Assembly (NCBI GenBank): GCA_029858255.1
Contig: JAOUFJ010000002.1
Location: 74,637 to 138,636 of the forward strand
Reading direction: 5' to 3'
DNA length: 64,000 bases
Source: a candidate division WOR-3 bacterium
GTDB lineage: Bacteria > Hydrothermota > Tepidihabitantia > SM23-42
Each line of letters begins with the position of its first letter. Position 1 is the stretch's first letter. Below, one piece after another: positions 1 to 64,000 of this stretch. The notes beneath the pieces are model-generated. The model had not been told where the DNA came from, searched no databases, and saw only the letters and a list, made by a program, of their open reading frames with translations. The position numbers and the translations under genes are program-made.

Positions 1-1581
1 AATAAGATCGAAGTTGTCGATGCACCAGGCACATACAGTCTTGAACCGAATTCTCCGGCCGAAAAAGTGGCCGTCGCCATTCTTGATAGAGCGATCGCTG
101 CCAAGGACAGCATCGTGATCAATGTTGTGGACGCAACCAACCTTGAGAGAAACCTTAACCTCACCCTCCAACTCATGAAAAAAGAGATCCCGGTTTTGAT
201 CGCCTTAAACCTCTGGGATGAAGCAAAGCATATCGGTATCTCCATAGACGCCGAAAATCTGGAGAAGGTGCTCGGTATCCCGGTTATTCCGACCGTAGCC
301 GTCACCGGCGAGGGCATCAAAGAACTCGTCTCCCGTCTCGGCCAGGCAAAACGCGGAGAATACAACTACGTGGACGATGAAAGATGGCATGAAGTCGGCA
401 GAATAGTCGACAAGGTCCAAACCATAAAGCACAAACACCATACCATAGGTGAACGCCTCGGCGACCTTACAATCCACCCCTGGACCGGTATTCCTATCGC
501 CATTCTCGTCATCGCAGCATTGTTCTTCATCATCCGGTTGATCGGCGAGGGACTGATATCACTGCTCACAGATCCTATTTTCAACAATATATGGCGACCG
601 CTCATGATGCGACTCTCAGATATGCTCGTATCAGGGAGTCTCATCCATAAGATCATCATCGGCCAGCTCATCGATGGCAGCATTGACTTCGGCCAGTCTT
701 TCGGGATCCTGACGACAGGTCTCTACGTCCCCTTTGGCGCAGTCCTCCCTTATATCTTCGCCTTCTATCTCGTACTCAGTGTACTCGAGGATTCAGGTTA
801 TTTGCCGAGGCTGGCGGTCCTTCTAGACAATGTCTTGCACGTGATCGGCTTGCACGGCATGGCAATCGTACCGATGCTCCTGGCATGCGGCTGCAACGTA
901 CCTGGTGTCATGGCTACTCGCATTCTGGAAACAAAGCGCGAGAGGTTCATCGCCGCCACCCTGATGTCTATTTCAATACCCTGCATGGCGCAGACCGCAA
1001 TGGTTTTTGGACTACTCGGCAAGCACGGTTTACGAGGCCTGCTGCCCGTTCTCGTGACACTTTTTGCGGTTTGGCTTATCACAGGCAATCTCTTCAAGCT
1101 GCTGGTCAAGGGAGAAAGTCCGGAGATATTCACAGAAATTCCTGCATATCGTCTCCCCCATCTTCCAACTCTTATGAAGAAAGTATGGATGAGGATATAC
1201 TGGTTCTTGCATGAAGCAGTTCCTTTTGTTCTGGTGGGTGTTTTCTTCGTGAACTTACTCTACGCCTTCGGGATCATTTCATTCCTTGGCAATATCATAG
1301 GGCCATTCACCGCACGCGCGTTCGGCCTGCCCTTCGAAGCCGTCGGTGCTCTACTGATCGGCTTCTTCAGGAAGGATCTGGCAGTTGGCATGCTGGCCCC
1401 GCTCGGACTCAACGTGAAGCAGCTTATTGTCGCCTGTGTGGTCCTCACCATGAGTTTTCCATGCATCGCCACGTTTGCCGTGTTTGTCAGGGAACTCGGT
1501 GTCATCGACATGATCAAAGCAGCATCAATAATGATAACATCGGCCTTCCTGGTAGGCAGCCTGCTCAATCTGATCCTGTAA
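1..1581 (+). CDS. feoB: FeoB, ferrous iron transport protein B (5' truncated)
   Basis: FeoB imports Fe(II) across the inner membrane using an N-terminal GTPase domain and a C-terminal membrane domain. The gene runs off the left edge: the frame is open from base 1 and already contains the G3 motif DAPG (fragment residues 7-10), so the P-loop start is missing. G4 is NLWD at about residues 70-73. Hydrophobic helices follow, with the conserved membrane motif GCNVPG near residue 297. About 526 residues remain; full FeoB proteins are usually 600-770. A PerR/Fur-like regulator and many iron-protein genes follow, which fits an iron-supply role. Confidence 0.96.
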   Translation, partial: NKIEVVDAPGTYSLEPNSPAEKVAVAILDRAIAAKDSIVINVVDATNLERNLNLTLQLMKKEIPVLIALNLWDEAKHIGISIDAENLEKVLGIPVIPTVAVTGEGIKELVSRLGQAKRGEYNYVDDERWHEVGRIVDKVQTIKHKHHTIGERLGDLTIHPWTGIPIAILVIAALFFIIRLIGEGLISLLTDPIFNNIWRPLMMRLSDMLVSGSLIHKIIIGQLIDGSIDFGQSFGILTTGLYVPFGAVLPYIFAFYLVLSVLEDSGYLPRLAVLLDNVLHVIGLHGMAIVPMLLACGCNVPGVMATRILETKRERFIAATLMSISIPCMAQTAMVFGLLGKHGLRGLLPVLVTLFAVWLITGNLFKLLVKGESPEIFTEIPAYRLPHLPTLMKKVWMRIYWFLHEAVPFVLVGVFFVNLLYAFGIISFLGNIIGPFTARAFGLPFEAVGALLIGFFRKDLAVGMLAPLGLNVKQLIVACVVLTMSFPCIATFAVFVRELGVIDMIKAASIMITSAFLVGSLLNLIL

Positions 1582-1606
1582 CTGCCGAACCAGCATAAAC
1601 TCAGGC

Positions 1607-1634
1607 TTGACAAGGCGCATTTTCTGATTATAAC
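1607..1634 (+). promoter_or_regulatory. sigma70-type promoter for the PerR/Fur-like gene
   Basis: TTGACA (1607-1612) and TATAAC (1629-1634) are separated by 16 bp. Only 6 bp lie between the -10 box and the ATG at 1641, so predicted transcription starts at or next to that ATG. No Shine-Dalgarno sequence is visible, so the mRNA may be leaderless. Confidence 0.6.
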
Positions 1635-1640
1635 TATTAC

Positions 1641-2087
1641 ATGATTGGAATTATTCCAAACAGCAAAGAAATGAGAAAACTCCTGACGGACAGAGGATTA
1701 AAACCAACATACCAGCGACTGATGATAATAGACCATCTCAACAAAAGCAAAAAAAGTCACCTGACCGCCGAAAAGATCTATACCGCCCTTACGGACAAGA
1801 TGCCGATGCTCTCTATGACGACTGTATACAATACACTCAATTCTTTTCTTAAGGCGGGTATCGTCTCTGCCATAACAATAACCGGCACCGAGATCCGGTA
1901 CGGTTTCATTACCACGCCGCATCACCATTTTCTCTGCAGAAATTGCGGTTCCATCACCGATATTGATATCGCTTGCCCAATAGCCGAACGAAAGGTTGTT
2001 GACGGGCACAAAATTGAAGAGATACACGGTTATTTCAAAGGTTTGTGCAAGAAGTGTTTGAGAAAGGGACGTAAACAAAAGATTTAA
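1641..2087 (+). CDS. Fur/PerR-family metal-dependent transcriptional regulator
   Basis: A 148-residue repressor of the Fur superfamily, with an N-terminal winged helix (about residues 12-85) and a C-terminal metal-binding dimerisation domain. The structural zinc site is visible as CxxC pairs C99/C102 and C136/C139. H40, H94, H96 and D107 match PerR regulatory-site positions, but the Asp expected near residue 88 is Gly. It is therefore PerR-like rather than certainly peroxide-sensing. It could control the FeoB and peroxide/superoxide genes around it. The start is ATG 1641 if the mRNA is leaderless; ATG 1671 is the alternative. Neither has a ribosome-binding site. Confidence 0.9.
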   Translation: MIGIIPNSKEMRKLLTDRGLKPTYQRLMIIDHLNKSKKSHLTAEKIYTALTDKMPMLSMTTVYNTLNSFLKAGIVSAITITGTEIRYGFITTPHHHFLCRNCGSITDIDIACPIAERKVVDGHKIEEIHGYFKGLCKKCLRKGRKQKI

Positions 2088-2120
2088 CAACATGTCTAAA
2101 TTGAGTAAGGAGGAAAAAAC

Positions 2121-2345
2121 ATGAAAGAGAAAGTCGAGAAAGTGCTGGGTGAGATTCGACCCAGCTTAGAGGCCGACGGCGGCAACGTTGAGTTGGTCGA
2201 TGTTACTGAACAAGGTGTTGTCAAGGTAAGGCTAACTGGTGCTTGTGGTACCTGCCCGATGAGTACCCTAACACTTAAAATGGCAATTGAAAAAACCCTG
2301 AAAGACAGGATACCGGAAGTCAAATCAGTCGAACAGGTATTTTAG
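2121..2345 (+). CDS. NifU C-terminal domain (Nfu-type) iron-sulfur protein
   Basis: A 74-residue stand-alone Nfu domain. Such proteins carry or deliver an Fe-S cluster bound across a dimer by a CxxC motif. The motif here is CGTCP, and EADGGNVEL upstream is typical of the family. The strong ribosome-binding site GTAAGGAGG sits just before the ATG. Its neighbours use Fe-S clusters (Kor) or mononuclear iron, and two IscU-type scaffolds are encoded further on, so it probably acts as a cluster carrier. The domain is full length for the family. Confidence 0.92.
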
Positions 2346-2377
2346 CTGTTCACTCATTTGCCGATTAACGTGAACAG
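2346..2377. promoter_or_regulatory. 8-bp inverted repeat between nfu-type gene and hrb
   Basis: CTGTTCAC (2346-2353) and GTGAACAG (2370-2377) are perfect inverted copies 16 nt apart, starting directly after the stop codon. There is no T-run after it, so it is not a standard terminator. It could be an operator or mRNA hairpin upstream of the flavin reductase-rubredoxin gene. Confidence 0.4.
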
Positions 2378-2392
2378 GAATTATCGAAGAAG

Positions 2393-3106
2393 GTGCATAG
2401 AATTTCAATGAACCTTGATACACTACATAGGTTGGGGTACGGGCTGTATGTGGTCAGCTCAGGTGTCGGTAACAAATTCAACGGGCAGATAGCAAATGCG
2501 GTATTCCAAACAACATCCGATCCCCCTACGATAGCTGTATGCATAAACAAAAAGAACCTCACTCACGAGTATATCGAGACCAGCAGACACTTTAGCGTGT
2601 CGATTCTTGAAAAAGATACACCCATGCAGTTCATCGGTCGGTTTGGATTCCGTTGCGGACGTGATTTCGATAAGTTCAAAGAGACCGCCCACATCACGAG
2701 CGAACGCGGAAATCCTATCGTTACTGAACACGCGACAGGCTATCTTGAATGTGAAGTGATCGATAACATGGATCTGGGAACCCATGTCCTTTTTGTTGGT
2801 AAGTTGATCGACGCGGAGAACCTGACCGACGGCGAAGGCCTGACCTATGATTACTATCACAATGTAAAAGGTGGCAAATCGCCGAAAACAGCACCGACCT
2901 ATGTCGGCAGCAAGAGTGAAACTCACAAAGCGGAGGTAACAAGGATGGACAAATACAAATGCACGGTTTGCGGTTATATCTACGATCCGGAGAAAGGCGA
3001 TCCCGATTCCGGAATAAAGCCAGGAACTAGATTTGAAGAGATCCCCGAGGACTGGGTATGTCCTGTCTGCGGGGTAGGAAAGGATCAGTTCGAAAGGATG
3101 AATTGA
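2393..3106 (+). CDS. hrb: flavin reductase-rubredoxin fusion (high molecular weight rubredoxin, Hrb-like)
   Basis: A 237-residue two-domain electron carrier. Residues 1 to about 165 form an FMN-binding flavin reductase domain. Residues about 185-237 form a complete rubredoxin with two Cys pairs, CTVCG and CPVCG. In acetogens such as Moorella, Hrb passes electrons from NADH to a flavodiiron protein that reduces O2 or NO, and here the flavodiiron gene follows with a 1-nt stop/start overlap (TGATG). Function is inferred from this fusion and neighbour. The start is ATG 2393; an in-frame ATG at 2408 is also possible. Confidence 0.93.
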
Positions 3107-4290
3107 TGGCGGCACGTGAGATTAAAAGTGGCATATTCTATGTCGGCTCGAATCATTGGGACCGCAGGCTATTCGACGAACTGATCCCTCTCCCCGATGG
3201 CACGACCTACAATTCATACGTGATCAAAGGCAGTGAAAAGAACGCGCTCATCGATTCTGTTGATCCTGAAAAACAAAACGAGCTCATCGCGAATTTGAAG
3301 GACCTCGGCGTCGGAAAACTCCACTACATAATAGCGAATCATGCCGAGCAGGACCACTCAGGCGGCATACCAGAAGTCATGGAAACATTTCCAGAAGCAA
3401 AGGTCATCACTAATCAGAAATGTAAAACAATGCTCATGGAGCTCCTCCTCCTCCCCGAAGAGAAATTCATCACGGTCAACGACAAAGACAAAATTTCACT
3501 CGGTGACAGAACCCTGGAATTCATCATCGCACCATGGGTGCACTGGCCCGAAACGATGCTGACTTACCTGCAAGAAGAGAAAATTCTGTTTCCGTGCGAT
3601 CTCTTCGGAGCCCATCTTGCTTCCAGCGAACTCTATCCAACCGACCTTCCACGGGTATATGAATCCGCAAAGCGCTACTATGCCGAGATCATGATGCCGT
3701 TCAGAAATGTAATCCAGAAACACCTCAAGAAACTCGAAGAGTACTCAATAGAAATCATCGCTCCGAGCCACGGGCCAGTACATAAGGATACCGATTTAAT
3801 AATCGACGCATACCGGGACTGGACATCGGATAAAGTAAAGAACGAAGTGATACTACCATACGTGTCAATGCACGGAAGTACGAAAAAAATGGTCGAGCAT
3901 CTCATCGATGCTCTGATAAAGAAACGGATAACGGTTAAACCTTTCAATCTAACGAAGACTGACATCGGTGAACTGGCGGTCGCTCTCGTTGACGCAGCCA
4001 CGATCGTCATTGCGACCCCAACCGTGCTGGCCGGTCCGCATCCTGCAGCCGCGTACGCAGCGTATCTGACAAATGCTCTGCGACCCAAGGCCAGATATGC
4101 ATCGGTTATTGGATCATTTGGCTGGGGTGGTAAGATGCTGGAGCAGATAACCGGTATGCTCGGTAATCTCAAAGTGGAGTTGCTCGAACCTGTAATCGTC
4201 AAGGGCTACCCGACAACCAGTGATTTCGGCTCGTTAGACAAATTAGCAAGCGCAATCTTTGAGCGACACAAGAGTATTGGAATTACCTGA
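3106..4290 (+). CDS. fprA: flavodiiron protein (FprA-type O2/NO reductase)
   Basis: A 394-residue protein that reduces O2 to water (or NO to N2O) in the cytoplasm of anaerobes. The N-terminal metallo-beta-lactamase-like domain has the diiron ligands H79, E81, D83, H146, D165 and H222. The C-terminal part, from about residue 250, is a flavodoxin-like FMN domain. There is no rubredoxin extension; that module is in the preceding gene. ATG 3106 overlaps the upstream TGA by one base, and an upstream in-frame ATG at 3058 lies inside hrb and is unlikely. The stop overlaps the next gene by one base, implying tight co-translation. Confidence 0.95.
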   Translation: MAAREIKSGIFYVGSNHWDRRLFDELIPLPDGTTYNSYVIKGSEKNALIDSVDPEKQNELIANLKDLGVGKLHYIIANHAEQDHSGGIPEVMETFPEAKVITNQKCKTMLMELLLLPEEKFITVNDKDKISLGDRTLEFIIAPWVHWPETMLTYLQEEKILFPCDLFGAHLASSELYPTDLPRVYESAKRYYAEIMMPFRNVIQKHLKKLEEYSIEIIAPSHGPVHKDTDLIIDAYRDWTSDKVKNEVILPYVSMHGSTKKMVEHLIDALIKKRITVKPFNLTKTDIGELAVALVDAATIVIATPTVLAGPHPAAAYAAYLTNALRPKARYASVIGSFGWGGKMLEQITGMLGNLKVELLEPVIVKGYPTTSDFGSLDKLASAIFERHKSIGIT

Positions 4291-4529
4291 TGCCAGTGCA
4301 GCCGAAGATCGATGAGAAATATTGCAAAGGATGCAATATCTGTATCGCAATATGCCCGGTGCGAGTCTATTCAGAAGGCGAAACGGCATCCTCACGCGGC
4401 TACATCGTTCCGCGTTTAGAGGATCCTGAAAAATGCGTAGATAGTGACCGTGGCCCGGCCGAGAAGAAGAAATGCGAGTTGTGTATCTATGTCTGTCCGG
4501 ACCAAGCCATAACGTGGGGATATGATTAA
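4290..4529 (+). CDS. korD: 2-oxoacid:ferredoxin oxidoreductase delta subunit (2x[4Fe-4S] ferredoxin)
   Basis: A 79-residue ferredoxin-like subunit with two cluster motifs, CKGCNICIAICP and CELCIYVCP. It precedes alpha, beta and gamma subunits, the usual gene order of four-subunit 2-oxoacid:ferredoxin oxidoreductases, where it carries electrons from the TPP/Fe-S core to ferredoxin. Its ATG overlaps the flavodiiron stop by one base, and its own end overlaps korA by 8 nt. Assignment to the 2-oxoglutarate enzyme rather than a branched-chain or pyruvate enzyme rests on overall resemblance and is less certain than the fold. Confidence 0.9.
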   Translation: MPVQPKIDEKYCKGCNICIAICPVRVYSEGETASSRGYIVPRLEDPEKCVDSDRGPAEKKKCELCIYVCPDQAITWGYD

Positions 4530-5640
4530 ATTAGAGCCCGGCACACACTTCATGCAAGGCGACGAAGCGAGCGTCGAGGGAGCGATCCACGCCGGATGTA
4601 AGTTCTTCGCCGGTTACCCCATTACGCCGGCAACGGAGATTGCCGAGCGCATGTCCAAACGCCTCAGGGAAGCAGGTGGCGTATTCCTGCAGTTGGAGGA
4701 CGAAATTGCCGCCATCGCGGCGATAATCGGTGCTTCGTGGACTGGAACAAAAGTAATGACGGCAACAAGCGGCCCTGGGTTCTCCCTGATGCAAGAGAAC
4801 CTGGGTTATGCCTGCATGACCGAGACACCGATCGTCATCATCGACGTCCAGAGGGGCGGGCCGAGCACAGGACAACCCACTCGCGCAGCGCAGGGTGATA
4901 TCATGCAGGCGAGATGGGGTTCACACGGCGATTATGAAATAATCGCCCTTGCACCCAACTCTGTGCAGGAGATGTTCGACTTGACCATCGAGGCGTTCAA
5001 CCTTTCAGAAAAGTACCGGGTGCCGGCGATCGTGCTATCGGACGCCGACATCGGTCACATGCGCGGTACCTTCGTCGTCCCAAAAAGTGTAAAGATAATC
5101 GAACGCAAATATCATACAAAACCGGTGAGCTACAACGCATTTGCGTATGACGAAAGCCTTGTCCCGAATTTCCCGAAATTCGGCCAGGGGCATAGAGTCC
5201 ACATTACCGGCTTGACCCACGATATATCTGGCTATCCAAAGACAACTGACCCAAGAGTGCATGAAGCACTGGTAAAGCGGCTCGTGAACAAGATTAGATT
5301 GCATCGGGCTGATATCTGCAGGGCAGAGATCATCAATCCCCGGGCTGAAAAACTGGTCGTTGCATACGGTTCGCCCAGCAATTCAGTGTATGAGGTCATC
5401 GGTGAAAGACCGGACGTCGGCCTTTTCCGCCCGATAACGATCTGGCCATTTCCCGAGGAGAAACTGAAGGAAAGTGCCCGTTACGCGAAGCAGATATTGG
5501 TCTTGGAAATGAATATGGGACAACTGTATTGGGAGGTAGATAGGATTGCCCGGCAATCGGCGTGCGAAAGAGTGGATCTGTCCACCAAATTGGGCGGTGA
5601 CGTTCATACACCTGAGGAAATACTGGAGCAGCTGGCATGA
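4522..5640 (+). CDS. korA: 2-oxoacid:ferredoxin oxidoreductase alpha subunit
   Basis: A 372-residue alpha subunit that helps bind the 2-oxoacid and TPP pyrimidine. The family signature YPITPATEIAE is near the N-terminus, followed by TSGPGFSLMQE. A C-terminal transketolase-like domain follows. The protein has no fused gamma domain, which is consistent with a separate downstream gamma gene. The complex oxidatively decarboxylates a 2-oxoacid to acyl-CoA and reduces ferredoxin; 2-oxoglutarate is the likely substrate. The stop overlaps korB by 4 nt (ATGA). Confidence 0.93.
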   Translation: MIKLEPGTHFMQGDEASVEGAIHAGCKFFAGYPITPATEIAERMSKRLREAGGVFLQLEDEIAAIAAIIGASWTGTKVMTATSGPGFSLMQENLGYACMTETPIVIIDVQRGGPSTGQPTRAAQGDIMQARWGSHGDYEIIALAPNSVQEMFDLTIEAFNLSEKYRVPAIVLSDADIGHMRGTFVVPKSVKIIERKYHTKPVSYNAFAYDESLVPNFPKFGQGHRVHITGLTHDISGYPKTTDPRVHEALVKRLVNKIRLHRADICRAEIINPRAEKLVVAYGSPSNSVYEVIGERPDVGLFRPITIWPFPEEKLKESARYAKQILVLEMNMGQLYWEVDRIARQSACERVDLSTKLGGDVHTPEEILEQLA

Positions 5641-6440
5641 ATTTCTTCGATTTCTATAGACAAGACCGCTGGCCGCACATGTTCTGTCCTGGGTGTGGTG
5701 TCGGGACGGTGATGAACGTCTTTTTCCATGCCTTTGACGAATCAGGGATCGATCAGAACAAAACCGTATTTGTCGCGGGGATTGGATGCTCGGGTCGGAT
5801 CCCGGGATATATCAGGGCAGATTCCTTGCATACAACCCATGGCCGCCCGCTTGCCTTTGCCGGTGGCATAAAAGTCGCCAATCCCGAGTTGAAGGTGGTA
5901 GTCTTCACTGGCGACGGCGATCTCGGTGCGATCGGAGGGAACCACTTCATAAACGCCTGCCGCAGGAATATCGAATTGACCGTGATATGCATTAATAACT
6001 ACATCTATGGAATGACCGGCGGACAGGCATCAACAACGACACCGCGCGACTTTGTCACTTCGACGACACCCTACGGCAACCGGGAATACCCGTTCGATCT
6101 CTCTGAGGTCGCGGTGGCGGCAGGAGCCAATTATGTAGCAAGGTGGACCACATTCAATGTGAAACAAATGACGAAATCAATAAAGAAGGCTCTTCTGAAG
6201 GACGGTCTGTCATTTGTTGAGATTGCATCACAATGTCCCACCCAGTTCGGGCGTCGTAACGAACTCAATAGTGCGCGTAAAGTATTCGACTGGCTCAAGA
6301 GCAATTCCGTACAGAGAACTAAAGCCAGTGCCCTGAGTGAAGACCATCTTGATCTCAATCTCATGGGCAAGATCACGATCGGTGAGTTCGTCGAGCGTAA
6401 TCGCGAATCGTATATGAAAGCATTAGGAGTGGTAAAATGA
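5637..6440 (+). CDS. korB: 2-oxoacid:ferredoxin oxidoreductase beta subunit (TPP-binding)
   Basis: A 267-residue TPP-binding subunit. It has the N-terminal FCPGCG motif, whose cysteines belong to the proximal [4Fe-4S] cluster. The TPP-Mg motif begins GDGDLGAIGGNH and continues to NNYIYGMTGGQ. The start ATG overlaps the korA stop (ATGA), as does the end with korC, so all subunits are likely made at matched levels. Length and motifs are normal for the family. Confidence 0.95.
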   Translation: MNFFDFYRQDRWPHMFCPGCGVGTVMNVFFHAFDESGIDQNKTVFVAGIGCSGRIPGYIRADSLHTTHGRPLAFAGGIKVANPELKVVVFTGDGDLGAIGGNHFINACRRNIELTVICINNYIYGMTGGQASTTTPRDFVTSTTPYGNREYPFDLSEVAVAAGANYVARWTTFNVKQMTKSIKKALLKDGLSFVEIASQCPTQFGRRNELNSARKVFDWLKSNSVQRTKASALSEDHLDLNLMGKITIGEFVERNRESYMKALGVVK

Positions 6441-7009
6441 TTGTCAGCATACGAGTTGCTGGCTCTGGCGGTCAGGGTGCAGTGCTTTCCGGCATTATCC
6501 TGGCTAATGCCGCGGTGCTATATGAGGACAGACACGCGACTCAGAAGGACAGAAAATTCGCAATTCAGACGCAGTCCTATGGCCCCGAGGTACGCGGCAC
6601 TGTCTCGAAGTCCGACGTCAGGATATCTGACAAGCAGATCACCTATCCGTATGTGAAAATTCCCGACTATTTCATCGTGCTCTCGGAACAGGCATTCCAA
6701 CAACAATTGAACGACACCGGGCCAAAAACCATAGTAATACTCGACCGCGATCTCGTAAAGAGCCGGCCCAAGAGTGAATATTATGAAATACCAGCGCATT
6801 CGATTGCCCGGGAACTGGGCAAGCCGGTAGTGGCAAACATCATTATGCTTGGTGCGTGGTGCGGTCTGACCAAGATCATTTCGTGGGAAGCGCTGGAAAA
6901 AGCAATAATTGAAGCAGTGCCAAAAGGCAGCGAAGCGCTCAATATGGATGCAATGCAGAGGGGTTATGCGCTGGGGATTGAAATGACCAGGAAGAAAGGG
7001 CAAGGATGA
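6437..7009 (+). CDS. korC: 2-oxoacid:ferredoxin oxidoreductase gamma subunit
   Basis: A 190-residue gamma subunit containing the family N-terminus AGSGGQGAVLSG, followed by QSYGPEVRGT. It closes the hrb-fprA-korDABC run, in which every junction overlaps. This arrangement suggests that 2-oxoacid oxidation and O2 reduction are expressed together, although shared electron flow is only inferred. A new promoter-like site lies downstream before the first ferritin-like gene. Confidence 0.93.
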   Translation: MIVSIRVAGSGGQGAVLSGIILANAAVLYEDRHATQKDRKFAIQTQSYGPEVRGTVSKSDVRISDKQITYPYVKIPDYFIVLSEQAFQQQLNDTGPKTIVILDRDLVKSRPKSEYYEIPAHSIARELGKPVVANIIMLGAWCGLTKIISWEALEKAIIEAVPKGSEALNMDAMQRGYALGIEMTRKKGQG

Positions 7010-7047
7010 ATCGCGGCGCATCACTGATTTTGCAGACCAGGTGTCAG

Positions 7048-7076
7048 TTGACAAACAGCCCATTTTGGATGATAAT
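7048..7076 (+). promoter_or_regulatory. sigma70-type promoter before the first ferritin-like gene
   Basis: TTGACA (7048-7053) and GATAAT (7071-7076) are separated by 17 bp. The leader then carries a strong Shine-Dalgarno sequence, AAAGGAGGT, 5-10 nt before ATG 7113. This gives the ferritin-like gene its own promoter separate from korDABC. Confidence 0.55.
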
Positions 7077-7112
7077 AGCAACGGCAGAAGGAGATAATAA
7101 AGGAGGTATTTG

Positions 7113-7607
7113 ATGAGTGTATTTGAACCAAGTGAAGTATTTCAATTCGCAATAAGAATCGAAGAAGGCGGAGAGAAATTCTACCGCGAGATGGCAAGCA
7201 GAATAGAAAATACAGAGATAAGATCATTATTTTCCGCGCTCGCAGACGATGAAGTTAAACACAAGAAAACATATCAAGGTATGGTCTCAAAGATCGAAGA
7301 ATACGAACCTTTTGAGAGTTACCCCGGCGAATATTTTTCATACCTGAGGGCCTACGCAGATAATATAATATTCACACCCCAACGCATGGAAGAAGAGATG
7401 AAAAAGATCAATGATGCTCCTTCAGCCCTGAAATTCGCTATCGACCGCGAGCTCGACTCAATACTCTACTATCAGGAAGTAAAGAACCTGGTGCCGAAGA
7501 ACAGGCGAAGTGAAATCGACAAGATTATTGAAGAAGAGAGAAAACATTTCATGAAGCTGACTAAATGCAGCGACGATATCGCGGCTTCGTGCGTCAGCAA
7601 GGAGTGA
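7113..7607 (+). CDS. rubrerythrin/ferritin-like diiron protein
   Basis: A 164-residue four-helix ferritin-like protein. The diiron ligand pattern is visible as an N-terminal Glu in RIEEGGEKFY, then DDEVKH (an ExxH-type site), and in the second half RELDSILYY and EEERKH. It lacks the rubredoxin tail of classical rubrerythrin, so it would need an external electron donor. Likely roles are peroxide reduction or iron handling; the sequence alone does not decide. ATG 7113 is chosen because of the AGGAGG site; a TTG one codon upstream is in frame. It is the first of five related genes in this island. Confidence 0.85.
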   Translation: MSVFEPSEVFQFAIRIEEGGEKFYREMASRIENTEIRSLFSALADDEVKHKKTYQGMVSKIEEYEPFESYPGEYFSYLRAYADNIIFTPQRMEEEMKKINDAPSALKFAIDRELDSILYYQEVKNLVPKNRRSEIDKIIEEERKHFMKLTKCSDDIAASCVSKE

Positions 7608-7692
7608 GGGTGAAAGTAAATACCCTCAGGAGCACAAGGTTATCAAGCTATCAGTGTCAATATAAGCAAAATAACAATAATAGGAGGTAGAC

Positions 7693-8112
7693 ATGGCTTC
7701 GAAAGAAATGCTTGATATGTTGAACAAAGCAATTGCACGAGAACTTCAGGTCACGATACAATACATGTGGCAGCATGTCATGTGGAAGGGTCTAAAGGGC
7801 TTTGCCGTAAAGGATGAATTGAAAAGTATCGGTATCACCGAAATGAAACACGCCGAGGAAATAGCAGAACGTCTGACCTACCTCGGTGGTACCCCAACTA
7901 CTCAACCCGAACCCATCTTTGTCGGAGGAAGTCTGAAAGAGATGATCGAGCACGACAAGAAAGACGAAGAAGGTGCAATAAAGATGTACAAGGACTTAAT
8001 AAAGATGGCCAAGGACGAAGGTGATGATGTGACCAAGAGGATGTTCGAAAAGATACTTGCAGACGAGGAAGAGCATCACGATACATTCTCTGGTTTGCTC
8101 GAAGAAATATAG
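7693..8112 (+). CDS. bacterioferritin/Dps-type ferritin-like protein
   Basis: A 139-residue ferritin-superfamily protein, most like short bacterioferritin-like proteins. Ligand-type motifs are E17 in ARELQVTIQY, EMKHAEEI in helix 2, and DEEEHHDTF in helix 4. TAGGAGGTAG gives a strong ribosome-binding site. It differs from the neighbouring two-halved rubrerythrin-like proteins and may store iron or protect against oxidants. Methionines that could ligate haem are present (residues 26 and 31), but haem binding cannot be judged from the sequence. Confidence 0.85.
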   Translation: MASKEMLDMLNKAIARELQVTIQYMWQHVMWKGLKGFAVKDELKSIGITEMKHAEEIAERLTYLGGTPTTQPEPIFVGGSLKEMIEHDKKDEEGAIKMYKDLIKMAKDEGDDVTKRMFEKILADEEEHHDTFSGLLEEI

Positions 8113-8212
8113 AAACTACCCACGATGTCGGTCAAGTGGATGCTGTCTGGAAGAACAAAATCAGTATTTCGCAGACACTACAGGAGGACCGGCATAGATC
8201 TTCAGGTGTAGT

Positions 8213-8244
8213 CACGAGGGGGAGGTTCGGCCTTCCCTCTCGTG
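8213..8244. promoter_or_regulatory. strong hairpin in the leader of the next ferritin-like gene
   Basis: Bases 8213-8225 pair with 8232-8244 as a 13-bp stem with two G-T wobbles and a 6-nt loop. No T-run follows, so it is not a classical terminator. It lies 47 nt upstream of the ferritin-like start at 8291 and may be an mRNA stability or control element. The rest of 8113-8290 shows nothing recognisable. Confidence 0.5.
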
Positions 8245-8290
8245 TGCGGCTGATGGTATGCAATCATAGAAAGCTGAAAAGAGGTTTTAA

Positions 8291-8818
8291 ATGACAGAAA
8301 TAACCGGTGAAATAATTGAAGTAATAAAAGAGTCCATAAAATTGGAATTGAACGGCCAGAGTTTCTTTGAACAAGTAGCGGATAAGACACACAATGAACT
8401 CGGTAAGAAAATGTTCCTGAAACTCGCGAGTGATGAAGCTCAGCACCTCAAAGTGTTCAGTGATATATTCACAAAGATGGTCGGCGAAGACTGGAAGAAA
8501 CATCTCGGTGATTTGAAATCCAAGAAGGATGCACCGATGATCGACGCACTGGCGAAGAAGGTTGAGAGCACAGGCAAAGAGAGTCGTGCAAGTGAACTCG
8601 AAGCGATCAGCATCGCCATGGACCTTGAAAGAAACGCCATCGATTTCTTCTGTCACGCCGCGCAGAAGACGACAGACGAAAAGGCCCGTGAAATATTCAA
8701 TAAGATAGCTGACGAAGAGAGACTCCATTATGATCTGCTGCAAGCCCAGTATGATTACCTCTCGAATTCTGGTTACTGGTTCGACGTAGCGGAATTCCGA
8801 ATGGACTCGAAATACTGA
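8291..8818 (+). CDS. two-domain rubrerythrin/ferritin-like protein
   Basis: A 175-residue ferritin-like protein made of two helical halves, each with an ExxH-type site: SDEAQHLKVF in the first half and ADEERLHYDLL in the second. Upstream Glu-containing helices (IKLELNGQSFF and MDLERNAIDFF) supply the other ligands. There is no rubredoxin domain. A similar two-half arrangement is seen at 9965-10471 and 18213-18698, so these three look like paralogues. Peroxide or iron detoxification is likely but not proven. The ribosome-binding site is GAGG shortly before the ATG. Confidence 0.85.
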   Translation: MTEITGEIIEVIKESIKLELNGQSFFEQVADKTHNELGKKMFLKLASDEAQHLKVFSDIFTKMVGEDWKKHLGDLKSKKDAPMIDALAKKVESTGKESRASELEAISIAMDLERNAIDFFCHAAQKTTDEKAREIFNKIADEERLHYDLLQAQYDYLSNSGYWFDVAEFRMDSKY

Positions 8819-8873
8819 TACTCCACACCACGCTCAAATGCAGGTGTTCCCCGTAGACATCAGGTGATTGGAA

Positions 8874-9806
8874 ATGTTGAGCACAGCCCTCCGGACCATG
8901 GTCCCGATCCTGATGCTCATAGGAGTCGGTGCCGCCTCGCGCAAGATCGGGATCCTCAAGGCCGGTGACACCCGTGTACTGAGTGCGTACGTTTACTACT
9001 TCGCTCTTCCTGCACTACTACTCGTCAATATCGCCGAAACACAGTTCGATGCAAAGACTCTGAGATTCATGGCGGCCGGCGTCACTCCGGTGCTGATCGT
9101 ATTCGTCTTCTACTTCATCATATCAAGGGTATTTTCGTTCTCAAGAAATACTACTTATGTGCTAACGCTAAGCACGATATTCGGAAGCTGGGGATTCTTC
9201 GGCATACCTTTCGTGATGTTTGCCTTTCCAACCCGGGAAGCCGAGAAACTGGCAACACTCTCTCTTGTGTCGATCGCGATAGTCAGCGTTACAATCTCGA
9301 TCACTCTGCTGGAATACTACCGACTGGAGAGAACAACTATATGGCAAGGGTTTCTCACGGTGACGAAGAAACTATCGAAGAATCCGCTCATAATTGCGAT
9401 CGTCCTCGGCCTCGCAATGGCTTTACTTCGTATCAAGATACCATCTCTTGTCCTTACTCCCCTGCACATGCTCGGCAGCACGACAGCAACTATTGCCATA
9501 TTCCTGCTCGGAGCGTTTTTATATGGAAGAAAATACGCGAACCTGGCGCAAGCGCTCAAGCTCAGTTTACTTAAGGTTATTTTCCTGCCGGCCATAGCAT
9601 TCCTCACCGTTGGCTTCTTCGATCTCTCAGAACCGCACCGATCAGTGATCGTGCTGATGCATGCGATGCCTCTTGCACTCTCAATGATAGTCTTAAGCGA
9701 GCGCTATGATTTCAATAAGGAAACATTCGCTTCCCTGATCCTCATTACATCGATAGCAGCAGGAATCTACCTGAATCTCTGGCTACTCGTTCTAGGCCAT
9801 CCATGA
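8874..9806 (+). CDS. AEC-family (auxin efflux carrier-like) membrane transporter
   Basis: A 310-residue, very hydrophobic protein with about ten predicted membrane helices, typical of AEC permeases. In bacteria these export or import small carboxylates such as malate or malonate; the substrate here is unknown. AGGTGA at 8862-8867 is correctly spaced for ATG 8874. The in-frame TTG at 8868 is too close to it. The gene is unlike its neighbours in function. Its TGA overlaps an ATG that begins a short KdsB-like remnant. Confidence 0.85.
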   Translation: MLSTALRTMVPILMLIGVGAASRKIGILKAGDTRVLSAYVYYFALPALLLVNIAETQFDAKTLRFMAAGVTPVLIVFVFYFIISRVFSFSRNTTYVLTLSTIFGSWGFFGIPFVMFAFPTREAEKLATLSLVSIAIVSVTISITLLEYYRLERTTIWQGFLTVTKKLSKNPLIIAIVLGLAMALLRIKIPSLVLTPLHMLGSTTATIAIFLLGAFLYGRKYANLAQALKLSLLKVIFLPAIAFLTVGFFDLSEPHRSVIVLMHAMPLALSMIVLSERYDFNKETFASLILITSIAAGIYLNLWLLVLGHP

Positions 9807-9910
9807 TGGCTGAGGCCAATACGTTTAATAAGATACGAAAATCGCCTCTGGTGGTGATGGTCACACGATATGCATCCACGAGACTGCTCGGGGGATGTTT
9901 CGCAAAGTAA
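9803..9910 (+). pseudogene. KdsB N-terminal remnant (decayed CMP-KDO synthetase start)
   Basis: A 35-codon open frame overlaps the transporter stop (ATGA) and ends at TAA 9908-9910. Its later half contains VTRYASTRLLGG, which resembles the nucleotide-binding start of KdsB-family cytidylyltransferases (PARYASTRLPGK in typical members). The rest of a roughly 250-residue enzyme is absent; the next gene starts at 9965. I read this as the relic of a deleted or decayed gene. A short functional peptide is less likely. Confidence 0.5.
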
Positions 9911-9964
9911 ATCTTCATTTATCTGGGTTGTCTAATATGTAGATGAAGAAGAAAGGAGTAGCAT

Positions 9965-10471
9965 ATGGAACAATCCAAAGCGATCCAAGGGCTGTTGACT
10001 GCCCTTCAAACAGAATTGAATGGCATTGAGTTCTATAAAATGGCCGCGGAGAAGACTGAGGACGAAAAAGGTAAGAAGGCATTTCAAATGCTTGCAGATG
10101 ACGAACTGAAACACTTCAACGCGATCCAGCAGCAATATAAATCACTGGTCGATGAGAGTAAGTGGACGAGCGTAGATCTCGGCAATATCTCTATTTTTGA
10201 AGGAGAAAGTCCGATATTCACGGATGACCTGAAGGACAGGGTTCAGGGAAAGCATTTTGAAGTAACTGCATTGAGTATCGGTGCCCAGCTTGAAGCAAAC
10301 TCCATTGATTTCTACCGGAAGATGAAAGAACAGAGTAATGACCCCACCGCAAAAGAAATGTACGACCAGCTCCAGAAATGGGAAGAGGTACACCTCAATG
10401 CAATAACCAGACAGCTTGACCTTATAAAGGAAGATTACTGGAGCGAGCAGCGCTTCTCGCCTCTGTATTGA
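9965..10471 (+). CDS. two-domain rubrerythrin/ferritin-like protein
   Basis: A 168-residue ferritin-like protein, paralogous to the gene at 8291-8818. The first half carries QTELNGIEFY and DDELKHFNAI. The second half carries AQLEANSIDFY and a weaker WEEVHLNAI site. No rubredoxin domain is present. Strong ribosome-binding site AAAGGAG. It lies directly upstream of the sulfur-trafficking genes, consistent with a shared stress or Fe-S context. Confidence 0.83.
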   Translation: MEQSKAIQGLLTALQTELNGIEFYKMAAEKTEDEKGKKAFQMLADDELKHFNAIQQQYKSLVDESKWTSVDLGNISIFEGESPIFTDDLKDRVQGKHFEVTALSIGAQLEANSIDFYRKMKEQSNDPTAKEMYDQLQKWEEVHLNAITRQLDLIKEDYWSEQRFSPLY

Positions 10472-10498
10472 CGTAGGAACATATACCGGATGTGAAAA

Positions 10499-10741
10499 AT
10501 GAACACCGAGATCGACACAGCAAAAACTCTTGATTGCATTGGATTGTATTGCCCGCAACCGTTGCTCCAAACGCGTGAAGGGATCGATGCGATAAAAGTA
10601 GGTGAAGTGCTTGAGGTCCTGGCAGATGACCCTGCAGCCGAAGAAGACATAAAGAGATTTGCCAAACGCACCGGTCATGAGATAGTGCTCTTCGAAAAGA
10701 AAAGCGACTCGCTTCGTTTTCTGATCAGAAAGACCAAGTAG
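10499..10741 (+). CDS. tusA: TusA-family sulfur carrier protein
   Basis: An 80-residue TusA-like protein. TusA proteins carry persulfide sulfur on a Cys in a CPxP motif, here CPQP at residues 18-21 in the family context LDCIGLYCPQPLL. It is followed closely by a DsrE-like gene, an IscS homologue lacking its PLP lysine, and IscU. In known systems TusA receives sulfur from IscS or from DsrE-type proteins. The order suggests it feeds sulfur into Fe-S assembly, which is an inference from context. Confidence 0.92.
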   Translation: MNTEIDTAKTLDCIGLYCPQPLLQTREGIDAIKVGEVLEVLADDPAAEEDIKRFAKRTGHEIVLFEKKSDSLRFLIRKTK

Positions 10742-10749
10742 GAGGTAGA

Positions 10750-11112
10750 ATGAACAAGAATAATTCCATTTTGTATGTCCAAACAAGCGATGATCCAGAA
10801 AGGCAATATTCTCCACTGATCCTGGCACAGACAGCAAAAGCGATGGATATTGAAGCCAAAGTTTACTACTTAGGACAGGCGTTAAGAGTACTGAAACCTG
10901 AAAGTGCATCGGCCATCAAGATCGGTAAATTCCCCAGTCTGCTGGAAATGATCGAAAAAACCATGAGTATGGGGATCGAGATCTATGTTTGTGAGGCATC
11001 AAGACAGATGCTCGGCTGGGAAAAAATTGGATTGATCAAAGGAGTCAAAATAGTTGGTGCTGGAACCCTGAATGACCTTGCGCTCGATGCCTCAGCAACA
11101 ATGTGGTTTTAG
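10750..11112 (+). CDS. DsrE-like sulfur-relay protein
   Basis: A 120-residue protein with the DsrE/DsrF-like alternating alpha/beta pattern. Its only cysteine, C81 in YVCEASRQ, sits where DsrE-family proteins have their sulfur-binding Cys. GGAGGT precedes ATG 10750, just 8 nt after tusA. TusA-DsrE pairs exchange persulfide sulfur in sulfur oxidisers and related organisms. Here they lie directly in front of iscS and iscU homologues. Confidence 0.8.
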   Translation: MNKNNSILYVQTSDDPERQYSPLILAQTAKAMDIEAKVYYLGQALRVLKPESASAIKIGKFPSLLEMIEKTMSMGIEIYVCEASRQMLGWEKIGLIKGVKIVGAGTLNDLALDASATMWF

Positions 11113-11128
11113 AAGGAGCACAGCAGAA

Positions 11129-12292
11129 ATGGATGTCTATCTTGATTACCAATCAGCGAAACCGGTTGACCGACGCGTCATCGACGCCATGCTTCCTTAT
11201 TTATATTATAAATTCGGAAATCCCTCTTCCCTACACCAGGTGGGTGATGTCGCCACTGAAATACTCGAATCATCACGTGAAACGATAAGCGCTTTTGTCG
11301 GCGCACAGAAAGATGAAATAATCTTCACGTCTGGAGCGACAGAATCCAACAATCTCGCAATTATCGGCTACGCTTTAAGGAATAAGAACAAAGGCAACCA
11401 TATAGTGATCGCGGAGATCGAACACATATCAATACATAACATTGCCAAGTACCTTGAGAAAAATGGTTTCGTGATTTCGAAAATTCCGGTGGATCAATTC
11501 GGTATAGTAAAGATTGATAAACTCGCCGAACGTATTACCGACAAAACGATCCTCATATCGGTCGGGTATGCCAACAATGAGATCGGCACCGTACAGGACA
11601 TTGCAACGATTGGCACGTTCTGCCGTGAAAAAAAGATTGCCCTCCATACCGACGCGGTCGCTGCCGAAGGATTGATACCTATAGACGTAGCAAGGGACAA
11701 AATAGATCTCATGACGCTATCGTCAAATGATGTTTACGGTCCGAGGGGTCTGGGCGTGATGTACTTGCGGAACGGCATACGCATCAATCCGCTTACTATT
11801 GGAGGCGGGCAAGAACGGGGTCTGCGCTCAGGCACCGAGAATATACCCGCGATTGCCGGAATGAAGAGAGCTGTCGAAATAATCCAGAAGGAGATGCCGG
11901 AAGAAACCGAACGCTTCCAGCGATTTCGGGATAGAATGATCAAAGAAGTGCTTACATCAATACCGAGATGCTACCTGAACGGCCATCCAATCAACAGACT
12001 GCCGAACAATGCGCATTTCAGGTTCGATGGTATCGAAGGTGAATCACTACTTCTTTCTTTCAAGGATAAGAACATCGCGGTATCCACCGGTTCTGCCTGT
12101 AGTTCAAAGACGCTCGAGCCATCACATACTCTGATCGCCCTCGGATTACTGCATGAAGAGGCACATGGGTCTCTGGAAATTACTTTCGGCAGATTCAACG
12201 AGGAGAGCGATGTTGACACGGTGTTGGATGTTCTCCCAGAAATCGTAAAGCGTCTTCGAAAATTGTCACCGCTTTATAAAGAGGAGGTATAG
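11129..12292 (+). CDS. iscS: IscS/NifS cysteine desulfurase homologue lacking the PLP lysine
   Basis: A 387-residue class V aminotransferase-fold protein of the IscS group. The catalytic loop Cys is present (C324 in STGSACSS), as are TSGATESNN and ANNEIGT. The PLP-anchoring SxHK site is instead SSND: His is replaced by N200 and Lys by D201 (bases 11726-11731). The Gln of HTDAVQ is Ala. The same Lys-to-Asp change is known in Archaeoglobus fulgidus IscS, which lacks desulfurase activity but can supply a cysteine ligand to the cluster on IscU. The start is ATG 11129 with AAGGAG upstream; a frame upstream to 11072 overlaps dsrE and is unlikely. Confidence 0.92.
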   Translation: MDVYLDYQSAKPVDRRVIDAMLPYLYYKFGNPSSLHQVGDVATEILESSRETISAFVGAQKDEIIFTSGATESNNLAIIGYALRNKNKGNHIVIAEIEHISIHNIAKYLEKNGFVISKIPVDQFGIVKIDKLAERITDKTILISVGYANNEIGTVQDIATIGTFCREKKIALHTDAVAAEGLIPIDVARDKIDLMTLSSNDVYGPRGLGVMYLRNGIRINPLTIGGGQERGLRSGTENIPAIAGMKRAVEIIQKEMPEETERFQRFRDRMIKEVLTSIPRCYLNGHPINRLPNNAHFRFDGIEGESLLLSFKDKNIAVSTGSACSSKTLEPSHTLIALGLLHEEAHGSLEITFGRFNEESDVDTVLDVLPEIVKRLRKLSPLYKEEV

Positions 12293-12293
12293 A

Positions 12294-13067
12294 TTGAAAT
12301 CCACGCAATACAGCGACAAGGTACTCGAACATTTCAAGAATCCCCGTAATGTGGGCACGCTTGAGGGGGATGATGTCACCGTCGGACGGGTCGGAAATCC
12401 AGTGTGCGGGGATTTGATGGAATTTTACGTCAAGGTAAAAGACGACCGGATCGAAGACATTAAATTCAAAACATTTGGCTGCGGCTCAGCCATCGCTACA
12501 GCAAGCATGATAACTGAACTGGCCAAGGGTAAGACGATCGACGAGGCGACCAGGATAACCAGACAGGATGTCGCCAATGAGCTCGACGGCCTTCCACCCA
12601 TCAAAATGCATTGTTCCAATCTCGCCGCAGATGCGCTGAAGGACGCCCTCACGAAATATCAGAAGAAACAAGAACAGCCAATTGCAGAACATCGTGCTGA
12701 TTCTACGAGGTCAAAAGAAATAACCGGGCTGAAGCATTTCATCGACAAAGGAGTTTTTACCGAAGTTGCCAATTATTCAGATTTCGCCAACAAACGAACC
12801 ATGGTCCTGGACAAAGGGGAGCGCTCGATGGAAATCGCTCTCGAACTGACCAACCAAACACCGCGCGTCATCTTCGTAACGAAAAGCAAGCAGCTTTCAA
12901 CCGGTGGAGCTGCAGATAGATTGAAGGCATCGCCGGTCAGAATTCTGTACGAATCCGAAATATTGGAGATAAGCGGTCTGAACACGGTCGAAAAAGTCAT
13001 CATCCATGATCTTAACGAAGATGAGGAATATGAGCTATTCGTCGACAGCGTCATTACTCTCGATTGA
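12294..13067 (+). CDS. iscU: IscU scaffold fused to a thioredoxin-reductase-like domain
   Basis: A 257-residue protein with two parts. Residues 1 to about 130 are an IscU/NifU-N scaffold with all three cluster cysteines (C38 with adjacent D40, C63, C107). Residues about 155-257 resemble the NAD(P)H-binding part of thioredoxin reductases, with KRTMVL, SMEIALELT and a C-terminal SPVRILYESEILEISG. The usual GGGxSA nucleotide loop is degenerate, so cofactor binding is doubtful. The start is TTG 12294, supported by GAGGAGGT at 12281-12288. It probably receives sulfur from the TusA/DsrE/IscS-like proteins upstream. Confidence 0.88.
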   Translation: MKSTQYSDKVLEHFKNPRNVGTLEGDDVTVGRVGNPVCGDLMEFYVKVKDDRIEDIKFKTFGCGSAIATASMITELAKGKTIDEATRITRQDVANELDGLPPIKMHCSNLAADALKDALTKYQKKQEQPIAEHRADSTRSKEITGLKHFIDKGVFTEVANYSDFANKRTMVLDKGERSMEIALELTNQTPRVIFVTKSKQLSTGGAADRLKASPVRILYESEILEISGLNTVEKVIIHDLNEDEEYELFVDSVITLD

Positions 13068-13104
13068 AATGCGAAGGGCCGCTTCTATGCAGTGAGCGAA
13101 AAAG

Positions 13105-15552
13105 ATGAGGAAATCGACCCGCTTTAAGATATCAGGAATGACCTGCGCAACCTGCGCCGAGACGATTAAGACCGCTCTCCTAAAACGGACTGGCGTCGAA
13201 AACGTGCAAGTGAACCTCCTTACGGAGACTGCGCTTGTCGATTATGATGATAAAAAGGTCACAGCCCCTGAGCTCGAACGAGCAATAACTGAAGCCGGCT
13301 ATGGTATCCAAACCGAGAATGCGGTCCTGAAGATCGGTGGCATGACATGCGCAACCTGCGTAGCCACAATCGAAAATGCACTCAGAAAAACGAATGGAAC
13401 CGCAAGTGTCAACGTGAATCTGGGTGCGGAGAAAGCATACGTTTCGTTCAATCCAACCATGACCAGCATCCCGGATTTGAGAAAGGCGATCGAAGACGCC
13501 GGATATCAATACCTGGGACTGGAGGGTGAAGACACTGCTGAGCTGGAGCAGATGGCCCGGAAAAAGGATCTAAGAGGAAAACGCAACAGGTTCATCATCG
13601 GTTTTGCCGTAAGCATACCGCTGATGATCATCATGTATCTACACATAAGGACCCCCTTCCCCATGGCGTATTTGATGCTCGTAGTATCAACACCACCATT
13701 CATCTATGTCAGCCTACCCATCTTCAAAGCGGCATACCGCGCTTTGCGTAATCGCAATCTGAATATGGATGTTATGTACTCTATGGGGATAGGAGTGGCA
13801 TACATTTCGAGCCTGCTCGGCACATTCGAATTGATTCTATCGAGGGACTTCCTGTTCTACGAGACGGCTCTGATGCTCTCTTCTTTTTTGACCTTTGGCA
13901 GATATCTTGAAGCGCGTGCCAAAGGCAAGACTTCTGAAGCGATCAAGAAATTGGTTGGATTGCAGCCAAAGAAAGCAACTGTCATCAAAATGGGTATAGA
14001 AACAACAATACCGATCGAGGATGTGGTAATCGACAACGAAGTCATCGTGAAACCCGGTGAACGAATCCCGGTCGACGGCATTGTCACGCAAGGATCCAGC
14101 TATGTTGACGAATCCATGATAACTGGTGAGCCTATACCAGCATTGAAGAAAGAGCACTCCAATGTCGTCGGGGGTACGATAAACAAGAATGGCGTTCTCA
14201 GGATAAAAGCAACTCGCGTCGGCAAGGACACGGTTCTTGCCCAAATAATAAACCTGGTCGAGACTGCACAGGGTGCGAAACCGCCGGTCCAGAGAATCGC
14301 CGATCGAGTGGTGAGCTATTTCATACCCTCTGTATTGGCGATCGCCTTGCTTTCTTTCATAGTGTGGTATTTCTTTGCTGGATATACGCTGCTTTTCGCA
14401 CTGACCAGATTGATATCGGTACTGGTGATCGCCTGTCCATGCGCGTTGGGCCTGGCTACACCAACTGCCGTAACCGTTGGCATAGGCCGCGGTGCAGAAC
14501 TGGGTATTTTGATAAGAAATGGAGAGGCACTGGAGTTATCAGAAAAGATCACCACAATGATCTTTGACAAAACGGGAACTTTGACCAAAGGTCGGCCAGA
14601 AGTCACCGACCTGATCGCCCTGGAAACTACAGAGGAAAGACTTCTGGGCATTACGGCGAGTCTTGAGAAGAATTCGGGGCATCCACTTGCAGAAGCAGTT
14701 GTTAGATACGCGACCAGCAAAAACACCCAGATAGAAAGTGTCAAAGACTTTGACACGATCGAAGGCAAGGGGGTCAAAGGAATCCTCGATGGCAAGGTAA
14801 CACTCGCCGGAAATCGGGTCTTCATGGATGAAAATGGGGTAAGATACGACAACAAGATCGATGACACGATAACTTCGCTTGAAGAAAATGGCAAGAGCCT
14901 CATTTATGTCGCCCAGGATTCATTTTTATTGGGCCTTGTGGGAGTTGCTGACACGATCAAGGAAGAAACATCTGCCGCAATTGACCAACTGCGCAAACTG
15001 GGTCTTGAGTTAATAATGGTCACCGGAGATAACGAACGGGCTGCCAATGCGATAGCACACAAAATAGGCATCGATAGAGTACTGGCGGGAGTACTACCTG
15101 CAGAAAAAGCGGCTGAGGTTAAGCGCATACAGACAGAAGGCAAACTGGTCTCCTTTGTAGGCGATGGCATAAACGACGCCCCGGCATTGGCCCAAGCCGA
15201 TGTAGGTATTGCAATCGGCACTGGAACCGATATCGCCATAGAAAGCGGCGACATAATTCTTATGCAGGGAGAGATCATAGACGCTGCAGCGGCAATACAA
15301 CTTGGCAGAAAAGTTATGTCTCGCATAAAACAGAATCTTTTCTGGGCATTTGCGTACAATACCGCCCTAATTCCAGTCGCTGCCGGGGTGCTCTACCCTT
15401 TGTTCAAAATAGCCTTCAGACCGGAGCTCGCCGGATTCGCGATGGCCATGAGCTCGGTAACGGTTGTCACCCTTTCACTGCTGTTGAAAAGATATTTACC
15501 CACGGCAAAGAGAGTGAAGATGAAAGGCTCCAGCAATGCTGCTGCAAAATGA
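13105..15552 (+). CDS. copA: CopA-type P1B heavy-metal-transporting ATPase
   Basis: An 815-residue copper(I)/silver-type exporter. Two heavy-metal-associated domains at the N-terminus each carry GMTCATC (residues 11-17 and 79-85). The membrane metal site is C444-P-C446, the A-domain has TGEP at 340-343, and the phosphorylated Asp is D488 in DKTGT. A GDGINDAPALAQADVG hinge follows. Length is normal. It exports cytosolic copper, protecting Fe-S clusters. A small YHS-domain gene follows, a pairing often seen in metal homeostasis loci. Confidence 0.96.
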   Translation: MRKSTRFKISGMTCATCAETIKTALLKRTGVENVQVNLLTETALVDYDDKKVTAPELERAITEAGYGIQTENAVLKIGGMTCATCVATIENALRKTNGTASVNVNLGAEKAYVSFNPTMTSIPDLRKAIEDAGYQYLGLEGEDTAELEQMARKKDLRGKRNRFIIGFAVSIPLMIIMYLHIRTPFPMAYLMLVVSTPPFIYVSLPIFKAAYRALRNRNLNMDVMYSMGIGVAYISSLLGTFELILSRDFLFYETALMLSSFLTFGRYLEARAKGKTSEAIKKLVGLQPKKATVIKMGIETTIPIEDVVIDNEVIVKPGERIPVDGIVTQGSSYVDESMITGEPIPALKKEHSNVVGGTINKNGVLRIKATRVGKDTVLAQIINLVETAQGAKPPVQRIADRVVSYFIPSVLAIALLSFIVWYFFAGYTLLFALTRLISVLVIACPCALGLATPTAVTVGIGRGAELGILIRNGEALELSEKITTMIFDKTGTLTKGRPEVTDLIALETTEERLLGITASLEKNSGHPLAEAVVRYATSKNTQIESVKDFDTIEGKGVKGILDGKVTLAGNRVFMDENGVRYDNKIDDTITSLEENGKSLIYVAQDSFLLGLVGVADTIKEETSAAIDQLRKLGLELIMVTGDNERAANAIAHKIGIDRVLAGVLPAEKAAEVKRIQTEGKLVSFVGDGINDAPALAQADVGIAIGTGTDIAIESGDIILMQGEIIDAAAAIQLGRKVMSRIKQNLFWAFAYNTALIPVAAGVLYPLFKIAFRPELAGFAMAMSSVTVVTLSLLLKRYLPTAKRVKMKGSSNAAAK

Positions 15553-15603
15553 AAAGAATTCCATGTGTAAATGTCTTAAGATTCTATGTGCAAGATAATA
15601 CCA

Positions 15604-15620
15604 ATCAGCCCTTGGCTGAT
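15604..15620. promoter_or_regulatory. 7-bp hairpin before the YHS gene
   Basis: ATCAGCC (15604-15610) and GGCTGAT (15614-15620) form a perfect 7-bp stem with a 3-nt loop, ending just before the Shine-Dalgarno sequence AAAAGGAGGT. It could mark an mRNA processing or control point between copA and the YHS gene. No T-run follows. Confidence 0.4.
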
Positions 15621-15635
15621 AAAAGGAGGTAAAAA

Positions 15636-15794
15636 ATGGCGATTGATCCAATATGCAAGATGAATGTCAACGAAGATACCGCACAATATAAGAGTGAATA
15701 CAAAGGCAAGACCTATTACTTCTGTGCACCAGGATGCAAGAAGAAGTTCGACGAAAATCCAGCGCAATATGCCGAAGACGAATGCACAAATTAG
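15636..15794 (+). CDS. small YHS-domain metal-binding protein
   Basis: A 52-residue protein with a single YHS domain: an N-terminal DPICKM motif (classical DPVCGM), then YYFCAPGCKKKFDENP. YHS/TRASH-like domains bind heavy metals through these cysteines and often accompany copper ATPases. It sits 83 nt behind copA, with a near-perfect ribosome-binding site (AGGAGGT, 5-6 nt before ATG). A role as a copper chaperone or sensor is plausible but not shown. Confidence 0.85.
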   Translation: MAIDPICKMNVNEDTAQYKSEYKGKTYYFCAPGCKKKFDENPAQYAEDECTN

Positions 15795-15815
15795 CCACAT
15801 CTTCAAGGAACGTTA

Positions 15816-16103
15816 ATGGACATTAAGCATATCGAAGGCAGAAAGAAAGGTAAGATTATTCTCTATGCGCTGAGTACCTGCGTATGGTGCAAAAAGACAA
15901 AACGACTGCTCAACGAACTTGGTATTGATTATCATTTCGTTGATGTCGACCTAGCCAGTGCAGAAGACAAGGGCGAGATCAACAGCGTGGTTCTCAGGTG
16001 GAACCCAAGCGGTTCATATCCGACGATCGTAATTGATGATAAGCAGAGCATCATTGGTTATGATCCAGAAAAAATAAAAGAGGTGCTCGGTAATGGGGAA
16101 TAA
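15816..16103 (+). CDS. glutaredoxin/NrdH-like thiol oxidoreductase
   Basis: A 95-residue thioredoxin-fold protein with a CVWC active site at residues 22-25 and a C-terminal GYDPEKI segment, as in glutaredoxin-like proteins. Its last 11 nt overlap the ferredoxin:thioredoxin reductase-rubredoxin gene. In many anaerobes this pair works together, with the reductase passing electrons from ferredoxin to the glutaredoxin-like protein. The partner assignment is inferred from gene order. Confidence 0.88.
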
Positions 16104-16611
16104 TCGAAAGCCTGATCAGGACAAGATCGATAGGCTGTATAAAAAATTGTACGACGAGGCTGAACAAGGCGGATACCATCTCAACCCAGACACTGAATTC
16201 ACGAAAGATCTCGTAGAAGGACTCCTCATCAATGAAGAAAGATACGGCTATCCTTCATGTCCCTGCCGGCTGGCTTCAGGTATAAAACAGGAAGACATCG
16301 ACATCATCTGCCCGTGCGACTACAGAGATCCGGATGTCGTAGAATATGACGCATGCTACTGCGGATTGTATGTCTCAGAATCGATCGTGGACGGGGAAAA
16401 ACAGTTGACCAAGATACCGGAACGTCGGCCGCCCGTGGATCAACGTCAGAAACCAGCCTCGGTTGGGTCGACATCCGTGTCGAAACTTCCTCTCCCCGTC
16501 TGGCGCTGCCGGGTCTGCGGTTACCTGTGCGCCCGAGACAATCCTCCTGAAGTCTGTCCCATATGCAAAGCGAAGAAAGACCGGTTTGAGAAATTCATAG
16601 AGAACGCTTAA
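16093..16611 (+). CDS. ferredoxin:thioredoxin reductase catalytic subunit fused to rubredoxin
   Basis: A 172-residue fusion. The N-terminal FTR beta domain has the cluster and disulfide cysteines C56-P-C58, C73-P-C75 and C88-Y-C90, the last replacing the usual CHC. The C-terminal segment is a rubredoxin-like iron site (WRCRVCGY and [12 protein letters not shown]), linked by a Pro-rich stretch. FTR reduces a thioredoxin or glutaredoxin via a [4Fe-4S] cluster; the rubredoxin module may add an electron entry or exit. The gene overlaps the glutaredoxin gene. Confidence 0.9.
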
Positions 16612-16671
16612 CAGGATAAGACGTTTTGAACCGTAAATACCATGATGCGTAGAAAATAAAAGGAGAGAACA

Positions 16672-16794
16672 ATGTCTAATGTGCAGAAAATCGGCGAGGT
16701 TTACAAATGCGAGATCTGCGGTAACGTCGTCGAGGTAAAAGAAGCTGGTGGCGGCGAGCTGGTCTGCTGCGGCGAACCAATGAGGTTGATGTAA
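16672..16794 (+). CDS. desulforedoxin-like small iron protein
   Basis: A 40-residue protein with the desulforedoxin pattern CxxC (C13, C16) and adjacent CC (C32, C33), which binds one Fe(Cys)4. AGGAGA precedes the ATG by a few bases. It is followed by a stand-alone superoxide reductase, so the two halves of a desulfoferrodoxin are encoded separately here. It may donate electrons to that enzyme. Confidence 0.88.
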
Positions 16795-16797
16795 AAG

Positions 16798-16825
16798 TTG
16801 ATGGCTATTGAATAATCCATATAAT
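16798..16825 (+). promoter_or_regulatory. sigma70-type promoter for superoxide reductase
   Basis: TTGATG (16798-16803), a 16-bp spacer and TATAAT (16820-16825) lie between the desulforedoxin stop and the superoxide reductase ATG at 16846. A ribosome-binding site, AAAGGGGT, follows. Confidence 0.55.
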
Positions 16826-16845
16826 ATCAAAGAAAGGGGTATACA

Positions 16846-17241
16846 ATGAACGATATTTCTAACATATTCCAGTCTGCAGACTGGAAGAAAGAAAAACATG
16901 TTCCCGTTATTGAGGTGCCTGAAAAGGCGAGTAAGGGAAAGGATGTGGTAGTGAAAGTAACCGTTGGAAAGGAAATTGCGCATCCCAATACAACCGAACA
17001 TCACATTGCCTGGATCGACGTTTACTTCCATCCAGAAGGAAGTAAGTTCCCGTATAATCTTGGGCGTTTCGAGTTCGGCGCGCACGGTGCGTCGACTGAA
17101 GGACCCAATACCAGCACGGTCTACACCCACCCTGCGGCTATCGTCACCTTCAAGACCGATAAATCAGGCAGTATTTTCGCCATCTCTAACTGCAATATCC
17201 ACGGACTCTGGACAGATTCGCGCGAATTGAAGGTTGATTAG
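16846..17241 (+). CDS. sor: superoxide reductase (neelaredoxin type)
   Basis: A 131-residue superoxide reductase without an N-terminal desulforedoxin domain. Ligands of the Fe(His)4Cys centre are visible: H18 in EKHVP, H46 and H52 in HPNTTEHH, C116 and H119 in CNIHG, with E16 in the usual position. It converts superoxide to peroxide without making O2. The peroxide could be removed by the rubrerythrins and the peroxiredoxin encoded nearby. Confidence 0.95.
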   Translation: MNDISNIFQSADWKKEKHVPVIEVPEKASKGKDVVVKVTVGKEIAHPNTTEHHIAWIDVYFHPEGSKFPYNLGRFEFGAHGASTEGPNTSTVYTHPAAIVTFKTDKSGSIFAISNCNIHGLWTDSRELKVD

Positions 17242-17270
17242 ACCGAAACAATGCATCTGCTACAAGGAAC

Positions 17271-17678
17271 GTGAAGCCAATCTGCGACCATATCGGATTA
17301 TTCACTGCTAATGCCCAGAAGATGCAGGAGTTCTACATCCAGGCACTTGGTTTCGAACTCGGCAGTGAAACTATTCTCTCTGAATCGATTGTTGCCGATA
17401 TCTTTGGGATCGCAGCGGATTGCCGGTTCGTTAAACTGCACAAAGATGGCTTCATGATAGAGATTTTTGAACCTCTATCACTCCGGTTGCAGGAACAGAT
17501 GGCACATCGGGTCGGCATCAACCATTGGGGATACTGCGTGACTGAGCGAGATATCCTGCTCGAGACGCTGCGAAAAGGGAATGTTCCCATAATTGAAATA
17601 AAAAGAAACGGACGCATTGTCTATTTCCTGGCTGACCCTGATGGTAATAGAATCGAACTCCGGGAATGTCGTGAATAA
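17271..17678 (+). CDS. VOC-family (glyoxalase-fold) protein
   Basis: A 135-residue protein with the paired beta-alpha-beta-beta-beta fold of the vicinal oxygen chelate family. DHIGLF sits at the start, NHWGYC in the middle and DPDGNRIELRE at the end. Metal-ligand candidates are H6, H80 and the C-terminal Glu. The reaction cannot be deduced; relatives include lactoylglutathione lyases and dioxygenases. The start codon is GTG 17271, with AAGGA just upstream. Confidence 0.75.
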   Translation: MKPICDHIGLFTANAQKMQEFYIQALGFELGSETILSESIVADIFGIAADCRFVKLHKDGFMIEIFEPLSLRLQEQMAHRVGINHWGYCVTERDILLETLRKGNVPIIEIKRNGRIVYFLADPDGNRIELRECRE

Positions 17679-17747
17679 GACCGAGTCGGAAGACTCACCA
17701 GAATCGGCTATTGTTTGCCACTGTCATCACAGGAAAGGAGGATACTA

Positions 17748-18200
17748 ATGGTTAAGGTCGGCGAAGCAGCACCTGATTTTGTTTTGAAGGATCACAATAA
17801 GAATGAGGTAAAACTATCATCATTGAAGGGCAAGAAGGTACTTCTCTCATTTCATCCGCTTGCCTGGACAAAAATATGCGCCGAGCAGATGAAATCGCTG
17901 GAAGCGAACTTCCATACGTTTGAAAAACTCGGCACGATTGCACTTGGCCTCAGCGTTGACACGGTCCCATCGAAGCACGCCTGGACAAGAAAACTGGGCA
18001 TTGAAAAAACCCGGCTTTTGTCAGACTTCTGGCCCCATGGTGCCGTGGCAAAGACCTACGGCATCTTTCGTGAAAAAGAAGGATTTTCTGAGCGGGCAAA
18101 CATCATCATTGACGAGGACCAGAATGTCGTTTTTGTTAAGGTCTACGAGATATCCCAGCTGCCCGATATCGAAGAGATAAATAGTTTCCTGAGCAAATAG
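17748..18200 (+). CDS. peroxiredoxin (AhpC/TSA family)
   Basis: A 150-residue thiol peroxidase. The peroxidatic Cys is C44 in a PxxxTxxC motif (P37, T41, C44). I see no obvious resolving Cys near the C-terminus, so it may act as a 1-Cys or atypical enzyme. ATG 17748 is preferred because AAAGGAGG precedes it at the right distance. A rubrerythrin-like gene follows 12 nt after the stop, consistent with a peroxide-removal pair. Confidence 0.9.
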   Translation: MVKVGEAAPDFVLKDHNKNEVKLSSLKGKKVLLSFHPLAWTKICAEQMKSLEANFHTFEKLGTIALGLSVDTVPSKHAWTRKLGIEKTRLLSDFWPHGAVAKTYGIFREKEGFSERANIIIDEDQNVVFVKVYEISQLPDIEEINSFLSK

Positions 18201-18212
18201 AAAGGAGAAAAT

Positions 18213-18698
18213 ATGAGTAACGAAACAAAAGCAAAGCTAGACAGTCTTTTAACCGATGCAATGAATGCAGAAGCAGAAGCAAAGAAATTCTACATGGATG
18301 CGGCCGAGAAAGCGCAGAGCAATGCAGGTAAGAATCTCTTCAAGGAACTGGCTGAATTCGAGCAAGGTCATTATGATCGCATAAAGAAAATAATCGAATC
18401 CCGCAATACCGGTGTGACACTCACGGAAATCGTTCCATCCAAAGATATTTCCGTGAAGTCCGAAGTCGAAGGCCAGTTCGAGCCGAACAAAGACGAAGTA
18501 ATCAAGGTATTGACCATTGGTATCGAAGCCGAGAAGAAAGCTCAAGCAAAATACCTCGAGATAGCCAAGATCTCCGAAGACAACGAATCAAAAAGCATTT
18601 TCACTAATATGGCTGAGGAGGAACGAAAACATCAGTTGATACTCGAAGACCAGTTCTATAGCATGTCCAATAAAGGAAAAATAATCTGGGGTGACTGA
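18213..18698 (+). CDS. two-domain rubrerythrin/ferritin-like protein
   Basis: A 161-residue ferritin-like protein, the fifth in the island. The first half has AMNAEAEAKKFY and EFEQGHYDRI; the second has GIEAEKKAQAKY and EEERKHQLIL. It has no rubredoxin domain. It probably reduces peroxide or binds iron, taking electrons from a separate rubredoxin-type donor such as those fused in the Hrb or FTR proteins. It is 12 nt from the peroxiredoxin gene and has AAAGGAG before its ATG. Confidence 0.85.
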   Translation: MSNETKAKLDSLLTDAMNAEAEAKKFYMDAAEKAQSNAGKNLFKELAEFEQGHYDRIKKIIESRNTGVTLTEIVPSKDISVKSEVEGQFEPNKDEVIKVLTIGIEAEKKAQAKYLEIAKISEDNESKSIFTNMAEEERKHQLILEDQFYSMSNKGKIIWGD

Positions 18699-18709
18699 AC
18701 GGTGTTAAT

Positions 18710-19291
18710 GTGAATGTCAAAGACGCAATAAAAGAAAGAAGGGCTTACCGCTCGCTGGAGCATACCGAAATAACCAGTCAGTTGATTGAGGATTTAGCCC
18801 AGAGCGCGCGGCTTTTCTGCTCATGCTTCAATAATCAACCCTGGCGGTATGTATTTGTTTACGACAGGACGGTACTTAAACAAGTACACGAGGCACTCTC
18901 AAGCGGTAATGAATGGGCACGGGCGGCTTCAATGATCATTGCGGTCTTCAGTAAACCAGAACTCGATTGTGTGATCAGGGACCGGAAGTACTACCTCTTC
19001 GATACGGGAATGGCTACAGCTGCTATAATACTGCGCGCGACCGAATTAGGACTCGTTGCCCATCCGATTGCCGGGTTCAGCCCAAAGAAAACAAGGGAAA
19101 TACTCAACATCCCGGAAAGCATGGAAGTAATCACGCTCGTTATCGTCGGCAAGCACTCTAAATCGATCAGTCCTTTGCTTTCTGATAAACAAATAACTGC
19201 CGAAAGAGAGCGACCCGAAAGAATGCCTGTGGAAAAATTCATCCATCTGAATCGCTACAAGGAACAGAGTGCGCAAGAAAATATCACGTAG
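18710..19291 (+). CDS. nitroreductase-family flavoprotein
   Basis: A 193-residue FMN-dependent nitroreductase-family protein. The N-terminal RRAYRSL motif contacts FMN phosphate, and [11 protein letters not shown] matches the second conserved block. [19 protein letters not shown] segment precedes the C-terminal region. The substrate is unknown. The start is GTG 18710, since the ATG at 18708 reads straight into TGA. Its end overlaps the next gene by 23 nt. Confidence 0.85.
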
Positions 19292-21377
19292 CCGCCTGCT
19301 CAGCGAAAAAAGTCCGTACCTTCAACAACATGCCAACAACCCCGTGGATTGGTACCCCTGGGGTAAAGAAGCCTTCGACAAAGCGCGTGCAGAAAACAAA
19401 CCCGTTTTTCTATCCATCGGTTATTCAACATGTCATTGGTGTCATGTCATGGAGCGAGAGTCGTTCGAAGATGATGACGTCGCACGTTTGATGAACGAGA
19501 CTTTCGTCTCTATAAAAGTGGATCGTGAAGAAAGACCCGATATCGATGACTACTACATGACGGTCTGTCAAGTCATGACCGGCACCGGTGGCTGGCCGTT
19601 AACAGTAATCATGACCCCGGAAAGAAAACCCTTTTTTGCCACTACATACATACCAAAGGAGAGCAAGTACGGCCGTACAGGATTAATGCAACTCATACCA
19701 GGGATCGGTACAGCATGGCGAAATCAACGGAGCGATATTGTCAAATCGACCGAGGTAATATCCGAGCACTTAAGACAGTTGACGGTGAATAGTACCGGCA
19801 GGGAAATGAATCCTGGAATAATCAAGGAGACATACCATAAACTTCGCAGCACATACGACCCATCGGCGGGTGGGTTTGGAAATGCACCGAAATTCCCCAC
19901 ACCGCAAAATGTGTTGTTCCTGCTGCGCTACTTCATAGAAACTGCCGATGCCGAATCCCTCAAGATGGTTGAGCACACACTCAAATCAATGAGAATGGGA
20001 GGCATCTACGACCAGATCGGATTCGGTTTTCACCGTTATTCGACAGATTCGCACTGGCGCTTGCCTCATTTCGAGAAGATGCTTTATGACCAGGCGCTTC
20101 TGATCATTGTCTACAATGAGGCTTTCCAGATCACAAGAAATGTTTTATATCGCGATACCGTTCATGAAATTATTACGTATGTACTGCGCGACATGCAATC
20201 CCAGGAAGGCGTGTTCTACAGCGCTGAAGATGCAGATAGCGAAGGTCAGGAAGGAAAATACTACATATGGACCGAACCCGAGATCCGTAAGATTCTTGAT
20301 CCCCCAGAGTATGATCTCATCGTAAGAACATTCAACATAGAAAATGACGGCAACTACGAAGATGAGGTATCACGCGCCCGTAACGGGCATAATCTGCTTT
20401 ACAGGAGTCACACCGATGAAACCCTGGCCAGGGAATTCGGTATCTCGATCAAGGCATTCAATGAGCGCTTGCATGCTGCACGCGAAAAGATGTTCGCCTA
20501 CAGAACAGAAAGAATACGCCCTCAGATGGATACAAAAGTACTGTGTGATTGGAACGGTCTTATGATCGCAGCCCTCTCAAAAGCGGCACGCCTCTTTGGT
20601 GATGCGAAATTCAAGCACGCGGCAATGAGGGCAGCCGATTTCATTCTCGCCAACATGCGCTCATCTGATGGTCACTTGTTTCACCGGTACATCGATGGAG
20701 AAGTTGCCGTCACGGGGTTCCTCGATGACTACGCCTTCTTGATCTGGGGACTGACCGAATTATACCAGTCAACATTTGAACCGCGCTATCTGAAAACAGC
20801 CCTGGAACTCAGCGAAAAGTCCTGCGCAATATTTGGGGATGAGGAACATGGCGCATTCTTCTCAACGCCTGCGGATAACGAACTTCCTGTCCGTAGTAAG
20901 AAAGCCTACGATGGTGCGATCCCTTCCGGTAATTCTATCATGGCATTCAATCTAATACGACTGGGCAGAATCACCGGGCAACATGACTTGGAGGATAAAG
21001 CATCAACGATATTCGATTCTTTCGGAAACCAGATCCAGAATCAGCCACTAAGCCACATATACATGCTGGCTGCTTTCAAACAGCTGCTCTCCCCCGCACC
21101 GAACATAGTGATCTACGGCGACAAAGAAAGCGATGCTACAATGGAGATGCTTCGCGTCATTCATAATTCAAGGAGGGTCGATTCCACTACCCTGATGCTA
21201 CCTGCCGGCGAGGAAGCCGAAACGTCATATATGAAGGGGTTTACAAAGGGGTTGAGACCGGTGGATGGCAGAACAACTGCCTATGTATGCCAGGGCTACA
21301 AATGTGATAAACCCGCGACCGACATAAAGGAATTAGCGCGGATCATTGAACCTCGTACCGAAGATGCCAGCGGATAA
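19269..21377 (+). CDS. YyaL/DUF255 thioredoxin-domain protein with (alpha/alpha)6 barrel
   Basis: A 702-residue protein of the YyaL/SPATA20 family. The N-terminus has the family start [17 protein letters not shown] and a thioredoxin-like CHWC motif (C55, C58) followed by HVMERESF. The rest resembles an N-acylglucosamine epimerase-like alpha/alpha barrel. The enzyme's reaction is not established. The start GTG 19269 lies inside the nitroreductase gene, implying co-translation. It fits the thiol-redox theme of the island. Confidence 0.9.
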
Positions 21378-21419
21378 ACCATATACTATGCGAGCTGTCT
21401 AAAATTGTGAGGAGGTTAT

Positions 21420-22082
21420 ATGTCTTTACTTGACGAGAACATTAAAGATCAAGTTAAAAATATGTTCAAGGATTTGGTGAATCCGGTAAAACTCGTTGTC
21501 TTTACGCAGGATTCTCTATCGTATGCTCCCGGGCTTGAATGCGAAAACTGCAAGGATAACCGTCTTTTGATGGATGAAGTCGCAGGATTATCCGAAAAGA
21601 TAAGTGTCGAAGTCTTTGACTTCGTGAATGATAAGAACAAGGTGGAGGAGTATGGCATTGACAAAATACCGGCAACGGTTGTGAAGGGTGAAAAAGACTC
21701 GGGTATCAGGATCTACGGCATGCCGGCGGGGTATGAATTCCCAACATTGCTCAGTGCGATAAAAATGGTTTCCACGGCGATCACCGAACTATCCGATGCT
21801 ACACGAAGCAAGCTCAAGGCAATAACCAAGCCGGTGCATCTGCAGGTCTTCGTTACTCTAACGTGTCCGTATTGTGCTTCTGCTGCAAGCCTTGCACACG
21901 AGCTTGCATACGAGAGCGAAATGGTGAAAGCAGATGTAATAAATACGCAAGAATTTCCACAACTCGCCCAACGGTATAACGTTTTCGCGGTACCTAAAAC
22001 AGTGGTAAACGAAACTATACAATTCGAGGGTGCTTTGCCGGAAGAAAGATTTCTCGCAAAGGCACTGGAATCTCAGAAATAA
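21420..22082 (+). CDS. protein disulfide oxidoreductase (PDO-like, two thioredoxin folds)
   Basis: A 220-residue protein with two thioredoxin-fold units, as in archaeal PDO and the N-terminus of AhpF. The first unit has CENC (C41, C44) and the second CPYC (C149, C152). Such proteins shuttle disulfides in the cytoplasm and often link a reductase to peroxiredoxin. GGAGGTT precedes the ATG. It may complete a thiol chain with the FTR, glutaredoxin and peroxiredoxin encoded upstream. Confidence 0.88.
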   Translation: MSLLDENIKDQVKNMFKDLVNPVKLVVFTQDSLSYAPGLECENCKDNRLLMDEVAGLSEKISVEVFDFVNDKNKVEEYGIDKIPATVVKGEKDSGIRIYGMPAGYEFPTLLSAIKMVSTAITELSDATRSKLKAITKPVHLQVFVTLTCPYCASAASLAHELAYESEMVKADVINTQEFPQLAQRYNVFAVPKTVVNETIQFEGALPEERFLAKALESQK

Positions 22083-22112
22083 CAACGTGCTGCAGAAACG
22101 GAGAGAGATGAC

Positions 22113-22922
22113 ATGCAGTCAGACAAAGTAGACAGCGAAATAAGAATCGCAGAGAACCTTCAGAAAATCAAGAATCGATTGCTGGTTTTCTCGGGAAAGG
22201 GCGGTGTCGGTAAAAGCACCGTAGCGGCGAACCTTGGTCTGGCACTTAGCGAGAGAAAACTCAGGGTTGGACTGATAGACATCGATATCCACGGTCCTAA
22301 TCTCGCAAAAATGCTTGGCGCAGAGGGAAAGAAACTTCAACCTTCCGAAGAAAATAGAATAGTTCCGCTGAAAATTACCAGTAACCTGTCTCTGGTGTCT
22401 ATATCATTCTTCCTGCATAACTTCGATAATCCCGTCATATGGCGCGGACCCCTCAAAATGAAACTGATACAGCAGTTTCTCGGTGATGTGGTATGGGGCG
22501 AACTCGATTGGCTGATAATTGACTCACCGCCCGGAACCGGCGATGAACCACTATCAGTGGCGCAGCTCATCCCCGCGACCGGTGCAATCATTGTAACAAC
22601 ACCGCAGGAAGTATCATTGATGGATTCGCGGAAAGCTGTAAATTTCGCGCGTGTGCTCAAACTCCGGACATTCGGCATTATTGAAAACATGAGCGGATTG
22701 GATTGTCCGCACTGCGGTAAGAGAATTGACATATTCGGAAGCGGAGGAGGAGAAAGAACAGCCCGAGACCTTGGTGTGCCGTTTCTGGGTAAAATACCGA
22801 TGGACCCGGGCATTGTATCACTTGCTGATGAGGGAAAACCATTTATCACTTACAGACCCGATTCGGCGGCAGCAGAGGCATTTGGTAGGATCATAGACAA
22901 AATTATTACGGCAGCTAAATAG
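22113..22922 (+). CDS. Mrp/ApbC-type P-loop ATPase for Fe-S cluster transfer
   Basis: A 269-residue Mrp/NBP35 NTPase. The deviant Walker A motif GKGGVGKST is at residues 28-36, and a CxxC (C198, C201 in CPHCG) can hold a bridging [4Fe-4S] cluster. It lacks the N-terminal DUF59 domain of longer Mrp proteins. It likely transfers clusters to target proteins, closing the Fe-S/redox island. After its stop, 22923-23019 contains no recognisable gene or terminator hairpin. Confidence 0.93.
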   Translation: MQSDKVDSEIRIAENLQKIKNRLLVFSGKGGVGKSTVAANLGLALSERKLRVGLIDIDIHGPNLAKMLGAEGKKLQPSEENRIVPLKITSNLSLVSISFFLHNFDNPVIWRGPLKMKLIQQFLGDVVWGELDWLIIDSPPGTGDEPLSVAQLIPATGAIIVTTPQEVSLMDSRKAVNFARVLKLRTFGIIENMSGLDCPHCGKRIDIFGSGGGERTARDLGVPFLGKIPMDPGIVSLADEGKPFITYRPDSAAAEAFGRIIDKIITAAK

Positions 22923-23019
22923 TCCCCTTTTTTGCCACACAACGCTCGTAGACACTTTAAAAGATAAGATATATGTTATTGCGCAGTAAATTCTTCGGTG
23001 GAGTTAAATGCCTGATTTC

Positions 23020-23047
23020 TTGACAAAAGAGAAATATCATTTATAAT
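23020..23047 (+). promoter_or_regulatory. near-consensus sigma70 promoter for otsAB
   Basis: A perfect TTGACA (23020-23025), a 16-bp spacer and a perfect TATAAT (23042-23047). Transcription would begin near 23054, so the leader before GTG 23059 or ATG 23080 is very short. Confidence 0.75.
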
Positions 23048-23058
23048 AGGAAAAGCGA

Positions 23059-23068
23059 GTGTATACAC
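23059..23068. promoter_or_regulatory. GTGTATACAC palindrome at the otsAB transcription start
   Basis: A perfect 10-bp palindrome lies about 5 nt after the predicted transcription start and just before ATG 23080. It could be a repressor half-site or operator; one copy only, so support is weak. Confidence 0.3.
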
Positions 23069-23079
23069 TCAAAACCACT

Positions 23080-25260
23080 ATGAAAAAAATCCTTGTAATA
23101 TCGAATCGGCTCCCTGTTACTGTTACGAAAAGAGAACGTCAGCTGAGATTCAACCCTAGCGTTGGTGGGCTTGCGACCGGATTGAGCTCGCTCTCACGAT
23201 CATACGAGAACATCTGGATAGGATGGCCCGGCATTGCTCTTGAGCGCGTTGAACGAGAGAAAAAGCAGATAACTCGCAGGCTGAGGAAAGACAATTGCCA
23301 TCCTGTTTTCATAAAGCAGAACGATATGGAGAACTATTACTACGGTTTCTGCAACCGAACAATCTGGCCGCTGTTCCATTATTTCACGCAATACTCTATT
23401 TACAACAGGAAGAACTGGAATTCTTATCTGAAAGTAAATCAAATGTTCTGTAGTGAGATATTAAAAATTGCAGGACCTGACGATATCATCTGGGTCCACG
23501 ACTATCACCTGATGTTATTACCACAACTCATAAGGAAGAAAATGCCCCATGCAACAATTGGATTCTTTCTGCACATACCTTTTCCATCTTCGGAAGTTTT
23601 CCGCATTCTCCCGCCTCGCAAGGAGATCGTACGGGGCATATTAGGTTCCGACCTTATAGGGTTCCACACGTATGATTACGCTCACCATTTCATTCAGACC
23701 ACAAGACGGCTGTTGGGATACGAACATAGTAAAGCCCAGATAAACATTGATAACCGTATCGTGAAGGTCGATGCATTTCCCATGGGGATAGACTTTGATG
23801 CATTTAATCAGGCTGAGGATGATGCCACTGTCCAGCGTGAAATAAAGAAAATAAGAAGGCGCGTCGGCGATAGGAAAATCATCATTTCCATCGACCGGTT
23901 AGATTATACAAAAGGAATAGCACAAAGGCTCGAGGCTTTTGACCATTTCCTCGATACGAACCCGAAATACCGAGAAAAGGTCTCTCTGATCCTCGTCGCC
24001 GTACCGTCCCGTACGGGCGTTGAGCAATATGCACTACTAAAACGTGAAGTAGACGAACTCATCAGCAGGATAAATGGAAAATACGGAACCATTGGCTGGC
24101 TGCCGATATGGTATCTGTATCGCTTTCTGCCATTCAAGAATCTGGTACCGTTATACAGTGTCGGTGATGTCGCTCTGGTAACGCCTATACGAGATGGCAT
24201 GAATCTCATCGCGAAAGAATATCTGGCGACAAAAAAAGACAAAAAAGGCGTTCTGATTCTGAGCGAGATGGCAGGAGCCTCAAAAGTTCTGGGCGAAGCG
24301 ATAATCGTCAATCCAAACAACAAGGAAGAGATCGGCGCAGCAATTAGAACGGCACTCCAGATGCCTGAGAAAGAACAGGTACGAAGAAATGATGTCATGC
24401 AAAAACGTCTCAAACGCTACAATGTTGAACGCTGGGCGCATGATTTCATCGATGTGCTCTTACGAACAAAACAGAAACAATCCGAAATGATATCAAAAAA
24501 CCTGGACCTTGAAATTTCAAGAAAAATGATCAAGGACTGCCGGTCGAGACGGAATAGATTGCTACTGCTCGACTACGATGGGACTCTTGTTCCATTCGTA
24601 TCAGAGCCCTCCAGAGCAGCCCCCGACAGAGAAATCACCAACATCATCAGAAAACTTGCGGCTAACCCGAAGAACACGGTAGTCATCGTAAGCGGAAGAG
24701 ATCGCCAGACGCTCGATAACTGGTTCGGCAATTTGAATCTCGGGATGATCGCTGAACATGGCGCGTGGTTCAAGGAAAGATCAAACAAATGGCGAATGAT
24801 AAAACACTTGAAAAACGACTGGAAAGAACAGATAAGGCCAATACTGGAACTATATGTCGACCGCACGCCTGGTGCCCGCATCGAAGAAAAGGAATTCTCC
24901 CTTGTCTGGCATCACCGAAAAACAGACGAAAGATTGGGGGAACGCAGGGCGAGCGATCTAAAAGAAAGATTGATCGATATCGTCACTCCAATCAATCTGA
25001 GTATACTTGAGGGGAGCAAAGTCATCGAAGTAAAGAACAGCGGCGTCAACAAAGGCATTGCCGCACAGAGATGGCTGGGCAAGCAACATTATGATTTCAT
25101 TTTGGCAATCGGTGATGACTGGACCGATGAAGACACCTTTGAGGCGGTGCCTGAATCAGCATACTCCATTAAAGTCGGTATCGGTTACACAAAGGCAAGA
25201 TACACAATACCTTCACAAAAGGATGCGCGCGATCTCTTGAAAGAATTAGCCAAGTGTTAA
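23080..25260 (+). CDS. otsAB: fused trehalose-6-phosphate synthase/phosphatase (OtsA-OtsB)
   Basis: A 726-residue bifunctional enzyme making trehalose from UDP-glucose and glucose-6-phosphate. The N-terminal GT20 domain (about 1-480) has SNRLPVT, WVHDYHLML and LDYTKGI. The C-terminal HAD phosphatase domain starts at DYDGT (498-502) and ends with GDDWTDEDTFE. Normally these are separate bacterial genes; fusions occur in some lineages. ATG 23080 gives the usual family N-terminus (MKKILVISNRLP). GTG 23059 is in frame and has a weak AGGA upstream, so the start is uncertain. Confidence 0.95.
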   Translation: MKKILVISNRLPVTVTKRERQLRFNPSVGGLATGLSSLSRSYENIWIGWPGIALERVEREKKQITRRLRKDNCHPVFIKQNDMENYYYGFCNRTIWPLFHYFTQYSIYNRKNWNSYLKVNQMFCSEILKIAGPDDIIWVHDYHLMLLPQLIRKKMPHATIGFFLHIPFPSSEVFRILPPRKEIVRGILGSDLIGFHTYDYAHHFIQTTRRLLGYEHSKAQINIDNRIVKVDAFPMGIDFDAFNQAEDDATVQREIKKIRRRVGDRKIIISIDRLDYTKGIAQRLEAFDHFLDTNPKYREKVSLILVAVPSRTGVEQYALLKREVDELISRINGKYGTIGWLPIWYLYRFLPFKNLVPLYSVGDVALVTPIRDGMNLIAKEYLATKKDKKGVLILSEMAGASKVLGEAIIVNPNNKEEIGAAIRTALQMPEKEQVRRNDVMQKRLKRYNVERWAHDFIDVLLRTKQKQSEMISKNLDLEISRKMIKDCRSRRNRLLLLDYDGTLVPFVSEPSRAAPDREITNIIRKLAANPKNTVVIVSGRDRQTLDNWFGNLNLGMIAEHGAWFKERSNKWRMIKHLKNDWKEQIRPILELYVDRTPGARIEEKEFSLVWHHRKTDERLGERRASDLKERLIDIVTPINLSILEGSKVIEVKNSGVNKGIAAQRWLGKQHYDFILAIGDDWTDEDTFEAVPESAYSIKVGIGYTKARYTIPSQKDARDLLKELAKC

Positions 25261-25391
25261 ATTCCGGGGAAGCATCCGTCTGCATCATTGTCGTTGAAAC
25301 AAAAATGCCACTTTTTTTTCACAAATGCTGCCACACCAACAGCTTGAGTGAATATTTTCATACTCGCCCTTAAAAAACCATTCTATATGAC

Positions 25392-25419
25392 TTGAAAAAG
25401 ACAATCCAGTGTGTATAAT
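25392..25419 (+). promoter_or_regulatory. sigma70-type promoter for treT
   Basis: TTGAAA (25392-25397), 16-bp spacer and perfect TATAAT (25414-25419). A second, weaker candidate (TTGACT at 25428, CATAAT at 25452, 18-bp spacer) follows. The 220-nt gap 25261-25481 shows no gene. Confidence 0.6.
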
Positions 25420-25447
25420 ATGCGGTATTGACTCCTAGAATGAGGAC

Positions 25448-25467
25448 ATAGCATAATGAGATGCTAT
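25448..25467. promoter_or_regulatory. 7-bp inverted repeat in the treT leader
   Basis: ATAGCAT (25448-25454) and ATGCTAT (25461-25467) are perfect inverted copies separated by 6 nt, about 30 nt after the predicted start site and immediately before the ribosome-binding region. It may be an operator or a leader hairpin affecting translation. Confidence 0.4.
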
Positions 25468-25481
25468 ATTAGAAAGGGACT

Positions 25482-26693
25482 ATGAAAAGAAGCCTAAATG
25501 ATTACCGCACTATTGTCGGTGACGAAGCAATAGGCAAGTTATATCACAAAGCGAGAAAAATCTATGGCAAAACCGTGGTCCATGTGAATTCGACCTACTA
25601 CGGCGGCGGTGTTGCCGAGATTCTGAGCGGACTCGTTCCATTAATGAATGACATAGGAATCGCTGCTGGTTGGAGAATGCTTCGCGGAACACCAGATTTC
25701 TTCGATATAACGAAGAAATTCCACAATGCTCTCCAGGGAAATTCGATCAATCTCAGTGAGATCAAAAAGAAACTATATGTACAAGCGAATGAGGACTTCT
25801 CGACCTATTCACATATCTCCCAGAATTGCGTGATCATACATGACCCGCAGCCCTTACCCTTGATTCAGTTCTACCCGCGGAAACAGCCCTGGGTATGGAG
25901 GATTCATATCGATCTCTCGAACCCGAATCAGGAATTATGGGGATTTCTGAAAAATTTCATTCTGAAGTACGATGTCATCATAATCTCAAGTGATACCTAC
26001 AGGTTGAAGGATACGCCGGTCGAACAGCGCGTCATACACCCTGCCATAGACCCGCTGTCACCAAAGAACATGCCGATTCCCGAGAAAGTCATTGCAAAGT
26101 ATCTGAAAAAGTTCAATATTCCTACAGACAAACCGATAATCACTCAAATATCCAGATTTGACAAGTTCAAAGATCAGGAAGGATTGATCGATGTCTTCAG
26201 AATGGTAAAGGAAAAAGTAGACTGCCGGCTCGTTCTTTGCGGCAGTAGCGCACTCGACGACCCGGAATCGCAACAATACTACGAACGCACAAAACGCAAA
26301 GCGAATAACTTTGTCAAAGACCGGGATATAATCATGATAACAAGCGAGAACAATATTCTGGTGAATGCATTGCAGAGAAAATCTGACGTCATAGTGCAGA
26401 AATCTTTACGCGAAGGCTTCGGACTGACCGTGACCGAAGCGATGTTGAAAGAAAAACCTGTGATCGCCTCCCGGGTCGGCGGCATAATGCTGCAGATCAA
26501 AGACGGTGATGACGGATTCCTTCTTGAAGCCGACGATAAAGAAGGCTTTGCCGCGAGAATCGTAGAAGTTCTGCAAGAACCTTCACTGGCGAGATCTCTG
26601 GGCAAAAAAGCAGGCGAAGTGGCAAAAGAAAAATTCCTCATCACACGGCTACTCGCTGATTACCTCGATCTGCTCGGTGATTTAATAGGTTAG
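25482..26693 (+). CDS. treT: trehalose synthase, TreT type (GT4 glycosyltransferase)
   Basis: A 403-residue GT4-family enzyme. The N-terminal block HVNSTYYGGGVAEIL, then TKKFHNALQG, is characteristic of TreT, which joins NDP-glucose and free glucose to make trehalose and can work in reverse. The C-terminal donor site has SLREGFGLTVTEAM. Adjacent to otsAB, it gives the cell two trehalose routes. The Thermococcus/Thermotoga-type distribution of TreT is noted, but temperature preference cannot be inferred from this alone. Confidence 0.88.
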   Translation: MKRSLNDYRTIVGDEAIGKLYHKARKIYGKTVVHVNSTYYGGGVAEILSGLVPLMNDIGIAAGWRMLRGTPDFFDITKKFHNALQGNSINLSEIKKKLYVQANEDFSTYSHISQNCVIIHDPQPLPLIQFYPRKQPWVWRIHIDLSNPNQELWGFLKNFILKYDVIIISSDTYRLKDTPVEQRVIHPAIDPLSPKNMPIPEKVIAKYLKKFNIPTDKPIITQISRFDKFKDQEGLIDVFRMVKEKVDCRLVLCGSSALDDPESQQYYERTKRKANNFVKDRDIIMITSENNILVNALQRKSDVIVQKSLREGFGLTVTEAMLKEKPVIASRVGGIMLQIKDGDDGFLLEADDKEGFAARIVEVLQEPSLARSLGKKAGEVAKEKFLITRLLADYLDLLGDLIG

Positions 26694-26712
26694 ACGCTAA
26701 TTACATTCCATC

Positions 26713-27138
26713 ATGAAGGACCAGGAATTTTCAGCACAAGGCTATTCTCCCGTAGTAGCCGATCACATGCGCAACCCCCGCCACTGGGGAATCATGCGCC
26801 ATAGTGATGGTTACGCGAAAATAACCGGAACGTGCGGCGACACAATGGAGATATCATTGAATGTCAAAAACAACCTTATCGCGAAATGCACTTTTGACAC
26901 AGATGGTTGTGGCGCAACGGTCGCTTGTGGAAGCATGGTCGCCGAAATGGCAACCGGCAAACCACTGACCATTGCCCGGCAGATCGACCAGAATATGATC
27001 CTGGACTACTGCGGCGGCCTGCCAGAGGGAAATACGCACTGCGCTTTGCTTGCGGCGAATACTCTTAGAAGGGCGATCGATGACTGTGTTCAGACACGCA
27101 AGACACCCTGGAAGAGGTTCTACAGGATGGAGAAGTAG
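26713..27138 (+). CDS. second IscU/NifU-N Fe-S scaffold
   Basis: A 141-residue stand-alone IscU-like protein, distinct from the fusion at 12294-13067. The cluster cysteines are C41 (in GTCGDTM, with D43), C66 (DGCGATVACGS) and C110 (GNTHCALLAA). The canonical LPPxKxHC context is altered to LPEGNTHC. No desulfurase gene is next to it. It may serve a separate Fe-S pathway or act as a carrier. It has a weak GAAGGA-type site overlapping the start. Confidence 0.87.
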   Translation: MKDQEFSAQGYSPVVADHMRNPRHWGIMRHSDGYAKITGTCGDTMEISLNVKNNLIAKCTFDTDGCGATVACGSMVAEMATGKPLTIARQIDQNMILDYCGGLPEGNTHCALLAANTLRRAIDDCVQTRKTPWKRFYRMEK

Positions 27139-27160
27139 TAGATTCACGAAGAATGCCAGA

Positions 27161-27802
27161 ATGAAGATCATCGGACTGACTGACATCCACGGACGAACGG
27201 CATACGGCAAAGAAGTAATCGAACAAATGCGAAGTGCCGACCTCATAGCAATCGCAGGTGATACTACGAACTTTGGTGGCTGCAAAGAAGCAGAATCGGT
27301 AATCGAGACGATTGCGTCGATCAACGGCAAAATTATTGCGGTACACGGAAACTGCGACCAGTCCAGCGCTGTCGAACTTCTCTCGGCCAGACACATGAAC
27401 CTACACGGGACATCCATGACGATAGGCGACGTGCAATTCATGGGAATAGGCGGCAGCAACAAGACACCATTCCACACGCCGCAGGAGTATAGTGACGAGG
27501 AAATGAAAGAGATCCTAACCGGTATATCAGAATCACCAGGCATCCGGTTTCGCATGTTGATCAGCCACTCGCCTCCGTTTAAGAGTAAAGTCGACAAAAT
27601 GCTCTTGGGCATTCATGTTGGAAGTAAAGCAGTTAGAGAATACATAGAAACTTCGCAGCCTGATATCGTGCTCTGCGGTCATATACATGAAGCACGCGGT
27701 TTTGACCACATAGGAAGAACGCTTATCATCAACCCCGGTCCGTTCCCCAAGCACTACGTGGTGATAGACATAGACAATACGATCCGCTACCAGCTCTACT
27801 GA
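27161..27802 (+). CDS. calcineurin-like metallophosphoesterase
   Basis: A 213-residue phosphoesterase with all core motifs: TDIHG near the N-terminus, GDTTNFGG, GNCDQ, LISHSPP and CGHIHEARG, with H and D residues for two metals. Relatives include YfcE-like and DR1281-like phosphodiesterases; the substrate is unknown. ATG 27161 starts directly at the first beta strand. An open frame extends upstream into the IscU gene but gives an unlikely Arg-rich leader. Confidence 0.88.
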   Translation: MKIIGLTDIHGRTAYGKEVIEQMRSADLIAIAGDTTNFGGCKEAESVIETIASINGKIIAVHGNCDQSSAVELLSARHMNLHGTSMTIGDVQFMGIGGSNKTPFHTPQEYSDEEMKEILTGISESPGIRFRMLISHSPPFKSKVDKMLLGIHVGSKAVREYIETSQPDIVLCGHIHEARGFDHIGRTLIINPGPFPKHYVVIDIDNTIRYQLY

Positions 27803-27842
27803 AAGGGCAGAATTCGATTACCAGACAATACAGCAACTTCTG

Positions 27843-28844
27843 TTACTTCCGAAAAAGACTATTAGTGTAGATCTCGGGATTGACGACGTTGGGTGGGCGT
27901 TTATTATCGATCAATACGGCAACAAGATTCTCAACGACCATAAGGGCCATCTTTGTCCTCGCTTCGAGTGAAGCCGACCCTATGTGTGGCACCAAGACAG
28001 CGTTGGGCATCTGCAGGAGTTCCGGCGTTACGACCGGTTCATTCTCATAAACATCGAGGGCACAACCGGCGATGTCCCCATTCCTGAGCGCTTCAACCAA
28101 TGCCTCTTCATCGACAATGGCTCCGCGCGCAACATTGATCAGATACGCCGTCCTCTTCATTGCATTCAATTCTGCACCCGAGATAAAATGGCGAGTATCA
28201 TCGCTCAACGGTGCATGGATCGAAACAAAATCAGACTCACTCAGGAGTTGTATTGCTTCACGATACTGTATGTCGATTCGTTTCTCTACATCTTCTGGGA
28301 GCCGTTTCTTGTCATAGTACAGAACCGCCATTCCGAAACCGTGCGCGCGCCTCGCGACAGCCTGGCCTATTCTCCCCATCCCGACAATACCCAATGTCTT
28401 TCCATAAACATCTGAACCGAGAAGGAGTTCAGGCGCCCAGCCCCTGAATCTTCCTGCCCTGACGTAATTATCGCCTTCAACGATGCGGCGGGCGACCGAG
28501 ATGAGCAGCCCTATTGTCAGATCAGCCGTCGCTTCTGTGAGCACGTCAGGCGTGTTTGTGACCGGTATTTTCCTCTTGTTGACCGCTGCAAGGTCTATAT
28601 TGTTGTAACCTACAGCATAGTTGGCGATGATCTTGAGATTGGACGCTTTCTGGATTATCTCCAAATCAATATCATCGGTCAACAAACATGCCAATCCTTC
28701 CTTATCCGATATGCTTTCGGCAATACGGCTATGAGGCATGGGTTCGTCGAGTGGATTGACATTCAGATCGAAGTGTTGACTTAGTAGATTCATTCCGCTT
28801 GCGGGTAGTCTGCGCGTCAGCAATACCTTGGGCTTATGGTGCAT
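27843..28844 (-). CDS. D-isomer-specific 2-hydroxyacid dehydrogenase (glyoxylate/hydroxypyruvate reductase-like)
   Basis: A 333-residue NAD(P)-dependent dehydrogenase. The Rossmann motif is GMGRIGQAVARR; catalytic residues are the Arg in NVARGAIVDEEAL, a Glu in VYENEPV, and the His in PHIGSASLEART. Overall resemblance is to glyoxylate reductase (GyaR/GhrB). ATG 28844 follows GAGGAG at a good distance; a GTG four codons upstream is less likely. The gene is on the opposite strand from its neighbours to the left. Confidence 0.9.
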   Translation of the reverse strand: MHHKPKVLLTRRLPASGMNLLSQHFDLNVNPLDEPMPHSRIAESISDKEGLACLLTDDIDLEIIQKASNLKIIANYAVGYNNIDLAAVNKRKIPVTNTPDVLTEATADLTIGLLISVARRIVEGDNYVRAGRFRGWAPELLLGSDVYGKTLGIVGMGRIGQAVARRAHGFGMAVLYYDKKRLPEDVEKRIDIQYREAIQLLSESDFVSIHAPLSDDTRHFISGAELNAMKRTAYLINVARGAIVDEEALVEALRNGDIAGCALDVYENEPVVTPELLQMPNAVLVPHIGSASLEARTKMALMVVENLVAVLIDNKRPPNVVNPEIYTNSLFRK

Positions 28845-28887
28845 AACGCTCCTCACTCATCCAGCGACCACCCTAACACCGGCGACG

Positions 28888-29304
28888 TTAGATGTCCTTT
28901 GACCATAGCTCAGCGATAGGCATTCGCCGTATCTGACGAGCTGCTCTCGGTAGATCCTCAGCGTGAATACAGATATCCCATGCTTTTCTGGTCATTCTAT
29001 ACTGACGTGCCAGTTTACCTTTCTTGATCTCCACTAAAATATCATCACCTGCATGACTCGCCACAAACAGGTTACCTTTTCCCATAGTGGCAAAAGTAGA
29101 ACACTGCAGACCGTCAAGCAGGCATGTATACGGTTTCATAACCTTTGTCTTCACGGTAATCGTCAGATCCATGATGCCGCGGGGCTTCATTGTTTTGACC
29201 AAGTACCTGCCCAATCGATATCCCAATGCCAAAAATGGCCCATCATGACCATGAAAACGCACAGTATCCTGATAACTAAGGTTCCTCAGCTTCTTGAATC
29301 TCAT
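28888..29304 (-). CDS. FmdE-family protein (formylmethanofuran dehydrogenase subunit E-like)
   Basis: A 138-residue FmdE-domain protein, recognised by FHGHDGPFLALGYRLG near the N-terminus and by the CLLDGLQCSTFATMGKGN block. In bacteria such proteins are not tied to methanogenesis; a role in metal or molybdopterin metabolism has been suggested for relatives, but the function is unknown. ATG 29304 has GGGGTG upstream. Further in-frame ATGs at 29316 and 29322 lie at or before the predicted transcription start. Confidence 0.8.
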   Translation of the reverse strand: MRFKKLRNLSYQDTVRFHGHDGPFLALGYRLGRYLVKTMKPRGIMDLTITVKTKVMKPYTCLLDGLQCSTFATMGKGNLFVASHAGDDILVEIKKGKLARQYRMTRKAWDICIHAEDLPRAARQIRRMPIAELWSKDI

Positions 29305-29324
29305 AGAACACCCCATGCACATCC

Positions 29325-29352
29325 ATTATAGCCACACAGCACACAGTGTCAA
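29325..29352 (-). promoter_or_regulatory. near-consensus promoter for the FmdE-like gene
   Basis: Read on the minus strand, TTGACA (29352-29347), a 16-bp spacer and TATAAT (29330-29325). It is divergent from a plus-strand promoter at 29405-29432. Confidence 0.65.
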
Positions 29353-29404
29353 TCAACACAATCGATTTTGAGATAACGTTGTGTGAAATCACATACGACC
29401 ACCA

Positions 29405-29432
29405 TTGATTTCCAACTCTTTCTGTATATAAT
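29405..29432 (+). promoter_or_regulatory. sigma70-type promoter for the DUF1858 gene
   Basis: TTGATT (29405-29410), 16-bp spacer, TATAAT (29427-29432). Only 9 nt separate the -10 box from ATG 29442 and no ribosome-binding site is visible, so the leader would be absent or about 3 nt. Confidence 0.6.
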
Positions 29433-29441
29433 AATGGCGTC

Positions 29442-29645
29442 ATGGAGAAAATCAATGCCGATACCCATGTCGAACAAATACTGATGAAATATCCTGCTCT
29501 GTCGAGGATATTCATCGATTTCGGTCTCCCCTGTCTGGTCTGCGGTGAACCGTTCTGGGGCACGATAGCGGAATTAGGCAGCAACCATAGTATCAGCATT
29601 GATAAATTAAATGAGGTTAAGGCAGAAATTGATGAAAAATCATAA
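29442..29645 (+). CDS. DUF1858 domain protein (hybrid-cluster-associated redox disulfide domain)
   Basis: A 67-residue protein matching the DUF1858 pattern: a Glu-rich N-terminal helix, then a CxxC (C31, C34 in LPCLVCGEPFWGT). This domain often accompanies hybrid-cluster proteins and other redox genes and may exchange electrons through its disulfide. Its end overlaps the NUDIX-PanD gene by 14 nt. Confidence 0.8.
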   Translation: MEKINADTHVEQILMKYPALSRIFIDFGLPCLVCGEPFWGTIAELGSNHSISIDKLNEVKAEIDEKS

Positions 29646-30492
29646 ATTTTGTCCATTGTGTGGAAGTATTCTATTAGCAAAGAAAATTGACGGTCTGGAC
29701 CGCCCAGTGTGCTTAACCTGCGGTTGGATATACTATGCAAATCCCCTACCAAGTGCCGTGGCATTTGTTCTCCGTGAAGGTAAAGAAGTACTCTTGATAA
29801 AGCGCGGCGTGCAACCAGGTAAGGGTAAGTGGGCTCTTCCTTCTGGTTTTGTCGAAGCAGATGAGTTACCGCAGCAGACCGTGATCAGAGAACTTAAAGA
29901 AGAAACCGGGATCAATGGCACTCTATCTCACCTCATCGGTGTGTACACAGAGCCAACAAAGATGTATGGAAATGTACTGCTGATCGCATACGATGTTAAG
30001 TATCAGACCGGCAAACCCAGGGCGCGTACTGATACTGTGGACGCCAAATTCTTCCCCTTGAGCAAGATACCCAGAATACCATTTGACAGTCACCGGGCGA
30101 TCATCCGCGACGGTCTGCACAGGAACCGGTCGAACGGGATGAATGTCAATGTACTCAAATCCAAAATTACTGAAGCAACCATAACCCACACAAAGCTATT
30201 CTACAAGGGAAGCATGGGGATTGACAGTGCCGTCATGAAGGAAGTAAACATCCTGCCAGGTGAAAAAGTTCACGTACTTAATTATGACAACGGAAAAAGG
30301 CTGGAAACCTATACCATCGAAGAGAAGGCTGGCTCTGGAAGGATCGTGCTGTACGGACCAGCATCGAAAAAAGGTGAGGTTGGACAAAGACTCTGTATAT
30401 TATCATACGCTAGCATGACCTACGACAGCGCAAGAGTATTCAAAGCAAAAGTGGTTACGCTCGATTCCAAGAACAGAATAAAACGCCGATAG
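29632..30492 (+). CDS. NUDIX hydrolase fused to aspartate 1-decarboxylase (PanD)-like domain
   Basis: A 286-residue fusion. Residues 1-35 are a Zn ribbon (CPLCG, CLTCG) and 36-160 a NUDIX hydrolase; its box begins at G72 and contains RELKEETG (86-93). Residues 170-286 match PanD, which makes beta-alanine for pantothenate and CoA. They include K178, the Gly-Ser self-cleavage site G193-S194 (YKGSMGID), R223 and Y227. The conserved Asn of the NGAA motif appears as Tyr (Y241). Self-cleavage would split the chain after residue 193. Start 29632 is chosen over 29611 for its AAGG site. Confidence 0.85.
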   Translation: MKNHKFCPLCGSILLAKKIDGLDRPVCLTCGWIYYANPLPSAVAFVLREGKEVLLIKRGVQPGKGKWALPSGFVEADELPQQTVIRELKEETGINGTLSHLIGVYTEPTKMYGNVLLIAYDVKYQTGKPRARTDTVDAKFFPLSKIPRIPFDSHRAIIRDGLHRNRSNGMNVNVLKSKITEATITHTKLFYKGSMGIDSAVMKEVNILPGEKVHVLNYDNGKRLETYTIEEKAGSGRIVLYGPASKKGEVGQRLCILSYASMTYDSARVFKAKVVTLDSKNRIKRR

Positions 30493-31460
30493 TGCATCAA
30501 CAATCCCAGAAACAAAAGACATCCGGATACACATACGGTCCCGTACCCTCGAGAAGATTGGGTTTCTCTCTCGGCATCGATATCATGCCACACAAGCATT
30601 GTAGCTTTGATTGTGTATATTGTCAGCTCGGCAAAACGACAAACACAACCGTGTTACGCAAAGAATATACGCCTACGCAAGAGGTCCTTCGTGAAATCAA
30701 AGAGGTCTTGAAAAGAAATATGCAGAGCGATTTCTTGACCTTCTCAGGGTCTGGTGAGCCGACGCTCCACAAAGATATCGGCTATATGATCAATGAGCTA
30801 AAGAAGCTGACGAAAACTCCGATAGCCGTGCTCACCAACGGTTCACTACTACACATCTCTGAGGTAAGAAGCGATCTGAAGAACGCGGACCTGGTGATAC
30901 CCACATTATCTACGGCAGATGAGGCTGTCTTTCGAAAAATACACCGTAGCCACGCGACAATTGATCTCGCACGGGTTATTGAAGGATACATCAGCTTCAG
31001 GAAAATGTACAAAGGACAAATATGGCTCGAAGTGATGCTCGTTCACGGCATGAATGACAGTCCGGAGCAGATCAGGAAACTAAAGGACGTGATCGATAGA
31101 ATTAACCCTGATAAGATACACCTGAATACAGTTGTGCGTCCACCGAGCGAAGCACACGCGCAGCCAGTCCCAATGGAAACGATGCAGGAACTGAAAAAAA
31201 TTCTGGGTGAGAAGTGCGAGATCATCGTTGATTTCGCTGCAAAGACAAAAGACGGACGAGATGGCAATGCGCTGGAAATGATTACAGCGATAATCTCCCG
31301 TAGACCGGTCACTGTGGCGGATCTGGTTAGAGCAACGAGCCTTCACAAAAATGAGATACTGAAATACCTTCATTTGCTCTCACGGAAGGGAAGAATCAAT
31401 ATTTCAAGGCATAACGGAAAAGAATTTTACACGCTAAGGGGGAATGATGATCGAACCTAA
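30492..31460 (+). CDS. radical SAM protein with C-terminal winged helix
   Basis: A 322-residue radical SAM protein of the COG0731 type. Cluster cysteines are C37, C41 and C44 (CSFDCVYC, a Cx3Cx2C motif), and FSGSGEPTLH is the SAM-binding GGE-like motif. Residues about 255-322 look like a small winged-helix domain (TSLHKNEILKYLHLLSRKG). The reaction is unknown. GTG 30492 overlaps the upstream stop by one base, and the end overlaps the next gene by 17 nt. Confidence 0.88.
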   Translation: MHQQSQKQKTSGYTYGPVPSRRLGFSLGIDIMPHKHCSFDCVYCQLGKTTNTTVLRKEYTPTQEVLREIKEVLKRNMQSDFLTFSGSGEPTLHKDIGYMINELKKLTKTPIAVLTNGSLLHISEVRSDLKNADLVIPTLSTADEAVFRKIHRSHATIDLARVIEGYISFRKMYKGQIWLEVMLVHGMNDSPEQIRKLKDVIDRINPDKIHLNTVVRPPSEAHAQPVPMETMQELKKILGEKCEIIVDFAAKTKDGRDGNALEMITAIISRRPVTVADLVRATSLHKNEILKYLHLLSRKGRINISRHNGKEFYTLRGNDDRT

Positions 31461-31956
31461 AGACATGAACAAGGATGAACTCTTTGAGTTATTGACCGAC
31501 GCAGCTAAGAACTGGCTCGCCCATGACGGTTTGTGGTTTCAGACAGTGGAACAGAAATTCGGCATGGATGCTGCGATCGAACTCGACGGCAAGGCATGGG
31601 AAAAGTTCACCCGGATCGAAGCCCAGCGCATAATGAAAAGACTCAATATGCAGCCGGGCGGCGGAATCCCAGCCCTCATCCAGTCCCTTAAGTTCAGATT
31701 GTACGCCTACCTCAACAAACAAATTGTTGTCGAATCGTCAGACAAACACTGCATATTCAGAATGGAGAGCTGCCGCGTCCAGGATGCGCGCAAGAGAAAG
31801 AACCTGCCGGATTTTCCGTGTAAGTCAGTAGGTATTCTTGAATATACTTTTTTCGCCAAGACTATAGATCCCCGGATCGAAACACGGTGTTTGAGCTGTC
31901 CTCCTGACCCGCATCCCGACGAATATTATTGCTGCTGGGAATTCAGAATTAAATAG
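31444..31956 (+). CDS. conserved protein, DUF6125-like
   Basis: A 170-residue cytoplasmic protein resembling the DUF6125/L-2-amino-thiazoline-4-carboxylic-acid-hydrolase-like group, with DGLWFQTVEQKFGMDAA near the N-terminus and ARKRKNLPDFPC plus CLSCPPDPHPDEYYCCWEF near the end. The clustered C-terminal cysteines could bind metal. I do not assign a function. It overlaps the radical SAM gene, so they may act together. ATG 31447 is an alternative start. Confidence 0.65.
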   Translation: MMIEPKDMNKDELFELLTDAAKNWLAHDGLWFQTVEQKFGMDAAIELDGKAWEKFTRIEAQRIMKRLNMQPGGGIPALIQSLKFRLYAYLNKQIVVESSDKHCIFRMESCRVQDARKRKNLPDFPCKSVGILEYTFFAKTIDPRIETRCLSCPPDPHPDEYYCCWEFRIK

Positions 31957-31989
31957 AATTTCGATACCATCAGTGGCTGCGCAGTCGGC

Positions 31990-32544
31990 TCACCAGAATT
32001 TTTTGGTGATTACACGACCGTGCCGGTCAAACTCGACCCCCTCCAATTCCAGGAGCATCTTTTTCATTCTGACGCCGCCGGCGTAGCCTCCCAGTGATCC
32101 GTCAAACCTCACAGCCCGGTGGCAAGGGATGATGAGGGGAAAGGGATTTCTGGCAAGTGCATTGCCTACGGCTCTTGCCGCGCGTGGTAGACCAAGTTTC
32201 CTCGCTATTCTGCCATATGTACTCACCATCCCGCGTGGGATCTTGTTTTCCAGCAGCAAAACGCGCCGCTGAAAACCGGATGTCATCGACCAATCAACGG
32301 GATCCAAATTGAACTTGATTTCTCGGCCGCATAAAAACGATGCAATATCACTGCACGGCTTCGCAGCCGCACTGTGTGGCGAGTGCTCGACTCCAGAGCG
32401 ACGAAACACCGAAGACCTGAACATATGATATTGTCCGGGCAAATATATCCTCACTATCTTGTTATCGACAGAGCGCCACACAACTACCACTTTACCGAAA
32501 CTGGTGGTGAGTACTGAAAAGTGGAAACTATATGTTCTTATCAT
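31990..32544 (-). CDS. ogt: methylated-DNA--protein-cysteine methyltransferase (Ogt)
   Basis: A 184-residue DNA repair protein that removes alkyl groups from O6-guanine by transfer to its own Cys. The acceptor is C141 in the IPCHRAV motif. Upstream helix-turn-helix residues are GMVSTYGRIARKLGLPRAARAVGNALARNP. It starts 1 nt after the stop of the methyltransferase gene upstream on the minus strand, so they share an mRNA. Confidence 0.95.
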   Translation of the reverse strand: MIRTYSFHFSVLTTSFGKVVVVWRSVDNKIVRIYLPGQYHMFRSSVFRRSGVEHSPHSAAAKPCSDIASFLCGREIKFNLDPVDWSMTSGFQRRVLLLENKIPRGMVSTYGRIARKLGLPRAARAVGNALARNPFPLIIPCHRAVRFDGSLGGYAGGVRMKKMLLELEGVEFDRHGRVITKKFW

Positions 32545-32545
32545 T

Positions 32546-33358
32546 CTAATTCTCTGCGATACACGACCGATCCTGATCGCTGCTATTTTTCTTTGTCTTT
32601 TTTAAAATGAATATCTGCTCGCCAGAGATGTAATCATACGGTGAACCATCGAAACCACCGAGGACTTTCTCAACAGAAAAACCGCATTTTTCGAGAAGAA
32701 GTTCGGCTTCGTATCTGAAGAGATATCCTAACTCAAAAGTCCATACCTGACGATGAGATTTGCCAAGCTTATCTGTCCATTCATAGTATCGATCTTCATG
32801 GAGGGTTTGTTTTGCCAGATCGTACGTATCCTCTGCCCGACGTGTCACATATAATTGTTTCTCCTCATCATAAAATCTTCCAAGATCAACACTTCTTTTT
32901 GCCTGCGCCAGAAAATCATGTCGCGGTGCAAACAGATCCAGAATGAACAATCCGCTGTCTGACAGATGGTCGCGGACACATTTCAAACAGGAAATCTGAT
33001 CGTTCTTGGTCAGCAGACACTGAAAAGAACGGAATGCGATATAGATTAGAGAGAATTTCTTGTTTAAATTGAAAGATTTCATATCACCCTGGGTTAATGT
33101 TGCATGGATTTTTGCCGTCTCATCACATTGGATCTTCTTGCTTGCTATGCTCAACATCTTTTGAGAAACATCAAGCCCGGTCACTTTAATGCCTTCTCTT
33201 GCGATCGGGATCAAAACCCTTCCCGTGCCGCAGCCAAGCTCTAACACCTCTCCCCTGCACTCCTTCGCGTATTCTACATAGAATGGTATGTCATTCGTGA
33301 ACTCCTTCTGTTCATGATCATATAATCTGGCGATCCTGTCAAAGAGTGCCTCACCCAT
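32546..33358 (-). CDS. class I SAM-dependent methyltransferase
   Basis: A 270-residue methyltransferase. Motif I is VLELGCGTGRVLIP, followed by GLDVSQKML and an FRSFQCLL region. The substrate is unknown. ATG 33358 is preferred because GGGGGT lies 4-5 nt upstream; longer in-frame starts add a hydrophobic stretch that does not fit the family. The gene leads a two-gene operon with ogt and has its own promoter. Confidence 0.85.
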   Translation of the reverse strand: MGEALFDRIARLYDHEQKEFTNDIPFYVEYAKECRGEVLELGCGTGRVLIPIAREGIKVTGLDVSQKMLSIASKKIQCDETAKIHATLTQGDMKSFNLNKKFSLIYIAFRSFQCLLTKNDQISCLKCVRDHLSDSGLFILDLFAPRHDFLAQAKRSVDLGRFYDEEKQLYVTRRAEDTYDLAKQTLHEDRYYEWTDKLGKSHRQVWTFELGYLFRYEAELLLEKCGFSVEKVLGGFDGSPYDYISGEQIFILKKTKKNSSDQDRSCIAEN

Positions 33359-33457
33359 GAATACCCCCATTATTAACGCAACGATATATGTGCATATGTA
33401 CAATTGTGGATATATCGATCATCATGATTCTCTTTCTTTAGGAACATTATGAGTATT

Positions 33458-33494
33458 GTTATAGTCCAAAAATGTCGTGTGTCAACACACGTCA
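33458..33494 (-). promoter_or_regulatory. promoter with overlapping inverted repeat, methyltransferase-ogt operon
   Basis: On the minus strand, TTGACA (33485-33480), 16-bp spacer, TATAAC (33463-33458). The -35 lies inside an inverted repeat, CGTGTG (33476-33481) with CACACG (33486-33491), extended outward by two more pairs across a mismatch. A repressor bound there would cover the -35 box. Confidence 0.55.
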
Positions 33495-33526
33495 CTTATG
33501 AATAAAGCCATGCGCAAAATTTTCTG

Positions 33527-33555
33527 TTGCCCTAAACCAATGATTTCCATATAAT
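33527..33555 (+). promoter_or_regulatory. sigma70-type promoter for the sialidase-like gene
   Basis: TTGCCC (33527-33532), 17-bp spacer, perfect TATAAT (33550-33555). Only 6 bp separate the -10 box from ATG 33562 and there is no ribosome-binding site, the same layout as at 1641, suggesting a leaderless mRNA. Confidence 0.5.
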
Positions 33556-33561
33556 ATCGTC

Positions 33562-34779
33562 ATGGTGAAGAATCGGGACTGCGTTTCAATCATACGTACG
33601 ACCGCACATTACATTCCTCTCATTACGGTTTTGTGGGTAATTTCTTCCCCGGGTGACCCTGTTGTTGTATCGGGCGGTCCTGCAAACGATTATGAATCAT
33701 GGATAATAAGAACAATCGACAGCAGGTTGATGGTGGTCTTCTGCCGGAACCCGGACTGGCAGTCAGGCGACCTTTATGTAACATTCTCAAGTGATAATGG
33801 CATTTCCTGGGAAACACCGACCCCGATAATCGAAAGTCCACAAGATCAGGCGACCCTTAGCTTTCTGCAACTCCCCGGCGACACATTCCGGTTATGGTAC
33901 GCGTCAAATGAGAACATAACCTATGGCATTTACACCGCCCACTCATTAGACGGCATCGCATGGAACCGCGACGGACAAGTCGACCTTGGCTGGGAACCAT
34001 ACGACATGCATTATGATCCGACCGTTATTATCGAACCTGACAGCTCCCTGACAATGAGCTATCGAGGCCCGGGCGGCGCCTATATCGCGCACAAACCCTA
34101 CGGTGAAACCTGGGATACGATCCGGACTCTGGTCGGTCCCGGTGGTTACCGCCCCCGTGTTATGAAACACTCAAATAGCACGTACCTCTATGCCTACCAC
34201 CGTAATACCGCGACCGGATATGAAGTGTTCGTACGTACCTCTCTTGATCGGATAAACTGGACATCCGAACTCAGATTGACCTTTAGCGGCAATTCCCACG
34301 ATCCTTTTCCAAATGAAACGGCAGACGGTGCTTATATGATCTACTACGCCACGCATATGCCGCCTGCCTACAATCTCTACCGCCGCCTATCATATGATGC
34401 GGTCAACTGGGACATAGAAGAGCAGGTTACATACGATGCAACGAACAACACACAACCTCATTTTTTTGCTGAATCGGACGACATCTTTCTGGTCTGGGCA
34501 CATGCTATCTTGTTCCCCGATGATCATGATGTATATTTTGAAAGATTCAACTATCCTGGGATCAACGAAACAGTTGAATTCATAGCGGAAGCAAAAGCGA
34601 AAGCTATCGATATCTCCCCTAATCCTTGTTCAAAGGAAATCAGAGTTACTATACCTGCATGTAATCGAGATATTCTGAATATTACAATCTACGACGTTCA
34701 AGGAAGAATAACAGGGAAACCACAATATTTGAAATGCTATTGCGATAATGTCTTCACGATCGGAACGAATTATTTATAG
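33562..34779 (+). CDS. secreted sialidase-like beta-propeller protein
   Basis: A 405-residue exported protein. A hydrophobic segment near residues 14-30 could act as signal peptide. The body has sialidase/neuraminidase-type propeller repeats, including Asp-box-like SSDNGISWETP. I see no full set of catalytic Arg/Tyr residues, so enzymatic activity is unproven. The C-terminal part begins a FlgD-Ig/type IX-like module (SPNPCSKEIRVTI, ITIYDVQGRI) but is cut by TAG at 34777-34779. The same frame continues to complete the module. Confidence 0.8.
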   Translation: MVKNRDCVSIIRTTAHYIPLITVLWVISSPGDPVVVSGGPANDYESWIIRTIDSRLMVVFCRNPDWQSGDLYVTFSSDNGISWETPTPIIESPQDQATLSFLQLPGDTFRLWYASNENITYGIYTAHSLDGIAWNRDGQVDLGWEPYDMHYDPTVIIEPDSSLTMSYRGPGGAYIAHKPYGETWDTIRTLVGPGGYRPRVMKHSNSTYLYAYHRNTATGYEVFVRTSLDRINWTSELRLTFSGNSHDPFPNETADGAYMIYYATHMPPAYNLYRRLSYDAVNWDIEEQVTYDATNNTQPHFFAESDDIFLVWAHAILFPDDHDVYFERFNYPGINETVEFIAEAKAKAIDISPNPCSKEIRVTIPACNRDILNITIYDVQGRITGKPQYLKCYCDNVFTIGTNYL

Positions 34780-34851
34780 ACCGGCGTCTATCTGATGCGA
34801 GTTAATTGTAGGGACGTTAATTACCACAAAAGATTCGTCGTTATCCGTTAA
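34777..34851 (+). other. in-frame continuation of the sorting module after an amber codon
   Basis: After TAG 34777-34779 the frame reads 23 more codons, TGVYLMRVN at the start and KRFVVIR at the end, before TAA 34849-34851. This is exactly the tail seen on the other secreted proteins here (GIYFVRL near the end). The TAG is therefore a point nonsense change, a readthrough site, or a sequencing error. Confidence 0.75.
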
Positions 34852-34858
34852 TTACTCT

Positions 34859-35878
34859 TCATGAACTTTTCGTACATTTCAATATATCATTTTCCACACT
34901 GAAGATAACACCCAGGAATTTTTCGACAACCCAGATGTTCGTTTGCGCATGATTCGTCAATGACGGAATGCTTATTTCGCATGGCATGCCTGACCGGTGT
35001 GTCGCCAGAGCCACGAACGGTACCATTTGGTCGACCATCCACTGGTCAACGCACGCTTCTGCTGCAACAGCTGCTTTCAATACATTGGCGGCGTCCATGC
35101 CCACTTCCTCAGCAGGTTTCCCCCTTCTGCCGATTGCATCTGCACCAAGTAGACCATTATCATAACGTGCGCACGCGGTTATGAAACAACCGGGAGAGGA
35201 TGCATCGATATACGAAAACGTGATGTCGGGATCTCTGAACACCCCGGAAAATCCATTCTGAATTCTTTCCGCAACCTTCGCCGTCTTCAGATGATTAGAA
35301 GCGGTTATCCAAGCACTGACTTGTTTCACCGAACCCCGATCTCTCAATTTAAAAACCCCAATATCCGATGGAATTATCCTCACAAATACTTCGCCGCCGC
35401 CCTTCGGGTAGAACCCGTGGCGTCTAACTTCAACTTCTATTGAGACACTGTGATTCCGTAGTATTGAACAGAATACATGTAAGAAATATGTGATCGTCGG
35501 GCTAAACGGCACCGCTGTTCCGCCTCTTAGTGTGAGTTCAAGTGGACAGTCGGCATAGGTCCCGAGGGGAACTAATGTCTGCAGTATCAAGGTGACCGAC
35601 CCCGCGGTTTTGGTATCGATGACATATTCTCCTCCCTTGATTTTTCCCGGAACAAAAACGATGTCGGTTGAGTTCATACTCAGCCCATTGATCCTGGCGT
35701 CACATATCTGACCGGCAGCAGCGATACCGTGAAGGTGTTGGGGTCTCAAACCAGGCTTATCCCTGCCTTTTCTGATATTGAAGATATGTACAGGTTTACT
35801 GGTTATCGCCGATACCGCAACCGCAGTTCTCAGGATCTGGCCACCTCCTTCGAGGTAGCTACCGTCGATCTCGATCAT
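34859..35878 (-). CDS. rtcA: RNA 3'-terminal phosphate cyclase (RtcA)
   Basis: A 339-residue RtcA, which uses ATP to turn RNA 3'-phosphate ends into 2',3'-cyclic phosphates. Family blocks include IDGSYLEGGGQILRTAVA at the N-terminus, GLRPQHLHGI, and FYPKGGGEV in the middle. The adenylated His probably lies in NHAQTN near the C-terminus. It is the last gene of a minus-strand operon behind a DUF2284 protein and an ATP-dependent DNA ligase, so the operon joins nucleic-acid end-processing genes. Confidence 0.94.
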   Translation of the reverse strand: MIEIDGSYLEGGGQILRTAVAVSAITSKPVHIFNIRKGRDKPGLRPQHLHGIAAAGQICDARINGLSMNSTDIVFVPGKIKGGEYVIDTKTAGSVTLILQTLVPLGTYADCPLELTLRGGTAVPFSPTITYFLHVFCSILRNHSVSIEVEVRRHGFYPKGGGEVFVRIIPSDIGVFKLRDRGSVKQVSAWITASNHLKTAKVAERIQNGFSGVFRDPDITFSYIDASSPGCFITACARYDNGLLGADAIGRRGKPAEEVGMDAANVLKAAVAAEACVDQWMVDQMVPFVALATHRSGMPCEISIPSLTNHAQTNIWVVEKFLGVIFSVENDILKCTKSS

Positions 35879-35884
35879 GACAGT

Positions 35885-36415
35885 TCATTCAACCAGGATC
35901 AATCCATTATAAGTGCAGCACGAATCTTCTCTTTGCACAACTTCGAGCTTCAGACCGTTATTCCTTACGGTCTGATACACATCAATACCGCATGCTTCCA
36001 TGGCCGGTCTCGCCTCATAAGGATATTTGCATGGCTTCCTGGTATCACATGTTCGACAGAGCCGGCAGGGTCCCGAGGTCATGCCAAATGCTTTGTAGTA
36101 CCCATGGAGGAAAAATTCACGTTCGAGTTCAGCAACGATGCTTTTCAACTTCCGGCTCAGCTTCGTTTCCCTATCAGGGGAAATGTCTTCCATCTGCATC
36201 AATAATGCTGTAGAGTATTCACTTATCATTTCACGCGTGTATTCAGGCGATGGTGAATATGGTGGACAGGTCAGCCGCTTGCTGTAACCACCGCATCCAT
36301 ACTGGCACTTGATTCTAACCCAATTCGCCACTGTAATTTTTCTTGTACTGATCATCTTTGCTTTTGTCATACCCGCGGATATCGCTTTTTCCAGGTATCT
36401 TTGAAATTCTGCCAT
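35885..36415 (-). CDS. DUF2284 predicted metal-binding protein
   Basis: A 176-residue Cys-rich protein of the DUF2284 family. Conserved cysteines are in CQYGCGGYSKRLTCPPYSP and GPCRLCRTCDTRKPCKYP, probably binding a metal or Fe-S cluster. The biochemical role is unknown. It lies 6 nt upstream of rtcA. AGGAGGATC gives a clear ribosome-binding site. Confidence 0.85.
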   Translation of the reverse strand: MAEFQRYLEKAISAGMTKAKMISTRKITVANWVRIKCQYGCGGYSKRLTCPPYSPSPEYTREMISEYSTALLMQMEDISPDRETKLSRKLKSIVAELEREFFLHGYYKAFGMTSGPCRLCRTCDTRKPCKYPYEARPAMEACGIDVYQTVRNNGLKLEVVQREDSCCTYNGLILVE

Positions 36416-36461
36416 AATGATCCTCCTATACCTTTAATGCAAATGCATGCAGTACAATATG

Positions 36462-37997
36462 TTACGGGCCCTTCGATGAAACTGCTGAAATGCTTTCAAG
36501 ATCGATTATCGTGTTTATCTCTTGAGCGGTCTTGTCTTCCCGAAGCTTCTTCACACGGGCGAATCTGAGGGCAACACCCGATTCATATTTAGGGCTCTTC
36601 TGCACTTCATTGAATACTATCTCGACGACTACAACCGGTCTGACGTACACGGTCCATTCGTCTTCGTGCACTTTGTATCTGGGAAGGTTAACAGTCATCC
36701 ATTGTAGCATTTTATCGGTCAGCCCCTTAAAAGTTTTACCGACCATCAAATATTTTGTTTTTGTTTCATCGAGGACGCCGAGATGCAGGTTTGACAGAAA
36801 ACCGTGTCTTCGTCCGTGGCCCCACTCGGCCGCCAATATCACACAATCAACCGTATGTGTACCCTTGAGTTTGAACCAGAATTTTCCACGTTTACCAGGG
36901 CGATACTCAGAACCGAGTAATTTGACAACTACTCCCTCATTACCCAGTTCTAATGACTGGTCATAGAAAGTTCTGGCTTTGTTCTTACTGACAGGTATCA
37001 GCCGAGCCGCGAGATTACGCTTTCTACGAACTACATCATTGAGGATTTCTACGCGCTCCGCGTAAGTCTTCCCTGTCAAATCCTCATCACCTACATAGAG
37101 TGCATCGAAATACTGCGGCAAGACCGGCACCTCACGTTGCATCTCAATGATATTCTTTTTCCTCGTGGTACGGCGCGCAAGAACCTGGAATCGAACCGGT
37201 CTCCCCTTCTTATCGATGCCGATCGCCTCACCATCAAGGATAAACTTGGTGACCGGTAATTGTCGCGCATTCTGGACTAACTCTGGAAAGTGATCTGTGA
37301 TGTCCTTGAGATGCCGGGAGAATATCTTGACCTTATCTCCATCACGGTGTGTCTGTATTCTAATTCCATCCAGCTTGTGCTCCAGTGCAAATTCTTCATT
37401 TTCATCGAAGACATCATCAAGGGAATTTGCCATCTGGGCAAGCATTGGCTTAACCGGACTGAAAATGCTTATACCCAGACTATCTATCGCCTCCTTCCCT
37501 TGACTCCGCAGCAGAAAGAACAGTTCTGCGATGTCGGGTTTTTGAAGATATGCCCTCTCAATCTCTTCATCGGATAGTCCAAAGAAGCGGGCTATGGCAT
37601 GTTTTACCACACCTTCACCTGCACCCTGCTGTACCTCTCCAACCATGAGCAATACGAGGTATTTTCTCTCATCCTTGCCCAGTTTTGTGAAAAGCGGCGT
37701 CAAGGCTTCAATCTTTTTTCGCCCCCTTGCTGAGCAAACCAGTTCCAAGTACCTGTCGACCTGAACGAGACTGGGTGAACGTGAACGCCGAAAAACCGTG
37801 TTGGAAAGCTCAGTTATACCTTTCCATGCTATATTGAGCTTGCCCTGCCTTATTCTGCCAGCAATGTAGTTTACGCCGATCAGCGCCTCATCAACAGACA
37901 ATTTGCTGAGGAATTCTTCAATGATACTGATTTTGCTGTTCCTTGAGGAAGTCTGTCTCACTCTTTCTGAATATTCAACTATCGCTTTAAACAACAT
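36462..37997 (-). CDS. lig: ATP-dependent DNA ligase (archaeal/LigB type)
   Basis: A 511-residue ATP-dependent ligase. An N-terminal helical DNA-binding domain is followed by the adenylation domain with motif I EHKLDGIR (catalytic K208), motif III region FDALYVGDEDL, motif IV NEGVVVKLL and motif V FWFKLK, then an OB domain. It joins nicked DNA. It overlaps the small Cys-rich gene by 11 nt and has only a weak ribosome-binding site, so translation may depend on coupling. Confidence 0.95.
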   Translation of the reverse strand: MLFKAIVEYSERVRQTSSRNSKISIIEEFLSKLSVDEALIGVNYIAGRIRQGKLNIAWKGITELSNTVFRRSRSPSLVQVDRYLELVCSARGRKKIEALTPLFTKLGKDERKYLVLLMVGEVQQGAGEGVVKHAIARFFGLSDEEIERAYLQKPDIAELFFLLRSQGKEAIDSLGISIFSPVKPMLAQMANSLDDVFDENEEFALEHKLDGIRIQTHRDGDKVKIFSRHLKDITDHFPELVQNARQLPVTKFILDGEAIGIDKKGRPVRFQVLARRTTRKKNIIEMQREVPVLPQYFDALYVGDEDLTGKTYAERVEILNDVVRRKRNLAARLIPVSKNKARTFYDQSLELGNEGVVVKLLGSEYRPGKRGKFWFKLKGTHTVDCVILAAEWGHGRRHGFLSNLHLGVLDETKTKYLMVGKTFKGLTDKMLQWMTVNLPRYKVHEDEWTVYVRPVVVVEIVFNEVQKSPKYESGVALRFARVKKLREDKTAQEINTIIDLESISAVSSKGP

Positions 37998-38172
37998 TTA
38001 AATATCCCATTTTACCGGTAAGATTCCGACATGGATTATGTAGACAGCAACAGGCATCCGTGATATCGCCGAACCGGCAGGGCTCGGCCACCTTGGGGCA
38101 TTTTGTTCGCAGTCTGACTACAATTTCTCTCCTATTCTCGTCTATTTCTGTGCCCGGGTCATAGAGCATCAT
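37987..38172 (-). CDS. small Cys-rich hypothetical protein
   Basis: A 61-residue frame with six Cys (C25, C32, C41-43, C48), including DACCCLHNPC. I recognise no family with confidence. Support for it being real is positional: its ATG overlaps the TGA of the upstream secreted protein gene, and its end overlaps the ligase start by 11 nt, so three genes are chained on the minus strand. The cysteines suggest metal or Fe-S binding. Confidence 0.5.
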   Translation of the reverse strand: MMLYDPGTEIDENRREIVVRLRTKCPKVAEPCRFGDITDACCCLHNPCRNLTGKMGYLNVV

Positions 38173-41060
38173 CTAACAACGACAAGTTTTTCAGTACGGT
38201 CGAAATCTTTGCCGGTCAACCTAACAAAGTAAATACCCTGTGCAACGCTACGTCCATTTTCGTCTCGTGCGTGCCAGACGATACGCTCAGTGTCATCACC
38301 GATATCCTGATAGTGCTTGACCAGCCTTCCGGCGACATCGTATATGCTTATATCCTCGATCGCCGCCCTTCCAAAGACGATATTGAAGGATGTGCGGCTG
38401 ATCCGGGGGAATACCATCACGCCCAGTGGCTCACGGTCTATACGGCCGGCAATGCCGACACCAGGCACACCACCACACAGCGCCAGGAAATGTCCGTCGT
38501 TGTTCAAACCTTGCGTTCCGACCAGCACATCCTCATACCCGTCAAAACTTATGTCATCGACCGCACGTATCGAATAGATCAACCTGCCTTCGTTGTATGA
38601 CCAGATAATGCTCCCATCGAGACCACTGAAACAGTAGACAATACCGGGATTCTGATTTCCGGTTATGACATCACACTTGCCGTCATCATCGAGGTCTTCA
38701 ATGGCATCTACACTCCACACATTGCTGCCAATGGGATATGACCAGTGTACTGCTCCGTTCGAACCATTAAGCACCTGGAATGAGGTACCAACGTGCGCCA
38801 CGCCGATCCCGGGTATGTCAGACGCGATCAGATCAGGGATCTCCGCTACCTTCGTGACCCAACCATAGACATATGTAGCCCATATTCGTGAGCCGTTCGC
38901 CCCACTCAGGCAGAATACTGAATCACTCCACGTACCGGCGATCACATCTTGCTTATTGTCACCGTTCTGGTCAGGAATCGCAATCACAGATTGGATATCG
39001 CCGCCGCAGTCGTATGACCAAAGCGGTGCGTACACCATGCCGCTCGAAGCACCGCTCACGCAGTAGACCTTTTCGTCATAGCCATTACCCCAGGCACCGC
39101 AAACCGCATCAGGGACATTATCGTTGTTGACATCAGGTATCCAGTTGACCGACCCGACGGCATCTGCGATGCGCAGCTGCCAGATGATCTGACCATTTGC
39201 ACCGGAGAAACAATACATGCTGCGGGGTCCTCCAGATGCTAACGAGTTACCGCCGATACCGGCAAGCACTTCGCCGATATCATCGCCATTGATATCAGGC
39301 ATTGGTTTTACCGAATATACCCAGCCGCCCTCACCGTCATAGGAGTGGCTGTCATAATACCAGATGATATCACCGGTAACCGCATCAACGACATACACGG
39401 TTCTATCACCCCACGCAGTACCCAGCAGGATATCCGGCATGCCATCGCCATTGTAGTCGTCGCCCATTGCCAGACAATCATCACCCCATCCGCCGCTTGT
39501 ATAAACACCGCTGAAGTTCCACTGCAATACGCCGTGGCCCGAACTATTACCCCAGTATGTGTTCAGGTGTTTGTCGATCGGCGCACCGGCATCGTAGGCC
39601 TCACAAGCGACATCGTTCACGCCGTCAACGTTGATGTCGGCAATGCCGGCAACGCATACTACATTATCGGGGAAATCGTACACCCAGAGCAGAGTGCCAC
39701 CGGGCAGCTCAAGACTGTCCCCGCTGGCACTCAGTTCAATCGGATAAGGGCTCGAAGGAGCATTGGAGTGCACGAATGCATATCCACTGTATGGACCTAA
39801 ACCAGAGGGTCGCGTGATTATCTGAAAGGACGTTGTGTCAAAACATGAAAGGGAAACCGGAAATGTCATGGTGCCTGGAAAAAACAACTCAGTATCAAAG
39901 GTCACGCTGTCAATAACCAGCGACGGATATCCCAGGTTGGCGATGCTCAATTCCCAGTCTTTTACGCAGTCAATGCGAACGCTTCCGAAATTGTAACTCG
40001 ATGACTGGGGTGACAGGTACGGATCAGGATAGACGCCGTGTCCTGACAGCGGAACATAGGTTGTTTCATTGACCGGATCATTGCTAACGATCAACAGGGT
40101 GGAAGAATAGTATGAAAAAGTGTCTGGACCAAATGACACGGAAATATTCGTAGCCGCGCCCTCTGGTATGTCGATAGGGAAAGACAGCGGTGTAGTATAG
40201 AACAATGGGTTCAATGTGTAGATGGTATCTATCGTTAGTGTATCATCACCGACATTTGCTATGTTCAGCCAGAATGAGAACGATGTATCAAAGGGAACAT
40301 TGCCGTAGTTGTAACTGGCTGGTATCACCTCTATGTCCGGCGTACCACCACCTTGAAGGTCTATCTGGTATGCTACGTGACCGGTCGGTGAACTGCCTTC
40401 GGCAACGACCCAAAGGTACATGCCATCCCAGGCGAGACCCCACGGACGGTTGCCGGGCGAAGCCAGAGAATCGACGATCTGCTTCAATACTACATCAATC
40501 TTGTATATGCTGTGCGAGCCACCATAATTACCATCATTACATACCCAGAGATATTGACCGTCCCATGTTGCACCCCATGGCTGCGGCAGTTCGTATATGT
40601 TCATGCTGTCCAGGACCGCGCCGTTTGTTTTCTGTATCTTGTACGCGCGTCCGTTCGGGTTGTAGTATACGCAGTGCCATAGATCAATCCCGTCATTTGC
40701 GAGGCCAGCCATGTATTCCTTGTGGGCAGGAAAAGCATGTAGACGCGCACCGGTTATGGTATCGATCCTGTATATCGAATCAGTTCCGCTCAACTGGTCA
40801 CTGATCCAGAGGTCACCCTGGTCAAATGCAAGACCATAGCAATCCGCGCTCAACCGCCATCTCAATCTCTTGAGTATATTACCATTACTCGGGTCCAACT
40901 TGTATACTGTATCACCGTTCACACCATACGCGCCGCACCATATATAGCTGCCATCCCAGGCAAGACCCGAAGCATTCGCGGGTGCGGTGATCGCATTAAT
41001 CACGGTCTGCGCAGACAGCGCAGTCCACGCAATTAGTAATACAAAGATAAGTTGTCTCAT
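38169..41060 (-). CDS. secreted FG-GAP/ASH-domain beta-propeller protein with C-terminal sorting module
   Basis: A 963-residue exported protein. Residues 1-18 form a signal peptide ending TALSAQ. Next come SxxW-type propeller repeats (WDGSYIWCG, WDGQYLWVC), then two choice-of-anchor/ASH Ig-like domains (about 245-455). About six FG-GAP repeats follow, with Ca2+-binding Asp loops (DYNGDGMPDILLG, DLDDDGKCDVITG). The last 80 residues are the FlgD-Ig/type IX-like module ending GIYFVRL...EKLVVVR. It is probably displayed on or released from the cell surface; the ligand is unknown. Confidence 0.88.
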   Translation of the reverse strand: MRQLIFVLLIAWTALSAQTVINAITAPANASGLAWDGSYIWCGAYGVNGDTVYKLDPSNGNILKRLRWRLSADCYGLAFDQGDLWISDQLSGTDSIYRIDTITGARLHAFPAHKEYMAGLANDGIDLWHCVYYNPNGRAYKIQKTNGAVLDSMNIYELPQPWGATWDGQYLWVCNDGNYGGSHSIYKIDVVLKQIVDSLASPGNRPWGLAWDGMYLWVVAEGSSPTGHVAYQIDLQGGGTPDIEVIPASYNYGNVPFDTSFSFWLNIANVGDDTLTIDTIYTLNPLFYTTPLSFPIDIPEGAATNISVSFGPDTFSYYSSTLLIVSNDPVNETTYVPLSGHGVYPDPYLSPQSSSYNFGSVRIDCVKDWELSIANLGYPSLVIDSVTFDTELFFPGTMTFPVSLSCFDTTSFQIITRPSGLGPYSGYAFVHSNAPSSPYPIELSASGDSLELPGGTLLWVYDFPDNVVCVAGIADINVDGVNDVACEAYDAGAPIDKHLNTYWGNSSGHGVLQWNFSGVYTSGGWGDDCLAMGDDYNGDGMPDILLGTAWGDRTVYVVDAVTGDIIWYYDSHSYDGEGGWVYSVKPMPDINGDDIGEVLAGIGGNSLASGGPRSMYCFSGANGQIIWQLRIADAVGSVNWIPDVNNDNVPDAVCGAWGNGYDEKVYCVSGASSGMVYAPLWSYDCGGDIQSVIAIPDQNGDNKQDVIAGTWSDSVFCLSGANGSRIWATYVYGWVTKVAEIPDLIASDIPGIGVAHVGTSFQVLNGSNGAVHWSYPIGSNVWSVDAIEDLDDDGKCDVITGNQNPGIVYCFSGLDGSIIWSYNEGRLIYSIRAVDDISFDGYEDVLVGTQGLNNDGHFLALCGGVPGVGIAGRIDREPLGVMVFPRISRTSFNIVFGRAAIEDISIYDVAGRLVKHYQDIGDDTERIVWHARDENGRSVAQGIYFVRLTGKDFDRTEKLVVVR

Positions 41061-41082
41061 GAATGCCCTCCTCGACTGCTGG

Positions 41083-41110
41083 ATTATACTAATTTACATG
41101 CGCAAGTCAA
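41083..41110 (-). promoter_or_regulatory. sigma70-type promoter for the FG-GAP protein operon
   Basis: On the minus strand, TTGACT (41110-41105), 16-bp spacer, TATAAT (41088-41083). Predicted start near 41076, with GAGGAGG as ribosome-binding site before ATG 41060. Confidence 0.65.
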
Positions 41111-41157
41111 TTAAATTCGGATCGCTTCGGTGCTCGTAAACTGCGGGGCAATTAACT

Positions 41158-41194
41158 TACCCCTCCATTCTTCCCCTCCATAAATGGAGGGGTA
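41158..41194. repeat. CCCCTCCAT direct/inverted repeat, alternative hairpins
   Basis: CCCCTCCAT occurs at 41160-41168 and 41173-41181, and its inverse ATGGAGGGG at 41184-41192. Two exclusive stems are possible: 11 bp (41158-41168 with 41184-41194) or 9 bp (41173-41181 with 41184-41192). It lies just downstream of clpC, as a 3'-end structure would, but no T-run follows. Confidence 0.55.
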
Positions 41195-41222
41195 CTAGAG
41201 AACCAGTTGATGTATAGGACGT

Positions 41223-43619
41223 CTAACTAAATACAATTTCACCCTTTTCAACATCTACTTTTATCGCGGCACCTTTCTTGAAACTCTTGGCCAGGATAGC
41301 TTTGGACAAGGGATTCTCGACCAGCCTCTGGATCGCCCTGCGCAACGGCCTGGCCCCGTATACAGGATCAAAACCCTCGTGTGCGAGATGATCCTTGACC
41401 CCTTCGGAGAAATGGAGCTTGTATCCGAACTCTATAATATTCTTCATAATCTTCTTTAACTCCCGCTCAACAATGCCCTTGATTTCATCGAATCCAAGGG
41501 GTTTGAAAACTATCACTTCATCGATACGATTGAGGAATTCTGGCTTGACACTTCGCTGCAGTATCTGAAATACATCTTTCTTGCTCTGCTCATAGTCGAA
41601 TTTCCCACGCTGCAGACTTTCGGTGATCACTTCGCTCCCCAGATTCGAGGTCATGATTATTATCGTATTCTTGAAATCGACGGTTCTACCCTGGCCATCG
41701 GTCAAACGGCCGTCATCGAGCATCTGCAGGAGTACGTTGAAGACATCTGGATGCGCCTTTTCAAACTCATCGAAGAGTATCACACGGTAGGGACGACGCC
41801 TCACTGCCTCGGTAAGCTGACCACCCTCTTCATAACCAACATATCCTGGAGGCGCGCCGATCAATCTTGATACCGTATGTTTCTCCTGATATTCGGTCAT
41901 ATCGATGCGAACCATCGCTTCTTCAGTGTCGAATAGGAATTGGGCCAGAGACTTGCTTAATTCCGTCTTACCAACACCGGTCGGTCCTAGAAAAATGAAA
42001 GAACCGATCGGCCTGTTCGGGTCTTTCAGACCAGCACGCGAACGACGTATTGCATCACTCACAGCAACCACAGCATCTTCCTGGTCTACGAGACGCATGT
42101 GTATACGTTCCTCCATCTTGAGGAGTTTGTCCATTTCCGATTCCATCATTCGCGAAACAGGGATCCCGGTCCAACTTGACACAATATGCGCGATATCGTC
42201 GGCCGTGACCTTGTCATCTATGCCGCGCTGCTTCATCCATTCTCCCCTCTTCTGTCTGTACTCCTTCTGCATCTTTTCAGACTCATCACGCAGCTCAGCA
42301 GCTTTCTCATAGTTACGCATATCCACAGCTTGCTTACCCTCGACCGTGAGTTGTTCTAAACGCTTCTCCATTTCTTTGAGGTCATCGGGCATCGAATATA
42401 CCTCAATACGAGCACGCGCGCATGCCTCATCGATCAAATCAATGGCCTTATCAGGCAGAAAACGCTCGGTAATATACCGGTCAGATAGTTTTGCCGCCGC
42501 TTCGATAGCGCTCGTGTCAATGATAACACCGTGATGCGATTCATACCTGCTCTTCAAACCTTCCAGTATCTTTATCGTGTCCTCGACCGAGGGTTCACCT
42601 ACAAAGACCGGTGCGAATCTTCTCTCCAGAGCGGCATCTTTCTCGATATTCTTACGGTATTCATTGAGCGTAGTAGCACCTATGCACTGTAATTCACCGC
42701 GCGCCAGAGCGGGCTTTAACATGTTGGACGCATCAATTGCGCCCTCGGCAGCGCCAGCTCCTACGATCGTATGCAGCTCATCGATAAACAGAATTATTTC
42801 TCCTTTTCCCTTTTTGATCTCATCCATGACCGTTTTAAGCCGTTCTTCGAATTCCCCCCGGTACTTTGAACCGGCGACCAGAGCACCCATGTCAAGAGCG
42901 AGTATTCGTTTGTCTTTGAGAATCTCGGGAACGTTCTTGTCCACGATTCTCTGCGCCAAACCTTCGATTATGGCCGTTTTGCCAACGCCGGCATCTCCAA
43001 TGAGTACGGGGTTGTTCTTCGTTCGACGTGAAAGTACTTGTATCAAACGCTTTATTTCATCGTCCCTTCCGATCACCGGATCCAGTTTTCCTTGTTTGGC
43101 AAGAGCCGTTATATCACGTGTAAACCTCTCCAAAGCCATGTACTTGTTCTCTGCATCCTGGTCTATCACTCTCTGCGAACCACGCATCCCCTGCAAGGCC
43201 TGATATATCTTCTCTTTGGTTATGGCAAATTCGCGTAAAACCGCCGCGGTCTCCCCCTCACGCTCCTCTGATATTGCCAGCAGCATGTGCTCTGAACCAA
43301 CATATTCATCTTTCATGCGCTCTGCCTCAGCACGCGCCAGAGCCAGCATCTTCTTGGTTCTCGGGGTAATGTAGATCTGTGCAGTAGCACCGCCGTACAA
43401 CTTGGGCCGCTTTTCGAGCGAATTCTCCAATCTGCGCTGAACAAGATCTGGCACCACGTCGAGGCGGTGAAGAATCTTAGGGACCAGTCCATCTTCCTGT
43501 CTCAGCAGCGCAATGAAGATATGCTCAACGTCCAGCTCCTGATGATTGTACTCATCAAGAAGCTCCTGAGCACTTGACAAGGCATCCTGAGCTTTCTGCG
43601 TAAATCTGTCAAATCTCAT
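41223..43619 (-). CDS. clpC: ClpC-type AAA+ chaperone/protease ATPase subunit
   Basis: A 798-residue Hsp100 ATPase. N-terminal Clp_N repeats (1-140), AAA1 Walker A GDAGVGKT (208-215), a short middle region with a UVR motif (about 423-455) and AAA2 Walker A GPTGVGKT (545-552). The UVR and short middle point to ClpC rather than ClpB. The ClpP-docking tripeptide LGF/IGF expected after TSNLGSEV is not evident (GKF occurs), so partnering with ClpP is uncertain. ATG 43619 starts the usual MRFDRFT; TTG 43634 is in frame. Confidence 0.93.
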
Positions 43620-43671
43620 ACAGAATTTAGACAAAAAAAGGCAAAAATCGTTTATATTTCGGTTTAAAACA

Positions 43672-44892
43672 ATGTCCTACCTCGTTGACATGGATACTAT
43701 TATGTGTATACTTGGATTTAATATGTTTTTAGGAATTTATGCTGTCTTAGCATTAATAGGGCTCTATATACTCTTTCTCAGAATTGAAAAGGTCAATCAT
43801 GAGAAACGGGTTAGATCCATACCGGTCCGCATATGGGTGAACGGAAGTCGCGGAAAATCGTCCGTTACGCGATTGATTGCCGCCGGGCTCAGGGGTGGCG
43901 GCAAGAAAGTTATAGCAAAGACGACAGGCACAAGGGCCAGTTTCATCACCGACAACCGAAACGAGCAACCGGTTATGCGCCTCGGTATGCCGAATATCCG
44001 GGAACAAGTCAAGATATTCAGAAAAGCAACCGCCGAAAGACCAGATGCGATCGTGCTCGAATGCATGGCGTTGAGGCCTGATCTGCAATATTCGGAGGCA
44101 GTGCAGATCGTCAAGCCAAACGCGGTCGTGATCACCAATGTTCGTGCTGACCATCTCGATGTTATGGGACCTTCGCTCAGAGACATTGCCGGACATTTTC
44201 TCAATGCCATACCGAGCAACGCAATATTGTTTGTCGGCGATAAAAGCATATTAGAAGATCATCAAAAGATGCTACGCATGAAGGGAATAAATGTGACCTT
44301 TTCGGATGCAAACAGTGTCCCGGACACCACAATCGCCGATTTCCATTATATCGAACACAAAGCAAACGTTGCGCTGGCTCTTGACGTATGCAAAAGATTT
44401 GGAGTAGATGCGCAAGATGCACTAAAAGCCATGCTCTCTGCATCCCCTGACCCAGGTGTTCTGCGAAAACATTTACTGTCACTGAACAGCAAATCGGTCA
44501 CGCTGATCAATGCCATGGCAGCCAATGATCCCGATTCGACCCACATGATATGGCAGATGGTAGATAAGAACTACCCGGAGATAAATATCCTCGTGAATTG
44601 CCGAAATGACAGGATCGACCGCTCGTTCCAGATGGCAAAGCTTATCAAGGAAAGCATGCCAGCTGACCGCTACATACTAACCGGCAGCGGTACCGAAATT
44701 CTCGCGCGAAAACTCTACAAGACAACCGCGCGCGAAAAAATTCTCGATATCGGCGGGAGAACTCCCGATGAAGTGGTACAGGCCGTGACCAATGCGGTAT
44801 CGAATAACAGCTTTATTTTTGCGATGGGCAATACGGTGGGTTATGGTGAAGAAATGATGAACCGATTCTTACTTCGTGAAAGGAACAGATGA
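43672..44892 (+). CDS. pgsB: poly-gamma-glutamate synthase subunit PgsB/CapB
   Basis: A 406-residue membrane-anchored amide ligase of the Mur-ligase-like family that polymerises glutamate into gamma-PGA. An N-terminal membrane helix (about 12-37) is followed by the ATP loop GSRGKSS (58-64), then KTTGTRAS, VLECMALRPDLQ and NVRADHLDVMG. The length is normal for CapB/PgsB. It overlaps pgsC by 4 nt. ATG 43672 has no ribosome-binding site; an internal ATG at 43690 is possible. Confidence 0.93.
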   Translation: MSYLVDMDTIMCILGFNMFLGIYAVLALIGLYILFLRIEKVNHEKRVRSIPVRIWVNGSRGKSSVTRLIAAGLRGGGKKVIAKTTGTRASFITDNRNEQPVMRLGMPNIREQVKIFRKATAERPDAIVLECMALRPDLQYSEAVQIVKPNAVVITNVRADHLDVMGPSLRDIAGHFLNAIPSNAILFVGDKSILEDHQKMLRMKGINVTFSDANSVPDTTIADFHYIEHKANVALALDVCKRFGVDAQDALKAMLSASPDPGVLRKHLLSLNSKSVTLINAMAANDPDSTHMIWQMVDKNYPEINILVNCRNDRIDRSFQMAKLIKESMPADRYILTGSGTEILARKLYKTTAREKILDIGGRTPDEVVQAVTNAVSNNSFIFAMGNTVGYGEEMMNRFLLRERNR

Positions 44893-45341
44893 TACTAATT
44901 GAATCCGTTGGGATAGGAATGTTCTTGAGTCTCATCTTAACCGAGACCATTGGACTCGCTGCGGGTGGTATTGTCGTGCCTGGCTACATCGCTCTTGTGC
45001 TGCACCACCCGGTGCAGGTCATCGCAACTATACTCGCTGGATTGATTACCTATTTAATAATCAAATTGCTTTCTTCTTACATAATAATTTACGGCCGCAG
45101 ATTGTTGATCATATCGATCTTGATCGGCTACCTCATTGCATATCTGACGCGCATTTCACCCACAATAAACTTTAATGAATTCAGCATGGACATTCAGACG
45201 GTCGGTTTCGTGATACCCGGCTTGATCGCCTACTGGATTGCCCGGCAGGGTATTATCCCAACGCTTTCAGCCATGATCATCGTTTCGAGTCTGGTGCGGC
45301 TGATCATTATCATCGTTCATAACGGGATGGTATTACCATGA
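44889..45341 (+). CDS. pgsC: poly-gamma-glutamate biosynthesis membrane protein PgsC/CapC
   Basis: A 150-residue, highly hydrophobic protein with four to five membrane helices, matching PgsC/CapC, the integral membrane partner of PgsB in gamma-PGA synthesis and transfer across the inner membrane. Typical segments are TIGLAAGGIVVPGYIAL and GFVIPGLIAYWIARQG. It overlaps both neighbours by 4 nt (ATGA), implying stoichiometric translation. Confidence 0.92.
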   Translation: MILIESVGIGMFLSLILTETIGLAAGGIVVPGYIALVLHHPVQVIATILAGLITYLIIKLLSSYIIIYGRRLLIISILIGYLIAYLTRISPTINFNEFSMDIQTVGFVIPGLIAYWIARQGIIPTLSAMIIVSSLVRLIIIIVHNGMVLP

Positions 45342-46414
45342 AGAAACGCGAAGGCAAGATATCGATTTTATCACTCCTCATTGTGACGACGATCACCATT
45401 CTCTTGATGATCGTTGAGTTGAATTCAAAAGCAAAAGTCCAGACAGAATACCACAGCGAGAAATTGAGTGCAGCCGAGAAGGCAAACCGGGCGTTCGCTG
45501 TCATTAAAGATACCGTAGTGCGCATGGGGATCCCTATCGACCGGATCAACGACCCGAACGAAACCGGCATCATCGGACTCCAGTATTCACCTATCACCAC
45601 GGAACGTGGCGATCTCGATGCTAAATTGACATCGACCAACCCTAACCTGGCCGCCCTGGTCGTCAAGCTGCTAAAAGAAGCCGGCGCCAGGAAGGATGAT
45701 CTGGTTGGTGTTTCACTTTCGGGCTCGCTGCCGGCACTTAACATCAGTGTGGTCAGCGCGACCGAGGCGCTGGGGCTCAAACCGGTCATCATCACGTCGG
45801 TGAGCGCGTCGATGTGGGGTGCCAACTACCCTGAACTCACATATCTGGACATGGAAAACATACTCGTCGAGCGTGGTATTCTTAAATCGAGAACTATTGC
45901 TGCATCACTGGGCGGTGAGGACGATGTCGGCCGCGGCTTGAGTCCGGCAGGACGGGAGATCGTTGAACAGGCTGCGATGAGGAATACCGTCCCAATGATA
46001 GAAGCCAGAAATCTGGATGAAGTCATTGAGAAAAAGATGGAAAAATTCAACTCGCTCGGCAACATAAAGATCTTCATAAATGTCGGAGAGAGAGCGACGG
46101 CTCTCGCCGGTTCAGCAACAGATGGTGGGTTGATCAGACCGTATTCGATACGGGCAGGTAATGGATTGATCGCACTCTTCTCGCAATCAGGTATTCCTGT
46201 CATCAACCTAAATGATATAAACACCCTGGCACAGAACAACGGTCTCGGGGTGTCGCCGATTCCGTTACCCAAACCAGGAGAAGGACGTCTGTACTATGAA
46301 TACAAATACTCGGTTGCCATCGCCATAGTGGCGACCCTCATTCTGGCAGTCATTTTGTTTATCGTGCTGCGTTTTGATGTCGATTATTATCTAAAAAGGA
46401 GAAGAAATGGTTAA
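45338..46414 (+). CDS. pgsW: poly-gamma-glutamate system protein PgsW
   Basis: A 358-residue protein of the PgsW family, found beside pgsB/pgsC in organisms lacking the usual PgsA/CapA. It has one N-terminal and one C-terminal membrane helix with a large domain between them that contains GVSLSGSLPALNI and SLGGEDDVGRGLSP. Its biochemical role is unknown. No pgsA, pgsE or capD-like gene is present in the window. It overlaps the next gene by 8 nt. Confidence 0.88.
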   Translation: MKKREGKISILSLLIVTTITILLMIVELNSKAKVQTEYHSEKLSAAEKANRAFAVIKDTVVRMGIPIDRINDPNETGIIGLQYSPITTERGDLDAKLTSTNPNLAALVVKLLKEAGARKDDLVGVSLSGSLPALNISVVSATEALGLKPVIITSVSASMWGANYPELTYLDMENILVERGILKSRTIAASLGGEDDVGRGLSPAGREIVEQAAMRNTVPMIEARNLDEVIEKKMEKFNSLGNIKIFINVGERATALAGSATDGGLIRPYSIRAGNGLIALFSQSGIPVINLNDINTLAQNNGLGVSPIPLPKPGEGRLYYEYKYSVAIAIVATLILAVILFIVLRFDVDYYLKRRRNG

Positions 46415-47237
46415 TCTTGTGATGGCTCTCTGCCTTTTTTCTCAATTGCAGAAGATAGAACCTTACAAGAAATGGGAAATTGAGATAGTCACTAAGAAAA
46501 CTGATGAGTACCTGCTGCTGGTTAAGAACCAGCCGCTTTCGTTCTCGGTCGAGGGGCCGACGTACCTGAGGGTATACACCAGGATCGTCTGGCCCAAGGG
46601 CAGCCTGGGCAGCGAGATCTATAAGGTGATACTACAGAAAAATGAAATCGACGAAGAAATTATGACCCTCGAATCAGACGAATCGAGCGTGTCAAAGGAC
46701 AAGAAAGGAAGAACTCTGAGCAAGTGGCGGTCTTTCTACATTGAAGTACCAGAGGGTCTGAACCATTATAAATTGACCCACTGGTCATCACCCCAGGATA
46801 CGATACTGGTCAAATTCGCCTACGAGTCGCCGAAGCGCTGGGAAGAAATTACCGCCGCTGAATACAACGCGATCATCGAGGCGATCGAAGAAGAAAGAAT
46901 AGTGAAGTACTACGAGTTAACAAATAATGGTACTGTCACGGTGCGTTTAAACGGACCACAACGCCTGCGTGTAATAGCCAGACTCAACTATGATGAAAAA
47001 ATGATCGGCGATCAGAATTATACACTCACTGTCGAAGACAATGGCAAGAGCGAGAGATTTCCATTGAAGTGCTACAAGTCACAAATGATCACATACAAGG
47101 ACAGAAAGAACATCGTGCCGTCGAATGCCCGCAGTTTTCACGTCAACTTGAGTGCAGGAACGCATCTGCTCCGCTTCAGCTTGGCCGGCACCATCGCCGA
47201 AAGCGCCGCTTTGAGGTTCCTGGTCGAGGAAAAATGA
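46407..47237 (+). CDS. hypothetical exported protein with internal duplication
   Basis: A 276-residue protein I cannot assign to a family. The short hydrophobic start suggests export. The body consists of two similar beta-rich halves: about 25-150 (SFSVEGPTYLRVYTR ... FYIEVPEGLNHYKLTHWS) and about 165-276 (TVRLNGPQRLRVIAR ... FHVNLSAGTHLLRFSL). Its start overlaps pgsW and its end overlaps the barrel gene, so it belongs to the gamma-PGA operon and may act in the periplasm between inner and outer membrane parts. Confidence 0.75.
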   Translation: MVNLVMALCLFSQLQKIEPYKKWEIEIVTKKTDEYLLLVKNQPLSFSVEGPTYLRVYTRIVWPKGSLGSEIYKVILQKNEIDEEIMTLESDESSVSKDKKGRTLSKWRSFYIEVPEGLNHYKLTHWSSPQDTILVKFAYESPKRWEEITAAEYNAIIEAIEEERIVKYYELTNNGTVTVRLNGPQRLRVIARLNYDEKMIGDQNYTLTVEDNGKSERFPLKCYKSQMITYKDRKNIVPSNARSFHVNLSAGTHLLRFSLAGTIAESAALRFLVEEK

Positions 47238-48226
47238 TCTTATTCATACTGTTCACACTCTGGGATTATTCATACAATTTCGACGTCGATGCGACCTACG
47301 ACAACAACATCTATGCATATTCTCAGGAATACATTGACGAGTTCCTGGATGGTATACGTCCGTATCGATTCCCGTTTGACACTTATGATGACCTGATCAC
47401 TTCCTTCGACTTCGCTTTACTGGTCAGAAACAAATTCTTTGGCAAACGTACCACCACGTTCAGCGTCAATTTGAACTCCGACAACTACCTGCTTAACAGA
47501 CAGAAGAATTTTCAAAGATACACGTTCGGACTCAGGCAATCACTGGGTAGATACGCGGCCAAGGTATCATACCAGGTCATACCCGGTTATCTGATACGAT
47601 ACTACCGTGACCCCTACGGCGGAAGCACGGATTACATCGGATGTGAGGCTACATACCATACCGCGAGCGGGAAATTGTCTTTCATGACCGCCCATGACAT
47701 CACTCTGACTGCAGGTTACGGCCATAGATGGGATGATTACATCACAGAATTCAATCGTTACGATGCCAGCGGTCACATTCTATCGTTTGGCATAGAAAAG
47801 AAAATACACAGACATTTGGATTTTGCCTTTGGCTACGAATTCAGAAATTCATATACGGATTCGGCCGATGCAACAACATCAAACATTGACCTGACACCAG
47901 ACGGTTCATTCTACCAACATTCGCTCAGCGGGGACTTTTCTGCTCAAATGGTCGTCGCCTTACCCACAACAATGAATCTGTCATACGATTATGGTCTCAG
48001 AAATTATGTTACTTCAACTAGTGAGGACTCGCTTCATTTCGGACGCCGTGATCACAGGCACCGGGTGATGTTGACAACCTATTCGCGCCTGATGACCGGT
48101 CTCCAGTTGAAGCTTACGTTGATGCGCCAGTGGAGGAACGCAACGTCCGAAATCCTCTCGGATATCGATAGGATCAAAGACTATACCAGATATAGAGTTG
48201 GCGCAGGTTTTGAATTCTATTATTAG
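47234..48226 (+). CDS. putative outer-membrane beta-barrel protein of the gamma-PGA operon
   Basis: A 330-residue protein with a short signal-like N-terminus, then many alternating polar/aromatic strands and a C-terminal aromatic end (AGFEFYY), as expected for an outer-membrane beta-barrel. No specific family is recognised. ATG 47234 overlaps the previous stop (ATGA); the open frame further upstream is inside the neighbour. Its place behind pgsBCW suggests export or anchoring of poly-gamma-glutamate through the outer membrane, which is inference. Confidence 0.7.
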   Translation: MILFILFTLWDYSYNFDVDATYDNNIYAYSQEYIDEFLDGIRPYRFPFDTYDDLITSFDFALLVRNKFFGKRTTTFSVNLNSDNYLLNRQKNFQRYTFGLRQSLGRYAAKVSYQVIPGYLIRYYRDPYGGSTDYIGCEATYHTASGKLSFMTAHDITLTAGYGHRWDDYITEFNRYDASGHILSFGIEKKIHRHLDFAFGYEFRNSYTDSADATTSNIDLTPDGSFYQHSLSGDFSAQMVVALPTTMNLSYDYGLRNYVTSTSEDSLHFGRRDHRHRVMLTTYSRLMTGLQLKLTLMRQWRNATSEILSDIDRIKDYTRYRVGAGFEFYY

Positions 48227-48234
48227 GGGGTTAC

Positions 48235-49188
48235 GTGAAATATCTGAAGTTCCTTTTCTTAGTTTTTTTGGTTCTTTCATTTTGCGGCCGTCCCGAGGTT
48301 GAACCGGAAACAATCTTCACTATCATAGGTGAATGTCCATTGCCTGGATACGCAGAGAAAGTCGAACTTGTCGGCGACCTTGCCTACGTGGCGGATGGAC
48401 AGGGCGGTCTGCAGATCGTCGATATAAGCAATCCTGAATCCACAAGTGTTATTGGTAATTATGTACCATACGGTTGGGATGCCAACGCCGTTGCGGTGAG
48501 AGATACCTTCGCCTATGTTGCTATGTCACCGTTGGGCGGCGGACTCCTTGTGCTCAGTATTGCCGACCCAACCTCACCGTATTCTTTAGTACAGGATGGG
48601 TCATTTTCTGCTTACGATGTCGTAGCTCCAGCTGCCGATACGGCGTATGTATACATCGCTGCCGGGTATTGGTTCTATGTTTGGGACATCACCTTTCAAT
48701 CGTATACCAGAAGACTGAAGACCTACGGCGACGTAATAGCTCTGCAAATGGTTGACACACTTGCTTACCTGAGTTGCGAACAAATGGGAATGTGGATATT
48801 CAATCTAGCTAGCCCCGACACACTACCTGTCGGCTGGATAGACACTCCAGCAAACGCTCGAAGTCTCTTTATCAATGGGAATCAAGCCTACGTTGCTGAC
48901 GGCCGGGCAGGGTTGATAATCATTGACATAGCCGACCCCGCCCATCCGGTAATCGTTGGCGAATTCGACACACGTGACTATGCTAATGAAGTCTGTGTCT
49001 CTGGAGACAAGGCATACGTTGCCGACGGTGATGGAGGTCTTTTCGTCATCGATGTCAGCAACCCGGAAGATCCGGTTCTTTACGGAAGTCTCGACGTTTC
49101 ATATGCAAACGGTATTGCCGTTCGAAATGACACAATCTTTGTTGCCGACCGCGATTTGGGACTGTTGATAATCGTCGAGGAGGAATAA
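48235..49188 (+). CDS. LVIVD-repeat beta-propeller surface protein
   Basis: A 317-residue exported protein built of LVIVD repeats (LAYVADGQGGLQIVDISNP, QAYVADGRAGLIIIDIADP, KAYVADGDGGLFVIDVSNP), which form a beta-propeller. The N-terminus is a signal peptide with a Cys at residue 17 (LSFCGRP); Phe before Cys is not a standard lipobox, so lipidation is uncertain. The start is GTG 48235 after AGGGGG. Its stop overlaps the C25-like gene (TAATG), tying the surface proteins to the gamma-PGA genes. Confidence 0.85.
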   Translation: MKYLKFLFLVFLVLSFCGRPEVEPETIFTIIGECPLPGYAEKVELVGDLAYVADGQGGLQIVDISNPESTSVIGNYVPYGWDANAVAVRDTFAYVAMSPLGGGLLVLSIADPTSPYSLVQDGSFSAYDVVAPAADTAYVYIAAGYWFYVWDITFQSYTRRLKTYGDVIALQMVDTLAYLSCEQMGMWIFNLASPDTLPVGWIDTPANARSLFINGNQAYVADGRAGLIIIDIADPAHPVIVGEFDTRDYANEVCVSGDKAYVADGDGGLFVIDVSNPEDPVLYGSLDVSYANGIAVRNDTIFVADRDLGLLIIVEEE

Positions 49189-52100
49189 TGACGGCATTAT
49201 TGCTGGCTCTTTGTGCTGGATACGCTTACAACCAAGTTGTCATGACAGAATCATCGGCAACAAAACTACAGTTCCGAGTAAGTTTTTCTGAAAACAGCAA
49301 ACTTGAGCAGTTGGCAATCACCCGATTTGTCATCGCAGAACACGAGCCATTCATTGACTACCGGATTACCACTATCGATTCGATTGTGAACGAAAGCCCT
49401 TCAGGTTTACACAAGTACAGCCCAGTTGAGATCGCCGAACCAATACACACAGGTAATGCTAAACTGTACCCAATCATCATTTATCCGTCATACTTAAATA
49501 ACACCCACAAGGTCTATTGCGAATCCGTCGAAATAACAGTGGCTATCGACCCGAGCTCCAAAGAGCTTGAACTACCACCATCTTTGGTGAAAGCATACGC
49601 CGGGCTCATTCTTAATCTTCGCGAAACAGGTAATATGCCGCCAGCAGGATATCTTATCATTGCCCCAGACGGATTTCTCGACGAGTTGTCGCCGCTTGTA
49701 CGCTGGAAGGAGCAGAAAGGCTGGCGTGTCGAGGTCCGTCCACTGTCCCTAACAGGAAGCAGTGCAACCGAAATCAGGAATTACATCGCTAATGCATACA
49801 ACACATGGTCGCCACGTCCTGAATATGTGTTATTAGTCGGCGACGTAGGCTATATTCCCGCAGCATCTTCGAATCCTTCATTGACTGACCATCCCTACAC
49901 GTTAATAACTGGCGATGATTTCTTTTCAGAACTTTTAGTCGGACGTCTACCGGCTGCAACTGAACTCGAGTTGAACACTATGATCGCGAAAATCATTGGC
50001 TATGAAACCAATCCTCCGACATCGAATGCGGCATGGTTCAAACGGGCACTGATGGTCGGCGCGAACCAACCTGGATTCATGACCACGCCGCTCCCGACCA
50101 AACGCTGGGTAAGGGATAGACTGCTCGATTACGGTTTCAATGCAGTAGACACTGTATTTTATCCCATGCCCGCTTCAGGTATCACCAATGCGATAAATCA
50201 AGGTGTGATTTTCGTTAATTACCGCTCAGGCGAAGGTGATGTCGATGGCTGGCCCTGGCCCAACTTCAGGAACGACGATGTATACGCATTGAACAACGGC
50301 GGGATGTTACCTATTGTTACCAGTATCACCTGTTACACGGGCTCTTTCGGCTACAGCACATGTTTTGGCGAAGCATGGCTGAGGGCTGGTAATCCCGTGA
50401 CTCCCAAAGGCGCAGTGGGATTCTTCGGATCGGCTTCGCCTTCGACCCATAGTCGCTGGAATAACTGCCTTGATTACGGTGTATATTGGGCATTTGCAAA
50501 AGATAAGATAGCAGAGCTGGGGCCTGCGTTGTACCGAGGCAAAATGGAAGTTTATACTAATTTCCCGGACGATACGACGATCCTTTCGGGCAGCTCGTTT
50601 TATTTCCACTCATTCAATCTGCTGGGCGATCCATCAATGAGTGTCTGGACTGACATCCCGGACACTTTCCAGGTTGCTCACACAACTTCAATACCGGTGG
50701 GCGCGAATTTCCTCTCGATCACGGTGATGAATTCTGGGGCGCAACCGGTTGAGGACGCGATGGTCAGTTTACACAAGTCGAATGAAATAAAAGAAATAGC
50801 CTTCACCGATGCGGCAGGTTACGTCGATTTCAATTTTTCAACAAGTACCCAGGATACGCTTTTCGTGACCGTAACAAAAACAAACTATAAACCCTATAGA
50901 GGATATTGCACGGTCAATAATTCATCGGTGTATGTAGACTATTTCAGCCACACCATCAGCGATCCGGGCGGGAATAACAATGGCCAGGTGAATCCGGGAG
51001 AACCAATAAGTCTCAATGTAACACTGAAGAACTACGGCACTTCAACTACGGCAACAGGTGTTTCGGCGCGGTTGTCCACAGAGGATGTGAACATCACAAT
51101 GACCGATTCTGTCAAATCATATCCTAATATCAATCCGGGAGCGACTGCAACCGCTTCCCCATTCACATTCAACGTTGCGTCAGGAATTCGTAACGATCAT
51201 GTCCTGAAATTCAACCTCGATATTTCATCGGCACAGGGTAATTGGTCAGGAAGCGTGTGGATCACAGTCAAGTCACCTAATGTGATCTATAAATGGAATC
51301 AAGTGATGGACGGCAACGGCGTACTCGAACCCGGAGAGACATGCGATTTCATGTTGTGCATAGAAAATAATGGCGGGCTCGAGGCAAGCAATGTATCAGG
51401 GATACTCAGATCAGCGAATAGCGGTTTGATCGTGAGCGATTCCATGGGATTCTTCGGGAATATCGCGGTCGGTGATACTGCCACGAACAGCTCGAACTAT
51501 TTCACTCTGGCGGCAAATTCGAACCTCACACCGGGCACCATTGTACGTTTCGCACTTATTGTCACAGGGAACAACGGCTTCGTGGACACAACCGGATTCA
51601 GATTGACCATTGGCATCGTTGACTCAACCGAACCGCTCGGCCCTGATGACTATGGATATTTCGCCTATGACAACACGGACACGGATTATCCTGATGCGCC
51701 AACCTATAGCTGGGTGGAGATCGATCCTGCTCATGGAGGTCCAGGTGATACGATAAGCCTCGCGGCCGACGAAACGAAAACCGTACAATTGCCATTCAGC
51801 TTCAAATTTTACGGAAACTGGTATAATCGTGTATCAATAAGTTCCGACGGATATATCGCAATGGATTCGACAATCGTGGCCGATATGTACAACTGGCACA
51901 TACCGGCTGCAGGAGGACCGCCGCTGCTCATTGCGCCATTCTGGGATGACCTGGATCCAACCGCAACGGATTCAAGCGGCAATGTTTGCTACTGGCATGA
52001 TGCAGCCGGTCATCGTTTTGTCGTTGAGCATTCACGGATCCAGCATATTCACGACCCCACCACTCCAACACCGTCTGAACTACAAACGTTCGAAGTCATA

Positions 52101-52643
52101 CTCTATGACCCTCAATACTACTCCACAGAGACGGGTGATGGAGAGATACTTTTCCAATACTTGAATATCACAAATGATGATGGCTGGCATAATTATGCTA
52201 CAGTAGGCATTGAGGATTTTGATCATACGACCGGGATAGAGTACACCTATGCCAACGTCTACCCTTCTGCTGCAGCACCATTGACGAACGGTCGGGCGAT
52301 CAAATTCACAACCAACCCTCCAGATTCATTCACCGGCATATCCGAATTTAGCACCAGAACAAACCATGGCAATATGCTCAGTATATCACCGAATCCGTCC
52401 TCCAAACTCGTTGATATCAGATACCAGATAACTGATAACAGACAGGCAATCTTAAGAGTCTATGATGTGGCAGGACGCGTTGTCCAGGATCTTTCAAGTC
52501 AGCTATCTGTAATCGGTCATCCTTCATCAGTCAAGTGGAACCGTACCGATACATGGAGCAGAAGAGTGCCTGCAGGCATCTATTTCATTGTCTTACAGGA
52601 TCATAGGTACAACATATCCAGAAAAGTAATCCTCGTAGATTAA
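49188..52643 (+). CDS. gingipain-like (C25) protein lacking the catalytic His, with sorting module
   Basis: A 1151-residue secreted protein. After a short signal peptide and pro-region, a C25 domain spans about residues 155-490. The nucleophile position C382 (ITCYTG) is kept, but the dyad His 33 residues before it is E349 (SGEGD). Two Ig-like Ca-loop domains (NNNGQVNPGE, DGNGVLEPGE), a beta-sandwich domain about 815-1040 and a C-terminal FlgD-Ig/type IX-like module (GIYFIVL...KVILVD) follow. It overlaps the LVIVD gene. Proteolysis is uncertain. Confidence 0.85.
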   Translation: MTALLLALCAGYAYNQVVMTESSATKLQFRVSFSENSKLEQLAITRFVIAEHEPFIDYRITTIDSIVNESPSGLHKYSPVEIAEPIHTGNAKLYPIIIYPSYLNNTHKVYCESVEITVAIDPSSKELELPPSLVKAYAGLILNLRETGNMPPAGYLIIAPDGFLDELSPLVRWKEQKGWRVEVRPLSLTGSSATEIRNYIANAYNTWSPRPEYVLLVGDVGYIPAASSNPSLTDHPYTLITGDDFFSELLVGRLPAATELELNTMIAKIIGYETNPPTSNAAWFKRALMVGANQPGFMTTPLPTKRWVRDRLLDYGFNAVDTVFYPMPASGITNAINQGVIFVNYRSGEGDVDGWPWPNFRNDDVYALNNGGMLPIVTSITCYTGSFGYSTCFGEAWLRAGNPVTPKGAVGFFGSASPSTHSRWNNCLDYGVYWAFAKDKIAELGPALYRGKMEVYTNFPDDTTILSGSSFYFHSFNLLGDPSMSVWTDIPDTFQVAHTTSIPVGANFLSITVMNSGAQPVEDAMVSLHKSNEIKEIAFTDAAGYVDFNFSTSTQDTLFVTVTKTNYKPYRGYCTVNNSSVYVDYFSHTISDPGGNNNGQVNPGEPISLNVTLKNYGTSTTATGVSARLSTEDVNITMTDSVKSYPNINPGATATASPFTFNVASGIRNDHVLKFNLDISSAQGNWSGSVWITVKSPNVIYKWNQVMDGNGVLEPGETCDFMLCIENNGGLEASNVSGILRSANSGLIVSDSMGFFGNIAVGDTATNSSNYFTLAANSNLTPGTIVRFALIVTGNNGFVDTTGFRLTIGIVDSTEPLGPDDYGYFAYDNTDTDYPDAPTYSWVEIDPAHGGPGDTISLAADETKTVQLPFSFKFYGNWYNRVSISSDGYIAMDSTIVADMYNWHIPAAGGPPLLIAPFWDDLDPTATDSSGNVCYWHDAAGHRFVVEHSRIQHIHDPTTPTPSELQTFEVILYDPQYYSTETGDGEILFQYLNITNDDGWHNYATVGIEDFDHTTGIEYTYANVYPSAAAPLTNGRAIKFTTNPPDSFTGISEFSTRTNHGNMLSISPNPSSKLVDIRYQITDNRQAILRVYDVAGRVVQDLSSQLSVIGHPSSVKWNRTDTWSRRVPAGIYFIVLQDHRYNISRKVILVD

Positions 52644-52730
52644 GACTATTTCAGCTGATAAAGAAAATTTCGTCTTGTGAGTTTGTCTGTGACAATTAAG
52701 TGACAGCCACAGATTACATAAGGGGGTATT

Positions 52731-54011
52731 ATGAGAGGTTTGATTCTACTAGTGGCACTTACTTCGACAGCATTTGCCATCAATTACCACGGATGCACAT
52801 TGGCACCCGACAACGTCAACGGCTGGATCGTCTGCCTTGATACGACGTTGATCATTCACACGAGCGACGGTGGTTCGACATGGGCACCGCAGGAAGTGCC
52901 GCCAGATACGATCGCACGCAGATTTTGGGATGTCACATGCTACGATGGTTCACATGCATGGACAACCGGAAAACACAACCTACATGCCGGCGAAATTCTC
53001 GGTACGAGCGATGGAGGTAATATCTGGGAGCGGCAGGAAGCAGGATTCTCCAAATACGGAACTCGCATAGAATTCTACAATCAGAACATCGGCTGGTCGG
53101 TCGGCGGTGACGGCGCACTTGCGCGCACCACTAATGGTGGACAGCTCTGGGAGCGTATATTCACCGACTGGTACCAGGCAGAGTACTACGGCGTGTCGTT
53201 TGTGAATCAATGGGATGGATGGATATGCGCAGGCTGGCCCGACTCGATAGCGACCGGACAGGGTTATATCGTCGCTACAGATGACGGCGGTATATTCTGG
53301 GATACACTTGATGGCTACCACGCGGCCGGTTACGAGGATTTCTTTGACATACACTTCTTCAATATCAATGAAGGCATAGTTGTCGGCGGAGTTGATGGCA
53401 CTTATGAACCCATTGTCTGGAAAACGACGAATGGTGGAACAACATGGAATCCCATAAGTGTTCCCGCAGATGTATATTACCTGAGAGCAGTCGATTTTGT
53501 CGAACTTGAGGGTTGGGCTGTCGGCAAATCCGGTTCCATGATACACACCACGGACGGTGGTAATACCTGGACTACACAAACCAGTCCTGCAGACAGCACG
53601 CTCTTCGATGTCGATTTTATTGATCACTTAAACGGACTTGCATGCGGCTATGATCACATTCTACGGACGACAAACGGCGGACAGGATTGGCTGAGGGTCG
53701 GCATTCAAGAACTGAATACTGCTACCCCTGAACAAATTGCACTCACCGCAAAGCCAAATCCCTTTTCAAGCACGAGCGTCATCAATTTTGGTATGGTAAA
53801 CGGCGCAGAACGAATTGATATAGAGATCTACGACGCTGGCGGCCGCCTGGTCAAATCATTCGATCCAGTATCCAGTGTCGGGTATCAAGGATCGTGGGTG
53901 TTATGGGATGGTACAGGTAATCAGGGTTTACGTGTCCCTGCCGGCATATATTTTGTGAGACTCACTACGCGCGAGCAGACCGCAACCGAGAAATTGGTGC
54001 TGCTCGAATAA
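52731..54011 (+). CDS. secreted YCF48-like beta-propeller with sorting module
   Basis: A 426-residue exported protein. Signal peptide residues 1-16 (ending STAFA). Five or more YCF48/BNR-type blades of the form TTDGGNTW or TTNGGQLWER follow to about residue 325. The last 85 residues are the same C-terminal module as in the neighbours (KPNPFSSTSV ... GIYFVRL ... KLVLLE). The role is unknown; binding or adhesion is plausible. It has its own ribosome-binding site (AAGGGGGT). The gap 52644-52730 shows no clear promoter. Confidence 0.85.
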   Translation: MRGLILLVALTSTAFAINYHGCTLAPDNVNGWIVCLDTTLIIHTSDGGSTWAPQEVPPDTIARRFWDVTCYDGSHAWTTGKHNLHAGEILGTSDGGNIWERQEAGFSKYGTRIEFYNQNIGWSVGGDGALARTTNGGQLWERIFTDWYQAEYYGVSFVNQWDGWICAGWPDSIATGQGYIVATDDGGIFWDTLDGYHAAGYEDFFDIHFFNINEGIVVGGVDGTYEPIVWKTTNGGTTWNPISVPADVYYLRAVDFVELEGWAVGKSGSMIHTTDGGNTWTTQTSPADSTLFDVDFIDHLNGLACGYDHILRTTNGGQDWLRVGIQELNTATPEQIALTAKPNPFSSTSVINFGMVNGAERIDIEIYDAGGRLVKSFDPVSSVGYQGSWVLWDGTGNQGLRVPAGIYFVRLTTREQTATEKLVLLE

Positions 54012-54031
54012 CCTGGGTTCCAAAATGGGAG

Positions 54032-57022
54032 GTGGCTACGTGTATTAGAAAATACGCCGTACTGCTGGTATTCTTAGCACTATCTGCTTCCTTTATGTTC
54101 GCGCAGCAAACTGGCGCGCGCTATCTAATCATCACACACGACAGCTACTACAGTGCCCTACAACCGCTGGCAACGTGGAAAACGCAAAAGGGCATGAAGG
54201 CGAGAATAGTCCCGCTCTCCGAGACAGGCGCTGATTCGACCGACATAAAAAACTACATCGTGAACGCATACATTACCTGGCAAATCAGACCAGAGTACAT
54301 ACTCATTGTAGGTAACAAATATCAAGTGCCATTCCCACGGTTCGTTCACGCGGGGGGTCTTGCTTCGTACAGTGATAACTATTATGCAAACGTCGAAGGA
54401 GATTTTCATAATGAGCTGTACCACGGCCGTCTATGGGTTTCCGACACCATACAAGCCAAGACGGTCGTGGCCAAGATCCTTGGGTATGAGAGGAATCCCG
54501 ATCTGTCGTCCGACTCTTTATGGTTCAGAAGGGGTGCAACGATCGTCAATGAATGGGAGCAAGGTCAACCGTCTTCGGCTGCCTTGTACTGGGCAGACGC
54601 GCGTTTCGCTCACCAGCAGATGTTCGATGCGAATTTCGCACACATCGATTCTTTCTCCTATATACTTGGCGACGACAGCCTGGATGTACTCAATGCCATA
54701 AACGAAGGACGGACATACATTCTATACCGAGGGATCGGCGGCGGTGACTGGCTGTGGCCATTCGCCGGTATATTCTCTTGGCAGATGAACAATGGTTACA
54801 GAATGCCCGTTGTCCTTTCAGCAACCTGCGCAACGATCGAAGGAATCGGCCGGGACTGGACCTTGGCCGGAACACAATCACAGCCAAGGGGAATAATCGG
54901 ATTCTTTGGCACAACCACTTCACTATTCGAGGCTGCGGAAATGCGGAGTGCATTGTGCCGTGCCACAACCGAATGCCTGTTCAGTGATACCGGATCACTC
55001 GGTGCATCAGCAGAAGCCGGACGGCTTGAATATTACGCGCAGTTCAATGACCTTATCGAATATCACAGCTGGATGCTTCTTGGTGATCCGGAAATGTCGA
55101 TGTGGACAACCACACCGAGAAATATCCTCGTTGGACATAACATGTATTTCCATACCGGGATCTGCACGACGACCGTTTATGTCCAGAGCGGCTCGGCTCC
55201 GGTCCAGGGTGCGCTCGTCTGTGCGATGGCGAAGTTAGACAGTTCATTCTATCACTACGGTTACACGGACTATCTCGGCGGCATACAGTTTATCGACACA
55301 CTCAATATTCCAGGTGATTCGGTCTTTATTACGGTGACCGGACGAAATCTAAAACCATACCATAATGGCCGCCCTGTATTCTTCTTGAATGGACCATATG
55401 TGAGCCTGTACTCGTTCCGTCTTCTCGATTCTTTGGGTGGTAACGGAGACGGTATAGCCAATCCCGGTGAGGATATTGAGATACCCTTCTGCATAAAGAA
55501 CTGGGGTAATGCGACAGCAATCGGTGTTTCCGCAATAATCGAGAAAACTGCACCCAGCGCATCTTGCACGCTGTACGATACTATTAAATATTTCGGTAAC
55601 ATCGCACCATATGAATCTGTGTATATATACCCCGATGGCTACAACGTAGTGATCGATGCAGATTGCCCCGACCTACAAGGAATAGACCTGCGTATGCGCA
55701 TCAGCGATGCAGGGAAAACCACGTGGCTGTCGGATCTCGGGTTCGTCGTCCATTCACCAGTAATATTATATCACGATTATTACTTCGACCAGCACGTCAA
55801 ATACATAAACTCTGGCGCTACGAGTCAATTATTCGTCGAGCTGCTGAACACAGGTTCATACGTGGCTTCAAATCCCGTTGGCAGAATATCATGCAGCGAT
55901 TCCCTCGTGACGATCATCGACACGGTCGTTAATTTTACCACGATACTTCCCGACAGTATCGGTTCCAATACATCAGACCCTTTTATCATCAGTACTGCGG
56001 CTAATTGCCCGACCGGTTATTCAACGACAATCACACTGAACGTTGCCGTAGGCGTTTACACGGTGGACCATGATTTCACTATCCATGTAGGACAAAAAGA
56101 TTATCTTATCTGGGACCCGGACATGAACCACTCAAGCGGCCCGTCGATCGATGGATTACTCGCTTCACTTGGTTTCAGCGGTGAATATGCCACGGCGTTT
56201 CCATACGGACTTCTCTCGCTCTACAAATCACTCTTTGTCTGTACAGGTGTCTATCCAGAAAACTACCTGATCATCGATACCAGTCAAAGTGGCAATGAGA
56301 TCGAAGACTATATCGAGCAGGCAAGTGGTAATGTTTATCTTGAGGGTGGTGATGTCTGGTACAATCCGCTCGTCAGCCACGGTTATGATTTCGGCCCACT
56401 CTTCGGCATCGACCCGGTATACAATTCGATCGGCATGTTCACCGGCGTTATCGGCTGCACCGGCACCTTCACCCAGAACATGGCATTCGGTTATCAGGGC
56501 GAAGCGACCATGATCGACTATATCGATTCGATTGGCGGTTCACAACTGCTCTTCAAAAAAACTGGCAGCAACTACGGCTGCGGCGTCGCGGCAGACAACC
56601 GCACCGTCGGGCTCTCTTTTGAACTGAGCGGGCTGGTCGACACTGTTGCGCCATCGACCAAGGCCGAACTGATCGCCGCGATCATGGAATATTTCGGCGT
56701 CCCCCCTACCGGTGTTGTTGAAGAACAAGATTTCAGCCGCCACTCGACACCGATGCTGCTTGTCAATCCTAACCCTTCGCGCCACGGCTTCAATATCAAC
56801 CTGCAGGGATTACCAGCGGAGAAAATCACGCTCAAGGTATATGATGTGTCCGGTCGCTGCATCCGTACGCTGATCGACAACGCCATGCCCATTGACCCAC
56901 AGCAAGCATTTTTGTGGAAAGGGCTCGACGACAGAGCCCGGAAAGTGCCGGCCGGCGTCTACTTCGTACGGCTGAGTGCTCCCGAATACGAAACGGCACA
57001 AAAGATTGTATTGATTGATTAA
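54032..57022 (+). CDS. gingipain-like (C25) protein, paralogue 2, with uncertain start
   Basis: A protein of about 996 residues. N-terminal signal peptide (KYAVLLVFLALSASFMFAQ), then a C25-type domain with GARYLIITHD and WKTQKGMKA. The Cys is present (SATCATIE, codon 54827-54829); the His position is Ile in YRGIGGG. Ig-like Ca-loop domains, a domain containing KDYLIWDPDMNHSSGP and a C-terminal sorting module (GVYFVRL ... KIVLID) follow. GTG 54032 lies inside the GGGAGGTGG ribosome-binding site, so ACG 54038 or ATT 54044 may be the real start. Confidence 0.82.
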   Translation: MATCIRKYAVLLVFLALSASFMFAQQTGARYLIITHDSYYSALQPLATWKTQKGMKARIVPLSETGADSTDIKNYIVNAYITWQIRPEYILIVGNKYQVPFPRFVHAGGLASYSDNYYANVEGDFHNELYHGRLWVSDTIQAKTVVAKILGYERNPDLSSDSLWFRRGATIVNEWEQGQPSSAALYWADARFAHQQMFDANFAHIDSFSYILGDDSLDVLNAINEGRTYILYRGIGGGDWLWPFAGIFSWQMNNGYRMPVVLSATCATIEGIGRDWTLAGTQSQPRGIIGFFGTTTSLFEAAEMRSALCRATTECLFSDTGSLGASAEAGRLEYYAQFNDLIEYHSWMLLGDPEMSMWTTTPRNILVGHNMYFHTGICTTTVYVQSGSAPVQGALVCAMAKLDSSFYHYGYTDYLGGIQFIDTLNIPGDSVFITVTGRNLKPYHNGRPVFFLNGPYVSLYSFRLLDSLGGNGDGIANPGEDIEIPFCIKNWGNATAIGVSAIIEKTAPSASCTLYDTIKYFGNIAPYESVYIYPDGYNVVIDADCPDLQGIDLRMRISDAGKTTWLSDLGFVVHSPVILYHDYYFDQHVKYINSGATSQLFVELLNTGSYVASNPVGRISCSDSLVTIIDTVVNFTTILPDSIGSNTSDPFIISTAANCPTGYSTTITLNVAVGVYTVDHDFTIHVGQKDYLIWDPDMNHSSGPSIDGLLASLGFSGEYATAFPYGLLSLYKSLFVCTGVYPENYLIIDTSQSGNEIEDYIEQASGNVYLEGGDVWYNPLVSHGYDFGPLFGIDPVYNSIGMFTGVIGCTGTFTQNMAFGYQGEATMIDYIDSIGGSQLLFKKTGSNYGCGVAADNRTVGLSFELSGLVDTVAPSTKAELIAAIMEYFGVPPTGVVEEQDFSRHSTPMLLVNPNPSRHGFNINLQGLPAEKITLKVYDVSGRCIRTLIDNAMPIDPQQAFLWKGLDDRARKVPAGVYFVRLSAPEYETAQKIVLID
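56603..56667 (+). repeat. 65-bp identical segment shared with 59633-59697
   Basis: This segment of paralogue 2 is base-for-base identical to 59633-59697 in paralogue 3, inside a wider region (about 56330-56700 and 59360-59740) of high identity. The N-terminal parts of the two genes are clearly diverged, so this patch may have been exchanged by gene conversion. Confidence 0.8.
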
Positions 57023-57061
57023 GGAATTTGTAGATAATAATAGGAGTATTTGAGGTACACC

Positions 57062-60055
57062 ATGCTGGATGCTAAGCAGCACACTATAGTATCCTTGTTT
57101 TTCCTCTTGTTAATTCTATTCATAAACGTATGCTATGGTCAGGGTACTGGAGCACGTTATCTTATAATAACACACGACGACTACTATGACGCGCTCGTAC
57201 CGCTTGCTGAGTGGAAAACACAAAAGGGACTCAAGGCCAAAATCGTGAGAACATCAGAGACAGGAAGCGATTCTGCTCAGATCAGATCCTATGTGGCAAA
57301 TGCATATTATTCATGGGAAATAAAACCGGAATATTTACTCCTCGTTGGCAACAAATACCAGATCCCGTTTCCACGAATCACACTCGCGGTCTATGTATAC
57401 AGCGATAATTACTACACCAATATCCTGGGAGATTTCCGTAACGATATCATTCCCGGCCGGTTCTGGGTGTATGACACCATGGATGTGAAGACGATTGTGG
57501 CGAAGGTGCTGGGATACGAAAAAACGCCGTATTTAGAAGACCCCCTGTGGTTCCGAAAGGGGACTACAATAGTCAACGAAGATATGGGAGGGATACCTGG
57601 CGACTCGGTCTACTGGGCTGACGCTCACTATGCACACGCCCTAATGAACAATGCAGGATTTGTTCACATCGATTCGTTCGCGCGTAGCTTCGGTAACGGC
57701 AGCGCCGACGTTATCAATGCAATCAATAGCGGAAGATCGTATATTCTATACAGAGGTGAAGGTGTAACTGTTTGGACCTGGCCTTTTAATAACATCGAGC
57801 CTGAAAATATGTCCAATGGTTTTGAATTACCGGTCATCCTATCAGCAACATGTACAACAATCGAGGGCATTGGACAGCGTTGGCTCAACGCAGGTACGCC
57901 TCAGGAACCAAAAGGAACCGTCGGTTTTTATGGCACATCCACATCACTATATCTGGCAGCAGAAATGCGAAGCGCGCTCGCACAAGGAACACTGCATAGC
58001 ATATTTTGTGATAGCCTGACAACCCTGGGCAGGGCTGCTGAGGCTGGACGGTTGAACTACTATGCGCTGTTCGGAAATCAGCTCGAGTATCATAGTTGGA
58101 CCTGCCTCGGTGACCCGGATATGAATTTATGGACTGCAACGCCTCGCCAAATAGAGGTGACACACGACGACCAATTCTTCGCAGGCATCTGCACGGTAAG
58201 CGTACACGTCGAGTATTGCTCTACACCTGTCGAATCAGCATTGGTCTGTGCGATGGCAGTCAATGATTCGTCCTTCTACAAATGGGGACGAACAGATGAT
58301 AACGGAAATATCAATCTTATCGATACAGTACCTGTTCCAGGCGACACCATTGTTATAACAGTAACCGGCAGAAATCTTTTGAGCTACAGTGGCCAGGCTA
58401 CCGTGTTTCACACGGGAAGTCCTTATGTTCTTCTTCACTCATTCAGCATAGAAGATTCGATCGGAGGAAATAACGATTCGATCATCGACCCCGGTGAGGA
58501 TATCGAGATCCCGGTCTGGTTGAGAAATTGGGGTGATGACACGGCCCGCAGCGTTATGGCAGTCTTACGCAAAACAGCCCCAGACCCATTTTTCTCTTTG
58601 GAAGATACTGTCAAGAACTTCGGTGATATTGCATTCATGGATTCTGCATTTTCAACCTTCGACGGATACAATATCATTGTCGCAGCCGATTGTCCTGACC
58701 TACACCAGATTTCTCTGGAACTTGCTGTCTCCGACGTTACTACCGCGGTCTGGAATTCATACTTGAGTACTACAGTGTACGCCCCAATGCTCATCCTTCA
58801 TGATTTCTACTTTCCCCCACACTCAATTGCTACGATACCAGGAAGTACAGATACGCTGGTAATTGAGCTGCAGAATCTGGGAAGCACCTGTGCTGACAGT
58901 GTTGCCGGACGCATACACAGCCTTGATACTCTTTTAACAGTAATCGATTCAGTATCCTCATTCGGTACGATCGAACCAGACAGCGGAGTCGGCTCAAATC
59001 TTTCAGATCCCTTTGTGATTGTCACTGACCCACAGACCCCGACGTGGCATCTGGTCGAATTGACTCTCGAAATCACCTCTGGCGTACAGCAGGATACGTT
59101 CAGTCTTATGATATATGTTGGAAAAAAGGACTATCTGGTATGGGATCCGGATCCGAATCACTCAAGCGGACCGTTAATACATGAAATCCTTGATTCGCTC
59201 GGATTTCTCGGTGAGTACAGTCCCGTTTTTCCCCGCTCCATTCTGTCACTGTACAAATCACTGTTCATTTGCACCGGGGTTTATCCGCTAACCTATACAA
59301 TACTGGATACAAGCCAGGCTGCATTGGACATCGCTGACTATCTTTCGTCAACCACTGGTAACGCTTATCTTGAGGGTGGGGATGTCTGGTACAGTCCGCT
59401 GGTCAGCCACGGGTATGATTTCGGTCCGCTCTTCGGCATCCTCGCGATATACAATTCGATGGGCACGTTCACCGGCGTCACCGGATGCACTGGAACCTTC
59501 ACCCAGAACATGGCGTTCAGTTATGGAGGCGAAGCGACCATGATCGACTATATCGATTCGACCGGGGGTTCGCAGCTGCTCTTCAAAAAAGTGAACAGCA
59601 ACTACGGCTGCGGCGTCGCGGCAAACAACCGTACCGTCGGGCTCTCTTTTGAACTGAGCGGGCTGGTCGACACTGTTGCGCCATCGACCAAGGCCGACCT
59701 CATTACCGCCATAATGAATTACTTCGGCGTCCCTCCTACCGGCGTAGCCGAAGAGCAGAATTTTATCAGCCGCCACTCGACACCAACATTGTTCATAAAT
59801 CCTAACCCATCGCGGTACGGTCTTAACATCAATTTGCAGGGGCTGACCGCCGAAAAGATCACGCTCAAGATCTACGACGTGTCCGGCCGTTGTGTCTGTA
59901 CGCTGGTCGACAATACCGTGCTCGAGGATGCGCAGCAAGCCTTTTTCTGGAAAGGGCTCGACGACAGAGCCCGGAAAGTACCCGCCGGCATCTATTTCGT
60001 ACGGCTGCAAACAGCAGACATTAATAACGCCCTAAAAGCCATAATTCTCCGCTAA
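57062..60055 (+). CDS. gingipain-like (C25) protein, paralogue 3
   Basis: A 997-residue secreted protein closely related to the preceding gene. Signal peptide (IVSLFFLLLILFINVCYG), C25-type domain with GARYLIITHDDYY and the Cys in SATCTTIE (codon 57851-57853); the His position is Glu in YRGEGVTVW. Ca-loop Ig domains (GNNDSIIDPGED), the KDYLVWDPDPNHSSGP domain and a C-terminal module (GIYFVRL ... KAIILR) follow. ATG 57062 is preferred (GAGGT 5 nt upstream) over TTG 57050. It appears to be a tandem duplicate. Confidence 0.85.
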   Translation: MLDAKQHTIVSLFFLLLILFINVCYGQGTGARYLIITHDDYYDALVPLAEWKTQKGLKAKIVRTSETGSDSAQIRSYVANAYYSWEIKPEYLLLVGNKYQIPFPRITLAVYVYSDNYYTNILGDFRNDIIPGRFWVYDTMDVKTIVAKVLGYEKTPYLEDPLWFRKGTTIVNEDMGGIPGDSVYWADAHYAHALMNNAGFVHIDSFARSFGNGSADVINAINSGRSYILYRGEGVTVWTWPFNNIEPENMSNGFELPVILSATCTTIEGIGQRWLNAGTPQEPKGTVGFYGTSTSLYLAAEMRSALAQGTLHSIFCDSLTTLGRAAEAGRLNYYALFGNQLEYHSWTCLGDPDMNLWTATPRQIEVTHDDQFFAGICTVSVHVEYCSTPVESALVCAMAVNDSSFYKWGRTDDNGNINLIDTVPVPGDTIVITVTGRNLLSYSGQATVFHTGSPYVLLHSFSIEDSIGGNNDSIIDPGEDIEIPVWLRNWGDDTARSVMAVLRKTAPDPFFSLEDTVKNFGDIAFMDSAFSTFDGYNIIVAADCPDLHQISLELAVSDVTTAVWNSYLSTTVYAPMLILHDFYFPPHSIATIPGSTDTLVIELQNLGSTCADSVAGRIHSLDTLLTVIDSVSSFGTIEPDSGVGSNLSDPFVIVTDPQTPTWHLVELTLEITSGVQQDTFSLMIYVGKKDYLVWDPDPNHSSGPLIHEILDSLGFLGEYSPVFPRSILSLYKSLFICTGVYPLTYTILDTSQAALDIADYLSSTTGNAYLEGGDVWYSPLVSHGYDFGPLFGILAIYNSMGTFTGVTGCTGTFTQNMAFSYGGEATMIDYIDSTGGSQLLFKKVNSNYGCGVAANNRTVGLSFELSGLVDTVAPSTKADLITAIMNYFGVPPTGVAEEQNFISRHSTPTLFINPNPSRYGLNINLQGLTAEKITLKIYDVSGRCVCTLVDNTVLEDAQQAFFWKGLDDRARKVPAGIYFVRLQTADINNALKAIILR
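59633..59697 (+). repeat. 65-bp identical segment shared with 56603-56667
   Basis: Second copy of the identical patch, in paralogue 3. Both copies encode the same peptide around TVGLSFELSGLVDTVAPS. Confidence 0.8.
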
Positions 60056-60077
60056 CCGCCTTCAGCCTTATTTCCTA

Positions 60078-60106
60078 TTGACTGAAACCCGTTTTCAGCG
60101 TATAAT
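60078..60106 (+). promoter_or_regulatory. sigma70-type promoter for the fourth C25-like gene
   Basis: TTGACT (60078-60083), 17-bp spacer, perfect TATAAT (60101-60106). The spacer contains an inverted repeat, CTGAAA (60082-60087) with TTTCAG (60093-60098), a possible operator. A leader of about 45 nt ends in AGAAGGAGAAGG. Confidence 0.65.
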
Positions 60107-60157
60107 AAAGCTAATAGGAAGTGTCTTACAATCACAGACCAATAGAAGGAGAAGGCT

Positions 60158-63100
60158 ATGAAGAAGTTCATTTTTTGTATTTTTATACTGATGCTGGGTG
60201 CCCAAGCACAGGAAATCGGGGCGAAATACCTCATTATCACCCACGATAATTTCTACAACGATATCCAACCCCTTGCCCAGTGGAAACACAAAAAGGGTAT
60301 GAGAACAAAGGTTGTCAAATTCTCAGAGATCGGCACGACCTCGACACAGATAAAGAGTTACATCACGTACGGTTTCAACAACTGGCAGATACGACCGGAA
60401 TTCGTTCTGCTCGTCGGCTCCCCGGATCTAATACCGTGGGGACAGACATATCCATATACATACTCAGATCACCCCTACATGAACATGAACACCGATATCT
60501 ATAACGAAATACTCCTCGGCAGATTGACCGTGCATAATACTACCGAGGCTCAGACCGTTGTGAACAAAATACTACTATACGAACGCACACCCTACATGGG
60601 TGACACAGCATGGATGCGCAACGCGTGTCTTATCGTTGCGGAAGATGGCCTTACGTATCCTCCAGTGCCAGGTACTGACGACTACATTTACTGGGGCGAC
60701 AGCCGGCATGCTTACAACCTGATGCTGGCGAACGGATACAATAGAATGGACACGTTATCCACCTTGCTCGGTGATAATTACAACGATGTTATCCAATCAG
60801 TGAACAACGGCGTGGGCTTCGTGCAGTTCCGGGGCCAGGGCGTTGGCAACTGGTGGGGACCATTCGGTGTCAACCCTGATAATACTGCAAATGGTAGCAT
60901 GCTGCCGATCGTCCTTTCTATAACATGTTCTACCATCGGCACCGGCTCAACACCGGCAACAGCGGAGCGCTGGCTCCTGACCGGAACGCCAACGACTCCA
61001 CGCGGTGCATCCGGCTATTTTGCCACGACGACGGTCAGAAGCCACGTCGCTCAAATAAGAAGCGCAGTCGCGAGAGGTTTTTTCACCGCGATATTTACCA
61101 ATGGACAGAGAACGTTTGGCGAAGCTTGCGAAGGCGGAAGATTGAACCTGTACAACCTCTACAGTGATACGCAGGACTACCAGGGGTTCGCGACGCTCGG
61201 TGATCCGGAAATGAATATCTGGACGGCAACGCCCAGGTCAATCGATGTAGCACATGTTCCTTCATTGGCTGCTGAGGATGAAACTCTATTGGTGACCGTC
61301 ACCCTGAGCAACGGCGGACCGATCGATTCGGCACTGGTATGCGCAGTCCTCGATACGACAGTATACTCGTACGGCATTACAGACAACAACGGTCAGATAG
61401 TCTTGCAGCTGCCGACCATGCATCCGGGACAAATGGACATAACCGTGACCGGACGGAATTTGATACCGCATGAAGGGACGATCGAAATCGTCGGCGATAA
61501 TGCATATCTCCAGTATCAGAGTCATATTCTCAACGATTCGCTCGGCAATAATAATGGAATACCGGAAAATGGAGAAACCATACTGTTAACAGCGACGATA
61601 GCGAACATCGGTCTGATGGCAGCGACCGGTGTCAGTGCAACATTACGGTCGGACGATGAATTCGTTTCGATCATCGACAGCGTTTCCTACTATGGTGACA
61701 TACAACCGCAGGATTCGGCCAGCAACATCAGTCCGTATGCAATCGCCATATCGAACATCTGCCCTGATGGTCACATCGCGGTTCTCCGACTCCTGATGAC
61801 AGATTCGGGAAGCAATGAATGGATAAGCAACTTCTCTATAATCATCACGAATACCGCATCAGGCACCTGGGTTGGCCCAGACGAATACGGCTACTATATC
61901 TACGATGATACTGATACCCTGACCGGTTATGCTCCGACATTTGACTGGTATGACGGCACAATGGCTATCGTGCCTGAGATAAGCGATGAGGATGCCGATA
62001 CGGTGACATATTCCCTACCATTCACCTTTCCGTTCTATGGCTTGAGCTATAATGCTGTCGGTATGTGTTCCAATGGCTTTCTCGAAATGGGAGTATCGAC
62101 CCACCGCTTTGGTGTTAACACACAGATACCCGCGGCCGGTGGTCCGAGAAGACTGCTCGCTGCTTTCTGGGACGACTTAGATCCCACGGTCGATTCTGGC
62201 TCAGGTGATGTGTACTATGCTTACGATACGACCAATCATCGTTACATAGTAGAATTCCGTAGTATCGGACACTGGGGTACTGTTCCCCAGACCCAGCGAG
62301 AGACATTCCAGGTGCAACTACTAGATCCGCAGTACTACACTACACCGACCGGTGACGGAGAAATCCTCTTTCTCTATGATACGGTAATGAATGCAAGTTC
62401 GAATACGGTTGGCATCGAAGATCATACCGAAACGCGCGGCCTCCAGTACGTCTACAACAATAGCTACCACCCGAACGCGGCACCCTTGCAGAACGGGCGT
62501 GCATTACTGATAACCACGAAGACCCCGGCAGGCATATGGCTACATACTGTAGACTTTTCGTTCGAAGATTCGACCGGCGGCAATAATAACGGCATCATCG
62601 ACCCCGGCGAAACAATACAAATCTACTTACAACTAATGAACAGCGGCAACGCCGCGGCAAACAATGTTACGACAATTCTCAGAACTGGTGACCCCGACGC
62701 CAGCATTACGGACAGCACCGCAGAGTTCGGATTGATCTCTCAGGGATCGGTCGCGGCCAACTACGGCGACCCATATGTCGTCGAGATCAGCACCACGCCA
62801 TCAGATACGACGATCGGTTTTGTCCTTTATATTAGCTGCAACAGCGGTGCTTATCACAAATCTGATTACTTCACGTTCTACTTGTACGGTTCCCCAGGAG
62901 TTGAAGAACAGAAAACCGGCATGCTCGGTGTTGTTAGTCTCAACATTTGTCCCAATCCCTTCAAACTCTCGACCGACATTAATTATACCATACCTTACGC
63001 AGGATACGCGACCCACGAGAATGCTACTTTGAAAATATATGATGTGACCGGGAGAATGGTAAAAGACTTCTCTGGATTGCTGTCGGCTAATGCATACCAG

Positions 63101-63220
63101 TCATCTATTAGCTGGGACGGAACCGATGATATCGGACGGCGCGTTGCCAATGGTATCTACTTCATAGCTCTTGATTCCCAGGGCATCAAAGAAAGGGCTA
63201 AGGTGATCCTGGTTAAATGA
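60158..63220 (+). CDS. gingipain-like (C25) protein, paralogue 4, with sorting module
   Basis: A 1020-residue secreted protein. Signal peptide (FIFCIFILMLGAQA), C25-type domain with GAKYLIITHDNFY and the Cys in SITCSTIG (codon 60926-60928); the His position is Gln in FRGQGVGNWW. Then an Ig-like Ca-loop domain (LGNNNGIPENGE), a beta-sandwich domain like that of the 49188 gene, a second Ca-loop domain (GGNNNGIIDPGE) and the C-terminal module (GIYFIAL ... KVILVK). Its stop overlaps the M14 peptidase gene (ATGA), so the two are probably co-translated. Confidence 0.87.
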   Translation: MKKFIFCIFILMLGAQAQEIGAKYLIITHDNFYNDIQPLAQWKHKKGMRTKVVKFSEIGTTSTQIKSYITYGFNNWQIRPEFVLLVGSPDLIPWGQTYPYTYSDHPYMNMNTDIYNEILLGRLTVHNTTEAQTVVNKILLYERTPYMGDTAWMRNACLIVAEDGLTYPPVPGTDDYIYWGDSRHAYNLMLANGYNRMDTLSTLLGDNYNDVIQSVNNGVGFVQFRGQGVGNWWGPFGVNPDNTANGSMLPIVLSITCSTIGTGSTPATAERWLLTGTPTTPRGASGYFATTTVRSHVAQIRSAVARGFFTAIFTNGQRTFGEACEGGRLNLYNLYSDTQDYQGFATLGDPEMNIWTATPRSIDVAHVPSLAAEDETLLVTVTLSNGGPIDSALVCAVLDTTVYSYGITDNNGQIVLQLPTMHPGQMDITVTGRNLIPHEGTIEIVGDNAYLQYQSHILNDSLGNNNGIPENGETILLTATIANIGLMAATGVSATLRSDDEFVSIIDSVSYYGDIQPQDSASNISPYAIAISNICPDGHIAVLRLLMTDSGSNEWISNFSIIITNTASGTWVGPDEYGYYIYDDTDTLTGYAPTFDWYDGTMAIVPEISDEDADTVTYSLPFTFPFYGLSYNAVGMCSNGFLEMGVSTHRFGVNTQIPAAGGPRRLLAAFWDDLDPTVDSGSGDVYYAYDTTNHRYIVEFRSIGHWGTVPQTQRETFQVQLLDPQYYTTPTGDGEILFLYDTVMNASSNTVGIEDHTETRGLQYVYNNSYHPNAAPLQNGRALLITTKTPAGIWLHTVDFSFEDSTGGNNNGIIDPGETIQIYLQLMNSGNAAANNVTTILRTGDPDASITDSTAEFGLISQGSVAANYGDPYVVEISTTPSDTTIGFVLYISCNSGAYHKSDYFTFYLYGSPGVEEQKTGMLGVVSLNICPNPFKLSTDINYTIPYAGYATHENATLKIYDVTGRMVKDFSGLLSANAYQSSISWDGTDDIGRRVANGIYFIALDSQGIKERAKVILVK

Positions 63221-64000
63221 TCTGGCTGCTCTTTTTTCTGACGCTCGACCCACGCTATCATACACGTGATGAAGTCGCACATGAATTGGACTCAATTGCC
63301 AGAAACTATCCCGGTATAACGATGCTCGATACCATAGGCTATTCATCATTCGATTCTGTTCCTTTGTTCGGACTGAAGATATCGGACAATCCGGTCGAGG
63401 ACGAGGACGAACCGGCGGTGCTCTATATCGGATGCCATCATGCCGAAGAGATACTGGGCATTGAGATCTGCATGTATATGATATCTGAACTGACCAGCAA
63501 TTACGGCACCGATTCGACGGTCACTTACTGGGTCGACAATCGTGAAATATGGTTCGTTCCACTGATGAATCCCGATGGTCAGAGTGTGGTCATGGCTCCC
63601 CCGGAGACTGTGTGGCGGGATACTACCTGGCGTGACAACAAACGTGATAATAACAATAGCGGGTTCTTCGAACTGGCATATGACGGTGTTGACCTGAATC
63701 GTAATTACGACTTTTACTGGACCGAGGGCGGGAGCACTGATCCCACTTCGGAATTCTATATAGGTCCATACTCTTTTTCTGAAAATGAAACACGCGCGAT
63801 AAGAGACCTCGCGTTCACAAACAACTTTACATTCTGTATCACCTACCACTCGGCACGCTATGGTTTGACCGAGGTAGTGTACTTCCCGTGGGACTGGGAG
63901 GGTGGATACTCGCCCGACTTTCCATTCATCAGGACTATCGCTGATACGATCTCCAAGCGGATAATAAGGGACTCGGGTATTGGCTACTATAGCGCGCTGC
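63217..64000 (+). CDS. M14-family zinc carboxypeptidase (3' truncated)
   Basis: A partial gene of 261 codons running off the right edge. It has a short signal-like start (MIWLLFFLTL), the zinc motif HxxE (H75, E78 in CHHAEEI), NPDG (118-121), the substrate-binding DLNRNY (159-164) and a candidate third zinc ligand in TYHSARYG. These define the M14 carboxypeptidase family, which trims C-terminal residues or amidated peptides. ATG 63217 overlaps the previous stop. Given the operon, it could act on surface proteins or on poly-gamma-glutamate; this is speculation. Confidence 0.9.
   Translation, partial: MIWLLFFLTLDPRYHTRDEVAHELDSIARNYPGITMLDTIGYSSFDSVPLFGLKISDNPVEDEDEPAVLYIGCHHAEEILGIEICMYMISELTSNYGTDSTVTYWVDNREIWFVPLMNPDGQSVVMAPPETVWRDTTWRDNKRDNNNSGFFELAYDGVDLNRNYDFYWTEGGSTDPTSEFYIGPYSFSENETRAIRDLAFTNNFTFCITYHSARYGLTEVVYFPWDWEGGYSPDFPFIRTIADTISKRIIRDSGIGYYSAL

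Follow-up and report, generated by a model that had tools for sequence, protein, structure and literature searches.

We have identified, within a window of 64,000 nucleotides of a contig from a candidate division WOR-3 bacterium, a gene that encodes a NUDIX domain and an aspartate decarboxylase (PanD) in a single chain, and we find that this fusion has a single origin, at the base of a WOR-3 order in which it is fixed. The product is probably a genuine bifunctional protein, an active, self-processing PanD tetramer that would carry the NUDIX domains on its beta chains and so hold two activities together. Beta-alanine enters CoA by way of PanD, which is a drug target elsewhere; we know of no direct control of PanD outside the enterobacteria. 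That PanD is invariably fused to an intact NUDIX domain in this order and has a re-tuned active site offers a testable lead to how uncultured bacteria may tie the supply of a CoA precursor to nucleotide-cofactor turnover.

A NUDIX domain and PanD share one reading frame

The fusion gene is one unbroken frame on the + strand (29632..30492), as judged by the frame call, Pfam, NCBIfam and alignment; it runs from an ATG at 29632 to a TAG at 30492 and encodes 286 amino acids, and initiation instead at an in-frame ATG at 29611 would lengthen the product to 293. Residues 40-152 (29749..30087, +) match the Pfam NUDIX family at 72.7 bits (cut-off 21.1) and contain the core pattern G72-x5-E78-x7-R86-E87-L-x-E90-E91, and residues 170-283 (30139..30480, +) match Asp_decarbox at 122.3 bits (cut-off 25) over profile positions 1-114 of 115. 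Ahead of the NUDIX domain lies a putative Cys4 zinc ribbon (residues 5-35; 29644..29736, +) formed by C7, C10, C27 and C30, for which the score against Zn_ribbon_Nudix (PF14803) was 22.6 bits, slightly below the cut-off of 25.6. From the domain boundaries and the alignment, residues 153-169 (30088..30138, +) are taken to be the C-terminal NUDIX helix and a short variable linker. Alignment with G24-S25 of E. coli PanD places the predicted self-processing site at Gly193-Ser194 (30208..30213, +), where the pyruvoyl group would derive from Ser194. Since both Pfam domains score well above cut-off in a single frame, and the same frame is found in 26 genomes, the fusion proposed in the initial annotation is borne out.

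The nearest solved chain to the C-terminal part is 3oug, an aspartate 1-decarboxylase (4e-25), and that to the N-terminal part is 3cng, which is named only 'NUDIX hydrolase' (2.5e-14). The score against the NCBIfam panD equivalog, TIGR00223, was 102.4 bits, which is 3.6 bits below a cut-off of 106 that is a naming threshold and not a biochemical feature; we therefore label the C-terminal part 'PanD domain, activity predicted' and not a certified equivalog. An AlphaFold2 model of the whole protein, built from three rows (the window protein and those of loci L032 and L033), reached a pLDDT of 42 and was not used to describe the domain arrangement. We also considered production of a separate PanD by internal translation, and rejected it because an in-frame start codon preceded closely by a purine-rich stretch, near the PanD start, was present in one of 26 genes (the ATG of the window gene) and is not conserved.

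The fusion arose once and is fixed in one order

To establish how widely the domain pair occurs, we used a phylum sample of 147 genomes, 128 of which have PanD. The order to which the window belongs is represented by 27 genomes in two families, and in all 26 of those that bear PanD a two-domain frame of 284-306 amino acids is present, with the NUDIX and PanD matches lying in frames of equal length in every case; in the remaining order member (G026, 84% complete) neither PanD nor a close NUDIX was found. No such frame is seen in the phylum's 102 remaining genomes with PanD, where PanD frames do not exceed 253 amino acids. Of the longer unfused frames (253, 220 and 210 amino acids), the three that we checked (in L009, L012 and L021) contain the PanD domain alone. 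The survey for this pair that had been suggested as a check thus gives 26 of 26 within the order and 0 of 102 elsewhere in the phylum.

A contig scan of close relatives had returned two fused WOR-3 loci, L032 and L033, whose proteins are 69% and 63% identical to that of the window, and one unfused PanD from Methylococcaceae. The two fused loci are copies of the G005 and G004 rows and were dropped, reducing 28 fused rows to 26; of the 102 phylum genomes with an unfused PanD, 48 contributed loci. In a tree built from 26 fused PanD domains, 49 unfused ones and that of E. coli, the fused rows all lie on one side of a branch with support 100/98, which was also recovered in 100% of 200 bootstrap trees. 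The stem of the fused clade is long, at 0.68 changes per column, and its sister group is not placed because the adjoining fork joins another long branch (L074).

Purifying selection acts on both domains, as dN was lower than dS in the six of ten pairs for which dS was about 1 or less, with dN/dS of approximately 0.13-0.35 for the NUDIX part and 0.04-0.47 for PanD. Saturation affected the remaining four pairs. Among 61 genomes a single close relative of the NUDIX part occurs unfused, a zinc-ribbon type protein of 166 amino acids from G040 (L108, 1492-1980), with 47% identity, and in that genome no PanD, panB or panC was found. An open frame of 24146 amino acids in a further genome (G032:C6, approximately 66000-72000; L120) is probably a long run of N, as 6001 of 13001 bases there are N.

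The PanD part keeps its catalytic residues within a re-tuned pocket

In E. coli numbering, K9, T16, Y22, G24, S25, R54, T57, Y58 and G73 are identical in 26 of 26 fused PanD sequences. The Gly-Ser processing pair is therefore invariant, and the proposal that the window protein retains this site together with the Lys, Arg and Tyr residues holds for the whole clade (K9, Y22, R54 and Y58). It had also been noted that Tyr replaces a conserved Asn, and this too is correct: position 72 is Tyr in the window protein and in all 26 fused rows, and in the window protein Ala74 is in addition replaced by Pro. Among 48 unfused WOR-3 rows (L034 and E. coli having been dropped for this comparison) position 72 is Asn in 39, Lys in seven, Asp in one and Arg in one, so that Asn72 varies independently of fusion, being Lys, Asp or Arg in nine rows (for example L053 and L054). 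In E. coli the N72A variant of PanD still activates, and the excerpt of PMC3975893 on which we draw names Thr57 as the only residue required for activation among those screened. The Asn72 to Tyr change consequently need not block maturation, and Asn72 cannot be regarded as defining for PanD.

The substitution is one of several. We scored a column as specific to the fused clade if it was fixed in at least 24 of 26 fused rows and below 15% in the unfused rows, and 12 columns were of this kind (11, 26, 27, 47, 49, 55, 62, 72, 74, 76, 86 and 88). As many of these line the pocket, the change at position 72 belongs to a wider, clade-fixed re-tuning of the active site. The part of PMC10743139 available to us lists H11, C26, I49, L55, T56, N72, I88 and Y90, picked from the residues within 5 A of aspartate, and six of these eight are among the 12 columns. 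Expressed as enrichment, six of seven conserved pocket residues were fused-specific compared with six of 44 other conserved columns (Fisher p 0.0003), a value to be read in the light of the fact that the authors of that set had pre-filtered it for medium conservation and that we took the CjADC numbering to be that of E. coli. The p value was 0.0065 when R54, T57 and Y58 were added and 0.0047 for the union of sets, whereas the residues taken from the same excerpt of PMC3975893 showed no enrichment among the fused-specific columns (p 0.44); four residue sets were tried in all, and the p values serve as a guide.

The alignment further shows that the fused proteins end before the C-terminal KAIPVQVA tail of class I (PanZ/PanM-dependent) PanD, the role of which is described in the portions of PMC4410942 and PMC4537548 that we consulted. 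Because the fused proteins are without this PanZ-binding tail, self-maturation of the class II type is expected.

The NUDIX part has an intact catalytic core

The GX5EX7REL.EE core of the superfamily box (GX5EX7REUXEEXGU) is present in 26 of 26 fused proteins, and on the strength of this intact box we predict that the NUDIX domain is catalytically competent. The final Gly of the box is replaced in many fused proteins (by N, H or S), and the Cys4 ribbon pattern is seen in 25 of 26, the last reading X at that point. NUDIX enzymes that hydrolyse CoA carry an upstream motif ending in FPGG, and those that hydrolyse NADH (NudC) carry an SQPW(W) motif. Neither FPGG nor SQPW was found in any of the 26 fused proteins, and the NAD(+) diphosphatase model NF001299 scored 40.8 on the fusion against a cut-off of 158. 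The suggestion in the initial annotation that this might be a CoA- or NAD-degrading NUDIX is thus unsupported as stated.

Genomic and pathway context of the fusion

The fusion gene lies in a tight cluster of genes on the + strand. Upstream, and overlapping its start by 14 bases, is a gene for a DUF1858 / hybrid-cluster-protein-associated redox disulfide protein (29442..29645), a class for which both scores are below cut-off (27.9 against 32.2, and 33.7 against 44.95); a gene of this kind precedes the fusion at 21 of the 25 other fused loci. Downstream is a radical SAM gene (30492..31460; Pfam 61.8 bits) whose GTG start overlaps the fusion's stop codon; such a gene also lies downstream, in the same orientation, at every one of the 25 other fused loci. 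No solved relative of the radical SAM protein was found at E 1e-5. Next comes a gene for a DUF6125 protein (31444..31956; Pfam 274.7 bits); of the 25 other fused loci 19 have this gene too, and five of the six where it was not seen are short. No cluster gene was found close to any of the 49 loci with unfused PanD, the majority of them having just 1.5 kb of flank; at one of these (L063) there was a match to a more distant OGT gene. On the - strand, an FmdE-like protein (PF02663; 28888-29322) and, adjoining it, a glyoxylate-reductase-like dehydrogenase (27843-28856) are encoded, both of which several relatives likewise have upstream of their fusion gene.

In 13 of the 25 other fused loci (13 of 26 overall) a gene for a DUF89/ARMT1-like phosphatase is positioned between the fusion and the radical SAM gene. 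These 13 are every DUF89 gene found in the order, being present in 13 of 23 genomes of one family and none of four of the other, and in none of the eight genomes of the window's own genus. The nearest solved relatives of the cluster DUF89 protein are the archaeal-type 2g8l and 2ffj, which are named hypothetical, and its scores are below the NCBIfam cut-offs. As some DUF89 enzymes act on oxidised phosphopantetheine and others on fructose-1-phosphate, according to the excerpted text of PMC8669784, we take a link to CoA as a hint only.

The window's own genome has a single PanD (the fusion), one panC and one panB, all on different contigs. Among the 26 fused genomes panB was found in 25 and panC in 23 (as a short fragment only in G006), and one of the three genomes in which panC was not found is 97% complete. 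We also searched for the PLP decarboxylase family PF00282, which we take to include the archaeal type of aspartate decarboxylase, and obtained no match in the window's own genome; of the 20 fused genomes among 27 genomes searched, five had weak or partial matches, two of them above cut-off. With only one PanD, with panB and panC present and with no PF00282 match of its own, the cell most likely relies on the fusion as its sole maker of beta-alanine, an activity that we predict from sequence.

A model for the fusion protein and its alternatives

The bifunctional reading that we favour starts from the observed architecture, conservation, single origin, sole copy, presence of panB and panC, and gene cluster. 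To these it adds processing, a tetramer, both activities and their coupling, as follows. The PanD part would fold as the usual tetramer, cleave itself between Gly193 and Ser194 to form the pyruvoyl cofactor, and convert aspartate to beta-alanine for pantothenate. After cleavage the zinc-ribbon NUDIX would stay covalently attached to the N-terminal beta chain, as the initial annotation predicted and as follows from the domain order and known PanD processing, with the pyruvoyl on the alpha chain and four NUDIX sites per tetramer. That an N-terminal extension is compatible with maturation is indicated by E. coli PanD, as the His-tagged protein is processed to a beta chain of approximately 4.5 kDa in the excerpt of PMC3975893, from the sizes in which we infer that the tag is N-terminal. 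The NUDIX part would hydrolyse some nucleoside diphosphate-X compound, and fusion would fix the stoichiometry of the two activities within one complex. The most economical reading of a cluster that in half of the order includes a DUF89 'damage-control' phosphatase is that it looks like cofactor synthesis with house-cleaning.

More generally, the fixed fusion suggests a link between synthesis of a cofactor precursor and the breaking or sensing of nucleotide compounds. The control of cofactor supply proposed in the initial annotation may exist, and the NUDIX part may actively control PanD. A specific form of such control is that the NUDIX part acts as a regulator or sensor, where a dinucleotide cofactor, on being bound or slowly hydrolysed, alters maturation or activity of PanD, much as CoA-bound PanZ/PanM does in enterobacteria. 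PanZ makes PanD a known point of CoA feedback (PMC4410942, in the part available), the absence of the PanZ-binding tail leaves space for a different regulator, fixation of the pocket changes is confined to the fused clade, and an inactivated pyrophosphatase fused to a plant FAD synthetase has been taken as a binding domain in the text excerpted from PMC9678776. Unlike a dead sensor, however, the NUDIX part has its catalytic residues intact in 26 of 26 proteins, and we consider this explanation rather unlikely. We are equally doubtful of its boldest version, in which the covalent NUDIX senses or degrades a nucleotide cofactor and in this way gates the re-tuned PanD as an independent WOR-3 counterpart of the PanZ-CoA switch; if true, such gating would be a new control of vitamin B5 synthesis.

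It is unlikely that two ordinary enzymes were joined by chance in a neutral fusion that became fixed with no functional coupling. We saw no earlier functional pair, and the close standalone NUDIX of G040 occurs where PanD, panB and panC were not found, as would fit such a history; against this, every genome of the order that bears PanD (26 in all) has kept the fusion, neither active site has been disrupted, and the gene cluster is conserved.

The remodelled pocket at 12 columns and the 3.6-bit shortfall against TIGR00223 mean that the PanD substrate could have changed, such that no beta-alanine is made and the NUDIX and an altered decarboxylase serve another pathway of the gene cluster. The rarity of the 12 fixed residues in unfused WOR-3 PanD, the concentration of pocket residues among them and the long stem branch all point in this direction. 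On the other hand T57 and Y58 are invariant, as are K9 and R54, which contact malonate in E. coli T57V PanD, Arg54 also meeting the carboxylate of a substrate analogue (PMC3975893, same excerpt); P74 is shared with the solved PanD 3oug; and the fusion is the sole PanD in a genome that has panB and panC and lacks a PF00282 match. We therefore regard a changed substrate as very unlikely. An assembly or gene-calling artefact can be dismissed, as the same frame recurs in 26 assemblies, six of which (G002, G003, G004, G007, G010 and G012) are single-contig genomes, making assembly error unlikely.

Relationship to known systems

We found no report of a NUDIX-PanD pair among the top matches in the open-access literature, a search in which few subscription journals were covered, and the novelty is that of a new domain combination and not of a new enzyme class. 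The C-terminal part resembles known PanD (PF02261, TIGR00223; 3oug, 2c45, 1ppy) in its full-length domain, Gly-Ser site and K9, Y22, R54, T57 and Y58, and differs in the added N-terminal NUDIX and in the fixed Y72, P74, M26, Y49, C86 and others; the N-terminal part shares the Cys4 pattern and NUDIX box with zinc-ribbon NUDIX hydrolases such as 3cng and differs from them in its PanD partner. NadM-Nudix (NMN adenylyltransferase / ADP-ribose pyrophosphatase) and PncC-COG1058 likewise join a cofactor-pathway enzyme to a pyrophosphatase; however, they belong to the NAD pathway, where the hydrolase product can serve as input to the pathway, something not apparent for the PanD fusion (PMC3680494, in the portion consulted). 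Synthesis and hydrolysis also share a chain in the FAD synthetase-FAD pyrophosphatase of plants and animals, although there the pathway is that of FAD and the domain is of the COG1058/FPY1 type and not a NUDIX (excerpt of PMC9678776). A further comparison is with the E. coli PanD-PanZ.CoA complex, which similarly has a second domain per PanD protomer and possible control by a nucleotide cofactor (PMC4410942, in part), but PanZ is of the GNAT acetyltransferase family, associates non-covalently and binds the C-terminal PanD tail that the fusion lacks. The fused clade also offers a natural series of PanD pocket variants, Tyr at position 72 included.

Two further features of the window were noted. 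Two trehalose routes lie adjacent to one another, namely a synthase/phosphatase fusion (Glyco_transf_20 with Trehalose_PPase; 23059-25260) and a TreT-type synthase (25482-26693), and an ATP-dependent DNA ligase (36462-37997) and an RNA 3'-terminal phosphate cyclase (34859-35878) are encoded close together.

What the first reader, a model, noticed from the sequence alone, without database searches (positions are those of the whole stretch)
43672..49188. Gamma-PGA synthesis genes fused in one operon with a putative outer-membrane barrel
pgsB, pgsC, pgsW, a duplicated-domain exported protein and a beta-barrel protein overlap in sequence, followed at 8 nt by an LVIVD protein that overlaps a C25-like gene. 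PGA systems are best known in Gram-positives, which need no outer-membrane exit. This layout may be a dedicated envelope-spanning export and anchoring system. No pgsA/capA, capD or pgdS-like gene is visible.
Basis: partly seen in the sequence, partly recalled or inferred. Interest (0 to 1): 0.75.

Follow-up and report, generated by a model that had tools for sequence, protein, structure and literature searches.

The report
Polyglutamate synthase with outer-membrane exit barrel
A little-known two-membrane bacterium carries genes for making the polymer poly-gamma-glutamate in one operon with two uncharacterised proteins, a periplasmic beta-sandwich protein and an outer-membrane barrel, which occur together with the synthase genes in dozens of genomes and are sometimes fused, so they probably form the polymer's route out of the cell.

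Summary
PgsB, PgsC and PgsW pass their NCBIfam equivalog/subfamily cut-offs. The 276- and 330-residue products (here S276 and B330) match no Pfam, NCBIfam or PDB family. All five genes overlap by 4-8 nt.

It is passed in 147 genomes of the phylum (WOR-3/Stahlbacteria): 66 of 70 PgsW genomes carry S276 and 66 of 70 carry B330 (Fisher 1e-31 and 2e-29), usually adjacent. In 99 genomes outside the phylum, 7 of 10 PgsW genomes have S276 and none of the other 89 do (8e-9). Four families fuse S276 and B330 into one protein.

B330 is very probably an outer-membrane barrel: 14 predicted strands, amphipathicity like the genome's own Omp85 barrels, and relatives matching barrel Pfam families. The AlphaFold model is poor (pLDDT 52). 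S276 is a tandem duplicate of one beta-sandwich domain. The inferred lumen is net basic, as expected for a polyanion.

Most likely mechanism: PgsBC(W) makes gamma-PGA at the inner membrane; S276 and B330 conduct it through periplasm and outer membrane. Polymer and transport are inferred. LVIVD/C25 genes are frequent but optional neighbours. "Anchoring" is unsupported.

The parts
43672..44892 (+). pgsB, poly-gamma-glutamate synthase (Mur-ligase-like amide ligase) with N-terminal membrane helix; P-loop NGSRGKSSVTR
   Evidence: TIGR04012 402.6 bits over cut-off 222.7, PF08245; the true start may lie slightly downstream (homologues align from residue 10-20)
44889..45341 (+). pgsC, polytopic inner-membrane partner of PgsB
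   Evidence: TIGR04011 125 bits over cut-off 96.5; PF14102
45338..46414 (+). pgsW, 'poly-gamma-glutamate system protein': N- and C-terminal membrane helices with a ~290-residue extracytoplasmic domain; not homologous to CapA/PgsA
   Evidence: TIGR04332 303.5 bits over cut-off 100; alignment A5; hhalign with CapA-like proteins, probability 0.1
46407..47237 (+). S276: exported protein of two homologous beta-sandwich domains (about 22-148 and 149-276), unnamed family
   Evidence: no family match; halves align by hhalign, 99.7%, E 5e-27; weak fold matches to beta-sandwich/CBM-like domains; phylum-wide co-occurrence
47234..48226 (+). B330: predicted outer-membrane beta-barrel, about 14 strands, unnamed family
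   Evidence: AlphaFold strands (pLDDT 52); amphipathic-strand z 2.5, family mean 2.0, like Omp85 controls; barrel families hit by relatives; net-basic inferred lumen
48235..49188 (+). LVIVD-repeat beta-propeller protein, frequent but optional neighbour
   Evidence: PF08309 134.7 bits; synteny
49188..52643 (+). C25-family (gingipain-like fold) secreted protein with T9SS-type sorting domain; catalytic His position not conserved, Cys retained; optional neighbour
   Evidence: PF01364 215 bits, TIGR04183 31.1 bits over cut-off 23; alignment to RgpB structures; dyad check

Best explanation
The five genes pgsB-pgsC-pgsW-S276-B330 encode an envelope-spanning poly-gamma-glutamate synthesis and export system of diderm bacteria. 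PgsB with PgsC ligates glutamate into a gamma-linked chain at the inner membrane and passes it across (inferred from family membership). PgsW, anchored in the inner membrane by two helices, acts on or guides the chain on the periplasmic side and takes the place that CapA/PgsA has in Gram-positives (inferred). S276, a tandem beta-sandwich protein, docks on or continues the barrel on its periplasmic side (inferred from strict pairing and from natural S276-B330 fusions). B330 is the outer-membrane channel whose net-basic lumen lets the polyanion out (barrel nature supported, transport inferred). LVIVD and C25-like proteins are surface accessories in a subset of lineages.
For: PgsB/PgsC/PgsW over curated cut-offs. 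Within the phylum, PgsW and S276 occur together in 66 genomes, alone in 4 and 4, neither in 73; PgsW/B330 66, 4, 6, 71; S276/B330 69, 1, 3, 74; outside it, PgsW/S276 7, 3, 0, 89. S276 follows PgsW directly in 49 and a fused S276-B330 in 8 of 72 PgsW loci inspected, mostly with 4-8 nt overlaps; some exceptions are contig ends or gaps. Fusions in families f20, f22, f23, f27 were found with profiles that contained no fused sequence. In two loci pgsB has moved behind the fusion gene yet stays in the cluster, so linkage is not mere inherited order. The conserved block ends after the barrel in several lineages. Barrel evidence. Basic lumen: inward positions 0.21 basic vs 0.13 acidic; R122, R256, R271, R301 over 90% conserved. 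Three Omp85 proteins in the genome, so an outer membrane exists.
Against: No PGA has been shown in this phylum. The AlphaFold models are low confidence (pLDDT 52 and 53, shallow alignments) and Foldseek gives no match to a known export barrel; top hits are generic barrels with TM about 0.3 or less. Three of ten PgsBCW genomes outside the phylum lack both proteins, and Cetobacterium has pgsBCW without either downstream, so they are not required for PGA in every diderm. In family f17 the pair lies apart from pgsB and pgsW. The lumen-charge argument rests on strands from a weak model.
Confidence: 0.62

Rival explanations
1. PGA is made but kept in the periplasm or on the inner face of the outer membrane, as an osmolyte or a tether between membranes. 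B330 is then an anchor or receptor to which S276 and the polymer bind, not a conduit.
For: Strict S276-B330 pairing and fusion show physical coupling to the outer membrane but not transport; family members are basic, and f23 fusions carry a Lys/Arg-rich linker, which would also suit polymer binding.
Against: About 14 strands with inward-facing basic residues is large for a pure anchor. Secreted surface proteins are frequent neighbours.
Confidence: 0.18
2. The operon makes a different gamma-glutamyl product, for example short glutamyl tails added to envelope proteins or lipids, exported or displayed through the same barrel.
For: CapB/PgsB homologues in a diderm need not make PGA: capBCA of Francisella has not been tied to a PGA capsule (PMC4688374). 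C25-like T9SS cargo and LVIVD proteins are frequent neighbours.
Against: PgsB, PgsC and PgsW score far above equivalog/subfamily cut-offs; the LVIVD/C25 part is missing from several lineages.
Confidence: 0.12
3. S276 and B330 are unrelated envelope genes that merely share a conserved neighbourhood with pgsBCW.
For: Most loci come from one phylum; f17 genomes have the pair away from pgsB and pgsW.
Against: Phyletic co-occurrence including other phyla, translational coupling, gene fusions and rearranged clusters.
Confidence: 0.05

Closest known systems
Gram-positive PgsBCA(E)/CapBCA(E) gamma-PGA synthase (Bacillus)
   Same: PgsB and PgsC are members of the same curated families
   Different: No CapA/PgsA in the operon, PgsW instead; two additional envelope proteins including an outer-membrane barrel
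Fusobacterial pgsBCW operon (Cetobacterium somerae NZ_CP143320; Fusobacterium nucleatum is the documented Gram-negative producer)
   Same: pgsB-pgsC-pgsW in the same order
   Different: Neighbours are ggt, DUF6305, a TRAP permease and a desuccinylase; no S276 or B330 after pgsW
Cloacimonadota PGA operon (PMC13082233)
   Same: Diderm candidate phylum with capB/capC and suggestive PGA staining
   Different: Described as capB-capC-capA in the Gram-positive layout; no outer-membrane component found in the text searched
Synthase-dependent exopolysaccharide export (Alg, Pel, Pga, Bcs)
   Same: Inner-membrane synthase, periplasmic module and outer-membrane barrel in one operon; in Pel a periplasmic ring (PelC) sits on a charged barrel (PelB) (PMC12141448)
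   Different: Polymer is a polyamide made by a Mur-ligase relative; no TPR scaffold found; barrel not homologous at a significant level (only two relatives hit the PelB barrel family, best E 0.009)

Membership tests
PgsB/PgsC gamma-PGA synthase | PgsB and PgsC over curated equivalog cut-offs | tested here: met
   402.6 vs 222.7 bits; 125 vs 96.5 bits
PgsBCA (Gram-positive layout) | pgsA/capA in the operon | tested here: not met
   None in the operon; listed PF09587 matches of the genome are on contig C7; PgsW unrelated to CapA
PgsB/PgsC gamma-PGA synthase | Produces gamma-linked polyglutamate | not testable with these tools
   Needs chemistry
PgsW (TIGR04332) poly-gamma-glutamate system | PgsW over cut-off and next to PgsB/PgsC | tested here: met
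   303.5 vs 100 bits; PgsB and PgsW co-occur in 70 phylum genomes, PgsB alone in 1, PgsW alone in 0
Synthase-dependent exopolymer secretion (Alg/Pel/Pga/Bcs-like) | Outer-membrane beta-barrel encoded with the synthase | tested here: met
   By sequence tests only; AlphaFold pLDDT 52
Synthase-dependent exopolymer secretion (Alg/Pel/Pga/Bcs-like) | Periplasmic TPR scaffold (AlgK, PgaA, BcsC, PelB) | tested here: not met
   S276 is a tandem beta-sandwich with no TPR match
Synthase-dependent exopolymer secretion (Alg/Pel/Pga/Bcs-like) | Processive glycosyltransferase synthase | tested here: not met
   Polymerase is PgsB, a Mur-ligase-like amide ligase
Gingipain-type C25 protease / PorU sortase (downstream gene) | His/Cys catalytic dyad | tested here: not met
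   Cys382 invariant in 37 orthologues, the gingipain His position is not His in any

The most novel reading that the evidence does not exclude
S276 and B330 are the founding members of the first dedicated outer-membrane export machinery for a polyamide biopolymer (gamma-PGA): a PgsBCW synthase coupled to a beta-sandwich adaptor and a basic 14-strand barrel, spread across several diderm phyla and unrelated to the known polysaccharide export barrels.
Probability: 0.5. Interest if true: 0.78.

Novelty: new variant of a known kind. Interest (0 to 1): 0.64.

Why it matters
How a two-membrane bacterium gets poly-gamma-glutamate across its outer membrane appears to be undescribed (no such component turned up in the papers searched). 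This operon names two candidate proteins, gives their phyletic pattern and their natural fusions, and makes the question testable by reconstitution. It would also imply PGA matrices in several uncultivated phyla and would offer a route for secreting PGA from Gram-negative production hosts.

Tried and rejected
PDB sequence searches found no significant relatives of PgsC, PgsW, S276 or B330. PgsW as a disguised CapA: rejected (hhalign probability 0.1). A supposed separation of pgsW and S276 by 47 kb in one genome (G086/L002) was set aside because a run of N sits at the break. The C25 gene as an active protease or sortase that anchors PGA: not supported, the catalytic His position is lost. Search for S276 in plasmids: none; a viral-contig search could not be built from the alignment. 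Weak B330-profile matches in G195 and G244 (E 2e-7, 3e-6) were treated as generic barrel similarity.

Full report
What is there. The window lies in a 2.72-Mb genome (96.6% complete) of candidate phylum WOR-3/Stahlbacteria; the named relatives fetched by the 330-residue protein are all WOR-3 or Candidatus Stahlbacteria MAGs. The five genes run head to tail with 4-, 4-, 8- and 4-nt overlaps, followed at 8 nt by an LVIVD propeller gene that overlaps a C25-family gene by 1 nt. PgsB, PgsC and PgsW are over their curated NCBIfam cut-offs. The 276-residue protein (S276) and the 330-residue protein (B330) match nothing significant in Pfam or NCBIfam and have no relatives in the PDB by sequence.

Do the two proteins belong to the PGA genes? 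Genome searches of all 147 held genomes of the phylum and of 99 genomes outside it gave the following. Phylum: PgsW 70 genomes, S276 70, B330 72, PgsB 71; PgsW and S276 together 66, PgsW and B330 together 66, S276 and B330 together 69 (Fisher p 1e-31, 2e-29 and 5e-37; genomes are related, so these p-values overstate independence). Outside the phylum: PgsW 10, S276 7, all seven with PgsW, p = 8e-9. Several of the exceptions are contig ends (for example G041, G091, G083, G038, G039). In 72 PgsW loci inspected, the next recognised gene is S276 in 49 and an S276-B330 fusion in 8; 43 of the S276 loci continue into a separate B330, with short overlaps as the commonest spacing.

Fusions and rearrangements. 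In families f20, f22, f23 and f27 one ORF of 535-654 residues contains both S276 domains followed by the barrel. Profiles built without any fused sequence find both halves in these ORFs (S276 profile E 6e-22 to 3e-11; B330 profile down to 4e-41). In two other-phylum genomes a separate S276 is followed by a barrel that carries one extra S276-like domain at its N-terminus (L128, L129). In L044 and L059 pgsB has moved behind the fusion gene. These facts argue for a physical and functional unit, since the association survives changes of order and of gene boundaries.

Nature of the parts. S276: the two halves align to each other with 99.7% probability (E 5e-27), each with the motif G-P-x-x-L-[RK]-V; predicted all-beta, with a signal-like hydrophobic N-terminus. 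B330: about 14 strands in the model (low confidence). Independent of the model, the number of amphipathic beta segments exceeds shuffles by z = 2.5 in the window protein and by a mean of 2.0 across 53 relatives, comparable with two Omp85 proteins of the same genome (about 2.0-3.0), while PgsB, PgsW and the LVIVD propeller score below zero. Of 38 relatives, 7 hit OMP_b-brl and others hit SlipAM (1e-8), MtrB_PioB, OmpG, Porin_4 and the PelB barrel. Positions inferred to face the lumen carry 0.21 basic and 0.13 acidic residues per site, against 0.065 and 0.057 outside. Three Omp85 proteins show that the organism has an outer membrane.

Mechanism. Shown: gene content, coupling, co-inheritance, fusion, barrel-like sequence of B330, duplicated sandwich of S276. 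Inferred from families: PgsBC ligates glutamate and moves the chain over the inner membrane. Inferred from architecture: PgsW works on the periplasmic side, S276 bridges to or gates the barrel, and B330 releases the polyanion. I put this at 0.62. Rivals are periplasmic retention with B330 as an anchor, a different gamma-glutamyl product, and simple neighbourhood.

LVIVD and C25. They follow B330 in most WOR-3 classes and occur in the cluster of three other-phylum genomes (L119, L128, L129), but the fused-type loci, G153 and G197 lack them. All C25-like neighbours keep the cysteine (Cys382, 37 of 37) but none has histidine where gingipain R has its catalytic one. They are therefore accessory, and a protease or anchoring role is not supported.

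Comparison with known systems. Gram-positive operons use CapA/PgsA; here PgsW stands in the operon and is not homologous to CapA. A fusobacterial pgsBCW operon (Cetobacterium somerae) has ggt, a TRAP permease and a desuccinylase beside it, and no S276/B330 after pgsW, so pgsBCW is shared among diderms while the other components differ. The Cloacimonadota PGA operon is reported as capB-capC-capA (PMC13082233). Fusobacterium nucleatum is cited as a Gram-negative PGA producer in PMC3815933, and Francisella capBCA has not been tied to a PGA capsule (PMC4688374). In function the layout resembles Alg/Pel/Pga/Bcs secretion (PMC12141448 for PelBC), but it lacks their glycosyltransferase and TPR scaffold, so it is not a member of that class. 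No paper found describes an outer-membrane component for PGA; the library holds open-access papers only.

Verdict. The export interpretation is the best-supported one, anchoring is not supported, and chemistry is missing. It is a new variant of a known kind: a PGA system with a dedicated diderm envelope cassette made of two unnamed families.

Noticed in passing
49188-52643, 54032-57022, 57050-60055, 60158-63220: Four C25-family genes, most with T9SS-like C-terminal domains, lie close together; in these and the aligned relatives the gingipain catalytic His position is not His, while the Cys (382) and an Arg (346) of the first are invariant among its 37 aligned orthologues, suggesting pseudo-proteases or an altered active site.
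   Followed up: partly
L149 (NZ_CP143320.1, Cetobacterium somerae): Fusobacterial pgsBCW sits next to gamma-glutamyltransferase, DUF6305, a TRAP permease subunit and a succinylglutamate desuccinylase, a second diderm layout for PGA genes.
   Followed up: no
L070, L081, L082, L131, L132, L133 (family f17): pgsB, pgsW and the S276-B330 pair are at different places in these genomes, yet the pair stays together.
   Followed up: partly
L047:5554-7518, L048:5524-7485: S276-B330 fusions of family f23 have a long Lys/Arg-rich linker directly before the barrel, a plausible polyanion-binding stretch.
   Followed up: no
45338-46414: PgsW has strongly conserved motifs (GS[FL]PALN, WGAN, GG-DD-GRGLSPEGR) that look enzymatic rather than structural; its activity is unknown.
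   Followed up: no
L002 (CP070795.1): The 'chromosome' record has a run of N at the start of S276 and a separated, truncated pgsW about 47 kb away: probable mis-scaffolding.
   Followed up: yes
29611-30492: A single ORF joins a Nudix domain (with Zn ribbon) to an aspartate decarboxylase domain, an unusual combination.
   Followed up: no
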